The position numbers and the translations under genes were made by a program. Source: Russula earlei (Eukaryota; Basidiomycota; Agaricomycetes; Russulales; Russulaceae). Taken from it: 64,000 nt of DNA. The DNA is taken from contig JAGFNK010000104.1 of assembly GCA_025769875.1 (NCBI GenBank), positions 62,001 through 126,000 on the forward strand, read 5' to 3'. Below, piece after piece: positions 1 through 64,000 of this stretch (its first letter is position 1; every line of letters begins with the position of its first letter). The notes under the pieces are model-generated. The model was not told where the DNA came from and did no database searches. It saw only the letters and a program-made list of their open reading frames with translations.

Positions 1-1386
1 GTGTGGGATCGTCGACTTGGGGTAGAACGATCGGATGGACCTGGTTGCCTGGGCCCGCAATAAGGATATTTTGGACGATCGGTTGCCGAAAGGGAAGAAC
101 ATATGACTCGGGTGGCAACACAGGGAATATGAACCCTCGAGATATCGATCGCGTAGGCTTCAGCCTCGTGGTCATCCGTGGTACAAATGAGGGTGATGTA
201 TTGGAGACCGTGACGTGTTGCGAAAGCACAGATAGCGGGAAAAAATGCTGACACGCGAAGGTCGCCTCTTCCGAATGGATCACAATTGACCCGTCGCATA
301 AGATACATGACCAGTTTGCCGTATTAGTCTGGAAACCCAATCGATCGGTCTGTCAGACCGAGATCCAAGTCATGGCAGTTCACTCACACATTGGATGGCC
401 GTATCTACAAACACATATTCTTCCTTGTTCCAGTCCAATAGCACGTACAGACCGATGCTGTTGAATCGACTTATCCAAACGAATCCTGCTAGTAAGCGTG
501 CTTCTGGATCCAGCAGGAACACATTCATAACGATCCCTAGCGTCTTGAACGATCGCAGGGTGGAGAAAGACGGATTAAGTTGCTCGTCAGAGTCCGACGT
601 CTGTTCTGGGAAGTGGATTTGCATGAGTTCGAATTGCATAACCTTCTCATCATCCCTAGAGAGGCATTCAAAACCGATATAGTCACAAGAAAGTGATTGG
701 GACAAGAATCGGAGACTCACTTTCCCCTCAGGACCTTCGCCATTGTAAAATATACGATCCGTCGTTCAAACTCGACTCGACACTTCCACAGTTCCCATCG
801 TTCTCCAGGGTTCCATTCGGCGATGCCAACATCCCGATGGACGTCCCAGCAAACTACCTTGCCGCTCTTTGTCGCGCAAAGCGTGTAACTTGCGGTGATT
901 GGGGAGAGCCAATCCACCTCTTCGTCTGGAGGCGTCCCGACGACCTTGTACCAGTATTTTGACGTTATTCCCCAACCCGTCGCATCGGAAGACTTTGCAA
1001 TCCCGTTAAGGGCTTCTTCGCCTTTGGGTACAAACGCGTTCAAAGCCGGTCGCGGCGTGCGTGTGAGCCAACCTCGTTCTAGCCGCGCAGCCCGATTCAC
1101 TACTTCGACGAGTTGATCCGTAGAAAGATCGGAAAGACGCTTGAAACCGTAAAGAGGGAGCGCACGGCATCGCCTCAGTAGACTGACGGCCAACTCCCGA
1201 TACACAGGGCGGGTGCGGATCGCGTATCGGAGGTGCTTGCACGTCTGCGGGAGGGCCATCATTGTATAACTGGAGCAGTAAAAAACGGCGACTACGCACT
1301 AATTGAAGAGCATAGATGTCTGCGAGGTCGAGATACTGTGCGATGGAGAGCAAGAGATCATACGGAATATTTTGCAGCGACGACAT
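1..1386 (-). CDS. F-box protein, stand-alone copy 1 (C-terminus beyond the window edge)
   Basis: Coding pieces on the minus strand are 1386-1300, 1244-721, 655-388 and 328-1, giving 402 visible residues with no stop. The start ATG (1384-1386) opens an F-box (MSSLQNIPYDLL...), completed across intron 1 (1299-1245) by TCKHLRY. F-box proteins bind SKP1 and bring substrates to SCF ubiquitin ligases. A blade-like stretch, SGKVVCWDVHRD, near residue 155 suggests a WD40-like or propeller-type substrate domain, though this is weak. Intron 2 is 720-656. Intron 3 is 387-329 and contains an in-frame TGA just after ELP, so it must be removed. Eight further copies or relics in the window share the exon plan. 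The first codons differ from the other copies (MSSL for MPVPSL). The 3' end lies outside the window. Confidence 0.82.
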
Positions 1387-3475
1387 GACGATCGAAAATA
1401 ATAGAATATGCGTGTTTGGTATACGATTGACCAGGGGGCGTTGTCGTTTATCTGTCTTTAATAAAGAAAAAAAAAATGGAAGAAAATGAAAACGAAAAAG
1501 GAATGGAAAGGGGAGGCGGCAAAGTGTGTTGACGAAGGATGGCGACAGGGAGGGAAAGTTGTGCTCACGCGGCCCGGTCTTTGTTACTTCGCCAGTGACA
1601 CTCCTCTCCGCGAACACGTTTGCCTAAAAGACCGTGGCCTGCAGCCCTCCTCCTTGCTTTTTCATGCGCTTTCAAGCTCGCTTTCAACGTTATTTTGTGC
1701 CCATCGAAAGGTCTTTACCAATTCTGGCCTTCATCAGAGTGGAATGATCTGCTAGTGACCGCCACGACCTTTCTGACCATCGGCGCGACCACAAGGTCCA
1801 AGTAATTCCAGGGGTGCCCTGTCGACAGCAGAGTCCGTTGACTTCCCCGTCTGCATATCCTCGTAATGGTCCCGTTGCCTTACTCGCGAGGACGGAACCC
1901 TCAGAGTAAACTGGCGATTGTATTTCGTCATTGAAATTAAAGAAACGACAGGTAAGAACGCCCAGAATATCCTCCGTTCCCTGCAACTGTTCCTCTGGAA
2001 CGTCTGATGGATGTTCTTCCCTTGGATTCACTCGGATCACTGTTCGCTGCATTCGTTCCACTTCACGAGTTAACACGTGTAGTCGACTTGTTCTCTTGGG
2101 CGGTTAAATCTCGAACTTGAAACACGTCTATTACAAACGGCTGGCCGTTGATCTCCATCTGTTCAAATTTCGTCATTCCAGCTGATGCTTACACCTGCAA
2201 GCGTACGGTACTGTAGCACATAGTACTTGCGTATACTATGTTGAATTCTTCAACAACTCCACCAATCGAGGTGGGCGCATAATCCGGTTTCTGTGATGGC
2301 CATTGCAATTTATTATAGAATGGGATCTGCCTCCAGCCCTATGTCCAATTGACGTAGTCCGGTATAATGGTCAGAAACCGAGTCTGGCTCTGGCCTTCTT
2401 GATTGTTCCTCGGGTGCGAGGAGAACGTTGCGGCGCTGCTAGATCTCATAGATGTGATGCGAACGCGACCCGCGTATATGAGCGGTTTCCGAATTTACAA
2501 GCCCACTCACACCAGCGCTATTCTTCCCCAACATCACTTGTGCTACGAGGGTGGTCGTAAGTTGGTCGTAAGGGATTGATCGGGGTCTCATGCTGGTGTG
2601 CTCGGTGTGAAGGGGTTATTGGATTAGCTACACCATAGAACCTTGTGCTGCATTTGCCACACACAAGTCCGTGGTAGAGAAATAACAGAATAACTGTCTA
2701 TCACCATGGAAGAAGGGCGGAACAGATATCCAATGCCCCATGGCCCTAACAAACTTGGAAGGGCAAATAGATTGATGCCTTTCCAGGATGAGTTCCGACG
2801 TACGTACAACTAAAAGGTGCAGTTGAGATCGTTGGAAACGGAGCAATACAGCCGATCATGTGTTTATCATCGAGGCTCGATATTATTGCACGCATTGATA
2901 TCTGATACGGTCACAAAGAGGTCCCCGAAGCACGGGTGTTCGCTACGTTAATGGGACAGCATTGGTCATTGGCACCGGCTTCCAATCTCCTGGAAGCAAT
3001 AAAGCAGTATCACGAGTTACGGCCAAAAGGGAAATGCGTGTGAAGACACTAAGAAATGCAATGCGAGTTGGTCGACGATTTCAAGGAAGAGCCTGAGAAA
3101 GAAAAGATTTCAGTATTCGTTGTGTACAAGTGTGATCAAGCAATTGATCGTCCAAGGTGTGGGGTCGATAGAATTGAAAGGGCAGGGGAGGCCATCGAAC
3201 ACGGGAGTGAGTGTACGACGGGCGGCAATTGTTGTGCGATTACGATGGAGGTTACGTCAAGTTCCTTTCTCGAATGATGGCGTGTTTTCTGGGGGTAGCG
3301 AATGGTGACGACACACAACGCGATCCGACCCGAGGACTTTAGAGACGGCTGCGCAGAACGCTAGGGTGTTGTTGATAATAAGAACAAGAGGGAGTGTCAA
3401 ACCACGGGTGAAAATGTCAAAATACAGGGTCGGGTGCGGGTAACGTCGGAACACCGTCGTTTAATTTCAACACCG
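1387..3475. other. Intergenic, no supported gene
   Basis: This holds the 5' flank of F-box copy 1 and the space before INO1. A minus-strand frame of 128 codons (2076-1690) has no recognisable domain and no splice-supported extension. The stretch near 1707 resembles the promoter-proximal block seen upstream of the other stand-alone F-box genes only weakly. Nothing else is recognised. Confidence 0.5.
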
Positions 3476-3706
3476 TTTTTTTTTTTTTTTTTTTTTTTTT
3501 CACTCGAACCCTCACAACGTTCACTACACCCGCTTCGCCTATAAATACCCCCGGATTCGCCTGATCTTTCTCGACCCACATTCATCGAGGCACCGTCCTA
3601 CCCGTGTATGTACTCAAACCAACTGGGAAGCACCCACAACCCTCACAGAGGCTTTAAACACACGGCTGCCCCATCCCTCTCTTCTCATTGAGTTGATTTA
3701 AAACCC
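3476..3706 (+). promoter_or_regulatory. INO1 promoter: 25-nt T tract and TATA box
   Basis: A run of 25 T (3476-3500) is followed by TATAAATA at 3540-3547, about 160 nt before the INO1 start codon at 3707. Poly-T tracts of this kind commonly keep fungal promoters open. No clear inositol-responsive element (yeast ICRE type) was found by eye. Confidence 0.55.
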
Positions 3707-5576
3707 ATGGCTCCTAACACTACTCCTTCCTCTGGAAACGCGAGTCCTACTGCATCCGTTCTCGACATGCCCCTCGTTTCCCCTGTTCACCCCACTGCAG
3801 CTCGCCGACCGACCGACGCGATCACCGTTCAAGGCGAGAATACCATCTACACGGATGAGTATATCACGTCCAAGTTCCACAACCGTGGTGCAGACGTCGT
3901 CACTCAGGAAGGCGGTCGATATGTGATTAAACCGACCGTCACCCCATTCGAGTTCAGGACACAGCGCAAGGTCCCAAGGACTGGGCATGTGGTTTCACGG
4001 CCATGTCACTCGGTTTAATATTGACGCCATCCTTTAGCTTGATGCTCATTGGCATGGGGGGCAACAACGGCACCACACTAGTCGCGACCATCCTTGCTAA
4101 CCGTCACAACATTGCGTGGCATACCAAATCCACTATTCAACAGCCCAACTATATTGGCTCGCTTCTTCGCGCTAGCACAATTCGCCTCGGCCTTGATGCG
4201 ACTGGAAGGGATGTTTACGCGCCTCTCTCCGATCTTCTGCCGATGGTCCACCCCAATGATCTCGTGCTAGGTGGTTGGGACATCTCTGGCCTTCCCCTCG
4301 ATGCTGCGATGAAGCGTGCGGCCGTTCTCGAGTGGGACCTCCAACGCCAAGTCGCGCCTTACATGAAGCAGCTTGGCGCACCTCTGCCTTCCATCTATTA
4401 CCCAGACTATATCGCCGCCAATCAAGAGGAACGTGCCGATAACGTTATTCCTGGCACCGACAAGGGTGCCCATCTCGAGCAAATCCGCAAAGATATTCGC
4501 GACTTCAAGGCTGCTAATAACCTTGACCAGGTCATCGTTTTCTGGACTGCAAATACCGAGCGATACAGCGAGATCATTCCTGGCGTTAATGATACTGCCG
4601 AGGCGATTCTTGCATCGATCAAACATTCACACGAGGAGGTCGCACCCAGCACTGTCTTCGCCGTCGCCTCCATCCTAGAAGGTGCTCCTTTCATCAACGG
4701 CGCACCCCAGAACACTTTCGTCCCTGGTGTCGTCGAACTCGCAGAGCAGCACAAGTCGTTTATTGGTGGTGACGACCTCAAGTCGGGTCAGACGAAGCTC
4801 AAGAGCGTCCTGGCGGAGTTCCTCGTGAATGCTGGGATCAAGCCACTCTCCATCGCTAGCTACAATCATCTTGGCAACAACGACGGGCACAATCTTAGCT
4901 CCCAGCGTCAGTTCCGTAGCAAGGAGATCTCGAAGAGCAGCGTTGTCGATGACATGGTTGCGGCTAATCACCTGCTATATAAGACCAAGGCCGAGGTTGA
5001 GGCTCAGCAAGGTACGATCTATCAAATTTCCTTCGGTTAGATTACGTGCTCATACCGGTTCCAGGCGGTTCTACCGGCAAAAATGATAAAGACCTCAAGG
5101 GTGAGCACCCCGACCACGTTGTCGTCATCAAATATGTGCCTGCTGTCGGGGACTCGAAGCGTGCCATCGATGAGTATTACTCGGAGATTATGGGCGGTGG
5201 CCGGTCTACCATCAATATCTTTAACGAATGCGAGGACTCGCTGCTTGCCACGCCGCTCATTCTTGATCTGACTATCCTGGCTGAGCTGCTGACGCGCATC
5301 AACTACCGTGAACTCTCCGATGTCGCGGATGGCGAGTTCAAACCGTTGTATCCCGTGCTCAGTTTGCTCTCGTACATGTTGAAGGCCCCGCTCGTCAAGC
5401 CTGGTGTGTACATCCTTTGTTTTCTTGCACGTCGGATATTTAACAAACGGCTATGAGCAGGCACGGACGTTGTGAACTCACTCTCGCGCCAACGCAACGC
5501 ACTCGAGACGTTCCTTAAAGCGTGCATCGGTCTTGAAGGCAGCTCTGATTTGCTGTTGGAGACCCGTATCTGGTAA
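3707..5576 (+). CDS. INO1: Inositol-3-phosphate synthase (myo-inositol-1-phosphate synthase)
   Basis: Converts glucose 6-phosphate to 1D-myo-inositol 3-phosphate with bound NAD, the first committed step of inositol and phosphatidylinositol synthesis in the cytosol. Exons are 3707-3984, 4038-5011, 5065-5403 and 5461-5576, giving 568 aa; the family is usually 510-560. The NAD-binding loop [10 protein letters not shown] is at residues 97-106, followed by family blocks [32 protein letters not shown] and [10 protein letters not shown], with [14 protein letters not shown] in exon 3. All phases agree and the frame ends in TRIW and a stop. Intron 1 (3985-4037) appears to use a GC donor (GCATGT); with it the conserved join TG-LMLIG is restored, while the unspliced frame ends at 4018. 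Introns 2 and 3 are normal GT-AG. A 25-T tract and TATA box precede the gene. Single copy here and apparently intact. Confidence 0.96.
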
Positions 5577-5834
5577 ATGGGGGCGTGGAGATTGGATTGT
5601 GATATCACATTGTTTTTGCCTCGGATGCCGTGAATTGTCACGAAGATTGGGTTCTCAACAACCCAATGAATGAATAGATTTGTCATGTTGTCACTCGTCA
5701 CGTGTATTGTGACGGACGCGTTATGATGGTTCGAGAGCTTATTAAGCTTATCTCAAAGGGATGCCGTGAATGAATTGATGGCAGCGAAATATGCTCACAC
5801 GAGTAGCACTCGGCTTGCCTTTGTCTCGTCTCTC
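5577..5834. other. Intergenic, INO1 3' end to BTB gene
   Basis: Short spacer. A small hairpin is possible near 5648-5667 (TTGGGTT and AACCCAA arms). In-frame ATGs at 5766 and 5778 precede the chosen BTB start. Confidence 0.4.
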
Positions 5835-7274
5835 ATGGCACCACCACATATAGTCTCTTGGGCAGGCAATGAACCTCCCCTCTCACCGCTTTCAACAACT
5901 ACCGCATCAGTCGTCTCAATTGACTCCATCACCTCCGACACATCCTTGACTATTCCCGAGTCCTCTCATCCCACCTTGTCTCAGGTCAAGTCCATAAACG
6001 TCCCCACCATCCTAGGATACAGGGGGGAATCCGGTGTGCAGCCCGCACGGGGTGACCCTTTCACACGTCATGACAAATATTACTTCAAGGATGGAAATAT
6101 TACTTTTTTGGTGAGTTCACGTCAGGTCGTGCATCGCTTAGCTTACAGTTCCATACAAGGTTGATGGCACCCTCTACTGTGTCCACAGATATTTCTTCGG
6201 TCGAGACTCGACTTACTTCTCCACCAGACTCGACCACCTCGGCATTCGCGAGCACGAAGCCCTGTCCATCATCGTATCGTTAGCGGACGTAGAACGCAAG
6301 GATTTCGAGGCATTCCTTTCCGTCTTATATCCAGAGTAGGTCGGAAATCGGACTGCTCCCTCCATCGTCGTATTCTTATCGAGGTGTGCGCATCCGCCAG
6401 TGATTTCGAAGAGCATGGCCTCTCGTATGAACAGTGGAAGTCTGTACTCCACCTTTCTACGCGCTGGGGTTTCGCTTCGATCCGCAAGCTGGCCTTGAGG
6501 ACCATCAACCCCCCAACGCCGTTTGACCAGCTCCTGCTCGCCCGCTCCTACTCAATAGACGACTGGGTCCTGCCTGCCTTGGCTGCGCTGTGTGAGAGGA
6601 CGGTGCCACTGAGCCTCAACGAGGCACGTCTGATGAGCGTCGAAGACGTTGTGCTGGTCACCACCGTACGGGAAGACATCCGCCACCACGCGCTTCAAGT
6701 CGACCCGGACGAGATCCCGCACTGCATAGTGGCCGTGCAAGCTGGGATGCACGCCGTAGCCGCCGGTTCAAGCGCTTTCACACCTCCGGATGGCGGCGCA
6801 AAGAGCGAAACGCCCACGAGCCCATCGACTTCTGATGGAAGGGAACGGAGCGCCCGCTCGACGACCGCCGAAGCAAACGACGTGGGCGCCGGTGAAGAGG
6901 AGGGCGACGCAAAGATGGGGGTGGCACTGTCACCCGTGGATGTGAGACGGGCGCGTGGAAAGGGAGACGACACAGGCGGCGTCGTTCTCCCTGGCAGCAG
7001 TCTGGGTGCAGATGCGGTTCGGTCTACCGAAAAGTCATCCAGGCCGACCTCGGCTTGGGGGAAAATTCTCGTCGTGCCGTCCCCGACGCTCTGTCACGCG
7101 CCCTGCTCTCCGGCTTGGGGCTACAATCCAGCCGAACCGATGGGGCATCACGACCCCTCGAGGTGGCGCAATCTCGGCGCGAAGTTGGCGCGCAGTCCTA
7201 GTCCGGCACCCGTCGCAGCTGCGCGCTTTGGAGATAACGCGCCACAGTGGGGTCCCTTTGGTGGGAGCGCCTGA
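5835..7274 (+). CDS. BTB/POZ domain protein without MIF4G (ancestral-type paralogue)
   Basis: Exons are 5835-6110, 6160-6335 and 6401-7274, giving 441 aa. The BTB fold begins with YYFKDGNITFL, continues VDGTLYCVHRYFFGRDS and SLADVERKDFEAFLSVLYP, and ends in helices around LSYEQWKSVLHLSTRWGF. BTB domains dimerise and often recruit CUL3; this lineage is heavily expanded in mushroom genomes. Both introns sit exactly where they do in the BTB part of the fusion genes (TFL/VDG and LYP/xDF). After about residue 270 the tail is low-complexity and proline/glycine rich, with no eIF4G-like sequence. The start at 5835 is chosen because its context (TCTCATG) and exon length match the fusion copies; an in-frame ATG at 5766 would add 23 residues. 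The second acceptor is AAG, less usual. Function beyond BTB is unknown. Confidence 0.85.
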
Positions 7275-8649
7275 CGGATCGGAACCTATCATGGGCGGTC
7301 ACGCATTGTCATGAAGTCGCAAATGAAGTTTGATGTATCGTTGGTTGCCATCTGGCAGTGTAAGCTAGATCACTCGAGTGTTGGGACATCTATCTCCTCG
7401 TCTTGTAAATTTCAGTCATAGTGTACATTGAGTCAACATCTGATCGAAAATTTCCGTGTACGGTTAAGCGCTATGCGCGTGCGCTGCCGTCGTCGAGTGG
7501 CACGTCTCGGTGCATGTGCTTCACATGTGGCTGGTGGTGCAGCATATGATCCCTGCTGCCACCGCCTTCAGCGTCATTGTTGACGTGTGATCGTTGCTGT
7601 GACCATCGTCTGGCCATCCATTCCGTTGTGTGGATTACGCATGCGTGTCCTTTTGTCTTTTCCTAAGAATCAAGTCCGTGTTTGTGGCCAGCGTGAGGGA
7701 AAACGGCACCTGGCTGCAGAACCCGCGGATGTCCGATGTAAAGGGACGGGGCATTAACGCACAGCCTGTTAATGTTGATCCGAAATCACCGTGGTGGAAA
7801 GCTTTAGCCCTGAATCGTAGTTACACGCGGGACGAGAAGATAGTCGAGATGGAGCGGAGGACCTATTTTTTTCCGGCAAGCGCGCTGACCAGTCATGACT
7901 GATCGAACGTGGTGGTTCTTGAGGTGTAAACAACAACCATGTTCGACAAGTCAGGGCTGCTGACACGAGTCCGCCGCCACCGAACGCAAAGGGACCGAAC
8001 GGCCGGGCCCATGCTCATTGCTCACGTTGCGAGTCCAGTACGAGCTCGCGCCTCGAAACGGGCTTTTCAGAGGAGATTTTGTGCCACCCCCCATCCGCGT
8101 GAAAGAGGGGGAACCGATCGCTCTCCGTTCGAATTACGCAAGTCGTTTTTTTTTTTTTTTGCGAACGATGCTCGGTGACGGCGATCTCGCCGATGACGGT
8201 CAGAGCGCCGTTCAGTCAGCAGGCTGTCGTACGACCTCGCGACCCCCATCACCGTCCCACTCCCGACGGCCGCGAGGTGGGTGCCGCCGTACGAGGGACG
8301 GGCGCGAGCGCCACCACCTTCGCGTCGACTGTCTGCCTGCGCGCGCGCGATGGCTGAGCTGACGTCGGGGGGGTTCGTGCGCGGCATCCGCCCTTGCGAA
8401 ACGCTTACTTCGTCATCACGCTCTGCACCGTGTGTTGTCTCTCGAGGTCACCTCCCTGGTCTTTGTCTTTCATTTTTGAGGTGGTCTTCCCTTTCGTGCG
8501 TGCGGCCGTGCAAAAGGTCATTGATCGTGACTCGTTGCTTGTGGACCGTTCTCGTGTTGCTTCTCGTCTTTTCCCGTCGTTTTTGTCGCGCGTCGCGCTG
8601 AGGGGAAGTGCTGAGGTCAGGTGCTGTCGAACCTCGAGCTCGAACGAAC
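7275..8649. other. Intergenic, no supported gene
   Basis: GC-rich, with several overlapping short frames on both strands that show no domain. A T-run occurs near 8145-8160. Nothing recognisable. Confidence 0.45.
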
Positions 8650-8800
8650 CGATCATGATGGAATACATTCACAAAATACAAGACGACGGAATTAAGGAAC
8701 GCGGGCGAGCCATTCGGCTGCTACCAGGACTTCGGGCGTGGGTCACGTGGGTCACTAATTGACCAGGACGGCCAAAGTGAAGACCAAAAAACGAACGTTC
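8650..8800 (+). pseudogene. Decayed MIF4G (eIF4G) fragment
   Basis: The DNA at about 8654-8720 matches the MIF4G segment of the fusion genes that encodes MMEQISHNIQDDGI and the following GEPF. After a gap it matches the CQEDFERGW segment (about 8722-8745), and after another gap the AKVKT segment (about 8770-8785). The order is the same as in the fusion genes, with two large internal deletions and no usable frame. It lies 1.4 kb downstream of the simple BTB gene and on the same strand, the relative position MIF4G has in the chimeras. It is either a remnant of an old BTB-MIF4G arrangement or an independent scrap of eIF4G. Confidence 0.65.
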
Positions 8801-9468
8801 GGGTTGATGAGATCGCGGTGACGGTGAGGACGACGAGTGCGCTTGGGGGCGGTAACTTCCGAAATGTGTTCCTTTATATGGTATTTTTGGCTCGGAACAG
8901 CTTCTGAGTTTGAAGTGAGCTAGACTTATTGGATACGGGCCTGGGAGTCTAAAATGGGAGCTAGTACGGATACGGACATTAAATTTCAAAGATGACGTGC
9001 CAAGATGTGCCCATACATACACCCCTTGGTTCCCTAATTGAGTGGAACTCTTTGGCATTGTATATAAACAAGGGCGCCAGGGATGCCCTGGTATATATAC
9101 CTCCCCCCGTTCTGGCTGGTATAGCTATACTATCTCAAAGCACTAATATCTTATCTTTTCCCCCCTCTTCTCATACCTCTGGAAGGTCACCCTTGTTTAG
9201 GTGGTGATATATGCTCCTTCATTGAACTAACATCCCACTCATAGTATGACTTTGCCGAATGCGATGTCTTTGTCTATGTTGCACGCGTCACGTTTTCAGT
9301 TCTCAGTCATGTGATTCGAGCAGTTTGACCCACAAAAGTCTTTTGACCCAACCCACATGTCCGTGGGAATATCAGGGTCTACCTCACTCCCCAAGCACGC
9401 CCCATTACACATCAACGCAATCATAGACAGCACTATTCCACTTTTCAGTTGCCCTCTTAGGCCCAAAG
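8801..9468. other. Intergenic upstream of small membrane protein gene
   Basis: TATA-like stretches occur at 9060-9066 and 9091-9098, with a small palindrome (CCAGGG...CCCTGG) between them, about 370-400 nt before the next ATG. No gene is seen. Confidence 0.4.
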
Positions 9469-10103
9469 ATGCGCTTCCTTGATATCTTCAGTCTCATCCT
9501 TGCCATCCTCGGAACTTATGGCATCTTTGTTGCGCTTCGATTTCTCCTTCCTCGAAATTACATTTCTGTTGTTTCAACGGAGCTGAACGAAGCAGAGATA
9601 CTTCTCAACCACTTGGTGGCCAACAATGTTATTCCCAATGGGAGCGATCACAGGAATGATTTGGCAATGTATGAAGATGATTGATAAATTTCCATTGCCT
9701 CGCTGACTGAGACAGTCTTCACAACGAATATTTACGGATGCGTACGGAGAGCCATCGATCTCCTGGTTTTTTCCCACAGCTTCGGCTTACTTTCCTGTGC
9801 GGCCTGACTTACAGGCTGTATGATCTCTCTTCTCGAATTGGTGGTTTTCAGCGGGAGGTCGAGGTTCGCCAGTTCGCCTTGTGATCTATGCACTTAATGA
9901 CAAGGGTTTCGCAGCTGGCGGTCGGCGAACGACAATTTATATCCCTGACCACTGCACAGAGTGGGACTACCACCGCATTGCCTGCTTCCGCAACCAGTAA
10001 GCAACCAGACTTCCAGGCAGTAGATCGATGGACATTCACATCTTTGTTTGTTTCAGTCATGTCCGTTCCCACACTTGTCATCGCTGCACCTGCCACGGTT
10101 TAG
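9469..10103 (+). CDS. Small single-helix membrane protein, three exons, function unknown
   Basis: Proposed exons are 9469-9668, 9716-9857 and 9915-10103, giving 176 aa. The N-terminus is a hydrophobic helix (FSLILAILGTYGIFVALRFL, residues 6-25), then a basic/proline turn LLPRNY. Splicing out 9669-9715 (GTATGA...GACAG) joins DLAI to LHNEYLRMRTESHRSPGFF, and the frame continues PQLRLTFLCGLTYRLYDLSSRI. From memory of mushroom proteins, short proteins with this layout (one helix, MRTESHRSPG-like block, GLT-RL-DLSSRI block) are recurrent and uncharacterised. The second intron (9858-9914) is less certain. The unspliced first exon runs into a stop after DD at 9684. It probably sits in a membrane with a helical cytosolic part. 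No partner is evident from the neighbours. Confidence 0.5.
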
Positions 10104-10633
10104 GGTCCAATTAACCCTTAGATCCTATGTCGCATCTCGCATCCAACAGCACGTCACGAACAGCGCTACTGGTGCTCCCTTGGTTTCTTGGTTATTCGTT
10201 GTTACTTGCTCTCTGTATGATTACCATGCAGTGTGTTTTCTTGGAAAATCGTTTCCTAGTTGTCTTGCATCTCAATGATCAAGTGACTCAATCCGCGCGG
10301 ATGCTTCCCGAGATCATTGTTTTATACATGGCGTGGTTGTTGTAGGCAGGCTAATTAAGCGTCTCGGGATGATTTTATTTTTTAAGAGCTTTTACAAGCT
10401 CCCCACGGTAGCGCGTAAAGGTCATGAAACTCATAAGCAAAAATCGTCGTCATACCTGTCGCAGGGCCACGGGCCACGGGTTGATAGGTTGCGTGCACTA
10501 AATGTACAACACGATTCGTTCGTTTGACTACACATAAATTTGCATTCGGAACGAGAGACTGTACGTTTCGCGATGAGATGCCTGGGTGCATGAACAAAGA
10601 GAAACTTGGTCCAAACAAGCAGGATCAGACGGG
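10104..10633. other. Intergenic, 3' flank of F-box pseudogene
   Basis: Contains the 3' flank of the decayed F-box gene. No gene is supported. Confidence 0.4.
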
Positions 10634-12710
10634 TCACTCGTAACAACAAATAAATATCTTCCCCCGTCGCACCGACAATATCACCGCGCCCTGGCTCAGG
10701 TCCATGTCGATCGTCTCCACCTCGTGAAGGTCCGTCCAGCTCCTCCGGAATCGCCAGCGTCCGCACCGTGCCCTCCACCTCGAACGTCCCATCGGGACCA
10801 CCACCACCGCCGATTCCGCTCCGCGCAGCGTGGCCCTCACCCTCCAGCAGCCGCACGTCGGGAAAAGACGCGAACCGGAGGCGCTTCTGCCCGCGCTCGC
10901 ACGGCTCCTCTTCCTCGTCGTCGTCCGCCGCGCGAACGTGTTCCAGCCACACCGCGTGCCCAAAGTCGACCGCGAGCAGGGCCCGCTGCCGAGGCGGACG
11001 GACTCTACCCCGTCCTCCTCCGACACACAGACGGCCTCGAACGGAACGCTCACGTACCACATCCGCATCGTCGCGTCACTCGCGTCCGTCTCGGCGTTCG
11101 ACGCGCTCAGCGGGACCGAGAAGCAATGTTTCGCGAGCACGTACTTCGTCACGTGTGTATGCGGGTGATGTTGCGCGAGAAGCACCACCGTGCAGCTGAG
11201 TCGTGGGATGGAAGGGAGTGTCGGCCACCATTGCCGAATAAAGTGCGCGCTCTCTGGGTACCACAGCTGATCACTCCATGGATTCGGGGGGTTGTTCACG
11301 TCAGTTGGCGGTGTGGGATCTTGGACCTGGGGTAGGACAATGGGATGAACCTGGTTGCATGGGCCCGCAATAAGGACGATCGGTTGCCGAAAGGGAAGAA
11401 CGTTTGACTCGGGTGGCAATACAAGGAATATGAACCCTCGAGATATCGATCGCGCAGGCTTCAGCCTCGTGGTCATCCGTCGTACAAATGAGGGTGATGT
11501 ATTGGAGGCCGTGACGTGTTGCGAAAGCACAGATAGTGGGAAAAAATGCTGACACGCGAAGGTCGCCTCTATGGATCACAATTGAACCATCGCACAGGAT
11601 ACATGACCAGTTCGCCGTATTAGTCTGTGAAACGCAATCGATCGGTCTGTCAGGCCTAGATCCATGGCAGTTCACTCACACATTGGATGGCCGTATCTAC
11701 AAACACATATTCTTCCTTGTTCCAGTCTAATAGCACGTACAGACCGATGCTATTGGAATGACTTATTCACACGAATCCTGCTAGCAAGCGTGCTTCTGGA
11801 TCCAGCAGGAACACATTCATAACGATCCCTAGCATCTTGAACGATCGCAGTATGGAGAAAGACGGATTAAGTTGCTGGTCAGAGTCAGATGAGTGTTGGA
11901 AAGTGGATTTGCATGAGTTCGAATTGCATAACCTTCTCATCATCCCTAGAGAGAGGCATTCAAAAAACGATCCAAGGCATCACAAGACCACTAAAGAAAG
12001 CGAATGAGACAAGAATCGAAGACTCACCTCCCCCTCAGGACCTTCGCCATTGTGAAATATGCGATTCGTCGTTCAAACTCGACTCGACACTTCCACAGTT
12101 CCCATCGTTCTCCATGGTTCCATTCGGCGATGCCAACATCCCGATGGACGTCCCAACAGAATACCTTGCCGCTCTTCGTCGCGAAAAGCAAGCAATCTGC
12201 CGTAAGTGGGGAGAGCCAATCCACCTCTTCGTCTGGAGGCGTCCCGACGACCTTGTACCAGGATTTTGACTTTATTCCCGAGTCGATGGGCTGAATCGTC
12301 CCGTCCAAGGTTTCGGGTTTCTCGCCTTCGGATACAAACGCGTTCACGGCGGGTCGCGGTGTGCGTGTGAGCCAGCCTCGCTCTAGCTGCGTCGCACGAT
12401 TCACCACCTGGACGAGCTCACATTCCACAGACAATGCGGCAAGACGCCGGAATCCGAAAAGCGGGAGCGGACGGCAGCGCCGAAGGAGGCCGGCCGCCAA
12501 CTCCCGATATATCAAGCGACTGCGGATCGCGTAGCGTAGATGCTTGCATGTCTGCGGAAAAGGCAGCTATCGATTTGAACATTACATATCTATGATGCGA
12601 AAACGATAATCACGCATTAGTTGAAGGGCATAGATATCGGCGAGGTCGAGATGTCGTGCGATGGAACGGAGGAGATCACGGGACAAATGTTGCAGTGAGG
12701 GCACGGACAT
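10634..12710 (-). pseudogene. F-box gene, stand-alone copy 2, decayed
   Basis: It follows the family exon plan on the minus strand: exon 1 from ATG 12710 (MSVPSLQHLSRDLL), exon 2 12551-12028, exon 3 11945-11680, exon 4 11624-10634. Three lesions are visible by comparison with intact copies. The intron 1 donor reads ATGCGT where others have GTGCGT. Exon 3 is 266 nt instead of 268, with two bases missing in the segment for IHFPEQTS (about 11905). Exon 4 lacks five bases just after IVIH (about 11570). The sum does not restore the frame. The last 298 codons (11530-10634) are still open and keep the acidic and glycine-rich tail. It is the most diverged full-length copy, so probably older than the others. 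Confidence 0.8.
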
Positions 12711-14359
12711 GCTTGTGTTTGGAGATTATCGTGAAGGCGTGAAGGGCTCACACGGACAGCCACGGACTGATCACCTATCTCACTAGGTAGTCCACTATGA
12801 GCGCCTTAAACGCTTTCAGGTATATTTGTGCCCATCAATAGGTGTATGCGGAAAGCATTAGACTGTGGTCTATGACTCCAACTCCGCCTCATGATGACTG
12901 ACAAGTGAGGACCCTGGTCACGTATGTGATTGGGCAATGTACATTCAAAGTCAAATTTCAAAGCATATAGATTCATTGTGTACGCAAGGGGGGGAAAGTC
13001 GCCATCTGAGGAGCGACGGGCAGTCAATAACGCGATCCCGCTGGCGTAACTGGGGGATATCGGTCGACGCGGCCAACTCTCCGACGCCTCGCCTGCCTGT
13101 CCCCAAGTGTGTGCGCTCAACTACGGCTTTGCCTTCACTCCCGATGTGACCGTCTCATTTTTGCTGTCCCGTCTTCCGTCGTTTCGTGGTTCGGTGAGCG
13201 AGCTGGACCCGATATCCCGAGTCTTGGGAAGTGACGAGGTCAATGTCTCACTCATACGGACGTGGGACGTCTGCGTCGTACGCGCACGTTTCGATGAGCA
13301 CTTCCATCGTCGCGGCTCCGTCGGACCGCACGCAGGTTTCCGGCTTTGTCGTGCTCTAGCGGTGTGTGGGCAGCACGGTGCGGGATCATCCCAGAATCGC
13401 CTGCGGTGTGCTGGCATCGGGGCCGTGGAAAGGAGGCGGTACGCATCAGGGGATGGATGCAGCAGCGTTATAACCCGATTAGGAGGGTCGCACCACCTGT
13501 GCCGTCAGTAGGTGAAATGAAAGAGATCCGTCTGCGTGATAGACATTAAGGACGGCGTGTCGGGTCCCATCCCATGTCGGGTGGGACAGCACGCACGAAG
13601 TAAGGTGTTATCCGTGTGGGCGGGTAATGCAATGTTCCGTCGCCCCTGCCCAGATCGGTGGTAAAACAAATCCCCAGACCTTCCATCTGTCCAGTTAGGG
13701 CGGACGAAACACAACGCCTTTCGTAAAATCCGACTAGGGTTTATCTGAAATCCGATTCGTTGGCGTCTTTTTCAGTGGCGTCAGAGTGGCCAGGAAACCC
13801 TAATACAAAACAGACGCCGAACGGGTCCTAGGAGAGAGAAATAGGGCAGAATGAGGGGTTCACCAACGGTTTTCGAATCATGTTCAGTAGATAACCACTT
13901 CGTCGTATGTGACCGATGGTGGGTCTCTCGCTACCATAAAACAGCGCGAGAATTGAGGTTAATGATTGAGGCATATAAAAATGGATTGGATAGGGTATAA
14001 CTTTTCGCACGAAGCCAGGACTATGGATACAGAGACGTGTTCAATTGCCCTGCTGATGCTGATGGATTGCTGGCGTGGAGACAGGCTCCGGGTCGGGGGT
14101 ATATCAATAAGGAGGTAGAGGCGAGCATAGGATAACATTGATCAAACTCTGTTTCGTGATGGTACCGCCACGAGTGGTCACTTGACAAGCAAAGCACAGG
14201 ACAGGAGAGAACCGAATGGCGCAGCTGGGAATGGCACGTGCTGGAGTGTTTCTTAATATGTAATGATTTACTCGGAACAGTCTCTGGGTTCGAATAGATG
14301 TTGACTTACATTTGTTAACGAAGAGAGATCCGGGATACAAACAAGCAGGGGCAGATGGG
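12711..14359. other. Intergenic; remnant of F-box promoter, then no recognised gene
   Basis: 12756-12840 resembles the promoter block of the intact stand-alone genes (segment around GAGCGCCTTAAACGCTTTCA, close to GAGCGCCTTGAACACTTTCA near 16580). Beyond that, frames such as 13107-13511 show no domain. The right end is the 3' flank of the next F-box gene. Confidence 0.45.
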
Positions 14360-16412
14360 TTACTCGTAACACAAGATAAACATCTTCCCCTGTCGCACCG
14401 ATAATATCACTACACCCTGGCTCTGGTCCATGTTGATCGCATCCACCTCGTGAAGGTCCAGCTCCTCCGGAATCGCCAACGTCCGCACCGTGCCCTCCAT
14501 CTCGAACGTTCCATCGGGACCACCACCTCCGCCGATCCCGCTCCGCACCGTGTGGCCCTCACCCTCTAGCCGCACACCGGGAAACGACACGAACCGGAGA
14601 CGCATCTGCCCGCGTGCGGATGGCTCCTCTTCCTCCTCGTCGTCCGCTCTCCGTACATGTTCCAGCCACACCGCGTGCCCAAAGTCGACCGCGAGTAGAG
14701 GGTGCTGTCGTGGAGGGGCCTCGGTCGTGAGGTCGTCCTCCGTCACCTGGTCCGACACACAGACAACCTCGAACGGAGCGCTCACATACCACATCCGCAT
14801 CGTCGCGTCGCTCCCATCCGTCTCGGCGTTCGACGTGATCAGTGGCACCGAGAAATAATGTTGCGCCAGCACGTACTTCGTCACGGGTGTAAGCAGGTGG
14901 TGTGTGAGAAGCATCACCGAGCAGCTGAGGTGTGGAATAGAGGGTAGCGTCGGCCACCATTGCCGCACAAAGTAGGCACTCTCTGGGTACCACGAGTGAT
15001 AACTCCATGGATTTGGAGGGTGATTCACGTCAGTAGGCGATGCGATGACCGGATGAACCAGGTTGCTTGGTACCGGGATAAAGGCATTATGGACAATCGG
15101 TAGGCGGAAGGGAGGGACGCATGACTCGGGTGGCAACACAGGGAATATGAAACCTCGAGATATCGATCGCGTAGGCTTCAGTCGCGTGGTCATCCGTGGT
15201 ACAAATGAGGGTGATGGATTCGATACGGTGACGTGTTGCGAAAGCACAGATAGGGGAAAAAAATGTTGACACGCGAAGGTCGCCTCTTCCGAATGGATCA
15301 CAATTGAACCATCGCACAGGATACATGCCCACTTTGAGGTATCAGTCTGTGAAATGCGACCGATGAAGATTGTCAGACCGAAATCTATGTCACAAGGCAG
15401 TCCACTCACACACGGGATGGCCGTATCTACAAACACATATTCTTCCTTGTTCCAGTCTAATAGCACATACAGACCGATGCTGTTGAATCGACTTATCCAC
15501 ACAAATCCTGCTAGCAAGCGTGCTTCTGGATCTAGTGTGAACACATTCATAACGACCCCTAGCGTCTTGAACGATCGCAGGGTGGAGAAGGACGGATTAA
15601 GTTGCTCGTCTGAGTCAGATGTCTGCTCTGGGAAGTGGATTTGCATGAGTTCAAACTGCATAACCTTCTCATCATCCCTAGAACGAAGCATTTCAAACTG
15701 AGATAAGACATCACAAGACCACTAATGAAAATGAATGAAGATTCACCTCCCACTCAGGGCCTTCGCCATCGTAAAATATACGATTCGGCGTTCAAGCTCG
15801 ACTCGACACTTCCACAACTCCCATGGTTCTCCATGGCTCCATTCGGCGATGCCCACGTCCCGATGTACGTCCCAGCAGACCACCTTGCCGCTCTTCGTCG
15901 CGCAAATCGTGTAACCTGTCGTGATTGGGGAAAGCCAATCTACCTCTTCGTCTGGAGGCGTCCTGGCGATCTTGTGCCAGTATTTACCCCTCGCATCGGA
16001 AGACTTTGCAATCCCGTCAATGGTTTCTTCGCCTTTGGGTACAAACGCGTTCAACGCCGGTCGCGGCGTGCGTGTGACCCAACCTCGTTCTAGCCGCGCG
16101 GCATGATTCACTACTTCGACAAGTTGATCCGTAGAAAGATCGGAAATTTGATTGAAACCGTAAAGAGGGAGCGCACGGCATCGCCTAAGTAGGCTGGCCG
16201 CCAACTCCCGATATACCGGGCGGGTGCGGAGCGCGTATCGGAGGTACTTGCATGTCTGCGGGAGGGCATCGTTGGGGACTGTGCATGACTGGAGTGATGA
16301 AAAAACGACGATTGCGCACTGATTGAAGAGCATAGATTTCTGCGAGGTCGAGATGCTGTGCGATGGAGAGCAAGAGGTCATACGGTACATTTTGTAGCGA
16401 GGGAACTGACAT
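14360..16412 (-). CDS. F-box protein, stand-alone copy 3 (intact)
   Basis: Exons on the minus strand are 16412-16320, 16255-15747, 15677-15410 and 15346-14360, giving 618 aa with all phases consistent. The F-box is at about residues 4-48 (SLQNVPYDLLLSIAQHLDL...TCKYLRYALRTRPVY) and would dock on SKP1. The rest is a long family-specific region: the SGKVVCWDVHRDVGIAEW stretch near 151-168, a serine/acidic patch (PEQTSDSDEQ), a run of glutamates near residue 520 and a glycine-rich turn before the closing IPEELDLHEV...SVRQGKMFILCYE. A WD40-like or propeller fold is possible but not shown. Exon 2 is 15 nt shorter than in copy 1, in frame. It diverges from the BTB-MIF4G-F-box gene at 16882 across a 469-bp region. 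Intron 3 (15409-15347) is 63 nt and open, so retention would add 21 residues. Confidence 0.88.
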
Positions 16413-16881
16413 GATTGTCGAACGTGGATCTTGGGTACGTGAAGCTGTGAAGTGACACTGTGGCCGATTTCAGACCTTGAGAATGAAGGAAGGAAGAAAG
16501 GGGAATGGGTGGTAGAGAGACAGCGGAGGGTTTACGGACAGCCACCGACTGCAGGGCACACACTGTTTGGCCCACTACGAGCGCCTTGAACACTTTCAGA
16601 TATGTGTACCCATCTGTCGTCCTTGTCCCGTGTGATGATGAGGCATGAGAGGGGTTGCTCAAAGCCGATTCCAGTCCTCTAATAGCGTGGTCGGACATCC
16701 AAACGAGGCCGGGCCCTATTCTTGCGTTAGATTGAGAAAGAGTAGCAGCACGACTGTCTGCACCGCAACAAGGCGGCATGCCAGGGGAAGGCCTGTACCA
16801 CAGTTGGCAAGGCTTAGGGCGCTACTCTCACAACTGTAGAAGGATTGGACATGCGTGGATCTGTATCTGTTCCCTCCTCTC
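16413..16881. promoter_or_regulatory. Two-way intergenic region between stand-alone F-box gene and fusion gene (unit A)
   Basis: 469 bp separate the two ATGs. The sequence is almost identical to 33565-34029, far beyond what neutral spacer would keep unless duplication is recent. It contains the GAGCGCCTTGAACACTTTCA block also found near the decayed copy at 12.8 kb. No clear TATA box was found. It probably drives both genes. Confidence 0.65.
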
Positions 16882-16892
16882 ATGACGACTAA
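16851..16892 (+). promoter_or_regulatory. Upstream ORF overlapping the fusion-gene start
   Basis: ATG at 16851 opens a 13-codon frame (MRGSVSVPSSHDD) ending in TAA at 16890-16892, in another frame and overlapping the main ATG at 16882. The same arrangement, with the uATG exactly 31 nt before the main ATG, occurs at 33999, 43681 and 59232. An overlapping uORF would be expected to lower translation of the main frame. Confidence 0.6.
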
Positions 16893-19800
16893 GACATTGT
16901 CTCCTCCAGAAGTTGGCGGGCATATCGTCCCTTCAACTTCACCCTCAATACTCCAGAGGACGTCACCAGCTACCCAGGAGGCCCCTTACCCCACCGTCGA
17001 GTCTCGGATTGAGGGACAGAATTTCTTGGCGAATGAGCCAAGTGATGGTGGTGCTGGTGATGGTGGATCAACATCTGCCAGCGTGAACGATGCGGACGTG
17101 CGACACAGCAAATACTTCTTCGATGATGGAAATGTCACTTTTCTGGTGCGTGGTCTTGGTGGTGGTGTGCACACTAGATTCATTGCTTGGATGACATGCA
17201 GGTTGACGGCACACTCTTCTGCGTCCACCGATATCTCTTCTCTCGAGGCTCGGAACACTTCTCTGCCCAATTTGCCCAGCTCGAAGCCAGTGACTATGAA
17301 GCCCTCCCTTCGACCATATCACTTGACGACGTTAAATGTAAAGACTTCGAGGCCTTCCTGTCTGTCCTATATTCCGAGTAAGTGTTCTAATCCACTGCTC
17401 ATCAGATTGTTTATCAAGGCGTTTATGCATGCAGAAATTTTGGGGTGGTAGATCTCTCATACGAACAGTGGAAATCTGTACTCCACCTCTCCACCCTTTG
17501 GGCCTTTCCTTCGCTCCGCAAGTGGGCCTTGAGTTATATGACGCCACCCACACCACATGATCAGCTCTTGCTTGCGCGTGCATATTCTGTCAGAGATTGG
17601 GTTGTTCCTGTTTTGTCAGTGCTGTGCCAACGGAGAGCGCCTCTTAGCCTGGACGAGGCAAGCCAGATGAATATCAAGGACGTAGTACTGGTGAACACTG
17701 TGCGGGAAGATATCCGCCATCCTGCGCTTCAAGTTGACGTAGACGAGATCCCACTCCGCGTCGCAGCTGCGCAGGCAAGGATACATGCCGATGCAGCTGA
17801 GGATGTTGCTGTCCCTCCAGCCATCCTGCAGAGAGGTGCTGTCGGACAGTCGCCATTAACCGTGGTCCTGAAACAAGCTTCAAAGAAAGAAGATGATAGT
17901 GAACATGGTGTGAGTGCTGATTCCGTCTTCCGTTTGCGATTCCTGAACCTCTACGAGGAACTCTATTCCCTCCCGCTGCAGGAAGTCAACAGGCCAGACC
18001 CGAGCGACAGGTCTCGTGGCCCTGATGGAAGACAATCATCAACCATGATGTACCTGCTCGGTAGCCCTCGATGGGCATCTGTTGATCGCAATAGCGCCGG
18101 TAGCGGATTCCAGATAGGCCAGTTTTCGACCTCGGCAATGAAGATGTCGAGCGAAGAACGTTTTCTCACCTCCTCCAGACGTTTAACGTCTGTCGGTGGC
18201 GTTTCTCTCGGTAACAGCCTCCTTGCGATTGCAAGGCCAAATAGCCCAAACGATACTGTACATGACTGTACGCCTAGCAAACACAATGCTGACGAACCAG
18301 ACCGCGCAACGATCGTTGGAAGGGCTAGTCCCATAGGTCTGGCTTCTAATGATAGTTTCCACAAGGAGTTTGTTACCCCACTAAAAGCGTCTGCGAATCG
18401 TTGGGTAGCGGCTAGCACACGTCGCAATGGTTTGGGCCTTTACGGCGAGCAGAAGGTCAGGGGATTGCTGAATAAGCTCACTATGGTGCGCTTCGACTCC
18501 ATCTCAGACCAAATCATCACATGGGCGAACAAGTCGGAGAGGGAGAAGGACGGACGAACGTTGAGGCAAGTCATCAACCTCGTTTTCGAGGCGGTCACCG
18601 ATAATGCGACCCTTCCTGAGTTATACGCTCGCCTGTGCCGCAAGATGATGGAACAAATTAGTCACAACATACAAGACGACGGAATTGGGAATGCTGCGGG
18701 CGAGCCACTCGCTGGTGGCCAACTGTTCCGGGAATATCTGTTTAACCGCTGCCAGGAGGGATTCAAGCGTGGGTGGGTCGATAAGGAAACAACTGCTGTC
18801 GCTGCTGCAACAAGGACAACCCAAGTCATGTCCATCAAAAATGCTAAAGTGAAGACCAGGGGCGAAGGGTCTGACCTCTACTCCGAGGATGCTTACGCCG
18901 TGGCCAAATCAAAACGTCGTGGATTGGGTCTCATCCGTTTCATAGGAGAACTCTTCAAACTGCAGATGCTGACAGAACGTATCATAGACTCATGCATCAA
19001 GAAGTTCCTCGGAAGCCCTGGGAACGAGGAGATCGAAGGCCTGTGCGAGCTTTTGACAACAGCCGGCTGTCTCCTCGATGCGCAAAAGTCTCGAGTGGAC
19101 CTCGATGTGTACTTTTTGCGTATGCGAGAGTTGACAAAAAACAAAAGCATCAACGCGCGCATGATGTTTATGCTCCAAGTAAGTACCACAATCCCTTCTG
19201 TTACGTCCCCGTTCAGCACTGCTTGACACGCTTTCTCAGGATGTCATTGGGCTCCGTGAACGAGGATGGATTCCTTCGACGATCATGCCGGTGCCCTCGC
19301 TACAAAATATACCGTATGATCTTTTGCTCTCCATCGTACAGCATCTCGATCTCGCAGATATCTATGCTCTTCAATCAGTGCGTAATCGTTGTTTTTTTAT
19401 CACTCCAGTGATGCACAGTTCCGAATGATGTCCTCCCACAGACATGCAAGTACCTCCGATATGGGATACGCACCCGTCCGGTATATAGGGAGTTGGCGGC
19501 CAGCCTACTTAGGCGATGCCGTGCGCTCCCTCTTTACGGTTTCAATCAAATTTCCGATCTTTCTACGGATCAACTTGTCGAAGTAGTGAATCATGCCGCG
19601 CGGCTAGAACGAGGTTGGCTCACACGCACGCCGCGACCGGCGTTGAACGCGTTTGTACCCAAAGGCGAAGAACCCGTTGACGGGATTGCAATGGGGGGAA
19701 CAAAGCCAAAATGCTGGTACAAGGTTGCCAGGACGCCTCCAGACGAAGAGGTAGATTGGCTCTTCCCAATTACGGCAGGTTACATGATTTGCGCGACGAA

Positions 19801-21367
19801 GAGCGGCAAGGTTGTTTGCTGGGACGTACATCGGGATGTTGGCATCGCCGAATGGAACCATGGAGAACGATGGGAGCTCCTTTGGGCTCGAGTCGAGTTT
19901 GAACGACGAGCCATATATTTTACGACGGCGAAGGTCCTGAGGGGAAGGTGAGTCTTCGATTCTTGTCTCATTCACTTTCTTTAGTGGTCTTGTGATGCCT
20001 TAGATCGGTTTTGAACGCCTCTTTATAGGGATGATGAGAAGGTTATGCAATTCGAACTCATGCAAATCCACTTCCCAGAACAGACATCTGACTCAGACGA
20101 GCAACTTGATCCATATTTCTCCACCCTACGATCGTTCAAGACGCTAGGGATCGTTATGAATGTGTTCACGCTGGATCCAGAAGCACGCTTACTAGTAGGA
20201 TTAATGAGGATAAGTCGATTCAACAGCATCGGTCTGTATGTGCTATTAGACTGGAACAAGGAAGAATATGTGTTTGTAGATACGGCCATCCAATGGGTGA
20301 GCGAACTGCCCTCTGACATAGATTCCGGTCTGACATACTTCATCTGCCGCGTTTCACAGACTAATACGGCGAACTGGTCATGTATAGTGTGCGATGGTTC
20401 AATTGTGATCCATTCGGAAGAGGCGACCTTCGCGTGTCAGCATTTTTTCCCACTATCTGCCCTTTCGCAACACGTCACGGTCTTCAACACATCACCCTCA
20501 TTTGTACCACGGATGACCACGAGGCTGAAGCCTACACGATCGATATCTCGAGGGTTCATATTCCCTGTATTGCCACCCGAGTCAAACGTTCTTCCCTTTC
20601 TGCAACCGATCGTCCATAATATCCTCATTGCGGGCTCGGCCAACCAGATCCATCCGATCGTCGTACCCCAGGTCCAAGATCCCACACCGCCTACTGACGT
20701 GAACAACCTACCAAATCCATGGATTGATCGGCTGTGGTACCCGGAGAGTGCGGGCTGTGTTCGGCAATGGTGGCCGACACTCCCTTCTATCCCACGACTC
20801 CGCAGCTCAGCGGTGCTTTTCTCGCAACGTCACCCGTATACAAACGTGACGAAGTACGTGCTCGCGCAACATTACTTCACGGTGCCGCTGAGCACGTCGA
20901 ACGCCGAGACGGATGCGAGTGACGCGACGATGCGGATGTGGTATGTGAGCGTTCCGTTCGAGGTTGTCTGTGTGTCGGACGAGGTGACGGAGGACGACCT
21001 CACGGCCGATGCCCCTCCACGACAGCGTCCTCTATTCGCGGTCGACTTTGGGCACGCGGTGTGGTTGGAACACGTACGGACAGCGGACGAGGAGGATGAG
21101 GAGCCGTACGAGCGCAGGCAGAAGCGTCTCCGGTTCGTGTCATTTCCCGGTGTGCGGCTGGAGGGCGAAGGCTACGCTGTGTGGAGCGGGATTAGCGGAG
21201 GTGGCGGTCCCGATGGAACGTTCGAGATGGAGGGCACGGTGCGGACGTTGGCGATTCCGGAGGAGCTGGACCTTCACGAGGTGAATGAGATCAACCTGGA
21301 CCAGAGCCAGGGTATAGTGATATTGTCGGTGCGACAGGGGAAGATGTTTATTTTGAGTTACGAGTAA
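16882..21367 (+). CDS. BTB - eIF4G/MIF4G - F-box fusion protein, copy 1 (intact, 1367 aa)
   Basis: Exons are 16882-17145, 17202-17377, 17435-19178, 19240-19377, 19442-19947, 20029-20296 and 20360-21367; the phases close exactly. Residues about 78-240 are BTB/POZ (YFFDDGNVTFL, VDGTLFCVHRYLFSRGSEHF). From about 310 the sequence is eIF4G-like: FRLRFLNLYEEL in the place of the eIF4E-binding motif but with F and N at key positions, then SSEERF and ASANRWVA, then MIF4G at about 487-728 (KVRGLLNKLTMVRFDSISDQ ... LGLIRFIGELFKLQMLTERI). The intron at 19179-19239 splits MLQ from DVIGLRERGWIPSTI, which is continuous in eIF4G, and the F-box MPVPSLQNIPYDLLL follows in frame at residue 744. BTB usually serves CUL3, F-box SKP1/CUL1, MIF4G eIF4A. 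The combined role is unknown. Two-gene alternative: retention of that intron ends the first half after 15 codons (stop at 19224-19226), with an F-box start at 19285. An overlapping uORF precedes the start. Confidence 0.85.
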
Positions 21368-22056
21368 TCGGTCTGCTCCTGCTTGTTTGTATCCTGTATC
21401 TCTCTTCGTTAATGTTACTACAGCTAGGCATCTTGCGGTGAAACGTACAGCTGCTTGTTTTGAACGTAAATCTACTCAATATTAGATGTTCCAACATCGT
21501 CTGTACTGTTGCCCATTAGTCGGTCAGCTTAAGTAAGCTACCCACAAGTTGGTAGTTGCATACTTTTACTATCCCTAGTGCTGGGTTTGAACACAGGTAG
21601 GTGTTTGAACAGTTGATATTTCTACCACTTCCTGTCCACTTCAGCCCTCAGTATTCTCAGGATATGTAGTTACTATAAATATCAAATAGCATATAAAATT
21701 CATTTCACAGAAGAGAGCTGCATTGTTGAGGAATCTCAGTTTTGAATGTCCACATTTGCCTTAATTTGATAAGAACAGTGTCTGGATGACTTTATGAATC
21801 TAAATTTCTAAAACAAAAGTGATACAAATGAAGTCTACCTATACTGTCACTGACCCACCAACTGTGCAGCTTACTTAAGGTACCTAGCACTTGGTCAGAA
21901 TTTGTAGACACACTGAAAATGATGATCTTGATGTTTTCCCCTTCCTCATGTTTTTGGAGAGATGTCATGCAGAATGGTAGAGTTCAAGTTGGTGCTTCAA
22001 ATTGGCATCCTTGGCTAATCACATGTCTCTAAGCTGTCCTCATCCTCAAGCCCCAT
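21368..22056. other. 3' flank of fusion gene, then unassigned AT-rich spacer
   Basis: 21368-21490 is shared with the 3' flanks of the other F-box ends (segment CTCTCTTCGTTAAT and the GAAACGTACAG block). The rest holds no gene. AGCTTACTTAAG and CTTAAGTAAGCT occur about 340 nt apart in opposite orientation (21529 and 21869), possibly the ends of a small inverted-repeat element. Confidence 0.4.
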
Positions 22057-22465
22057 TGCCAAGACTCACTGTTGAACAATCCTGTTCAAGAGCAAGGGAT
22101 AAGTTCAACGATGAGTCAATAGATGTTCAAGATGGCATGGGCAAGAAGCAAGGTCCAGAGCAGTACCAAGTACCAAAGAGGTGGTTACTGGTAGTGTCGA
22201 GCAATTATGCAGGGAAGAGGCCAGAATGATCACAAGGGGATGGTCCTTAAAGGAGTATCCCAGGAGTAGAGAGTGCTGTAAACAAATGGACAGTCTGAAG
22301 ACTGTCTGCCTACTTTATTGAGTGCTTATATACTACAAGAGAACTGCTAAATAGGGAACAAGTCATAACCTTGTTATCAAGCACAACTGATGGATGAGTA
22401 AGAAGTTGGAGTACGCTTACTGAGCATGCTCAGTCATGCTCAGTAAGCTGCTGAGCAAGAAGGCT

Positions 22466-22470
22466 CCTAT
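22466..22470. repeat. Target-site duplication of the Copia element (left)
   Basis: CCTAT directly precedes the left LTR and is repeated at 27302-27306 directly after the right LTR. Confidence 0.85.
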
Positions 22471-22706
22471 TGTTGGAAATGCAGCCACTGCGTGGCAGAG
22501 AAACGGACCGAACGGACCGGATAGGTAGAATGCCATGTTGATACCACCGTTCCTTTTTCCTCAGTCTTTCATATACAAGACTGAGGTCAGTAGCACATTC
22601 CTTTACCATTTACATATACTCATTATGTACATAGCCTTCGTCCAACAGGTTAGCTTACTAACCTAATATCAGTCTTTCATATACAAGACTGAGCCTTCGT
22701 CCAACA
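22471..22706 (+). repeat. Left LTR of the Copia element
   Basis: 236 bp, TGTTGG...CCAACA. It carries two copies of a small hairpin (CAGTCTT...AAGACTG, near 22562 and 22671). The matching LTR is at 27066-27301. Confidence 0.92.
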
Positions 22707-22778
22707 GATTATGAGACCTGCCTGTCTCTGAAAGCTAAATCACTTCCATAAACAGTCAACATTTTGTAACTACGTAAC

Positions 22779-23864
22779 GTGAGTTCCTCAGCATCATCCC
22801 CAGCGCCTTCATCCTCGAAAGGAAAGAGCTCTCCCACAGGTGGAGCTGTGGGAAAAATGGGCAGAACCAAACTCCAACGTCATGACGTGCCGATCCTCCA
22901 AGACGGTGCAGATGAATATGCTGACTGGAAGGGAGTAATGGAGGCAATATTCGAAGCAACAGATCTGTTAAACATTGTAAATGGAACTGAAAATAAACTG
23001 GATGCAAACGTTGACCCTGATGCTGCTGCCAACTGGACAGCAAGGGACCGCAAAGCGTGCACCCAAATCTTTATGTCCGTACGAGGGCACACTCTCAAAA
23101 CAATACTTGGTGTAAAAGGTTCCACAGAGTGCTGGAAAAAGCTTTCAATTCAATTCGAAGGGCAAGGTGACCAACAAGTCGCCCACTTATTGTCAGACCT
23201 ATATCTGACCACCCTCTCGGACACCGAAGCAATGGCTCCCCAGCTTGAGCACAAAATGCAGCTTGCACGCACGCTCAAAACACTTGGATACCCAATACCC
23301 GAAAAACTTCTCGCATGGATGATCATCATTGCACTCCCGGAAATGTTGGAAACTCATAAAACCATACTGTATTCCATGCCCTCCGACAAGCTCAGTACCG
23401 ACTATGTCATCGGCCAAATCCTGGCGAACAAACAACGCTGGATCCGCATGACTGGTACCACTGCAGCGGCCTACTTTGTCAAGGCAGGTAAAAAGGAGAA
23501 AAATAAAAACAACCAAAGCGAGAAAAATAACAAAAAGTGCACCCACTGCAAGTGCAAGGGACATGAAGTAACGGAGTGCTGGAAACTCCATGGAAAACGC
23601 ACCAAGAAGGCAAAAGTCACAGCCACTGATGCTAGCGTGCCAGGATCACCAATGTCCACATCACTGACACTTACCAGTGCCGGGATCGCCAACGTCCTGG
23701 ATCCCAACTATGTCATTAGATTATACCATGCAGTTGGGAACGATCCTGACCTGACCACTGCCCACGCATTAAAGACCCAGGATGAACTTCAAACAGCCAA
23801 CCTCACTAACAGTTGGCTCATTGACTCTGGGGCATCATGCATAATGACCTCTCACTGTGAATGA
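22779..23864 (+). pseudogene. Copia gag and protease region
   Basis: An open frame of about 361 codons without a proper ATG at its expected start (GTG at 22779; first ATG in frame at 22857). It has a Copia gag-type N-terminal half, a lysine-rich stretch, a CCHC zinc knuckle (C-x2-C-x4-H-x4-C, near 23540) that binds nucleic acid, and the aspartic protease signature DSGAS near 23826. It ends in TGA at 23862-23864 inside the protease, so the polyprotein is cut there. Confidence 0.85.
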
Positions 23865-26800
23865 TTCAACCAATATACCACTCTCCCAAACCCAACTCAA
23901 GTCATGCTTGGAGATAATAGTTCTATTCCTGTGATTGGAGTCAGCCAAGTACAAGTCCGAATGAGCGCAAATGGTGCATGGAGCAATGTTATGTTCCGCG
24001 ACGTCCTGCACATCCCAGACTTACATGGAAATCTCTTGTCAGTTTCCCATCTGGCTCGATGTGGCGCAGAAGTGTGACTCCAGAGTCAGACATGTGGCAT
24101 ATATGAACAGAACCAGCTAATATGTGAAGGGTCCCTACATGGTACACTATATGTCATGGCCATATCCTCCCCCAAGTCCCTGTCCGTGCGCATCGTGACG
24201 CTGGACCACTTCCCCGTGGAAGGTGACAAGCCATATGCAGTCGCCCTCACTGCACGCCTCAAAACATCCAAGGCCTCCCTACATGTTTGGCACCGGTGTC
24301 TCAGCCACTTGAATACTGACACCATAACCCGGATGCTGAAGAAAGGGATGGTGAAAGGGATGGAGATTACTGGAAAGCGACTCACCACCAGTATTTGTGA
24401 GCCATGCTTGAAGGGAAAGCAAATGCGCCTCAAAATCTTGAAGGCGACGGAAATGCGTGCTGATGTCATGTTAGGCTGCGTCTTCTCCGACATCTGTGGG
24501 AAGATGCCCACTAGAACACCCCAGGGTCATGAGTACTTTGTCACCTTTGTGGATGACAAGTCGAGGAAAGTGTTTGTTGGTTGACTTAAATTCAAATCCG
24601 ACACACTTGCGCACCTCAAGGTGTTCACGGCACGTGCTGAAGTCAAAACCGGCCAGTGGCTGAAAGTCCTCTGCTCCGATGGAGGGGGCAAATACACTGG
24701 GAAAGAGTCTCAGAAGTTCCTCACAGAGAAAGGAATTAAGCTGGAACTCACCACCCCAGACACATCTCAGCATAATGGCATCGCGGAACATATGAACCGG
24801 ACGCTCCTGGACAAAGTCTGGGCAATGCTCACAGACACCACACTGCCCGAGTCCTTCTGGCTCCATGCCCTTGAATGCATGGCGCACATCCACAATGTCA
24901 CCCCCACACGTGCACTTGATGACATGACACCCGAGGAAGCCTGGAGCAGGAACAAACCCGACCTCTCACAGCTTCGTGTGCATTTGTCCACATCCCGGAG
25001 GATAAACGCACCAAGTTAGATGCGAGGTCACTGGTGTGCACACTCCTGGGATATGCTCCCCAGAGGAAAGCCTACAAACTCATCCACCGGCCCACTCACC
25101 ACATCCTTGAATCGTGCAACGTCGTATTCGATGAAGGGGGCCCAGCAATTCCGCACGTTGAGCGGACAGTCCTCGAATCCGACTCAGACAGCAAAAATGA
25201 ACAGGCAGATGGGGTGGAAAATGAGATTGAGGGGGCAGAAGGCCCACAACTGATGGTAGAGGCAGAACTACCACCGCGTGCTGAACCACAACGCGCGGTC
25301 AACACCGCTCCACCTGCCCAGCCATCAATACAAGCAGTACAACCTACACCATACAAAGTGGACAACGTACCTGTCCAGCCCACTTCCAGATGACCGAGGT
25401 GTACCATGTGTGCACCAACTCGTGATGACGACCCCCGGTATTCCATCACATCGTACATGCAACGTAAGAAACATACCGAATGAGGAAACGTGGCACACAT
25501 TGATGTGACCACTGACCCAAAAACGTACATGGAAGCCATGTCCTGCCCTGATGCGGCAGAATGGGAAATGGCTTGTGACGATGAGCGTCGTGTGTTCGAG
25601 TCCATGGATGTGTTCAAAATCGTCCTGCGGCCACAAAACCAAAAGGTAGTTGGCAGCAAATGGGTCTTCAAAATAAAGAGGGGACCGGACGGAACAATAA
25701 TCAAATATAAAGCTCGCCTTGTCGTGCAGGGATTCACCCAGATCGAAGGTATCGACTTCAACGAAACCTTTGTGCCTGTTGCGAAACTCGCATCCCTATG
25801 TGCGATCCTCGCCCTAGCTGCTGCACACAACCTAGAGGTCCATCAGATGGATGTCAAGTCAGCATACTTGAACGGAGAGCTGAAAGATGAAATCTACATG
25901 GACACACCTCCCAGCTTTGACATTCCAAATGGCATGGTACTGAAACTACTCAAAGCTGTCTATGGGACTAAGCAAGGGGGGAGAGTCTGGTATGAGAACA
26001 TCAAAGACTCACTAGGTGACATGGGCTACACCCACACTGATGCCGACCACACTGTCTTCGTCCATCGTAACCGCGAGTGCCTGTCCATTATTGCGCTCTA
26101 TGTTGATGATATCACCATGGTCTCTGATGACCTAGATTCCATCAACATTGATAAAAACAAACTAAAACAGAAGTATCAGATGACGGACCTAGGGGAGATA
26201 ACCTGGATACTCAGTGTACATGTCACGCAAAACCGGGAAGAGGGCTGGATAGCACTCTCTCAGGAGAAATATGTTGAAGAAGTTCTTCAACGCCTAGGGA
26301 AGTCAGATGTTCGACCGATCAGCACCCCCATGCTGGCAAATGAACACCTTCTGAAAGTGGACACACTGGATGTGGACGTCAAGTCCTACCAACGCACACT
26401 CGGGGCCATCATGTACCTCATGCTAGGCACCCGACCTGACCTCACCTTCACTGTCGCAGCCCTTGGACGACATGCTGCGTGCCCCGGAAATGATCATCAA
26501 TGTGCACTCGACCATGCCATCCGATACATCTGAGGCACAAGCAACAAACGCCTAGTCTTCCAATGCGGTCTCAGGACTCAGCCAACCCTAGTCGGGTGCG
26601 CGGATGCAGACTGGGCCAGTGATGTGAATGATCGCAAGTCCACATCGGGCTTCATCTTCATGTTGGCAGGAGGGGCTGTGAGTTGGAGCTCAAAGAAACA
26701 AGCCTTGGTTGCATTGTTGAGCACTGAGGCAGAATACATTGCAGGAGCACATGCCTCCAAAGAGGCCATTTGGCTGAGACGTCTACTCACCGAATTGGGT

Positions 26801-27052
26801 GAAGACACACATCTCCCCACCACTCTCCATATCGACAACCAGTCAGCCATTGCCATCGCGAAGAACCTGGAGTTCCATGACCACATGAAACACATTGAAG
26901 TGAGACACCACTTCCTGCACCAGAAAGTTGAGCTCTGCAAAGTTGAACTTGCTTACATCCCTACTGGGGAACAACTTGCAGATGTGCTGACGAAGGGGCT
27001 GAGTCAAGAGAAACATGAGCATTTTATGCAGGAGATGGGAATACGCCACTAG
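23865..27052 (+). pseudogene. Copia pol region: integrase, reverse transcriptase, RNase H (multiple stops)
   Basis: The continuation of gag shows the integrase zinc-binding part (WHRCLSH...C-x2-C, 24290-24420), the integrase core (SDGGGKY near 24680; QHNGIAEHMNR near 24770), reverse transcriptase (VGSKWVFKIKR near 25650; YVDDI near 26100) and RNase H (DRKSTSGFIF near 26627; STEAEYIAG near 26720). In-frame stops occur at 24075-24077, 24582-24584, 25391-25393 and 26531-26533, all TGA. A frameshift near 24980 moves the reading from one frame to another and exposes TAG at 25017. The final frame ends at 27050-27052 just before the right LTR. The element cannot move by itself. Confidence 0.88.
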
Positions 27053-27065
27053 GGCTGAGGGGGCG

Positions 27066-27301
27066 TGTTGGAAATGCAGCCACCACGTGGCAGAGAAACG
27101 GACCGAATGGACCAGATAGTTAGAACGCTGTGTTGATACCACTGTTCCTTTTTCCTCAGTCTTTCATATACAAGACTGAGGTCAGTAGCACATTCCTTTA
27201 CCATTTACATATACTCCTTATGTACATAGCCTTCATCCAACAGGTTAGCTTACTAACCTAATATCAGTCTGTCATATACAAGACTGAGCCTTCGTCCAAC
27301 A
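27066..27301 (+). repeat. Right LTR of the Copia element
   Basis: 236 bp, same ends as the left LTR, with about 12 substitutions between them. CCTAT follows at 27302-27306. Confidence 0.92.
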
Positions 27302-27736
27302 CCTATTGATGAGTAAGAGCCTTTACTCTCCATGTGTTTACTGCCTTGGTACATATGCAAAGCACCTGATTCATTTACTGTTAGGGCCAGTCATTTGAGG
27401 ACTTGTAGTTTGGTTCAGGGAATAGAGTTGCTTATAAGGCCCCCTATAAAGTTCTATTAGGGTCATTAGAGTTGACCCTAATACTTATATTAAGGTCCTT
27501 AGTATTGCTTTATAGTTTGTTCTATGGTTATTAGAGTTAGTCTAATAACACGTTGTAGGGCTTTTAGTGTCTTGTTAGTGCCTCTTGAAGGGCACTTAGA
27601 GTTGTCCTAAAGGGTCCTTAGAGAGGCTATAATACTGTCCTTTACTGCTAAAAGGGTTGCCATTAAGTGGGGCTTGCTGTATGTTGATTGTGCCCAGAAT
27701 TGCTTGCATGACAATGCGTGCACAATATTGTGGACA

Positions 27737-28269
27737 CATCTACTCACCCCTTTGTTGAGATAAGGAGTAGCTGAAGTGTTGACATGTTGGCCCAAACTGT
27801 CTGGGCAGCCCACAGGCCTGGACCACATAAGTGTTTCAGCTCAGTTGCTGCAACGCATATGATAGCAAAATTGATAGTGTGATCTAAGACAATCAGTAGC
27901 TAGCACATAGTGATTGTGAAAACAATTACTACAGACAAAATAATTAGGGACGCTCTCAGATACTTAAGAGCATTGTACATACAGTAGATACTTCAGTTTT
28001 GTCTCACAGAAACTGAAGTAAGTACTTACTATCTCATGATCTTATCAGTAGCTGATTACACATTGTAGTATCATTTTATTAGGTAAATATGACACAAAAA
28101 GTTTCGTCTCACAGAAACTGAATATCATTTTATTAGATCTACTACGATCTAATCTACCTCATCACTGCGTGATTCAACACCCTTTTGTCTGTGTGAACAG
28201 GGTGGCACCATAGAGGCTAGAGTTCCTCTACTAAGGAAGGGTCCTTCAAGGGCCCTCTCTGGGAAATGG
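27737..28269 (-). other. Gypsy internal-region remnant and unassigned spacer
   Basis: 27737-27755 is the purine-rich tract next to the LTR (minus sense). 28160-28270 matches 30008-30100 (segment GGAAGGGTCCTTCAAGGGCC), part of the Gypsy internal region. Between them lies AT-rich sequence, partly similar to 31240-31260, with a hairpin of 10-bp arms (ACTTCAGTTT/AAACTGAAGT) near 28000. No coding. Confidence 0.5.
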
Positions 28270-28560
28270 TTCATGACACCCATTGACCATATATCCACAC
28301 AGATGGTGTACTCCCTCCCCATGATGTGTTTGGGCTAGGGTGGCCAGATGGCAAGTGATCAGCCAAGTGCAGGATCTCACAGCAACTATTTGCACTGCCA
28401 TGTACTTTGTTGTCCCCATGAAGGTGCCTGTGTGGGAGCCAACGAGCTTGCTGAAAACACCAAAATCACAAAGCTTGACTGCACCCTGTCATGAGAGGAG
28501 GATATTCAATGGCTTGATGTCCCAATGGATGACCTTCTTAAAGTGCAAGTAGGCCAGGTG
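28270..28560 (-). pseudogene. MAP kinase kinase (STE7-type) fragment captured in repeat cluster
   Basis: The minus strand reads HLAYLHFKKVIHWDIKPLNILLS, then after a stop QGAVKLCDFGVF, then SHTGTFMGTTKYMA; a shifted frame further on gives YTICVDIWSMGVM. These are protein-kinase subdomains VIb to IX in correct order. The activation-segment pattern THTGT-like F-GTT-YMA is that of STE7/PBS2-type MAPKKs. The catalytic HRD is HWD here, a stop interrupts NILLS, and the frame breaks before the subdomain IX piece. It is bounded on one side by Gypsy internal sequence and on the other by an LTR beginning TGTTACAAC. Not functional as it stands. Confidence 0.72.
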
Positions 28561-29145
28561 TTACAACATTTTCCCCTTATGTTTACTTCTTACCTTTTAT
28601 TATGGACTACTTGCTTTTGTATGTCCTTTTACTTACTGGTCTTGTGATCTCTTATGTCTTGTGATCCTTTCTCTGTTATCACGTGATCCATACATGTCCA
28701 GGTAACACTGGATTGCTGTTACTTTTCCTTTGTTTGGTTCTCTTTCCTTTTATATTTGCTTCTTAGTTTTGACTGTGCAATGCTGTGCATCTACTGTGCA
28801 GCACAGTCATTTGGTTCTGACTCATTCATGGCCTCATTTCTATGACTCCTACTTATCATGACTCCTACTATACTAGTAGCACAGTCAAAGCGCAGCTATT
28901 GCTGCACTTCTCCTGTATATATAAGCTCAGTACTTTGTGACCGAAGCCCTAAGCTTGGTCTCTTGTAGAATCCAACCTACTCTTGTCCAAACATATTCAC
29001 CTGCAACCCACTCCACTCCTAATCCTCAAACCACATCCACCTCTCCATTTCATCAACTCCTCACACACACACACCATCCACCATCTACTCTCCCTATCCC
29101 TTCCTCCCCTAAGAGTCTCTCTTCACTCTACTGAGAAGAGCTCTT
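28559..29145 (+). repeat. LTR-like element S, copy 1 (3' part cut by Gypsy LTR)
   Basis: Begins TGTTACAACATTTTCC and matches 39904-40201 plus 41029-41210 closely. It carries a TATATATAAGC box near 28915 and an AGCTTGGTCTCTTGT start-site region, as in an LTR promoter. At 29145 it is cut by the Gypsy LTR (TGTCAAG). It is therefore probably a solo or truncated LTR on the plus strand. Confidence 0.6.
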
Positions 29146-29996
29146 TGTCAAGACTCACTGTTGAACTATCCAGTTCAAGAGCGAGGGGTAAGCTCGAAGA
29201 TGAGTTGGTAGATGTCCAAGATGGCGTGGGCAAGAAGTAGAGTCCACAGCAGTAACAAATACCAGAGAGGTATAGTTACTGGAAGAGTTGAGCAGGTACG
29301 CAGGGAAGAGGCCAGAATGGTCACAAGGGGACGGTCCTTAAAGGAGTATCCCAGGGATAGAGAGTGCCGTAAACAAATGGACAGTCTGAGGACTGTCCGC
29401 TACTTTATTGAGCGCTTATATACTACAAGAGAACTGCTAAATAGAGAACAAGTCATAACCTTGTTATTAAGCACAATAGAGTGATGAGTAAGAAGTCGGA
29501 GTGCACTTACTGAGCATGCTCAGTCATGCTCAGTAAGCTGCTGAGTAAGAAGGCTTCTCTTGATGAGTAAGAGCTTTCATTGTCCACATGTTCACTGCTT
29601 TAGTGCACATGTGAGCACCTGATTCATTTTCTGTTAGTTAGTTTAGGGCCGGTCATTTGAGGACTTGTAGTTTGGTTAGGGAATAGTGTTATCTTATAAG
29701 GCCCTTATATAGTTCTATTAGGGTCCTTAGAGTCGACCCTAATACTTCTATTAAGGTCCTTAGTATGCCTTATAGTTCGTTCTATAGTTATTAGAGTTGG
29801 TCTAATAATGCATTGTAGGGTCTTTGATACTAGGTTAGTACCTATTGCAGAGCAGCTAGAGTCGTCCTAAAGGGTCCCTAGGAAGGCCCTAATACTGTCC
29901 TTTATTGCTAGAAGGGTTGCCATTAAGTGGGGCTTGCTGTATGTCAATTGTGCCAAGAATTGCTTGCACGACAATGCACGCACGATATTGTGGACA
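29146..29996 (-). repeat. Gypsy-type LTR (copy R2), 851 bp
   Basis: Starts TGTCAAGACTCACTG and ends GTGGACA on the plus strand (TGTCCAC...CTTGACA in element sense). A TATATA box and AATAAA lie close together near 29395-29420. It is followed on the right by a purine-rich tract in minus sense and a Gypsy reverse transcriptase fragment, so it is the 3' LTR of a collapsed element. Confidence 0.75.
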
Positions 29997-30288
29997 CCTC
30001 TACTCACCCCTTTTGTCCATGTGAACAGGGTGACACCATAGAGGCTGGGTTTCCTTTCATAAGGAAGGGTCCTTCAAGGGCCCTCTCTGGGAAATGGTTC
30101 ATGACAGTGCCCATGATTTGTTGTACTTGTTTTACATTGTTTGGGGGTCTTGGCCAGTTCTTGAGACCATCCATCTTCACCAGGGCGATTTTGAGTGTTC
30201 CTTGATTGATTCTGAAGCCCAAGAAGTCAATTTCTTCTTGTTCAAAGGCACATTTGGATGCTTTAAGAAAATAAGAGTCCCTTTCTAG
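29997..30288 (-). pseudogene. Gypsy reverse transcriptase fragment
   Basis: The minus-strand frame contains FLKASKCAFEQEEIDFLGF, then the region up to LKNWPRPPNNVKQVQQIMG, which is the end of the Ty3/Gypsy reverse transcriptase (thumb/connection). After this the sequence jumps directly to the tract before LTR R2, so RNase H and integrase have been deleted. On the other side the fragment is broken by the LTR that starts at 30289. Confidence 0.8.
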
Positions 30289-31116
30289 TGTTATGAACCA
30301 AGGGCAGGACCTGGCCATATATTGTCCTATTCTACTCAAGTGAAACCTCTCTCACTTTGCATCACCAACACACTTCCATTTCTTGAACTAACCCTCCTGC
30401 AGTGCAAGATATTGCTATTGCAAAGGCACTATAACATGACCAGGCACCCATTTCCTAATCGGGTAATCATTGCATGGCAGCCACATGGCCACTCAGCCAC
30501 CAAGAACCTGAAACAGTGGCATGAACTCCTACAAACCCTTGCATAACTCATATGACATCATCTAGGCTCCAATGACATCATGGCTGACTGAGCGACTCCC
30601 CAATGACCTCATCAACTCACTAAGTGCTCCACAGTGACATCATAAGCACATCATTGCTCCACAGTGATCAGTAATACACTCAGTAAGCCTGAAACCTGAC
30701 ACAAGCAAGTTTATGCCTCTGTAGTCCTATTGGATGGTACCAAGGAGTCTAGAATAGTTCCCATCCTTTGTAATCAACCCTGTACACAGTATATAAGCCC
30801 CAATGTAGCATGGCAGTCGTCAGACTGTCCATTTGTGATACTCTCATCTTCCTGGGTACTCCCCTGCGACCACTCAGTCTAAAGCCTTCCCTTGTCTTCA
30901 AGGTACTCTTCAACAACCACCTTGTTTAAAGTCCCTTGCTGCACTGGCCTCTACACTTTGCCTCTGCCTTCTGCAACACGTACCAGTCCCCATCTGGTAT
31001 CTTCTAGTCATTTGGCTCATCCTCCTGTTCAATGCCATTTATGCCATGTATTGTCTGTTCTGACCCTTGCCCACCTGCTCCTGAGTCCTTCATGATCTGC
31101 AGTATGTGTCTTGACA
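30289..31116 (+). repeat. LTR element T, copy 1 (828 bp)
   Basis: Begins TGTTATGAACCAAGG and ends GTGTCTTGACA. It has a TATATAAGCCCCAATG box near 30790 and is homologous in inverse orientation to 49686-50515 and 51393-52230. It interrupts the Gypsy reverse transcriptase fragment. No clean duplication was seen at its ends, so it may be one LTR of a deleted element. Confidence 0.72.
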
Positions 31117-31481
31117 GTCCACATGGCCCAGGCCACACCAGCAACTCAGCTCAGTTGCTGCAGTGCATACTTGATAACATGATCTGAAACAATTGGTCAA
31201 AGTGATCCTGAAAAGATAATTCATAGTAATTACATATAAAAAATTAGGGATGCTCTCAAATACTTATTGTAATCTAGCAGCTCAAACTGGGCCAAGTAGT
31301 AACTTAAGGCAATGCTGCCATGATTATACATCATCTGTGGCCATGTGGGATATATATGGCTAGTGCACCTGATATTGAGTTGATTTACATTCAAAACAAG
31401 CAACTGTACGTTTCGCCACAAGACACCCAGCTGTATTAACGAAGAGAGATACAGGATACAAAACAAGTAGGAGCAGACCAG
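31117..31481. other. Spacer and 3' flank of F-box pseudogene copy 5
   Basis: 31230-31481 is shared with the 3' flanks of other F-box copies (e.g. 53500-53739). No gene. Confidence 0.5.
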
Positions 31482-33564
31482 TTACTCGTAACTCAAAATA
31501 AACATCTTCCCCTGTCGCACCGACAATATCACTATACCCTGGCTCTGGTCCAGGTTGATCTCATTCACCTCGTGAAGGTCCAGCTCCTCCGGAATCGCCA
31601 ACGTCCGCACCGTGCCCTCCATCTCGAACGTTCCATCGGGACCGCCACCTCCGCCAATCCCGCTCCACACAGCGTAGCCTTCACTCTCCACCCGCACACC
31701 GGGAAACGACACGAACCGGAGACGCTTCTGCCTGCGCTCGTACGGCTCCTCCTCCTCGTCCGCTATCCGCACGTGTTCCAGCCACACCGCGTGCCCAAAG
31801 TCGACAGCGAATAGAGAACGCTGTCGTGGAGGGGAATCGGCCGTGAGGTCGTCCTCCGTCACCTCGTCCGACACACAGACAACCTCGAACGGAACGCTCA
31901 CATACCACATCCGCATCGTCGCGTCACTCGCATCCGTCTCGGCGTTCGATGCGCTCAGTGGCACCGTGAAGTAATGTTGCGCGAGCACGTACTTCGTCAC
32001 GTTTGTATGCGGGTGACGTTGCGAGAAAAGCACGACTGAGCATCTGAGTCGTGGGATAGAAGGGAGTGTCGGCCACCATTGCCGAAGAAAGTCCGCACTC
32101 TTTGGGTACCACAGTCGATCACTCCATGGATTCGGGGGGGTGTTCACGTCAGTAAGCGGTGTGAGATCTGGGACCTGGGGTACGACGATCGGATGGATCT
32201 GGTTGGCTGGGCCCGCAATAAGGATATTATGGACGATCGGTTGCCGAAAGGGAAGAACATTTGACTCGGGTGGCAATACAGGGAATATGAACCCTCGAGA
32301 TATCGATCGCGTAGGCTTCAGCCTCGTGGTCATCCGTGGTACAAATGAGGGTGATGGATTCGATACAGTGACGTGGTGCGAAAGCACAGATAGTGGGAAA
32401 AAATGCTGACATGCGAAGGTCGCCTCTTCCAAATGTATCACAATTGAACCATCGCACAGGATACATGCCCACTTTGACGTATCAGTCTGTGAAACAAACA
32501 CGACCGATGAGTCTATCAGGTCGAAATTCATGTCACATGGCAGTTCACTCACACATTGGATGGCCGTATCTATAAACACATATTCTTCCTTGTTCCAGTC
32601 TAATAGCACATACAGACCGATGCTGTCGGATCGACTTATCCACATTAATCCTGCTAGTAAGCGTGCTTCTGGATCCAGCGTGAACAAGTTCATAACGACC
32701 CCTAGCGTCTTGAACGATCGCAGGGTGGAGAAATATGGATCAAGTTGCTCGTCTGAGTCAGATGTCTGTTCTGGGAAGTGGATTTGCGTGAGTTCGAATT
32801 GCATAACCTTCTCATCATCCCTGGAGAGAGGTAATTCAAAACCGATCAAGGCATCACAAGACCACTAAAGAAAAGTGAATGAGACAAGAATCGAAGACTC
32901 ACCTTCCCCTCAGGACCTTCGCCATCGTAAAATATAAGGTTCGTCGTTCGAACTCAACTTGAGCCCAAAGAAGCTCCCATCTTTCTCCATGGTTCCATTC
33001 GGCGATGCCAACATCCCGATGTACGTCCCAACAAACAACCTTGCCGCTCTTCGTCGCGCAAATCATGTAACCTGCCGTAATTGGGAAGAGCCAATCTACC
33101 TCTTCGTCTGGAGGCGTCCTGGCAACCTTGTACCAGTATTTGGACTTTATTCCCCCGTTGCAATCCCGTCAACGGGTTCTTCGCCTTTGGGTACAAACGC
33201 GTTCAACGCCGGTCGCGGCGTGCGTGTGACCCAACCTCGTTCTAGCCGCGCGGCATGATTCACTACTTCGACAAGTTGATCCGTAGAAAGATCGGAAATA
33301 TGATTGAAACCGTGAAGAGGGAGTGCACGGCATCGCCTAAGTAGGGTGGCCGCCAACTCACGATATACCGGGCGGGTGCGTATCGCGTATCGGAGGAGCT
33401 TGGATGTCTGTGGGAGGGCATCATTCGGAACTGTGCATGACTGGAGTGATGAAAAAATGACAATTACGCACTGATTGAAGAGCATAGATATTTGCGAGAT
33501 CCAGATGGTGTGTGATAGAGAGCAAGATGTCATACGGTATATTTTGTAGGGAGGGAACTGACAT
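31482..33564 (-). pseudogene. F-box gene, stand-alone copy 5, one-base frameshift
   Basis: Exons are 33564-33472, 33407-32903, 32820-32553 and 32486-31482. Exon 2 is 505 nt where the close relative at 36571-37076 has 506. The lost base is in a G run after IAT (five G at about 33155-33159 versus six in the relatives), which puts the rest of exon 2 out of frame. Everything else is open: F-box MSVPSLQNIPYDILL, exon 3 of 268 nt, and the tail ending in MFILSYE. It is the minus-strand partner of the 7-kb unit whose intact version is at 14360-21367. The lesion is a homopolymer length change, so a consensus error is possible; a true base count would make this gene intact. Confidence 0.75.
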
Positions 33565-34029
33565 GATTATCGAACGTGGATTTTGGGTACGTGAAGCTGT
33601 GAAGTGACACTGTGGCCGATTTCAGACCTTGAGAATGGAGGAAGGAAGAAAGGGGAATGGGTGGTAGAGTCAGCGGGGTTTACGGACAGCCACCGACTGC
33701 AGGGCACACACTGTTTGGCCCACTACGAGCGCCTTGAACACTTTCAGATATGTGTACCCATCTGTCGTCCTTGTCCCGTGTGATGATGAGGCATGAGAGG
33801 GGTTGCTCAAGGCCGATTCCAGTCCTCTATAAGCGTGGTCGGACATCCAAACGAGGTCGGGCCCTATGCTTGCCTTAGATTGAGAAAGAGTAGCAGCACA
33901 ACTCTCGGCACCGCAACAAGGCGGCATGCCAGGGGAAGGCCTGTACCACAGTTGGCAAGGCTTAGGGCGCTACTCTCACAACTGTAGAAGGATTGGACAT
34001 GCGTGGATCTGTATCTGTTCCCTCCTCTC
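33565..34029. promoter_or_regulatory. Two-way intergenic region (unit B), with uORF at 33999-34040
   Basis: Almost the same sequence as 16413-16881, apart from a few substitutions and short indels. The overlapping uORF (MRGSVSVPSSHDD) starts 31 nt before the main ATG at 34030. Confidence 0.65.
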
Positions 34030-36367
34030 ATGACGACTAAGACATTGTCTCCTCCAGAAGTTGGCGGGCATATCGTCCCTTCAACATTACCCTTAATACT
34101 CCAGACGTCACCAGATATCCAGGAAACTCATCATTCCGCCGTCGAGTCCCGGATGGAGGGAAATAATTCCCTGGCGAATGAGCCAAGTCGTGGTGGTGGT
34201 TCAGCATCTGCCAGCGTGAACGATGCAGCCGTTCGACACAGCAAATACTTCTTCTATGATGGAAATGTCACCTTTTTGGTGCGTGGTCTTGATGGTGGTG
34301 TGCTCACTAGATTCATTGCTTGGATGACATGCAGGTTGACGGCATACTCTTCTGCGTCCATCGATATCTCTTCTCTCGTGGCTCGGAAAACTTCTCTGCC
34401 CAATTTGCCCGGCTCGAAGCCAGTGACTATGAAGCCCTCCCTCCGACCATATCACTTGACGACGTCAAATGCAAAGACTTCGAGGCCTTCCTGTCTGTCC
34501 TATATTCCGAGTAAGTGTTATGATCTACTGTTCATCAGATTATTTATCAAGGCGTTTATGCATACAGAAATTTCGGGGTGGTAGATCTCTCATACGAACA
34601 GTGGAAATCTGTACTCCACCTCTCCACCCTTTGGGCCTTTCCTTCGCTCCGCAAGTGGGCCTTGAGTTATATGATGCCACCAACACCACATGATCAGCTC
34701 TTGCTTGCGCGTGCATATTCTGTCAGAGATTGGGTGGTCCCTGCTTTGTCGGCGCTGTGCCGACGGAGAGCGCCTCTTAGCCTGGACGAGGCAAGCCAGA
34801 TGGATATCAAGGACGTAGTACTGGTGAACACTGTGCGGGAAGATATCCGCCATCCTGCGCTTCAAGTTGACGTAGACGAGATCCCACTCCGCGTCGAAGC
34901 TGCGCAGGCAAGGTTGCATGCCGATGCAGCTGAGGGTGTTGCTGTCCCTCCAGCGATCCTGCAGAGAGGTGCCGTCGGACAGTCGCCATTACCCGTGGTC
35001 CTGAAACAAGCTTCAAAGAAAGAAGACGATAGTGAACATGGTGTGAGTGCTGACTCCGTCTTCCGTTTGCGATTCCTGAACCGCTATAAGGAGGAACCCT
35101 ATACCCTCCCGCTGCCGGAAGTTAACAGGCCAGAACCGAGCGACAAGTCTCGTGGCCCTGATGGAAGACAATCATCAACCATGATGTACCTGCTCGGTAG
35201 CCCTCGATGGGCATCTGTTGATCGCAATAGCGCCAGTAGCAGATTCCAGATAGGCCAGTTTTCGACGTCGGCAATGAAGATGTCGAGTGAAGAACGTTTT
35301 CTCGCCTCCTCCGGACATTTCCCCTCAGTCGGCGGCGTTTCACTCGGTAACAGCCTCCTTGCGATGAATAGTCCAAACGTTGCTGTGCATGACTGTACGC
35401 CCAGCAAGCACAATGCTAACGAATCAGACCGCGCAACGGTCGTTGGAAGAGTCAGTCCCATAGGTCTGGCTTCTAATGATGGTTTCCATAAGGAGCCTGT
35501 TGCCCCACTAAACGCGTCTGCGAATCGTTGGGTGGCGACTAGCACACGTCGCAATGGTTTGGGCCTTTACGGCGAGCAGAAGGTCAGGGGATTGCTGAAT
35601 AAGCTCACTATGGCGCGCTTCGACTCCATCTCAGACCAAATCATCACATGGGCGAACAAGTCGGAGAAGGAGAAGGACGGGCGGACGTTGAGGCAAGTCC
35701 TCGACCTCGTTTTCGAGGCGGGTCATCGATAATGCGACCCTTCCTGAGTTATACGCTCGCCTGTGCCGCAAGATGATGGAACAAATTAGTCACAACATAC
35801 AAGACGACGGAATTAGGAATGCTGCGGGCGAGCCATTCGCTGGTGGCCAACTGTTCCGGGAATATCTGCTTAACCGCTGCCAGGAGGATTTCGAGCGTGG
35901 GTGGGTCGATAAGGAGACAACTGCTGTCGCTGCCACGATAAGGACAACCCAAGTCACGGCCATCAAAAAGGCCAAATTGAAGACCAGAGGTGAAGGGTCT
36001 GACTTCTATTCCGAGGATTCTTACACCGTGGCCAAAACAAAACGTCGTAGATTGGGTCTCATCCATTTCATCGGAGAGCTCTTCAAACTGCAGATGCTGA
36101 CAGAACGTATCATACACTCATGCATCAAGAGGTTCCTCGGAAGCCCTGAAGACGAGGAGATCGAAGGCCTGTGCAAGCTTTTGACAACAGCCGGCTGTCT
36201 CCTCGATACGCAAAAGTCTCGAGTGGACCTCGATGTGTACTTTTTGCGTATGCGAGAGTTGACAAAAAACAAAAGCATCAACGCGCGCATGATGTTTATG
36301 CTCCAAGTAAGTACCACAATTCCTTCTGTTACGTCCCCGTCCAGCACTGCTTGACACGGTTTCTCAG
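34030..36367 (+). pseudogene. BTB - MIF4G half of fusion copy 2, one-base insertion
   Basis: Exons are 34030-34278, 34335-34510 and 34568-36306, with the intron to the F-box exon at 36307-36367. BTB and the eIF4G-like linker are open (YFFYDGNVTFL, VDGILFCVHRYLF, FRLRFLNRYKEE). An extra G at 35720-35722 (GGCGGG for GGCGG) shifts the frame within MIF4G after VLDLVFEA, and a stop follows at 35730-35732. The correct frame resumes and is open to MFMLQ. Without the extra base the frame would run into the F-box half at 36368. Either a recent pseudogene or a consensus error. Confidence 0.75.
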
Positions 36368-36412
36368 GATGTCATTGAGCTCCGTGAACGAGGATGGATT
36401 CCATCGACGATC

Positions 36413-38496
36413 ATGCCGGTGCCCTCGCTACAAAATATACCCTATGATCTTTTGCCCTCGATCGCACAGCATCTCAATCTCGCAGATATCTATGCTCTTC
36501 GATTGGTGCGTAATCGTCGGTTTTCACATCACTCTAGTGATGCACAATTCCGAATGATGCCCTCCCGCAGACATCCAAGCACCTCCGATACGCGATGCGC
36601 ACCCGCCCGGTATATCGTGAGTTGGCGGCCACCCTACTTAGGCGATGCCGTGCACTCCCTCTTCACGGTTTCAATCATATTTCCGATCTTTCTACGGATC
36701 AACTTGTCGACGTAGTGAATCATGCCGCGCAGCTAGAACGAGGTTGGGTCACACGCACGCCGCGACCGGCGTTGAACGCGTTTGTACCCAAAGGCGAAGA
36801 ACCCGTTGACGGAGTTGCAACGGGGGGAATAAAGTCCAAATACTGGTACAAGGTTGCCAGGACGCCTCCAGACGAAGAGGTAAATTGGCTCTTCCCAATT
36901 ACGGCAGGTTACATGATTTGCGCGACGAAGAGCGGCAAGGTTGTTTGTTGGGACGTACATCGGGATGTTGGCATCGCCGAATGGAACCATGGAGAAAGAT
37001 GGGAGCTTCTTTGGGCTCGAGTCGAGTTTGAACGACGAGCCATATATTTTACGACGGCGAAGGTCCTGAGGGGAAGGTGAGTCCTCGATTCTTGTCTCAT
37101 TCACTTTCTTTAGTGGTCTTGTGATGCCTTAGATCGGTTTTGAACGCCTCTCTCTAGGGATGATGAGAAGGTTATGCAATTCGAACTCACGCAAATCCAC
37201 TTCCCAGAACAGACATCTGACTCAGACGAGCAACTTGATCCATATTTCTCCACCCTGCGATCGTTCAAGACGCTAGGGGTCGTTATGAACTTGTTCACGC
37301 TGGATCCAGAAGCACGCTTACTAGCAGGATTAATGTGGATAAGTCGATCCGACAGCATCGGTCTGTATGTGCTATTAGACTGGAACAAGGAAGAATATGT
37401 GTTTATAGATACGGCCATCCAATGTGTGAGTGAACTGCCATGTGACATGGATCTCTGTCTGACATACGTCATCTACCGCGTTTCACAGACTGATACGTTA
37501 AATTTGACATGTATCCTGTGCGATGGTTCAATTGTGATACATTCGGAAGAGGAGTCCTTCGCATGTCAGCATTTTTTCCCACTATCTGTGCTTTCGCACC
37601 ACGTCACTGTGTCTAGTCCATCACCCTCATTTGTACCACGGATGACCACGAGGCTGAAGCCTACGCGATCGATATCTCGAGGGTTCATATTCCCTGTATT
37701 GCCACCCGAGTCAAATGTTCTTCCCTTTCGGCAACCGATCGTCCATAATATCCTTATTGCGGGCCCAGCCAACCAGATCCATCCGATCGTCGTACCCCAG
37801 GTCCCAGATCTCACACCGCTTACTGACGTGAACACCCCCCCGAATCCATGGAGTGATCGGCTGTGGTACCCAGAGAGTGCGGACTTTCTTCGGCAATGGT
37901 GGCCGACACTCCCTTCTATCCCACGACTCAGATGCTCAGTCGTGCTTTTCTCGCAACATCACCCGCATACAAACGTAACTAAGTACGTGCTCGCGCAACA
38001 TTACTTCACGGTGCCGCTGAGCACGTCGAACGCCGAGACGGATGCGAGTGACGCGACGATGCGGATGTGGTATGTGAGCGTTCCGTTCGAGGTTGTCTGT
38101 GTGTCGGACGAGGTGACGGAGGACGACCTCACGGTCGATGCCCCTCCACGACAGCGTCCTCTATTCGCTGTCGACTTTGGGCACGCGGTGTGGCTGGAAC
38201 ACTGGCGGACAGCGGACGAGGAGGATGAGGAGCCGTACGAGCGCAGGCAGAAGCGTCTCCGGTTCGTGTCATTTCCCGGTGTGCGGGTGGAGAGTGAAGG
38301 CTACGCTGTGTGGAGCGGGATTAGCAGAGGTGGCGGTCCCGATGGAACGTTCGAGATGGAGGGCACGGTGCGGACGTTGGCGATTCCGGAGGAGCTGGAC
38401 CTTCACGAGGTGAATGAGATCAACCTGGACCAGAGCCAGGGTATAGTGATATTGTCGGTGCGACAGGGGAAGATGTTTATTTTGAGTTACGAGTAA
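36413..38496 (+). CDS. F-box half of fusion copy 2 (open, 624 aa from its own ATG)
   Basis: Exons are 36413-36505, 36571-37076, 37158-37425 and 37489-38496; the phases close. The first exon really begins at 36368 with DVIELRERGWIPSTI, the eIF4G tail, directly before MPVPSLQNIPYDLLP. The F-box covers residues 5-48 and the long tail ends GKMFILSYE. Because the upstream BTB-MIF4G half is shifted, this half could only be made from its internal ATG or after correction of that shift. Intron 3 (37426-37488) is 63 nt and open. It is very close in sequence to 19285-21367. Confidence 0.78.
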
Positions 38497-38617
38497 CTGG
38501 TCTGCTACTGCTTGTTTTGTATCCTGTATCTCTCTTCGTTAATACAGCTAGGTACCTTGTAGCGAAATGTACAGTTGCTTGTTTTGAATGTAAATCAACT
38601 CAATATTAGGTGCACGA
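38497..38617. other. 3' flank of fusion copy 2
   Basis: Shared with the other copies up to GGTGCAC, where an LTR begins. Confidence 0.5.
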
Positions 38618-39040
38618 TGTCAAGACATGCACTGCTGATCACCAAGGACTCAGGAGCAGGTGGGCAAGGGTTGCAACAGATGGTAGGTATTGAGTAATGC
38701 ATTAAGCAGAAGGACGAGCCAAACAATGAGGAGGTACCAGATGGGGACTGGTATGTGTTGCAGGAGGCAAAGGTGAATGCTAGAGGCCAGAGCAATGAAG
38801 GGGCTTTAAACAAGGCAGTTGTAAAAGAGTACCTTGGCTACATTGGGGCTTATATACTTGTTACAAAGCTGAGTACAAAACTATAGAAATTATCTCAAAC
38901 TCTTTGGACTGCTCCAATTGGATTCAAGGGGCATAAACCTGTTGTGTCAGTCCTATAGATGACTTAGGGTGATTAGAGGCTTTGTGGAGCAATGACATCA
39001 TAATCATATCACTTGTGGAGTGCTTGGTGAGAGCTTTTGA
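38618..39040 (-). repeat. LTR element T, copy 2 (partial)
   Basis: Begins TGTCAAGACATGCACTGC and follows 49686-50100 with internal deletions, including the TATATA region reading TTGGGGCTTATATAC. Homology fades near 39040. It lies in the 3' flank of fusion copy 2. Confidence 0.6.
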
Positions 39041-39192
39041 CTTTTAGCATTGGTTTGGATGATCAAGAATTGCCATAAAAGGTGATTGGGTCAGCAAGAG
39101 AATCAGGGGTTCAATCACATGTCAAATTACACATATAAGCAAGTTAACAGTAACATAACTATGTACCTTTTTCCCTACCAAATCAAAAACAA

Positions 39193-39920
39193 ATGTTATC
39201 CTGTTTCCAATTGACCCGTGCATCATCCACCCCATCTGCTCCATCTGCCACTTCCAGCCCAAGCACCCTTTGCATGACACAACATTTGAAGTTCAGGCAT
39301 GCCCCTTCAAAGATCATTGCCAATCCTGGAAAGAGGGGAGGTTTTAATTATGACTGGGAGCAAAGCAGATACCCCATGGAATGGCCAACAGCAGCTGATT
39401 TTGATGCATGGCACCAGCAAGAAGAACTGGCTCATGCAATTGAATTGATTACATCTGCACTGAGCATGGGCAGGGATGGACAAAAAAGGTTTTCATCTGT
39501 TCCCACCAACTATCCAGAGGAGCTTCGCATTATGTAAAGAAGCACCCCAATCACACATGGAGATCCAAGATCAAGAAGACAGGTTGCCATTGCCGAATTG
39601 TCATCAAATCTTATGCAGACACACCTACCATTCTCAGACAATACACAAGCAAGCATGACCATAAAATTGGAATTGCTAATCTTGCTTACACATGAATGTC
39701 ACAAGTAGATTATCCATGGATTAGATTCTGCAAACACATTGCAGCAATCTACATCCACTTTCCCCACCTCTGTCCTGAAGAGAGCACCCAAAAAGCTCCC
39801 ATAGAGAATGCAAATAAATCCCCTGACCCACCATCCCCATCCACCAGGCCAAGGGAGAGCCTAGTATCTCTCTCACAGGAGATCATATCATTATCAAGCG
39901 ATCTGTTACACCATTTTCCT
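39193..39920 (+). pseudogene. SWIM zinc-finger / FAR1-like (MULE-associated) gene relic
   Basis: The first part (39193-39537) contains KFRHAPSKIIANPGKRGGF and a region up to ITSALSMGR. A shifted frame continues with a basic, cysteine-containing block (TGCHCRIVIKSYADTPTIL; KHDHKIGIANLAYT) of the FLYWCH/FAR1 type, up to about 39690. A further frame (39696-39950) gives RFCKHIAAIYIHFP, the C-terminal half of a SWIM zinc finger (CKH). The middle of the protein, where a MULE transposase domain would normally sit, is missing. From memory, genes with this layout are repeated in mushroom genomes. Frameshifted and deleted, so inactive. Confidence 0.6.
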
Positions 39921-41493
39921 TTTACGAATACTTATTATATTTCGCTATGAACTGCTTGCTTCCATATGTCCCTTTACTTACTGGTCTTGTGATCTCTTAC
40001 ATCTTGTGATCCCTTCTGTGTTATCATGTGATCCATACACATCCAGGTAACACTGGATTGCTGTTACTTTCCCTTTGTTTGGTTCTCTTTCCATTTATAT
40101 TCACTTCTTAGTTTCGACTGTGCAATGCTGTGCATTTACTGTGCAGCACAGTTACTTGGTTATGACTCATTTGTGGCCTCATCCTTATGACTCTTACTTA
40201 CTGTCAAGACTCACTGTTGAACTATCCAGTTCAAGAGCAAGGGATAAGTTCAAAGATGAGTCAGTAGACATCCAAGACAGCATGGGCAAGAAGTAATGTC
40301 CAGAGTAGTAACAAATACCAAAGAGGTATGGTTACCGGGAGCGTCGAGCAGTTATGCAGGGAAGTGGCCAGAATGATCACAAGGGGACGGTCCTTAAAGG
40401 AGTATCCCAGGGGTAGAGAGTGTCATAAACAAATAGACAGTCTGGAGACTGTCCGGTACTTTATTGAGCGCTTATATACCACAAGAGAGTTACTAAATAA
40501 AGGATGTGCTGTAACCTTGTTATCAATCACAATAGCTGGATGAGTAAGGCACCCAGGAGTGCTTGGTAAGCATGCTCAGTCATGCTGAGTAATCTGCTGA
40601 GTAAGGAGGGCTCTGGTGATGAGTAATAGTTCTTGGAGTCCACATGATCGTTGTGTGAACTTCATGTATCATTTGCTTTACTTTAGGCTTACTAATACAG
40701 TTAGTAAACCTTGTCAATTCTCTCCTAGGAACCTAAGTGTGTGGACCTCCATTTTAGGAGTCTCCCAGTTGAGTTTTCATTTCATGTGTTGAGTGGTTAT
40801 AAGGGTTGAACCACTTTACGGTAGTAAAGACTGGCTTACTGGCCATGAGCATTCAGTCCGGTCAGTTAGAGGTCCTGGGTTCAATCCTGTGTAATGGACT
40901 ATTATGTGAGATATAACTGGAGTCAATCTTGGCACCGTTGTCTTGCTTGTCAATAGTCATATGTGTTCCTCATTAAGTCCCTTTGAAGTCCCATTAATAG
41001 AACAGACTCTTTGAGAGTGTTCATGACACTTACTATGACTCCTACTATACTAGTAGCACAGTCAAAGTGCAGCTATTGCTGCACTTCTCCTGTATATATA
41101 AGCTCAGTACTTTGTGACCAAAGCCCTAAGCTTGGTCTCTTGTATAATCCAACCTACTTTCCCTATCCCTTCCTCCCCTAAGAGTCTCTCTTCACTCTAC
41201 TGAGAAGAGCTCTCCTCTTTAAAGACCTACCTTCCTCTTCTCTCTGTGTGTTCAAGGTCTAAGACAGACTTGAATGCATATAGCTAGTGGAACCAGCCCT
41301 AGTCTATCCTATTACAAACTTACCTTAGCTTCTCAATGGACCAAGTCATACTAGGAAGGGTCTATTGGCCATAACCTGTTTAGCATAAATCACTTTGACT
41401 GCTGCAGGGATCCTTACTCTTTACAATGGGAACCAGCCCATTCATCTCAACCCCTTTTCAACTACCAACTTGACTCCAGGCTTGAGAACTGAC
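39904..41493 (+). repeat. LTR-like element S, copy 2, interrupted by a solo Gypsy LTR
   Basis: 39904-40201 and 41029-41210 match copy S1 (28559-29145) in order. The start is TGTTACACCATTTTCC. The right end is uncertain, perhaps GAACTGACA at about 41493. The TATATATAAGC box is near 41094. The inserted LTR is bordered by CTTAC on both sides. Confidence 0.6.
40202..41028 (-). repeat. Solo Gypsy-type LTR (copy R3), 827 bp
   Basis: Begins TGTCAAGAC and ends TTCATGACA, giving TGTCA/TGACA ends. The 5-bp duplication CTTAC lies at 40197-40201 and 41029-41033. The left 400 bp match R1 and R2 (GTTCAAGAGCAAGGGATAAG; GTATCCCAG), while the right part is a different U3 sequence, so it is a subfamily. No internal region is attached. 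Confidence 0.88.
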
Positions 41494-41509
41494 ACAGCTA
41501 GTTACCATG

Positions 41510-42120
41510 ACATTAATACTAACATTAGGGTCAACTCTAAGCATCCTAATGGAACCTTATAAAGGGTCTTATAAGGGGCACTTCCTCATTGACCAATACT
41601 CCAAGTCCTTTGAAGACTGGCCCTAAACTAACTTACAGCAAACTTAACATGTGCTTTGCATGTGTACTAGCAATAAACACATGGACTCTAAAAGCCCTTA
41701 CTCATTGTCTATGACTCATTTACTCAGCAGATTACCAAGGATGACTGAGCATGCTTATGGAGCATCCTCCAACATCTTACTCATCCTCTCATTGAGCTTG
41801 ATAACAAGGTTATGACTTGTTCTCTATTTAGTAGTTCCCTTGTAGTATATAAGTGCTCAATAAAGGAGCAGACAGTCCTCAGACAGTCCATTTGATTCAC
41901 AGCACTCTCTTCCACTAAGGGTACTCCTTGTGACTGCCCTATCTAGTACACTGGCTTTCTCTTTTCATGATCATCTTTCTCAACCAGTACCAGTGCCTCT
42001 TTGGTACCTGCTACTTGTTTGGACTATCCTCATTGTCAATGTCATCCTTGAACTTGTTCAACTTGGCTCTGAGAATTCCTCTTGCTCTTGAACTGGATTG
42101 TTCAACAGTGAGTTCTAACA
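41510..42120 (+). repeat. Gypsy-type LTR (copy R4), partial, opposite orientation
   Basis: Reverse complement of the R1/R2 family: an AATACTAACATTAGGGTC-like start, TATATAAGTGCTCAATAAA near 41847, and an end GTTCAACAGTGAGTTCTAACA at 42120. The 5' part is missing or diverged. Confidence 0.65.
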
Positions 42121-42887
42121 AAGGGAAAGAGGATAGGGATGATAGATGCATAGCACGGGAGGTGCAAGGGTGCTGGTACAAGTCACATGAGTTTCCTGGC
42201 CAATGGGCTCACATACCTTACAAAGGGTTGTCATGTGTGGGTGTGCACATGGTGCATTTCAGTTGTCCAGTGGTGGGTTGTATCTCCCACTTCATGGGTT
42301 GTGGGTTGTACTGATTGCATTTCAGGCTGAGCAGGAAGGGCCTCATCTGCCCCATTACCATGCAGTTCAGCATATGGTGCCTGTTCCATGTTCTGTGCCC
42401 CCTCTATCACATCCTTGTTGAATTCAAGGACTATAGACTCATAGTATGATACTGAGCCCTCTTTATCAAATATAACATCTTAGGATTCCATGATGCAGTG
42501 GGTGGGCAGTGCACAAGTCTGTATGCTCTCCACTCATGTACATATCCCAGGAATGTGCACACCAGCAACCTTGCATCAAGTTTGGTGAAGTTCTGTGGAA
42601 CATGCACAAAAGTGTGCATCCCAAAAACTCAGAGTTAGGACACATCAGGCTTGTTCCTGCTCCAAGCCTCTTCTGGGATCATGTTTTCAAGCACACAGGT
42701 TGGCATTATGTTATGAATGTGGGCCACATACTTGAGTGCATTGAGCCAGAACAACTCAGGTAAGTTGGCATCTGTGAGCATCATCCAGACCTTATCAAGG
42801 AGTGTCCAGTTCATGCATTGTGCAATGCCATTATGCTGTGGTGTGTCCAGGGTGGTGATTTCATGTTGAATACCTTTCTCTGCCAGG
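42121..42887 (-). pseudogene. Copia integrase fragment
   Basis: The minus strand reads an integrase core: a block with PQHNGIAQCMNWTLLDKVW near 42830, then LPELFWLNALKYVAHIHN, then (42619-42431) KLDARLLVCTFLGYVHEWRA, the segment after the core. Further left the sequence is the linker before reverse transcriptase, now without a frame. It is related to but different from the Copia element at 22471. At 42887/42888 it is joined directly to F-box sequence. Confidence 0.75.
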
Positions 42888-43285
42888 TATTTTGACTTTA
42901 TTCCTCAAACCCCTTGCATTGGAGGACTGTACAAACGTATTCAACGCCGGTGCGGTGTGCGTGAGAGCTAACCTTGTTCTAACCGCGTGGCATGATTCAC
43001 TACGTCGAAGAGTTGATCTGTAGAAAGATCAGAAATATGATCGAAACCGTAAAGAGGGAGCGCACGGCATCGCCTAAGTAGACTGACCGCCAACTCCCGA
43101 TATACCGGGCGAGTGCGGATCGCATACGGAGGTGCTTGCATGTCTGCGGGAGGGCATCATTCGAAACTGCGTCTGGAGTGGTGAAAAAATGAAGATTACG
43201 CTCTAATCGAAGAGCATAAATACCTGCGAGGTTGAGATGGAGAGCAAGAGATCATATGGTATAGTTGTAGCGAGGGCACTGACAT
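42888..43285 (-). pseudogene. F-box gene fragment (copy 10)
   Basis: Only exon 1, intron 1 and the first half of exon 2 remain, from ATG 43285 (MSVPSLQ) down to the segment for YFDFIP at 42888. Ten bases are missing inside the F-box (after LLLSI), the same loss as in the fragment at 58596-58876. A few bases are also lost near LQNIPYD. It holds the place of the stand-alone partner, divergent from the BTB-MIF4G-F-box locus at 43712. Confidence 0.8.
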
Positions 43286-43711
43286 GATTGTCGAATATTA
43301 TAGAACATGGATCTTTGGTATGTGAAGCTGTGAGGTGACGGTGGCCATTGAGAATGAAAGGCAGAAGAACGGGGAATGGGTGGTAGAGAGACTGCTGCGA
43401 GGGTTTTAGCGTCCAGCCACCGACTGCAAGGCACATCACTGTTTCGCCCACTATGAGCGCCTTGAACACTTTCATATATGTGTGCCCATCTGTCGTCCTT
43501 GTCCCGTGTGATGATGAGGCATGAGAGGGGTTGCTAAAAGCCAGTCCCGCTTCTAAGTGTGGTCGGACATCCCAAGGAAGCTTTATGCTTGCGCACAAAG
43601 GCGGCATGCCAGGGGAAGACCTGCGCCGCAGTTGTCTGTCAAGGCTTTGGGCGCTACTATCACATTTGGAAGGATTGGACATGCGTGTATCTGTATCTGT
43701 TCCCTCCTCTC
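43286..43711. promoter_or_regulatory. Two-way intergenic region (unit C), with uORF at 43681-43725
   Basis: A diverged version of 16413-16881, with several deletions. The uORF ATG is 31 nt before the main ATG (43712), as in the other copies, and its stop is one codon later (TGA). Confidence 0.55.
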
Positions 43712-46073
43712 ATGACGACGACTGAGAGTGTATCTCCTCCTGAAGGTGGAGGGCACATCGTCTTGTTCGTCCCTTCAACATTACCCTTAATACTCCAGAC
43801 GTCACCAGATATCCAGGAAACTCATCATTCCGCCGTCGAGTCCCGGATGGAGGGAAATAATTCCCTGGCGAATGAGCCAAGTCGTGGTGGTGGTTCAGCA
43901 TCTGCCAGCGTGAACGATGCAGGCGTTCGACACAGCAAATACTTCTTCGATGATGGAAATGTCACCTTTTTGGTGCGTGGTCTTGATGGTGGTGTGCTCA
44001 CTAGATTCATTGCTTGGATGACATGCAGGTTGACGGCATACTCTTCTGCGTCCATCGATATCTCTTCTCTCGAGGCTCGGAACACTTCTCTGCCCAATTT
44101 GCCCGGCTCGAAGCCAGTGACTATGAAGCCCTCCCTCCGACCATATCACTTGACGACGTCAAATGCAAAGACTTCGAGGCCTTCCTGTCTGTCCTATATT
44201 CCGAGTAAGTGTTATGATCTACTGTTCAGTCAGATTATTATCAAGGCGTTTATGCATACAGAAATTTCGGAGTGGTAGATCTCTCATACGAACAGTGGAA
44301 ATCTGTACTCCACCTCTCCACCCTTTGGGCCTTTCCTTCGCTCCGCAAGTGGGCCTTGAGTTATATGATGCCACCAACACCACATGATCAGCTCTTGCTT
44401 GCGCGTGCATATTCTGTCAGAGATTGGGTGGTCCCTGCTTTGTCGGCGCTGTGCCGACGGAGAGCGCCTCTTAGCCTGGACGAGGCAAGCCAGATGGATA
44501 TTAAGGACGTAGTACTGGTGAACACTGTGCGGGAAGATATCCGCCATCCTGCGCTTCAAGTTGACGTAGACGAGATCCCACTCCGCGTCGAAGCTGCGCA
44601 GGCAAGGTTGCATGCCGATGCAGCTGAGGGTATTGCTGTCCCTCCAGCCATCCTGCAGAGAGGTGCCGTCGGACAGTCGCCATTACCCGTGGTCCTGAAA
44701 CAAGCTTCAAAGAAAGAAGACGATAGTGAACATGGTGTGAGTGTTGACTCCGTCTTCCGTTTGCGATTTCTGAACCGCTATAAGGAGGAACCCTATACGC
44801 TCTCCGCTGCCGGAAGTTAACAGGCCAGAACCGAGCGACACGTCTCGTGGCCCTGATGGAAGACAATCATCAACCATGATGTACCTGCTCGGTAGCTCTC
44901 GATCGGCATCTGTTGATCGCAATAGTGCCGGTAGCGGATTCCAGATAGGCCAGTTTTCGACGTCGGCAATGAAGATGTCGAGCGAAGAACGTTTTCTCGC
45001 CTCCTCCGGACATTTCCCCTCAGTCGGTGGCGTTTCACTCGGTAACAGCCTCCTTGCGATGGCAAGGCCAAATAGCCCAAACGATACTGTACATGACTGT
45101 ACGCCCAGCAAGCACAATGCTAACGAATCAGACCACGCAACGGTCGTTGGAAGGGCCAGTCCCATAGGTCTGGCTTCTAATAATGGTTTCCATGAGGAGC
45201 CTGTTTCCCCACTAAACGCGTCTGCGAATCGTTGGGTGGCGACTAGCACACGTCGCAATGGTTTGGGCCTTTACGGCAAGCAGAAGGTCAGGGGATTGCT
45301 GAATAAGCTCACTATGGTGCGCTTCGACTCCATCTCAGACCAAATCATCACATGGGCGAACAAGTCGGAGAGGGAGAAGGACGGACGGACGTTGAGGCAA
45401 GTCCTCGACCTCGTTTTCGAGGCGGTCATCGATAATGCGACCCTTCCTGAGTTATACGCTCGCCTGTGCCGCAAGATGATGGAACAAATTAGTCACAACA
45501 TACAAGACGACAGAATTAGGAATGCTGCGGGCGAGCCATTCGCTGGTGGCCAGCTGTTCCGGGAATATCTGGTTAACCGCTGCCAGGAGGATTTCGAGCG
45601 TGGGTGGGTCGATAAGGAGACAACTGCTGTCGCTGCCGCGACAAGGACAACAACCCAAGTCACGGCCATCAAAAAGGCCAAATTGAAGACCAGAGGCGAA
45701 GGGTCTGACTTCTATTCCGAGGATGCTTACGCCGTGGCCAAAGCAAAACGTCGTGGATTGGGTCTCATCCATTTCATTGGAGAGCTCTTCAAACTGCAGA
45801 TGCTGACAGAACGTATCATACACTCATGCATCAAGAAGTTCTTCAAAAGCCCTGAAGACGAGGAGATCGAAAGCCTGTGCAAGCTTTTGACAACAGCCGG
45901 CTGTCTCCTCGATACGCAAAATTCTCGGGCTGACCTCGATGTGTACTTTTCGCGTATGCGAGAGTTAACGGAAAACAAAAGCGTCAACGCGCGCATGACG
46001 TTTATGCTCCAAGTAAGTACCACAATTCCTTCTGTTACGTCCCCGTCCAGCACTGCTTGACACGGTTTCTCAG
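43712..46073 (+). pseudogene. BTB - MIF4G half of fusion copy 3, one-base insertion
   Basis: Exons are 43712-43972, 44029-44204 and 44262-46012, with the intron to the F-box exon at 46013-46073. BTB is open. One extra base near 44800-44802 (TACGCTCTCC for TACCCTCCC in the relative at 35100) shifts the frame in the eIF4G-like linker after EEPYTL, and a stop follows at 44818-44820. The proper frame then runs open from about 44821 to MFMLQ, covering all of MIF4G (KVRGLLNKL ... GELFKLQML). MIF4G has small changes, such as KFFKSPEDEE. Pseudogene, or a sequence error at one base. Confidence 0.75.
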
Positions 46074-46118
46074 GATGTCATTGAGCTCCGTGAACGAGGA
46101 TGGATTCCTTCGACAATC

Positions 46119-48189
46119 ATGCCGGTGCCCTCGCTACAAAATATACCGTATGATCTCTTGCTATCCATCGCACAGCATCTCGATCTCGCAGATATCTATG
46201 CTCTTCAATTGGTGCGTAATCGTCGTTTTTTCATCACTCCAGTGATGCACAGTTCCGAATGGTGCCCTCCCGCAGACAGTGCAAGCACCTCCGATACGCG
46301 ATACGCACCCGCCCGGTATATCGGGAGTTGGTGGCCAGCCTTCTTAGGCGATGCCGTGCGCTCCCTCTTTGCGGTTTCAATCATATTTCCGATCTTTCTA
46401 CGGATCAACTTGTCGAAGTAGTGAATCATGCCGCGCGGCTAGAACGAGGTTGGCTCACACGCACGCCGCGACCGGCGTTGAACGCGTTTGTGCCCAAAGG
46501 CGAAGAACCCGTTGACGGGATTGCAACGGGGGGAATAAAGTCAAAATACTGGTACAAGGTTGCCAGGACGCCTCCAGACGAAGAGGTAGATTACCTCTCC
46601 CCAATCACGGCGGGTTACACGATTTGCGCGACGAAGAGCGGCAAGGTGGTCTGCTGGGACGTACATCGGGATGTTGGCATCGCCGAATGGAGCCATGAAG
46701 AACGATGGGAGTTGTGTAAGAGTCGAGTCGAGTTTGAACGACGAACCATATATTTTACGATGACGAAGGCCCTGAGGGGAAGGTGAGTCTTTAGTGATCT
46801 CGTGATGTCTTATATTGGGCTTGAATGCTTCGTTCCAGGGACGATGATAAGGTTACGCAATTTGAACTCGGGAAAATCCACTTCCCAGAGCAGACATCTG
46901 ACTCAGACGAGCAACTTAATCCGTCTTTCTCCACCCTGCGATCGTTCAAGACGCTAGGGGTCGTTATGAATGTGTTCCTGCTGGAACCAGAAACACGCTT
47001 GCTGGCAGGATTGATGTGGATAAGTCGATTCAACAGCATCGGTCTGTACGTGCTATTGGACTGGAACAAGGAAGAATATGTGTTTGTAGATACGGCTATC
47101 CAATGGGTTAGTGAACTACCATGCGACATGAATTTCGGCCTGATAGCCTGGGACTCATCGGTCGTGTTTGTTTCACAGACTGATTCGTCAAAGTGGGCAT
47201 GTATCCTGTGCGATGGTTCAATTGTGATCCATTCGGAAGAGGCAACCTTGGCGTGTCAACATTTTTTCCCCCTATCCGTGCTTTCGCAACACGTCACTGT
47301 ATCTAATCCATCACCCTCATTTGTACCACGGATGACCACGAGACTGGAGCCTACGCGATCGATATGTCGAGATTTCATATTCTCTGTATTGCCACCCGAG
47401 TCATACGCCTCTCCCTTCCGCCAACCGATCTTCCATAATACCCTTATCTTGGGCACAGACAACCAGATCCCTCCAATCATCGTTCCCCAGGAAGAAGACT
47501 CCACATTGCCTACTCACGTGAACAACCCACCCCATCCATGGAGTTATCAGCTGTGGTACCCAGAATATGTGGACTTTGTTCGGCAATGGTGGCCGACACT
47601 CCCTTCTATCCCACGACTCCGCAGCTCAGCGGTGCTTTTCTCGCAACGTCACCCGCATACAAACGTGACGAAGTACGTGCTCGCGCAACATTACTTCACG
47701 GTGCCGCTGAGCGCGTCGAACGCCGAGACGGATGCGAGTGACGCGACGATGCGGATGTGGTATGTGAGCGTTCCGTTCGAGGTTGTCTGTGTGCCGGAAC
47801 AGGTGATGGACGACGACCTTCCGGCGGAGGCCCCTCCACGACAGCGACCTCTATTCGCGGTCGACTTTGGGCACGCGGTGTGGCTGGAACACGTACGGGC
47901 AGCGGACGAGGAGGAGGAAGAGGATCTGTACGAGCGCGGGCAGATGCGTCTCCGGTTCGTGTCGTTTCCAGGTGTGCGGCTGGAGGGTGAAGGTCACGCT
48001 GTGCAGAGCGGGATTGGCGGAGGTGGTGGTCCCGATGGAACGTTCGAGATGGAGGGCACAGTGCGGACGTTGGCGATTCCGGAGGAGTTAGACCTTCACG
48101 AGGTGGATGCGATCAACCTGGACCAGAGCCAGGGTGTAGTGACATTGTCGGTGCGACAGGGGAAGATGTTTATTTTGTGTTACGAGTAA
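46119..48189 (+). CDS. F-box half of fusion copy 3 (open, shifted splice acceptor)
   Basis: Exons are 46119-46211, 46280-46782, 46839-47106 and 47179-48189, giving 624 aa. The first exon extends back to 46074 with the eIF4G tail DVIELRERGWIPSTI. One base has been inserted right after the usual acceptor of intron 1 (CGCAGACAGTGC where others read CGCAGACATGC or CGCAGACGTGC). With the old acceptor the frame is lost; with the new AG made by the insertion, exon 2 begins at TGC and the frame is kept, lacking only one threonine. The F-box is then IYALQL-CKHLRYAIRTRPVY. Intron 3 (47107-47178) is 72 nt and open. A MITE lies 24 bp after the stop codon. Confidence 0.75.
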
Positions 48190-48212
48190 CTGGTCTGCTC
48201 TTGCTTTTGCTT

Positions 48213-48314
48213 TGTCAGAAAATTGGGAGGGCAATTATAATGGATTTTATTTCATTTTATATTTAAATATAATGCTATAAAATCCAATATAATTGCCCTC
48301 CCAATTTTCTGACA
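48213..48314. mobile_element. MITE 1: 102-bp element with ~38-bp terminal inverted repeats
   Basis: The left arm TGTCAGAAAATTGGGAGGGC and the right arm are inverted copies that agree over about 38 bp with one mismatch; only about 26 bp lie between. The whole can fold into one hairpin. No coding capacity. It lies just after the stop codon of the F-box half at 48189. The core GAAA-TTGGGAGG is shared with MITE 2 at 63778. Confidence 0.88.
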
Positions 48315-48556
48315 TTGTTTTGATGATTGGATCTCTGTTGTTGCATTTTGCAAGTAGGGCTGTGCACTGTACCATATTATGGGTACAGGCCGTATATTTG
48401 ATGGGTCTCAACAGGTAATACCTGTCCCATACCTGTACCATATAAACTCTGCAGTGGTCAGCAAACAGGACTGGTACAGGGGATTGAACGGCCATATTAT
48501 GGGTAACCAGTCATATATTAAAGACTAAACTACTCATATGACACTATTTTCACCCT
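48315..48556. other. Spacer with short repeated motifs
   Basis: CCATATTATGGGTA occurs twice (about 48371 and 48492), and GGTAATACCTGT plus CATACCTGTACCATA lie between. It looks like another small palindromic element, but the ends are not clear. No gene. Confidence 0.35.
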
Positions 48557-49115
48557 TTAGGCCCCTTTAACCAACCGAGAATTCTTGAATCTTGAACTTG
48601 AACTTGGATTTCAGGATTTTCCAGGAGTGACAGGAATGACAGGTGTGATGTAAGTGACATAATAAACTAATATGAGTCTATTTCAAATATGAGTTATTTT
48701 TTGGTGTGATTTGCTGGGATTTACATATGATATGTAAAATATTTTTTCTAACTCTTCCTTCCACTCCTTCCAAGTGAGGTATTGCAAGCATGTCATTAAG
48801 GCATATGTGTCACCAATGTGTGGGTGCACATCTTTGTGCAAATTTTGTATGTGCAGCTCTGGTGAAAATGGGGCTGCAAGCACCCAAATGTTGACCTCGA
48901 GCCAGACTGCTTCGACTCCGAGTTTGATGCTGACACATCATGTGTAACCCCATATATGCAAATATGCAAAAGACAACAGAAAAAAATGCATATTAATTTA
49001 TTATATACATCATATCACTTACATCACTCCTGTCACTCCTGTCACTCCCGGAAAATCCCAAAATCCAACTTCAAGTTCAAGATTCAAGAATTCTTGGTTG
49101 GTAAAAGGGGCCTTA
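48557..49115. mobile_element. TIR element, about 560 bp, with ~100-bp inverted ends
   Basis: The left end (48557 onward: AGGCCCCTTTAACCAACC, AGAATTCTTGAATCTTGAAC, GAGTGACAGGAATGACAGG) is the inverse of the right end (up to 49115: GGTTGGTAAAAGGGGCCTTA). The arms agree for about 100 bp, then AT-rich sequence follows. TTA/TA at both borders suggests a TA target duplication. The inside shows no transposase, so it is non-autonomous. A related right end seems present near 52400-52475. Confidence 0.78.
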
Positions 49116-49685
49116 GTGTTTTGTTTGCATGTTCTCATTGCAAGTGCAATTTCCTTTTGACTAGCTAGTATAAGGGTCCTGATGGTCTCTGCCTTCAAGC
49201 TAGCATGACAGAGAGAGATTGTGTCTCGGCACCAGAGAAAACCCTCTCTACAGCCACTGCACTGCAGAAGCTGAAGAGGACAGTGAGCTGTGAACAAACT
49301 CACACCTCACACCTGCATTTGTTATATTTTCTCCAAAGAGGCCATGGATGTGAGTCAGATGCTTGCTCAGCTTCAGTGATTTCCTGCATCTGTGCAGCAT
49401 TCTGGGTTCATGGATGTCATGCTGAGGAGCCTTTAGCATGCATGGAAGAGAACAGAGAGGAAACAAGGGTAGATGTATTCTGAGAGGATTGGGTATGGAT
49501 GCATGTGATTGCAGCATTGAGGCAACATGTGAAATGAAACAAAATGAAACTAAACTTCGAAAGGGTATGGTAGGTGGTAGCAACGAGTGGGCAGTAGTCA
49601 GCATGGCTGAAATGCCATGCAGGGTGGTTGGTCAGCTCTTGAGCATTGGGGGCTTTTGCCTGATGAGGCAGTGGTGCATGGGTGT
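49116..49685. other. Intergenic, no supported gene
   Basis: Short frames on both strands have no domain. The last five bases (GGTGT, 49681-49685) are the left target duplication of the next LTR. Confidence 0.4.
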
Positions 49686-50515
49686 TGTCAAGACACGTAC
49701 TGCTGATCACTAAGGACTCAGGAGCAGGTGGGCAAGGGTTGGAACAGATGGTACGCGGCGAAGGTGGCGTTGAACAGGAGGACGAGCCAAACGACAAGGA
49801 GGTACCAGATGGGGACTGGTAGGTGTTGCAGGAGACAAAGGCGAAGACTAGAGGCCAGTGTAGCAAGGGGGCTTTAAACAAGGCGGTCGTTGAAGAGTAC
49901 CTTGAAGACGAGAGTAGACTTTAAACTGAGCGGTCGCAGGGGAGTACCCAGGAGGATGAGAGTATCACAAATGGACAGTCTGACGACTGCCATGCTTCAT
50001 TGGGGCTTATATACAGTGTACAGGGTTGATTACAAAGAACTGGGACTATTCTAGACTCTTTGGTACCATCCAATAGGACTACAGAGGCATAAACTTGCTT
50101 GTGTCAAGTTTCAGGCTTACTGAGCGCATTACTGATCATTGTGGAGCGATGACATCATTATGATGTCACTGTGGAGTGCTTAGTGAGCCTATGAGGTCAC
50201 TGTGGAGTTGCTCAGTCAGCCATGATGTCATTGGAGCCTTGATGACATTAGATGATTTATGCAACAGTTTCTAAGAGTTTGTGCTGCTGTTTCGGGTCCT
50301 TGGTGGCTGCGTGGCCATGTGGCTGCCACGCGATGATTACCCGATTAGGAAATGGGTGCCTGGTTGTGTTATAGTGCCTTTGCAATAGCGATATCTTTGT
50401 ACTGTAGGAGGGATAGCCCAGAAAATGGAAGGGAGTCGGCAATGCAAAGTGAGAGAGGTCTCTCTTGAGTGAAATAGGACAATCTATGGCCAGGACCTGG
50501 CCTTGGTTTGTAACA
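49686..50515 (-). repeat. Solo LTR, element T copy 3 (830 bp)
   Basis: Begins TGTCAAGACACGTACTGC and ends CTTGGTTTGTAACA. GGTGT is repeated at 49681-49685 and 50516-50520. In minus sense it has TATATAAGCCCCAATGAAGC (near 50005) followed by GCAGTCGTCAGACTGTCC. It is homologous to T1 (30289-31116). No internal domain. Confidence 0.88.
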
Positions 50516-51392
50516 GGTGTGCGCATGCAGGTGAGCATGCACATGCAGGTGAGTGTGCACATGCATGGTAGTGTCAGAGTGTTAAGGCTCCAAAGTGCCT
50601 TAAATAAGATCAATGGTCGCGTCTATAAACACGTCCTACCAATGCAGATATGCTTGAGTCAAGCAAGCAATACTCGTGGAGGGGAAGGAGTGTTAGATCC
50701 TTCTAGAGTATGACAACAAGATGAGAGGGGCTCTGCAGACGGGGTAGGAGTCAACTGTTTGGGATTGGCAAACTAAGTCGAGCTTAAGGCTCAACTGTTT
50801 CTACTGGAGGCTTTATATAGCCCTACAGGGATAAGGTTCATGCTACTGTAGTACTGGTTGGTGCTATAGAAGCAAAAGGCGGCTCATAGAAGCGAGGTTG
50901 CTTCTATGTAAACGATCTCGGTGCTGGAAGCATTAAGTGCTTCCCCAATCAAGGAATCGACGTATGTGGCGGTACAGGAACATCTGGGACAGAAGCAATG
51001 CTACTCATTGCTTCTTCAGTACATCTTCTGAAAGATACGATCAACGCGCTCCGAATGTAATATCAAGGAACATAAACGATCAAGATCTGACGCACGCATA
51101 ATGCAAACAGTGCAGTCCATAGTTCAGGTGTTCCGGCATCTTCCGGACCCCAAACCACTCGGTAACACAGAGGAGGAGCGGGTGTGTACATCAGAGGCGA
51201 GAGGTGGAGGGCATGGAGGCATCTGCATGTGATGTGGTAGTGGGAGAAAGGAGGGTGTTGGGCACATGTGTTGGGTGTTTGGTGGTAACATTGTTGAAGG
51301 CAGAGGAGAGGGAGTGTGCATCAAAGGTGAAAGGCAGAAGGCATGGTGTGCTTGCATGTGTGATGTGGTGGAGGGAGAGAGGGAGTTGCACA
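50516..51392. other. Unassigned repeat-rich spacer
   Basis: 50516-50570 is a short imperfect tandem of CATGCAGGTGAG/GTGCACATGCA units. A TTTATATAGCCC box near 50811 is followed by sequence rich in GAAGC repeats; it may be another old LTR, but the ends are not seen. No gene. Confidence 0.4.
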
Positions 51393-52230
51393 TGTCAAGA
51401 CTGTACTGCTGATCACTGAGGACTCAGGAGCAGGTGGGCAAGGGTCAGAACAGATGGTACGTGGCATAGGCAGCATTGAACAGGAGGACGAGCCAAAGGA
51501 CTAGAAGGTACCAGATGGGGACTGGTATGTGTTGCAGAAGGCAGAGGTGAAGACTGGAGGCCAGTGCAGCAAAGGGGCTTTAGACAAGGTGATTGTTGAA
51601 GAGTACCTTGAAGATGAGGAAGACTTTAAACTGAGCAGTTGCAGGGGAGTACCCAGGAAGATGAGAGTATCACAAATGGACAGTCTGACGACTGCCATGC
51701 TACATTGGGGCTTGTATACTAGTTACAGGTCTGAGTACAAACTACAGAAAGTGACTCAGACTATTTGAACTGCTCCAATCAGATTCTAAAGGCATAAACT
51801 CATTGTGTCAGACCTATGGATGACTCAGGACGATTAGGGAGACAGTGGAGCGATGATATCATGATGATATCACTTGTGGAGTGCTTGGTGAGCATATGAT
51901 GTCATAGTGGAGTTGCTCAGTCAGCTATGATGTCAGTGGCACTCTATGACATCATGTAGATCATCCCAAGAGGTCTAGGAGTCTTTCTAGTGTTTTGGTA
52001 GTAAGTGGTTGAGCAGCCATGTGGCTAGCACATGGTGGGTTACTCCAATAGGAAGAAGGGTGCTCTTAGCAAGTCAGAGGGAATGGGGAATAAGGATCTT
52101 TTGCGATGTACACTTGTAGAAGGGGGTAGTTGATTGGAAACAGAGGTGGATAGAGGGTATGAAGTGAAATGGACTTTCTTGAGTTAAAACAGGATGATGC
52201 ATGGTCAAGGCATGGCCTTGGTTTACAACA
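51393..52230 (-). repeat. LTR element T copy 4 (about 838 bp)
   Basis: Begins TGTCAAGACTGTACTGC and ends CTTGGTTTACAACA, in the same orientation as T3. The promoter region TACATTGGGGCTTGTATAC is near 51704. No clear target duplication (GCACA before, CATTG after). Confidence 0.7.
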
Positions 52231-52379
52231 CATTGCAACAATGTCTTGTGCATTGCAACAGGGCCTCATCACATGCCTTATGCTTCACTGCACCTGCACC
52301 TTGTGACTGTCTGGCAAATGCTGAGAAACCCTAAAAAAAAGACTTCTGATATTATGATATTATGTGATGTCATGATGAG

Positions 52380-52545
52380 TACTCCTGTCATGCAAGTGAC
52401 TCTGGAAACCCCCAAATTTCAATATATTTGCAAAAGTTTCAAAATTTTTGTTGCCATATGGGGCCTTATAGATTAGTTTACTAACCAATATTAGTCTTTT
52501 ATGCACAAGACTGAGCTACAATCCTATAGCTCCAACAAATACACA
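52380..52545. repeat. Ends of two old elements: a TIR element end and a Copia LTR end
   Basis: 52380-52473 ends in GCCATATGGGGCCTTATA and resembles the right arm of the TIR element at 49115. 52470-52540 (TTTACTAACCAATATTAGTC, AAGACTGAGC, ending AGCTCCAACA) resembles the end of the Copia LTR at 22650-22706. Both are fragments. Confidence 0.5.
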
Positions 52546-53739
52546 TGATCACAAAATACATACACTTTTGATCAATTTACCTGTTGAGAAAAGAGGCTGC
52601 TATGAGTCAAGAGGTCATGTGCTCAAAGGCATGTTTTCTGTCCATACAGAAGAACTCAGATATGCCATACAAAGTGATGGCCAACTAACACAAGCTCATT
52701 TTTTCCCTCAGTCTTTTATACACATGGTGAAGATGTGATACCCAGGTGATGGTAACATGTACATTGGGAAGGCAGGCTGGTGGGCCATTGATGTGGGGCA
52801 GAGGCAGAGATGTGTGTGAATGATGCAGAGTGATGGTAGGAGATGAGAGGGGAAACTTTTTGTGTGCATGCAATGGGGTCTTTGAGAACAGTAGGCACTT
52901 ATTGTTATTTTGTTGGCAAAGACAAGCTATTTTATAGGTTTTACAAGTGTTACTTAGGAGATAAAATAGGAGAAAATGATTTTTAGGAGTTTTTGGAGTT
53001 GTAAATGGAACTGAATTGTAGATGGAATCATATAGTAAGGAAACCTCAGACTTCAATGGATATAAGGCATTTGCCTGTCTGTCTGGCTGATGCACTTGCT
53101 CTGAATTTGGTGTGTCCATGTGATTGAGTCATGTGTTGGTGTTTCTGTCAGATACTACAGGAGACATGAAGCCAATATGGAATGAAAAGGTGTTCTCAAT
53201 TTTCAGACATTTTTGATTTTGATCTGATGAAACAAAACCAGAGAGGGAGCAAAAGCAATTTATTCTCCTCTGAGGGGAGTGCAAACAATCAAGGAATCAA
53301 AATGATCCTGGGGATGCACCATGTTGCACTGTCATGCTCCTCCACATGTGCCCCTGGCAGCCTGAAACCACCAACACAAGGCTGAGTTATTATCCTACAC
53401 CTTGAAGATGGTGGGACTGCACAAGTCATTCTCATACATAGACAAACAAAGAAATTAATCACCGTGACTGGCCCAGTCACATCTGGCTCCTTCATTTGGG
53501 GAGTGATCTAACTTAACCCAGCAGCTCAAACCAGGCTAAGTAGTGACTTTAGGCTATGGTATCACCTATAAGACTGCCATGACTAAACATCGTCTGTGGC
53601 CATGTGGGATATACATGGCTAGCACACCTAATATTGAGCAGATTTACATTCAAAACAAGTGACTGTACGTTTCGCCACAAGATACCTAGCTGTATTAACG
53701 AAGAGAGATACAGGATACAAACAAGCAGGAGCAGACCAG
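52546..53739. other. Intergenic; right part is 3' flank of the minus-strand fusion gene
   Basis: No gene is recognised in 52546-53500. 53500-53739 matches the 3' flanks of other F-box copies, such as 31240-31481 (segment CATGTGGGATATA, CGAAGAGAGATACAGGATAC). Confidence 0.45.
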
Positions 53740-56700
53740 TTACTCGTAACACAAAATAAACATCTTCCCCTGTCGCACCGACAATATCACGACACCCTTG
53801 CTCTGGTCCAGGTTGATATCATTCACCTCGTGAAGGTCTAGCTCCTCCGGAATCGCCAATGTCCGTACCGTGCCCTCCATTTCGAACGGACCGCCACCTC
53901 CGCCAATCCCGCTCCACACAGCGTGGCCTTCACCCTCCAGCCGCACACCGGGAAATGACACGAACCGGAGACGCTTCTGCCTCCGCTTGTACGGCTCCTC
54001 TTCCTCCTCGTTGTCCGCTGTCCGTACGTGTTCTAGCCACACCGCGTGCCCGAAGTCGGCCGCGAATAGAGGGCGCTGTCGTGGAGGGACCTCGGCCGTG
54101 AGGTCGTCCTCCGTCACCGGGTCCGACACACAGACAACCTCGAACGGAACGCTCACGCACCACATCCGCATCATCGCGTCACTCGCATCCATCTCGGCGT
54201 TCGACGTACTCAGCGGCACCGAAAAGTAATGTTGCGCGAGCACGTAGTCCATCGTCACGTGTGTATGCTGGTGATGTTGCGAGAAAAGCACCACTGAGCT
54301 GCGGAGTCGTGGGATAGAAGGAAGTGTTGGCCACCATTGCCGAACAATGTCCACACTCTCTGGGTACCACAGCCGATCACTCCATGGATTTGGTGGGTTG
54401 TTCACGTGAGCAGGCAATGTGGGGTCTTCAACCTGGGGAACGATGATGGGATGGATCTGGTTGCCTGAGCCCGCAATAAGGGAATCTTGGACGATCGGTT
54501 GCCGAAAGGGAAGAATATATGACTCGGGTGGCAATACAGGGAATATGAACCCTCGAGATATCGACCGCGTAGGCTCCAGCCTCGTGGTTATCCGTGGTAC
54601 AAATGAGGGTGATGGATTCGACACAGTGACGTGTTGCGAAAGCACAGATAGGGGGAAAAAATGCTGGCACGCGAAGGTCGCCTCTTCCAAATGTATCACA
54701 ATTGAACCATCGCACAGGATACATGCCCACTTTGACGAATGAGTCTGTGAAACAAACACGACCGATGAGTCTATCAGGCCGGAATTCATGTCATATGGTA
54801 GTTCACTAACCCATTGGATAGCCGTATCTACAAACACATATTCTTCCTTGTTCCAGTCCAATAGCACGTACAGACCGATGCTGTTGAATCGACTTATCCA
54901 CATCAATCCTGCCAGCAAGCGTGCTTCTGGTTCCAGCGTGAACACATTCAAAAAGACCCCTAGCGTCTTGAACGATCGCAGGGTGGAGAAATACGGATTA
55001 AGTTGCTCGTCTGAGTTAGATGTCTGCTCTGGGAAGTGGATTTGGATGAGTTCGAATTGCATAACCTTCTCATCGTCCCTAGAACGAAGTATTTAAACCT
55101 GATATAAGGCATCACAAAGCCACTAGAGAAGCGAATGAGACAAGAATCGAAGACTCACTTTCCCCTCAGGGCCTTCGCCATCGTAAAATATATGGTTCGT
55201 CGTTCAATCTCAACTCGACACTTCCACAATTCCCATCGTTCTCCATGGTTCCATTCGGCGATGTCAATATCCCGATGTACATCCCAGCAAACAACCTTGC
55301 CGCTCTTCGTCGCGCAAATCGTGTAACCTCCCGTAATTGGGGAGAGCCAATCTACCTCTTCGTCTGGAGGAGTCCTGGCAACCTTGTACCAGTATTTCGA
55401 CTTTATTCCCCTCGTTGCAATCCCGTCAACGGGTTCTTCGCCTTTGGGTAAAAACGCGTTCAACGCCGGTCGCGGCGTGCGCGTGAGCCAACCTCGTTCT
55501 AGCCGCGCGGCATGATTCACTACTTCGATAAGTTGATCCGTAGAAAGATCGGAAATATGATTGAAACCGCAAAGAGGGAGCGCACGGCATCGCCTAAGCA
55601 GGCTGGCCGCCAACTCCCGATATACCGGGCGGGTGCGTATCGCGTATCGGAGGTGCTTGCACGTCTGCGGAGGGCATCATTCGGAATTGTGCATCACTGG
55701 AGTGATGAAAAAACGACGATTACGCACCAATTGAAGAGCATAGATATCTGCGAGATCGAGATGCTGTGCGATGGATAGCAAGAGATCATACGGTATATTT
55801 TGTAGCGAGGGCACCAGCATGATTGTTGAAGGAATCCATCCTCGTTCACGGAGTTCAATGACATCCTGAGAAAGTGTGTCAAGCAGTGCTGGACGAGGAC
55901 GTGACCGAAGGGATTGTAGTACTGACTTGGAGCATAAACGTCACGCGCGCGTTGACGTTTTTGTTCTTCGTCAATTCTCGCATACGAGAAAAGTACACAT
56001 CGAGGTCAGCCCGAGAATTTTGCGTATCGAGGAGACAGCCGGCTGTTGTCAAAAGCTTGCACAGGCTTTCGATCTCCTCGTCTTCAGGGCTTCCGAGGAA
56101 CTTCTTGATGCATGAGTGTATGATACGTTCTGTCAGCATCTGCAGTTTGAAGAGCTCTCCAATGACATGGATGAGACCCAATCTACGACGTTTTGCTTTG
56201 GCCACGGTGTAAGAATCCTCGGAATAGAAGTCAGACCCTTCGCCTCTGGTCTTCAATTTGGCCTTTTTGATGGCCGTGACTTGGGTTGTCCTTGTCGCGG
56301 CAGCGACAGCAGTTGTCTCCTTATCGACCCACCCACGCTCGAAATCCTCCTGGCAGCGGTTAACCAGATATTCCCGGAACAGTTGGCCAACAGCGAATGG
56401 CTCGCCCGCAGCATTCCTAATTCCGTCGTCTTGTATGTTGTGACTAATTTGTTCCATCATCTTGCGACACAGGCGAGCGTATAACTCAGAAAGGGTCGCA
56501 ACATCGGTGACCGCCTCGAAAACGAGGTTGATGACTTGCCTCAACGTCCGTCCGTCCTTCTCCCTCTCTGATTTATTCGCCCATGTGATGATTTGGTCTG
56601 AGATGGAGTCGAAGCGCACCATAGTGAGCTTATTCAGCAATCCCCTGACCTTCTGCTCGCCGTAAAGGCCCAAACCATTGCGACGTGTGCTAGTCGCCAC

Positions 56701-58088
56701 CCAACGATTCGCAGACGCTTTTAGTGGAGCAACAGGCTCCTTAGAGAAGCCATCACTAGAAGCCAGCCCTGTGGGACTGGTTCTTCCAACGACCGTTGCG
56801 CGGTCTGATTCGTTAGCATTGTGCTTGCTGGGCGCACAGTCATGCACCGTATCGTTTGGGCTATTTGGCCTTGCCATCGCAAGGAGGCTGTTACCGAATG
56901 AAACGCCACCGACAGAGGTGAAACGTCCGGAGGAGGCGAGAAAATGTTTTTCGCTCGACATGTTCATTGTCGAGGTCGAAAACTGGCCTATCTGGAATCC
57001 GCTACCGGCGCTATTGCGATCAACAGATGCCGACCGAGGGCTACCGAGCAGGTACATCATGGTTGATGATTGTCTTCCATCAGGGCCACGAGACTTGTCG
57101 CTCGGTTCTGGCCTGTAGACTTCCGGCAGCGGGAGCGTATAGGGTTCCTCCTTATAATAGTTCAGAAATTGCAAACGGAAGACGGAGTCAGCACTCACAC
57201 CATGTTCACCATCACCTTCTTTCTTTGAAGCTTGTTTCAGGACCACGGGTAATGGCGACTGTCCGACAGCACCTCTCTGCAGGATGGCTGGAGGGACAGC
57301 AACACCCTCAGCTGCATCGGCGTGCAACCTTGCCTGCGCAGCTTCGACGCGGAGTGGGATCTCGTCTACGTCAACTTGAAGCGCAGGATGGCGGATATCT
57401 TCCCGCACAGTGTTCACCAGTACTACATCCTTAATATCCATCTGGCTTGCCTCGTCCAGGCTAAGAGGCGCTCTTCGTTGGCACAGCGCTGACAAAGCAG
57501 GAACCACCCAATCTCTGACAGAATATGCACGCGCAAGCAAGAGCTGGTCATGTGGTGTTGGTGGCATCATATAACTCAAGGCCCACTTGCGGAGCGAAGG
57601 AAAGGCCCAAAGGGTGGAGAGGTGGAGTACAGATTTCCACTGTTCATATGAGAGATCTATCTCCCCGAAATTTCTGTATGCATAAACGCGTTGATAAACA
57701 ATCTGATGAACAGTAGATCATAACACTTACTCGGAATATAGGACAAATAGGAAGGCCTCGAAGTCTTTGCATTTGACGTCGTTAAGTGATATGGTCGGAG
57801 GGAGGGCTTCATAGTCACTGGCATCGAGCCGGGCAAATTGGGCAGAGAAGTGTTCCGAGCCACGAGAGAAGAGATATCGATGGACGCAGAAGAGTATGCC
57901 ATCAACCTGCATGTCATCTAATCAATGAATCCAGTGAGCACACCACCATCAAGACCACGCACCAAAAAGGTGACATTTCCATCATCGAAGAAGTATTTGC
58001 TGTGTCGAACGACTGCATCGTTCACGCTGGCAGATGCTGAACCACCACCACGACTTGGCTCATTCGCCAAGGAATTCTTTCCGTCCAT
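53740..58088 (-). CDS. BTB - MIF4G - F-box fusion copy 4 (open frame, native start lost)
   Basis: Exons on the minus strand are 58088-57963, 57906-57731, 57673-55927, 55865-55728, 55664-55159, 55078-54811 and 54744-53740, 1321 aa if the in-frame ATG at 58088 (MDGKNSLAN) is used. The phases close throughout, so BTB, MIF4G (GLLNKLTMVRFDSISDQ ... LGLIHVIGELFKLQ) and F-box (MLVPSLQNIPYDLLL) are one frame. The eIF4G tail DVIELRERGWIPSTI again bridges the intron 55926-55866 to the F-box. The 5' end is cut: homology with the other copies stops near 58156, removing the native ATG, uORF and promoter; an in-frame TGA lies upstream. Expression would need a new promoter. Conservation of the frame in spite of this suggests the loss is recent. 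Confidence 0.78.
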
Positions 58089-58156
58089 CCGGGACTCGAC
58101 GGCGGAATGATGAGTTTCAATATCTGGTGACGTCTGGAGTATTTTGAGGGTAATGT

Positions 58157-58595
58157 TGCATCAGGAAAACTCCAGTTTGCGAATTGGGTTCCCATTCCTG
58201 CGAATTCCCACGAAATATTGGGAATTGAGCTTCTATGGTGGAAAGTCATGAAATATCCCAGAAAGCTACTTCTTCCAAGGGAATTTCCTGTCATCCCCAA
58301 TGGATTTGGATTGCTTAAAGGGACTGATTTTCAAGCTCAAGTATGTTATTTTAAGCACTTGGAACAAGTATTTACACAGAAGGTATCACACAGATCTAGC
58401 ACATTACTTGATTTCCACTCTTTTGGCAACAGGTGTACACTATGGTGGATCAGTTCAATGGGCACATGCTTGCCTGCTGTTCTCCCCATACACCATGTTT
58501 CAAAATTTTGTATAGAAGGTGATTTGGTTCAGGAGATGGCTTGAATGGTGTGAACCACTCCACATGCACGAGACATTCAGCAGGTTTGTGGCCCA
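58157..58595. other. Unidentified 440-bp segment between two truncated gene copies
   Basis: It replaces the 5' end of fusion copy 4 on one side and truncates an F-box copy on the other. A plus-strand frame (58218-58544, 108 codons) is open but matches nothing known to me. The sequence is less GC-rich than the genes. It may be part of a transposon or a host gene moved with the duplication. Confidence 0.45.
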
Positions 58596-58876
58596 TTCAC
58601 GTTGAAGAGTTGATCCGTAGAAAGATCGGAAATATGATTGAAACCGTAAAGAGGGAGCGCACGGCATCGCCTAAATAGACTGGCCGCCAACACCCGAGCG
58701 AGTGCGGATTACATATCGGAGGTGCTTGCATGTCTGCGGGAGGGCATCCTTCGAAACTGCGTCTGGAGTGGTGAAAAAATGAAGATTACGCACTAATCGA
58801 AGAGCATGAATGCCTGCGAGGTTGAGATGGAGAACAAGAGGTCATACGGTATATTTTGTAGCGAGGGCACTGACAT
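58596..58876 (-). pseudogene. F-box gene fragment (copy 11)
   Basis: From ATG 58876 (MSVPSLQNIPYDLLF) through intron 1 into exon 2, ending at 58596 in the segment for STDQL. It carries the same 10-base loss in the F-box as the fragment at 42888-43285. It stands divergent from the intact fusion gene at 59263, as the remains of a stand-alone partner. Confidence 0.8.
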
Positions 58877-59262
58877 GATTGTCGAATATAATTAGCACGT
58901 GGATCTTTGGTACGTGAAGCTGTGAGGTGACGGTGGCCATTGAGAATGAAAGGCAGAAGAAAAGGGAATGGGTGGTAGAGAGACCGCTCCTAGGATTTTA
59001 GCGTCCGGCCACCGACTGCGAGGTGGGTGCATCATTGTTTCGCCCATTGAATAAGTGTGCCCATCTGTCGTCTGTCGTCCTTGTCCCGTGTGATGATGAG
59101 GCATGAGAGCGATTCCAATCATCCCGCTTACGTCCTCAATGTGTGTGGTCGGACATCCAAACGAAGCCCTATGCTTGCGTTACGATGTGTGAAGGCTTTG
59201 GGCGCTACTATCATATCTGGAAGGATTGGACATGCGTGTATCTGTATCTGTTCCCTCCTCTC
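58877..59262. promoter_or_regulatory. Two-way intergenic region (unit E), with uORF at 59232-59273
   Basis: A shortened version of 43286-43711 and 16413-16881. The uORF (MRVSVSVPSSHDD, stop TGA) begins 31 nt before the ATG at 59263. Confidence 0.55.
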
Positions 59263-62200
59263 ATGACGACTGAGACAATGTCTCCTCCAGAAGGTGGCGG
59301 GCACATCGTCTTGCCCGTCCCTTCAACATTACCCTCAATACTCCAGAAGACATCACCGGATATTCAGGAATCTCTTCACCTCGTCGAGTCCCGGATTGAG
59401 GGAAAGAATTTCTTGGCGAATGAGCCAAGTGGTGGTGGTGGTGGTGGATCAAGATCTGTCAGCGTGAACGATGCAGCCGTGCGACACAGCAAATACTTCT
59501 TCGATGATGGAAATGTCACCTTTTTGGTGCGTGGTCTTGATGGTGGTGTGCACACTGGATTCATTGCTCATGCAGATTGACGGCATACTCTTCTGCGTCC
59601 ACCGATATCTTTTCTCTCGTGGCTCGGAACACTTCTCTGCCCGATTTTCCCGACTCGAAGTCCGTGACCACGACCATGAAGCCCTCCCTCCGACCATATC
59701 ACTTGACGACGTCAAATGCAAAGACTTCGAGGCCTTCCTGTCTGTCCTATATCCCGAGTAAGTGCTCTGATCTACTGTTCATCAGATTGTTTATCAACGC
59801 GTTTTTGCATGCAGAAATTTCGGGGAGATAGATCTCTCATATGAACAGTGGAAATCTGTACTCCACCTCTCCACCCTTTGGGCCTTTCCTTTGCTCCGCA
59901 AGTGGGCCTTGAGTTATATGATGCCACCAACACCACATGACCAGCTCTTGCTTGCGCGTGCATATTCTGTCAGAGATTGGGTGGTTCCTGCTTTGTCAGC
60001 GCTGTGCCAACGAAGAGCGCCTCTTAGCCTGGACGAGGCAAGCCAGATGGATATCAAGGATGTAGTACTGGTGAACACTGTGCGGGAAGATATCCGCCAT
60101 CCTGCGCTTCAAGTTGACGTAGACGAGATCCCACTCCGCGTCGAAGCTGCGCAGGCAAGGATACATGCCGATGCAGCTGAGGGTGTTGCTGTCCCTCCAG
60201 GAGTCCTGCAGAGAGGAGCGGTCGGAAAGTCGCCATCACCCGTAGTCCTGAACCAAGTTTCTTCGAAGAAAGAAGATGATAGCAAACATGGTGTGAGTGC
60301 TGATTCCGTCTTCCGTTTGCGATTTCTGAACCTCTACAAGGAGGAACCCTATACGCTCCCGCTGCCTGAAGTTAACAGGCCAGAACCGAGCGACAAGTCT
60401 CATGGCTCTGGTAGCAGTCAGTCATCAGGCATGATGTCTATGCTCGGTAACACTCGATCGGCATCTGTTGATTGCAATAGCGCCGGTAGCGGATTCCAGA
60501 TAGGCCAGTTTTCGACCTCGGCAATGAAGATGTCGAGCGAAAAACATTTTCTCGCCTCCTCCGGACGTTTCACCTCTGTCGGTGGCGTTTCACTCGGTAA
60601 CAGCCTCTTTGCGATGGCAAGGCCAAATAGCCCAAACGATACGGTGCATGACTGTACGCCCAGCAAGCACAATGCTAACGAATCAGACCGCGCAACGGTC
60701 GTTGGAAGGGCCAGTCCCATAGGTCTGGCTTCTAATAATGGTTTCCATGAGGAACCTGTTGCCCCACTAAACGCGTCTGCGAATTATTGGGTGGCGACTA
60801 GCACACGTCGCAATGGTTTGGACCTTTACGGCGAGCAGAAGGTCAGGGGATTGCTGAATAAGCTCACTATGGTGCGCTTCGACTCCATCTCAGACCAAAT
60901 CATCACATGGGCGAATAAATCAGAGAGGGAGAAGGACGGACGGACGTTGAGGCAAGTCATCAACCTCGTTTTCGAGGCGGTCACCGATGTCGCGACCCTT
61001 CCTGAGTTATACGCTCGCCTGTGTCGCAAGATGATGGAACAAATTAGTCACAACATACAAGACGACGGAATTAGGAATGCTGCGGGCGAGCCATTCGCTG
61101 GTGGTCAACTGTTCCGGGAATATCTGGTTAACCGCTGCCAGGAGGATTTCGAGCGTGGGTGGGTCGATAAGGAGACAACTGCTGTCGCTGCCGCGACAAG
61201 GACAACCCAAGTCACGGCCATCAAAAAGGCCAAATTGAAGACCAGAGGCGAAGGGTCTGACTTCTATTCCGAGGATTCTTACACCGTGGCCAAAGCAAAA
61301 CGTCGTAGATTGGGTCTCATCCATGTCATTGGAGAGCTCTTCAAACTGCAGATGCTGACAGAACGTATCATACACTCATGCATCAAGAAGTTTCTCGGAA
61401 GCCCTGAGGACGAGGAGATCGAAAACCTGTGCAAGCTTTTGACAACAGCCGGCTGTCTCCTCGATACGCAAAATTCTCGGGCTGACCTCGATGTGTACTT
61501 TTCTCGTATGCGAGAATTGACGAAGAACAAAAACGTCAACGCGCGCATGACGTTTATGCTCCAAGTCAGTACTACAATCATTTCGGTCACGTCCTCGTCC
61601 AGCACTGCTTGACACACTTTCTCAGGATGTCATTGAACTCCGTGAACGAGGATGGATTCCTTCAACAATCATGCCAGTGCCCTCGCTACAAAATATACCG
61701 TATGATCTCTTGCTATCCATCGCACAACATCTCGATCTCGCAGATATCTATGCGCTTCAATTGGTGCGTAGTCGTCGTTTTTTCATCACTCCAGTGATGC
61801 ACAATTCCGAATGATGCCCTCCTCAGACGTGCAAGCACCTCCGATACGCGATACGCACCCGCCCGGTATATCGGGAGTTGGCGGTCAGCCTACTTAGGCG
61901 ATGCCGTGCGCTCCCTCTTCACGGTTTCAATCATATTTCCGATCTTTCTACGGATCAACTTGTCGAAGTAGTGAATCATGCCGCGCGGCTAGAACGAGGT
62001 TGGCTCACGCGCACGCCGCGACCGGCGTTGAACGCGTTTGTACCCAAAGGCGAAGAAGCCGTCGACGGGATTGCAAAGTCTTCCGCGAGGAATTGGGGAA
62101 TCAAGTCAAAATACTGGTACAATGTTGCTAGGACGCCTCCAGATGAAGAGGTAGATTGGCTCTGCCCAATTACCGCACGTTACACGATTTATGCGACGAA

Positions 62201-63703
62201 GAGTGGCAAGGCAGTTTGCTGGGACGTACATCGGGATATTGGCATCACCGAATGGAACCATGGAGAACAATCGGAGTTGCGTATACGTCGAATCGAGCTT
62301 GAACGACGAATCGTATATTTTACGATGGCGAAGGCCCTGAGGGGAAAGTGAGTCTTCGACTCTTGTCCTTTTCACTTTCTCTAGTCGTTTTGTGATGTCT
62401 TATATCGGTTTTGAATGCTTCGTTCTAGGGATGATGAGAAGGTTACGCAATTCGAACTCATCCGAATCCACTTCCCAGAACAAACATCTGACTCAGACGA
62501 GCAACTTGATCCGTCTTTCTCCACCCTGCGATCGTTCCAGACGCTAGGGATCGTTATGAACGTGTTCACGCTGGATCCAGAAGCACGCTTACTAGCAGCA
62601 TTCGTGTGGATAAGTCGATTCAACAGCATCGGTCTGTACGTGCTATTGGACTGGAACAAGGAAGAATATGTGTTTGTAGATACGGCCATCCAATGGGTGA
62701 GTGAACTTCCATCTGACATGGATCTCGGCCTGATAGACTGATCGATTGCGTTTCACAGACTGATACGTTAAATTTGACATGTATCCTGTGCGATGGTTCA
62801 ATTGTGATCCATTCGGAAGAGGAGTCCTTCGCATGTCAGCATTTTTTCCCCTTATCTGTCCTTTCGCAACACGTCACTGTGTCTAATCCATCACCCTCGT
62901 TTGTACCACGGATAACCACGAGGCTGGAGCCTACACGATCGATAACTCGAGGTTTCATATTTCCCGTATTGCCACCCGACTCATACGTCCGTCCCTTCCG
63001 CCAACCGATCGTCCCTGGCCCAGGCAACCAGATTCATCCGATCATCGTTCCCCAGGTCGAAGACGTCACATTACCTACTGACCTGAACAACCCACCGAAT
63101 CCATGGAATTCTCAGCTGTGGTACCCGGAGAGGGTGCGCTTTGTTCGGCAATGGTGGCCAACACTCCCTTCTATCCCACGACTCAGCTGTTCAGTGATGC
63201 TTCTCGTGCAACATCACCCGCATACACTCATGACGAAGTACGTGCTCGCGCAACATTACTTCACGGTGCCGCTGAGCACGTCGAATTCCGAGACGAATGG
63301 GAGCGACGCGACGATGCGGATGTGGTACGTGAGCGTTCCGTTCGAGGTTGTCTGTGCGTCGGACCAGTACCCTCTATTCGCGGCCGACTTCGGGCATGCG
63401 GTGTGGTTGGAACACGCGGACGAGGAGGAGGAGGAGGAGCTGTTCGGGCGCAGGCAGAAGCGTCTCCGGTTCGTGTCGTTTCCCGGTGTGCGGCTGGAGG
63501 GTGAAGGCCACGCTGTGCGGAGCGGGATTGGCGGAGGTGGCGGTCCCGATGGAACGTTCGAGATGGAGGGCACGGTGCGGACTTTGGCCATTCCGGAGGA
63601 GCTGGACCTTCACGAGGTGAATGAGATCAACCTGGACCAGAGCCAGGGTGTAGTGATATTATCTGTGCGACAGGGGAAGATGTTTATTTTGAGTTACGAG
63701 TAA
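59263..63703 (+). CDS. BTB - eIF4G/MIF4G - F-box fusion protein, copy 5 (intact, 1355 aa)
   Basis: Exons are 59263-59526, 59576-59757, 59815-61564, 61626-61763, 61827-62347, 62429-62696 and 62759-63703; all phases close. BTB starts at YFFDDGNVTFL; exon 2 begins IDGILFCVHRYLF and is two codons longer than in relatives (RDHDHEA). The eIF4G-like linker (FRLRFLNLYKEE, SSEKHF, ASANYWVA) leads to MIF4G (GLLNKLTMVRFDSISDQ to MFMLQ). The intron 61565-61625 (donor GTCAGT) joins MLQ to DVIELRERGWIPSTI and then MPVPSLQNIPYDLLL, the F-box. Intron 3 of the F-box part (62697-62758) has stops (TGA at 62739-62741), so this copy proves it is an intron. The tail is about 20 codons shorter than in copy 1. With copy 1 it is one of two copies with no visible lesion. 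Confidence 0.85.
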
Positions 63704-64000
63704 CTGTTCTGCTCCTGCTTGTTTGTATCCTGGATCTCGCTTCGTTAATTTAGCTAGGCATCTTGTGGCGAAATGTATGTCGGAAATTTGGGAGGCCATT
63801 ATAATGCGATTATAATCTCATTAGATGACCTCCCAATTTCCGACAATCACGTCGCCCGTTTCTGTTATGTGAACGACGAAGTATGTCGTATATCCCGCGT
63901 GGCCACAGACGATATTTGATCATGGCAGTCTTATACGTGAAAATCATCGCCTTTAGTCCCATACTACTATACTTAGTACTTGGTAGCCCCGTTCAAGTAA
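63704..64000. other. 3' flank of fusion copy 5 with MITE 2 inside
   Basis: Shared 3' flank (CTCGCTTCGTTAATTTAGCT, then after the MITE GTGGCCACAGACGATATTTG), as at 53560-53700 in inverse orientation. No gene to the window end. Confidence 0.5.
63778..63845. mobile_element. MITE 2: 68-bp element with ~22-bp inverted ends
   Basis: TGTCGGAAATTTGGGAGGCC at the left and GACCTCCCAATTTCCGACA at the right are inverse copies with one small gap. The core agrees with MITE 1 (GAAA-TTGGGAGG). It lies 74 bp after the stop codon of fusion copy 5. Confidence 0.82.

Follow-up and report, generated by a model that had tools for sequence, protein, structure and literature searches.

A BTB-MIF4G-F-box chimera in Russula earlei: a multicopy locus with parts related to eIF4G and to a long-tailed F-box family

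The DNA analysed here was a window of 64,000 nucleotides from Russula earlei (assembly GCA_025769875.1, contig JAGFNK010000104.1, positions 62,001-126,000, forward strand), whose own coordinates are used throughout. It carries a three-part locus, referred to as copy A, in which a BTB domain, an eIF4G-like stretch with MIF4G and an F-box with a long tail succeed one another in a single frame of seven exons, as the sequence-only reading had proposed. All six introns are of the GT-AG type. The features of copy A are the following.

16882..21367, + strand: BTB-MIF4G-F-box chimera, copy A; seven exons, 1367 aa
16882-17145, 17202-17377, 17435-19178, 19240-19377, 19442-19947, 20029-20296, 20360-21367, + strand: exons of copy A
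17131..17522, + strand: BTB domain (Pfam PF00651, residues 84-176), split by introns 1 and 2
17913..19274, + strand: eIF4G-derived stretch including intron 4; left end approximate
18450..19260, + strand: MIF4G domain (Pfam PF02854, residues 486-735)
19179..19239, + strand: intron 4, homologous to the native eIF4G intron; in-frame stop if retained
19275..19284, + strand: final 10 bases upstream of the F-box ATG, 1-2 mismatches away from the leader sequences of the solo genes S3, s3 and s4 and now read as S-T-I
19285..21367, + strand: F-box part with long tail; the Met at 19285 is the start in public models of sister copies
19300..19486, + strand: F-box (Pfam PF00646, residues 749-789), split by intron 5

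A six-exon model of 1388 aa was dropped, its 63 extra bases (20297-20359) being an intron that differs in length among copies. The model was replaced because removal of this intron restores the frame in copies E, e and F, and a frame break considered as their common lesion was discarded once the intron had been recognised. Pfam scoring was done on the six-exon protein, from whose residues the window coordinates were converted. The three domains exceeded their curated cut-offs: BTB (PF00651) scored 35.1 bits against a cut-off of 20.5, MIF4G (PF02854) 125.9 against 30.8 and the F-box (PF00646) 23.3 against 20.5, with only the F-box-like family PF12937 falling slightly short (24.0 against 24.3). 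The MIF4G domain further matched eIF4G chains in PDB (e.g. 1hu3, 8huj and 2vso). MA3 (PF02847) was absent from the chimera in the Pfam search and is carried by eIF4G proteins P0006 and P0009.

The extent of the eIF4G-derived stretch was set by comparing exon 3 with the native gene at the protein level, where the match starts at query residue 160, and by a DNA alignment with its left cut at 17915. The eIF4E-binding motif of eIF4G follows the pattern YxxxxL plus a hydrophobic residue. Homology does begin in the eIF4E-binding region, as previously read, but the motif itself is lost, native YDRDFLL being aligned to ADSVFRL in the chimera. In the MIF4G domain, copies A, D, E and F retained 69-72 of the 77 reference-invariant columns, compared with 133-140 of the 208 other columns, the reference being 16 proteins (15 eIF4G and the BTB-MIF4G-MA3 protein P0089; P0014 was omitted for pattern mismatch). 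Five invariant columns were lost in common by all four of these chimeras. The W of SANRW, an eIF4A contact in yeast eIF4G, is present in all four.

The same arrangement occurs ten times in the genome, at six places with four probable alleles, and this recurrence ruled out a chance overlap of frames. Part order is identical in the ten copies, the MIF4G and F-box exon matches lie 104-110 bases apart, and the introns of copy A projected on them gave GT-AG in 60 of 60 cases. Five copies are fully open (A 1367, a 1368, E 1355, e 1357 and F 1367 aa; a and e are probable alleles of A and E, and F lies on contig C14), two (D and d) are open in exons 2-7 with the 5' end lost, and three contain frame-breaking indels beyond exon 1 (one in B, two in C and 27 in b, one of the latter in exon 1). 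In B and C these indels fall on the BTB-MIF4G half; the F-box half is annotated whole, which is compatible with separate expression. No C14 allele without copy F was found, the right flank matching only itself and short repeats; the left flank contains a 4.4-kb dispersed repeat. A Pfam search of the whole R. earlei genome returned 36 BTB matches, and an Rfam search of the window gave nothing at gathering thresholds. The other members of the cluster within the window are listed below.

1..1386, - strand: S1, partial, continuing past the window edge; likely canonical F-box orthologue
10637..12710, - strand: solo F-box gene S2, diverged
14363..16412, - strand: S3, a solo F-box gene paired head to head with copy A; ATG-to-ATG distance 469 bases
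31485..33564, - strand: S4, a solo F-box gene paired head to head with copy B
34030..38496, + strand: copy B; single 1-base insertion in exon 3
43712..48189, + strand: copy C; two 1-base insertions, in exon 3 and at the start of exon 5
53740..57906, - strand: copy D; open frame in exons 2-7, exon 1 changed at its 5' end
59263..63703, + strand: copy E; open, 1355 aa

Intron 4, which links MIF4G to the F-box, is shared with the ordinary eIF4G gene in site and phase (phase 0, between FMLQ and DVI), and 47-50 of 60-64 aligned bases are identical to the native intron. Nothing is inserted at this site in the eIF4G proteins P0006 and P0009. Across copies the intron measures 58-64 bases and, in nine of ten (the exception is b), contains a stop in frame close to its 3' end, whereas the native intron of 60 bases is open throughout; the stop accompanies a one-base length change. 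The 45 bases from intron 4 to the F-box ATG (15 codons, below the size needed for a dN/dS test) contain neither stops nor indels in the joining frame in any of the ten copies. Here ELRERGWIPSTIMPVPSLQ is the form in the copies with E, its counterpart in copy A being GLRERGW. The last 10 bases match the leaders of S3, s3 and s4 with 0-2 mismatches, and what lies 5' of them is eIF4G. From these features we infer that intron 4 is spliced and hence that the fused protein is made, which appears likely.

Both the eIF4G and the F-box donors can be traced on the same contig. The native eIF4G gene lies about 46 kb from copy A (L054, at 28.5-33 kb of C104, is part of it), and the pieces of S1 match P0104 of R. 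dissimulans at 88-97%. In the F-box DNA tree the fused F-boxes were separate from S1, S2 and S3, the fork beside S3 being weak, and S4/s4 nested with copy B, a grouping read as probable gene conversion. F-box remnants were also seen near chimera copies. The chimera would have had three linked donors: a gene for a BTB protein, an internal eIF4G segment that runs, intron included, from near the (spoiled) eIF4E-binding motif to the end of MIF4G, and an F-box gene that would have lost its upstream region as this segment landed about 10 bases 5' of its ATG. Multiplication of the chimeric unit in the cluster would have followed; beside it, on the opposite strand, lie solo F-box genes or their remnants. 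Such a three-gene fusion is traceable, since the eIF4G and F-box donors, their joint and the captured intron are legible on one contig. Several copies hold the frame open, and what was once a 5' leader has apparently been turned into codons.

Selection was estimated by a counting method on the six pairs among A, D, E and F, as ratios without a significance test. Whole-frame dN/dS was below 1 in every pair (0.35-0.50), at a copy-to-copy dS of 0.12-0.19 among open frames. The domains gave 0.21-0.54 (BTB), 0.29-0.42 (MIF4G) and 0.11-0.22 (F-box), with looser values in the N-terminal part (0.55-1.14), the linker (0.40-1.21) and the first part of the tail (0.32-0.84). Likewise, gap runs in exons 2-7 were multiples of three in 16 of 16 distinct cases, compared with one of eight in introns, among seven copies picked for openness (A, a, E, e, F, D and d).

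That the locus is a single gene encoding a single protein and assembled from three linked genes is the reading we favour and hold to be somewhat probable. It competes with a division into two genes: one for BTB-MIF4G, closed by a stop within an unspliced intron 4, and one for the F-box protein, whose promoter would lie within the MIF4G exon and whose start would be at 19285. The sister copies are split in this way in public models, where P0210 (BTB-MIF4G, 681 aa, a cluster of five sequences) runs on into intron 4 and stops there, and P0097, P0098 and P0100 begin at the F-box ATG, a pattern that the sequence-only reading had named as counting against itself and that is found here in models. No model identical to copy A was among the public matches listed. 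The in-frame stop in nine of ten copies points the same way, as does the start of solo F-box relatives from other species at about the same Met. Yet the intron was inherited from eIF4G, where its removal is necessary to yield the conserved FMLQDVIELRER, and its stop sits in TTGAC, which resembles a branch site. Furthermore, the sequence found upstream of the solo genes S3, s3 and s4 is lacking from the fused F-boxes, and a homology-led gene builder would probably produce the same split without transcripts; this suggests that public annotation may divide such fusions by homology. Two separate genes are held unlikely.

Both patterns might also come from one locus, with splicing of intron 4 giving the three-part protein, its retention giving BTB-MIF4G, and an internal start possibly adding the F-box alone. 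A short intron of 58-64 bases with a stop near its 3' end, derived from a stopless one of 60, would suit such a switch; the stop is however tied to a one-base length change and may be functionless, and intron-retaining transcripts can be eliminated by nonsense-mediated decay. This case is rather unlikely. Slightly more improbable still is a family of decaying, non-functional chimeras that recombination has generated within a repeat-rich F-box/BTB cluster. Three of ten copies (B, C and b) do have broken frames past exon 1, D and d are without their 5' end, and F-box remnants are close by. Against decay stand five full frames of about 1360 aa at the dS and dN/dS given above, exon gaps that are all in frame among open copies, and the resemblance of many indels of b to read errors, which they probably are.

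The single-gene chimera is new in architecture and known in its parts. The earlier statement that no described protein has this order held in the open-access literature, where none was found, and no protein with all three Pfam families was among the 96 listed after scoring of the best 7999 candidates. A coarse pattern screen for a MIF4G end and an F-box start in one protein was likewise negative for the 314 proteins retrieved among the matches listed. Relatives were drawn from the best 120 of 234 and the best 120 of 130 matches. BTB-MIF4G chimeras without an F-box occur in Russula emetica (P0002) and in metagenomes (P0212 and P0213). Like the chimera they join a related BTB part to an eIF4G fragment with MIF4G, but show no F-box and have different left eIF4G breakpoints; in P0002 the MIF4G domain is still followed by native eIF4G sequence and the W of SANRW is absent, and P0212 and P0213 stop in an apparent intron. 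The third joining, to an F-box, was seen only in R. earlei. In the MIF4G tree, which included P0014, the R. earlei copies formed one clade (100/100), with R. emetica, P0212 and P0213 placed among other rows at mostly weak forks. The BTB tree, from which 6 of 22 chosen database rows were excluded for pattern mismatch, required two changes of label, BTB-only P0265 grouping with P0002 and P0212. BTB-MIF4G may thus have arisen once or several times, both being compatible with the two trees.

Native eIF4G (L054; P0006 and P0009) has the same MIF4G domain and phase-0 intron; in contrast to it, the chimera lacks MA3, the N-terminal part and an intact eIF4E-binding motif, and has gained BTB and F-box. 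The long-tail F-box family of Agaricomycetes (P0104 and relatives) is collinear with the chimera over the F-box and the entire tail, and its members are annotated singly, without BTB or MIF4G. Identity to full-length P0102-P0106 (Lactarius, Lactifluus and other Russula) was 74-76% among the matches listed. BTB is also fused to eIF4G parts in P0309 of Lactarius sanguifluus, where the eIF4G N-terminal part leads and neither MIF4G nor F-box is shown, and in P0089 of Diversispora epigaea (a Glomeromycete), a BTB-BACK-MIF4G-MA3 protein with a weak BACK match and no F-box shown.

The retention of BTB, MIF4G and F-box would be in keeping with a connection of ubiquitin ligases to translation initiation. 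A part in defence against RNA viruses or in incompatibility, as proposed by the sequence-only reading, would be a further conjecture. The putative product is an F-box receptor in which BTB would serve oligomerisation and the MIF4G module would be of the eIF4A type. Its F-box would recruit SKP1/CUL1, the long tail, conserved in the Agaricomycete family, would select substrates, and the BTB part would oligomerise or bind CUL3. MIF4G, deprived of eIF4E-binding motif and MA3, would serve as bait or decoy by holding eIF4A or an initiation complex. Chances are evenly balanced that the fused protein acts as an SCF-type receptor; binding of eIF4A by its MIF4G is a tentative proposal, and the complete mechanism is doubtful. 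If the protein is made, two ubiquitin-ligase adaptor domains flank a translation-initiation domain in a single chain, and it becomes testable whether the turnover of proteins is directly linked to cap-dependent initiation.

A very improbable extension is that the divergent pair of solo F-box gene and chimera forms a selfish or incompatibility element. Part of an essential translation factor, duplicated and turned into a decoy, would poison initiation, and the linked F-box, partly in the same protein, would restrain the poisoning. In Caenorhabditis tropicalis, toxin-antidote elements are reported to derive from fars-3 with KSS F-box antidotes; there too an essential translation gene is linked to a fast-changing F-box cluster, with duplicated and chimeric copies adjoining F-box genes (PMC12680543). 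Toxin and F-box antidote are separate proteins in that account, with poisoning and rescue shown (PMC12680543), whereas in R. earlei no drive is known and the eIF4G piece and the F-box share one frame. If selfish, the R. earlei pair would be a fungal parallel to the fars-3/KSS elements.

The gene was rebuilt as a closed frame of 1367 aa from seven exons with GT-AG introns throughout (window 16882-21367, plus strand; copy A), and the sequence-only reading was correct about its coordinates, its exon number and the position of the intron uniting the MIF4G and F-box parts (intron 4, 19179-19239). The three domains recognized by that reading were all matched by Pfam, in the order BTB, MIF4G, F-box, the input being an earlier six-exon protein with a tail 21 residues longer. 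Frames for Copia-type gag (PF14223) and reverse transcriptase (PF07727) occurred directly downstream of copy A (22770-26530).

The window spans C104:62001-126000 in the 66.6-Mb R. earlei (Russulaceae) assembly. Searches of this assembly with each half as query uncovered ten sites where an F-box exon lies 104-110 bases after a BTB-MIF4G exon:

Contig C104: chimera copies A, B, C, D and E
Contig C14: chimera copy F
Contig C409: chimera copies a and b
Contig C326: chimera copies d and e

C409 and C326 appear to represent a second haplotype of the C104 region, since the order and spacing of their copies match those on C104. Projection of the models onto the ten copies showed a frame open throughout in A, a, E, e and F, while D and d displayed breaks confined to exon 1, the start of which is altered. 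Frame-breaking insertions were found in copies B (one) and C (two), and copy b contained 27 small frame-breaking indels. GT-AG was kept at all six introns in every copy. Among the seven copies chosen for openness (B, b and C excluded), all 16 distinct gap runs of exons 2-7 and one of the eight intron gap runs came in multiples of three; this pattern shows that both halves code, and on its own is not proof of their joining.

The locus most likely encodes one protein, as judged from its junction. The native eIF4G gene shares C104 with the chimera; the part analysed covers 28.5-33 kb, copy A follows about 46 kb further along, and the native gene displays a phase 0 intron at FMLQ|DVI. Intron 4 lies at exactly this site, and 47-50 aligned bases of 60-64 are identical between the two introns. 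Proteins P0006 and P0009 (eIF4G) display a continuous FMLQDV.ELRER without insert at the intron site; the intron is therefore normally removed. Once intron 4 is removed, copy A reads DVIGLRERGWIPSTI, then directly the F-box Met (19285), and the 45 bases between intron 4 and this Met contained neither stop nor indel in any of the ten copies. The eIF4G homology stops at WIP, and the following ten bases resemble the pre-ATG leader of S3, s3 and s4, which are solo F-box genes (0-2 mismatches by copy; S2/s2 differ, and S1/s1 and S4 were unmatched by the search pattern). The fused F-box thus seems to have lost its original upstream region, and three codons of the junction may derive from its leader, the ten-base match being short. 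A one-base frame step inside MIF4G of the only native eIF4G gene found (C104 about 31.3 kb; near 2781-2869 of the extracted stretch L054) is probably a sequencing or assembly error.

Public models of sister copies cut the locus between MIF4G and F-box, as if two separate genes were present, which we regard as unlikely. P0210 terminates FMLQVSSTTIPSVTSSSSTA, i.e. within intron 4, and P0097, P0098 and P0100 begin at the F-box Met; by sequence and contig, P0097 would correspond to copy B, P0098 and P0210 to d, and P0100 to e, and no model identical to copy A occurred among the matches listed. The breaks of copies B and C fall either within the BTB-MIF4G part or at the acceptor of exon 5, and their F-box halves are annotated whole (P0097, P0099), which is compatible with separate expression, the lesions being too few to decide. 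Yet the same split is also expected from a homology-led gene builder, since free-standing F-box relatives start at about the same Met.

The chimeric three-part frame is real, multi-copy and under constraint. Simple counting of dN/dS over the six pairs of copies A, D, E and F, without significance test, gave 0.35-0.50 for the full gene, 0.11-0.22 for the F-box (47 codons), 0.29-0.42 for MIF4G, 0.21-0.54 for BTB, 0.32-0.84 and 0.23-0.47 for two parts of the tail, 0.53-0.80 for the eIF4G stretch ahead of MIF4G, 0.55-1.14 for the N-terminal part and 0.40-1.21 for the linker. The two longer chimera pieces compared with the native eIF4G gene gave 0.24-0.32. Capture of the eIF4G piece probably predates the spread of the copies, since dS between MIF4G-C and the native gene was 0.43-0.49, against 0.12-0.19 between copies over the whole gene. 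These four chimeras retained 69-72 of the 77 MIF4G columns invariant in 16 references (15 eIF4G and P0089), against 133-140 of the 208 other columns; five invariant columns were missing from all four, and the eIF4E-binding motif was not retained.

As far as literature and protein searches reach, this architecture is new. The sequence-only reading knew of no described protein of this order, and none was found here: open-access full-text literature on MIF4G-BTB-F-box architectures, eIF4G-BTB chimeras and fusions contained nothing on it, and none of the 96 proteins listed for a joined query (best 7999 candidates scored) carried all three Pfam families, although such a protein could be hidden where public models are split. 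R. emetica P0002 resembles the R. earlei chimera in its BTB-MIF4G part but is devoid of F-box, as are metagenome proteins P0212 and P0213, whose ends are open. In P0309, from the related genus Lactarius (L. sanguifluus), the joining order is reversed, two eIF4E-binding stretches (PF12152) of eIF4G preceding BTB. P0089 (Diversispora epigaea) is a separate BTB-eIF4G joining, with BTB, MIF4G and MA3 in one predicted protein (BACK match below cut-off).

SKP1/CUL1 receives its substrates through F-box proteins, many BTB proteins form dimers or associate with CUL3, and eIF4G contacts eIF4A through its MIF4G domain. Given these known roles, we infer for function only that the chimera could be a substrate receptor whose MIF4G, without the eIF4E-binding motif, would hold eIF4A or an initiation complex as bait or decoy. 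A precedent for a BTB-initiation link is TaMAB2 (wheat MATH-BTB), for which PMC6883508 reports eIF3 and eIF4 subunits among affinity-purified interactors. A bolder and very improbable reading, that of a selfish element, would draw on a parallel with C. tropicalis fars-3, for which PMC12680543 describes duplicated, partly chimeric translation-gene copies beside F-box genes, and F-box antidotes.

All three donor types occurred on C104: eIF4G at about 30 kb, solo F-box gene S1 at 61321-63386 and a BTB stretch related to the chimera (62%) at 68417. Pieces of S1 are 88-97% identical to P0104, an F-box relative from R. dissimulans, and S1 is likely the canonical F-box orthologue. Other Russulaceae appear to have similar linkage. 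Within each of Lactarius deliciosus, Lactifluus subvellereus, R. dissimulans and R. aff. rugulosa, the F-box and BTB matches come from contigs of equal length and thus probably from one contig; this also applies to the eIF4G and BTB matches of Lactarius psammicola. The R. earlei copies formed a single MIF4G clade (100/100). In the F-box tree, fused members were separate from S1, S2 and S3, and S4 grouped among them, probably through gene conversion. A myo-inositol-1-phosphate synthase frame (window 3931-5037) separates the native eIF4G region from the chimera copies, two of which have a solo F-box neighbour:

14363-16412, minus strand: solo F-box gene, head to head with copy A (start 16882, plus strand), gap 469 bases
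31485-33564, minus strand: solo F-box gene, head to head with copy B (start 34030, plus strand), gap 465 bases

Minus-strand F-box fragments were recorded near other copies (C104:104923, C104:120598, C14:166158 and C326:9704). Beside copy F lies a dispersed repeat of 4.4 kb (C14 about 159.8-164.1 kb; 1765-6124 of stretch L063); the matches listed include at least seven further copies of nearly full length, at 93-97% identity.
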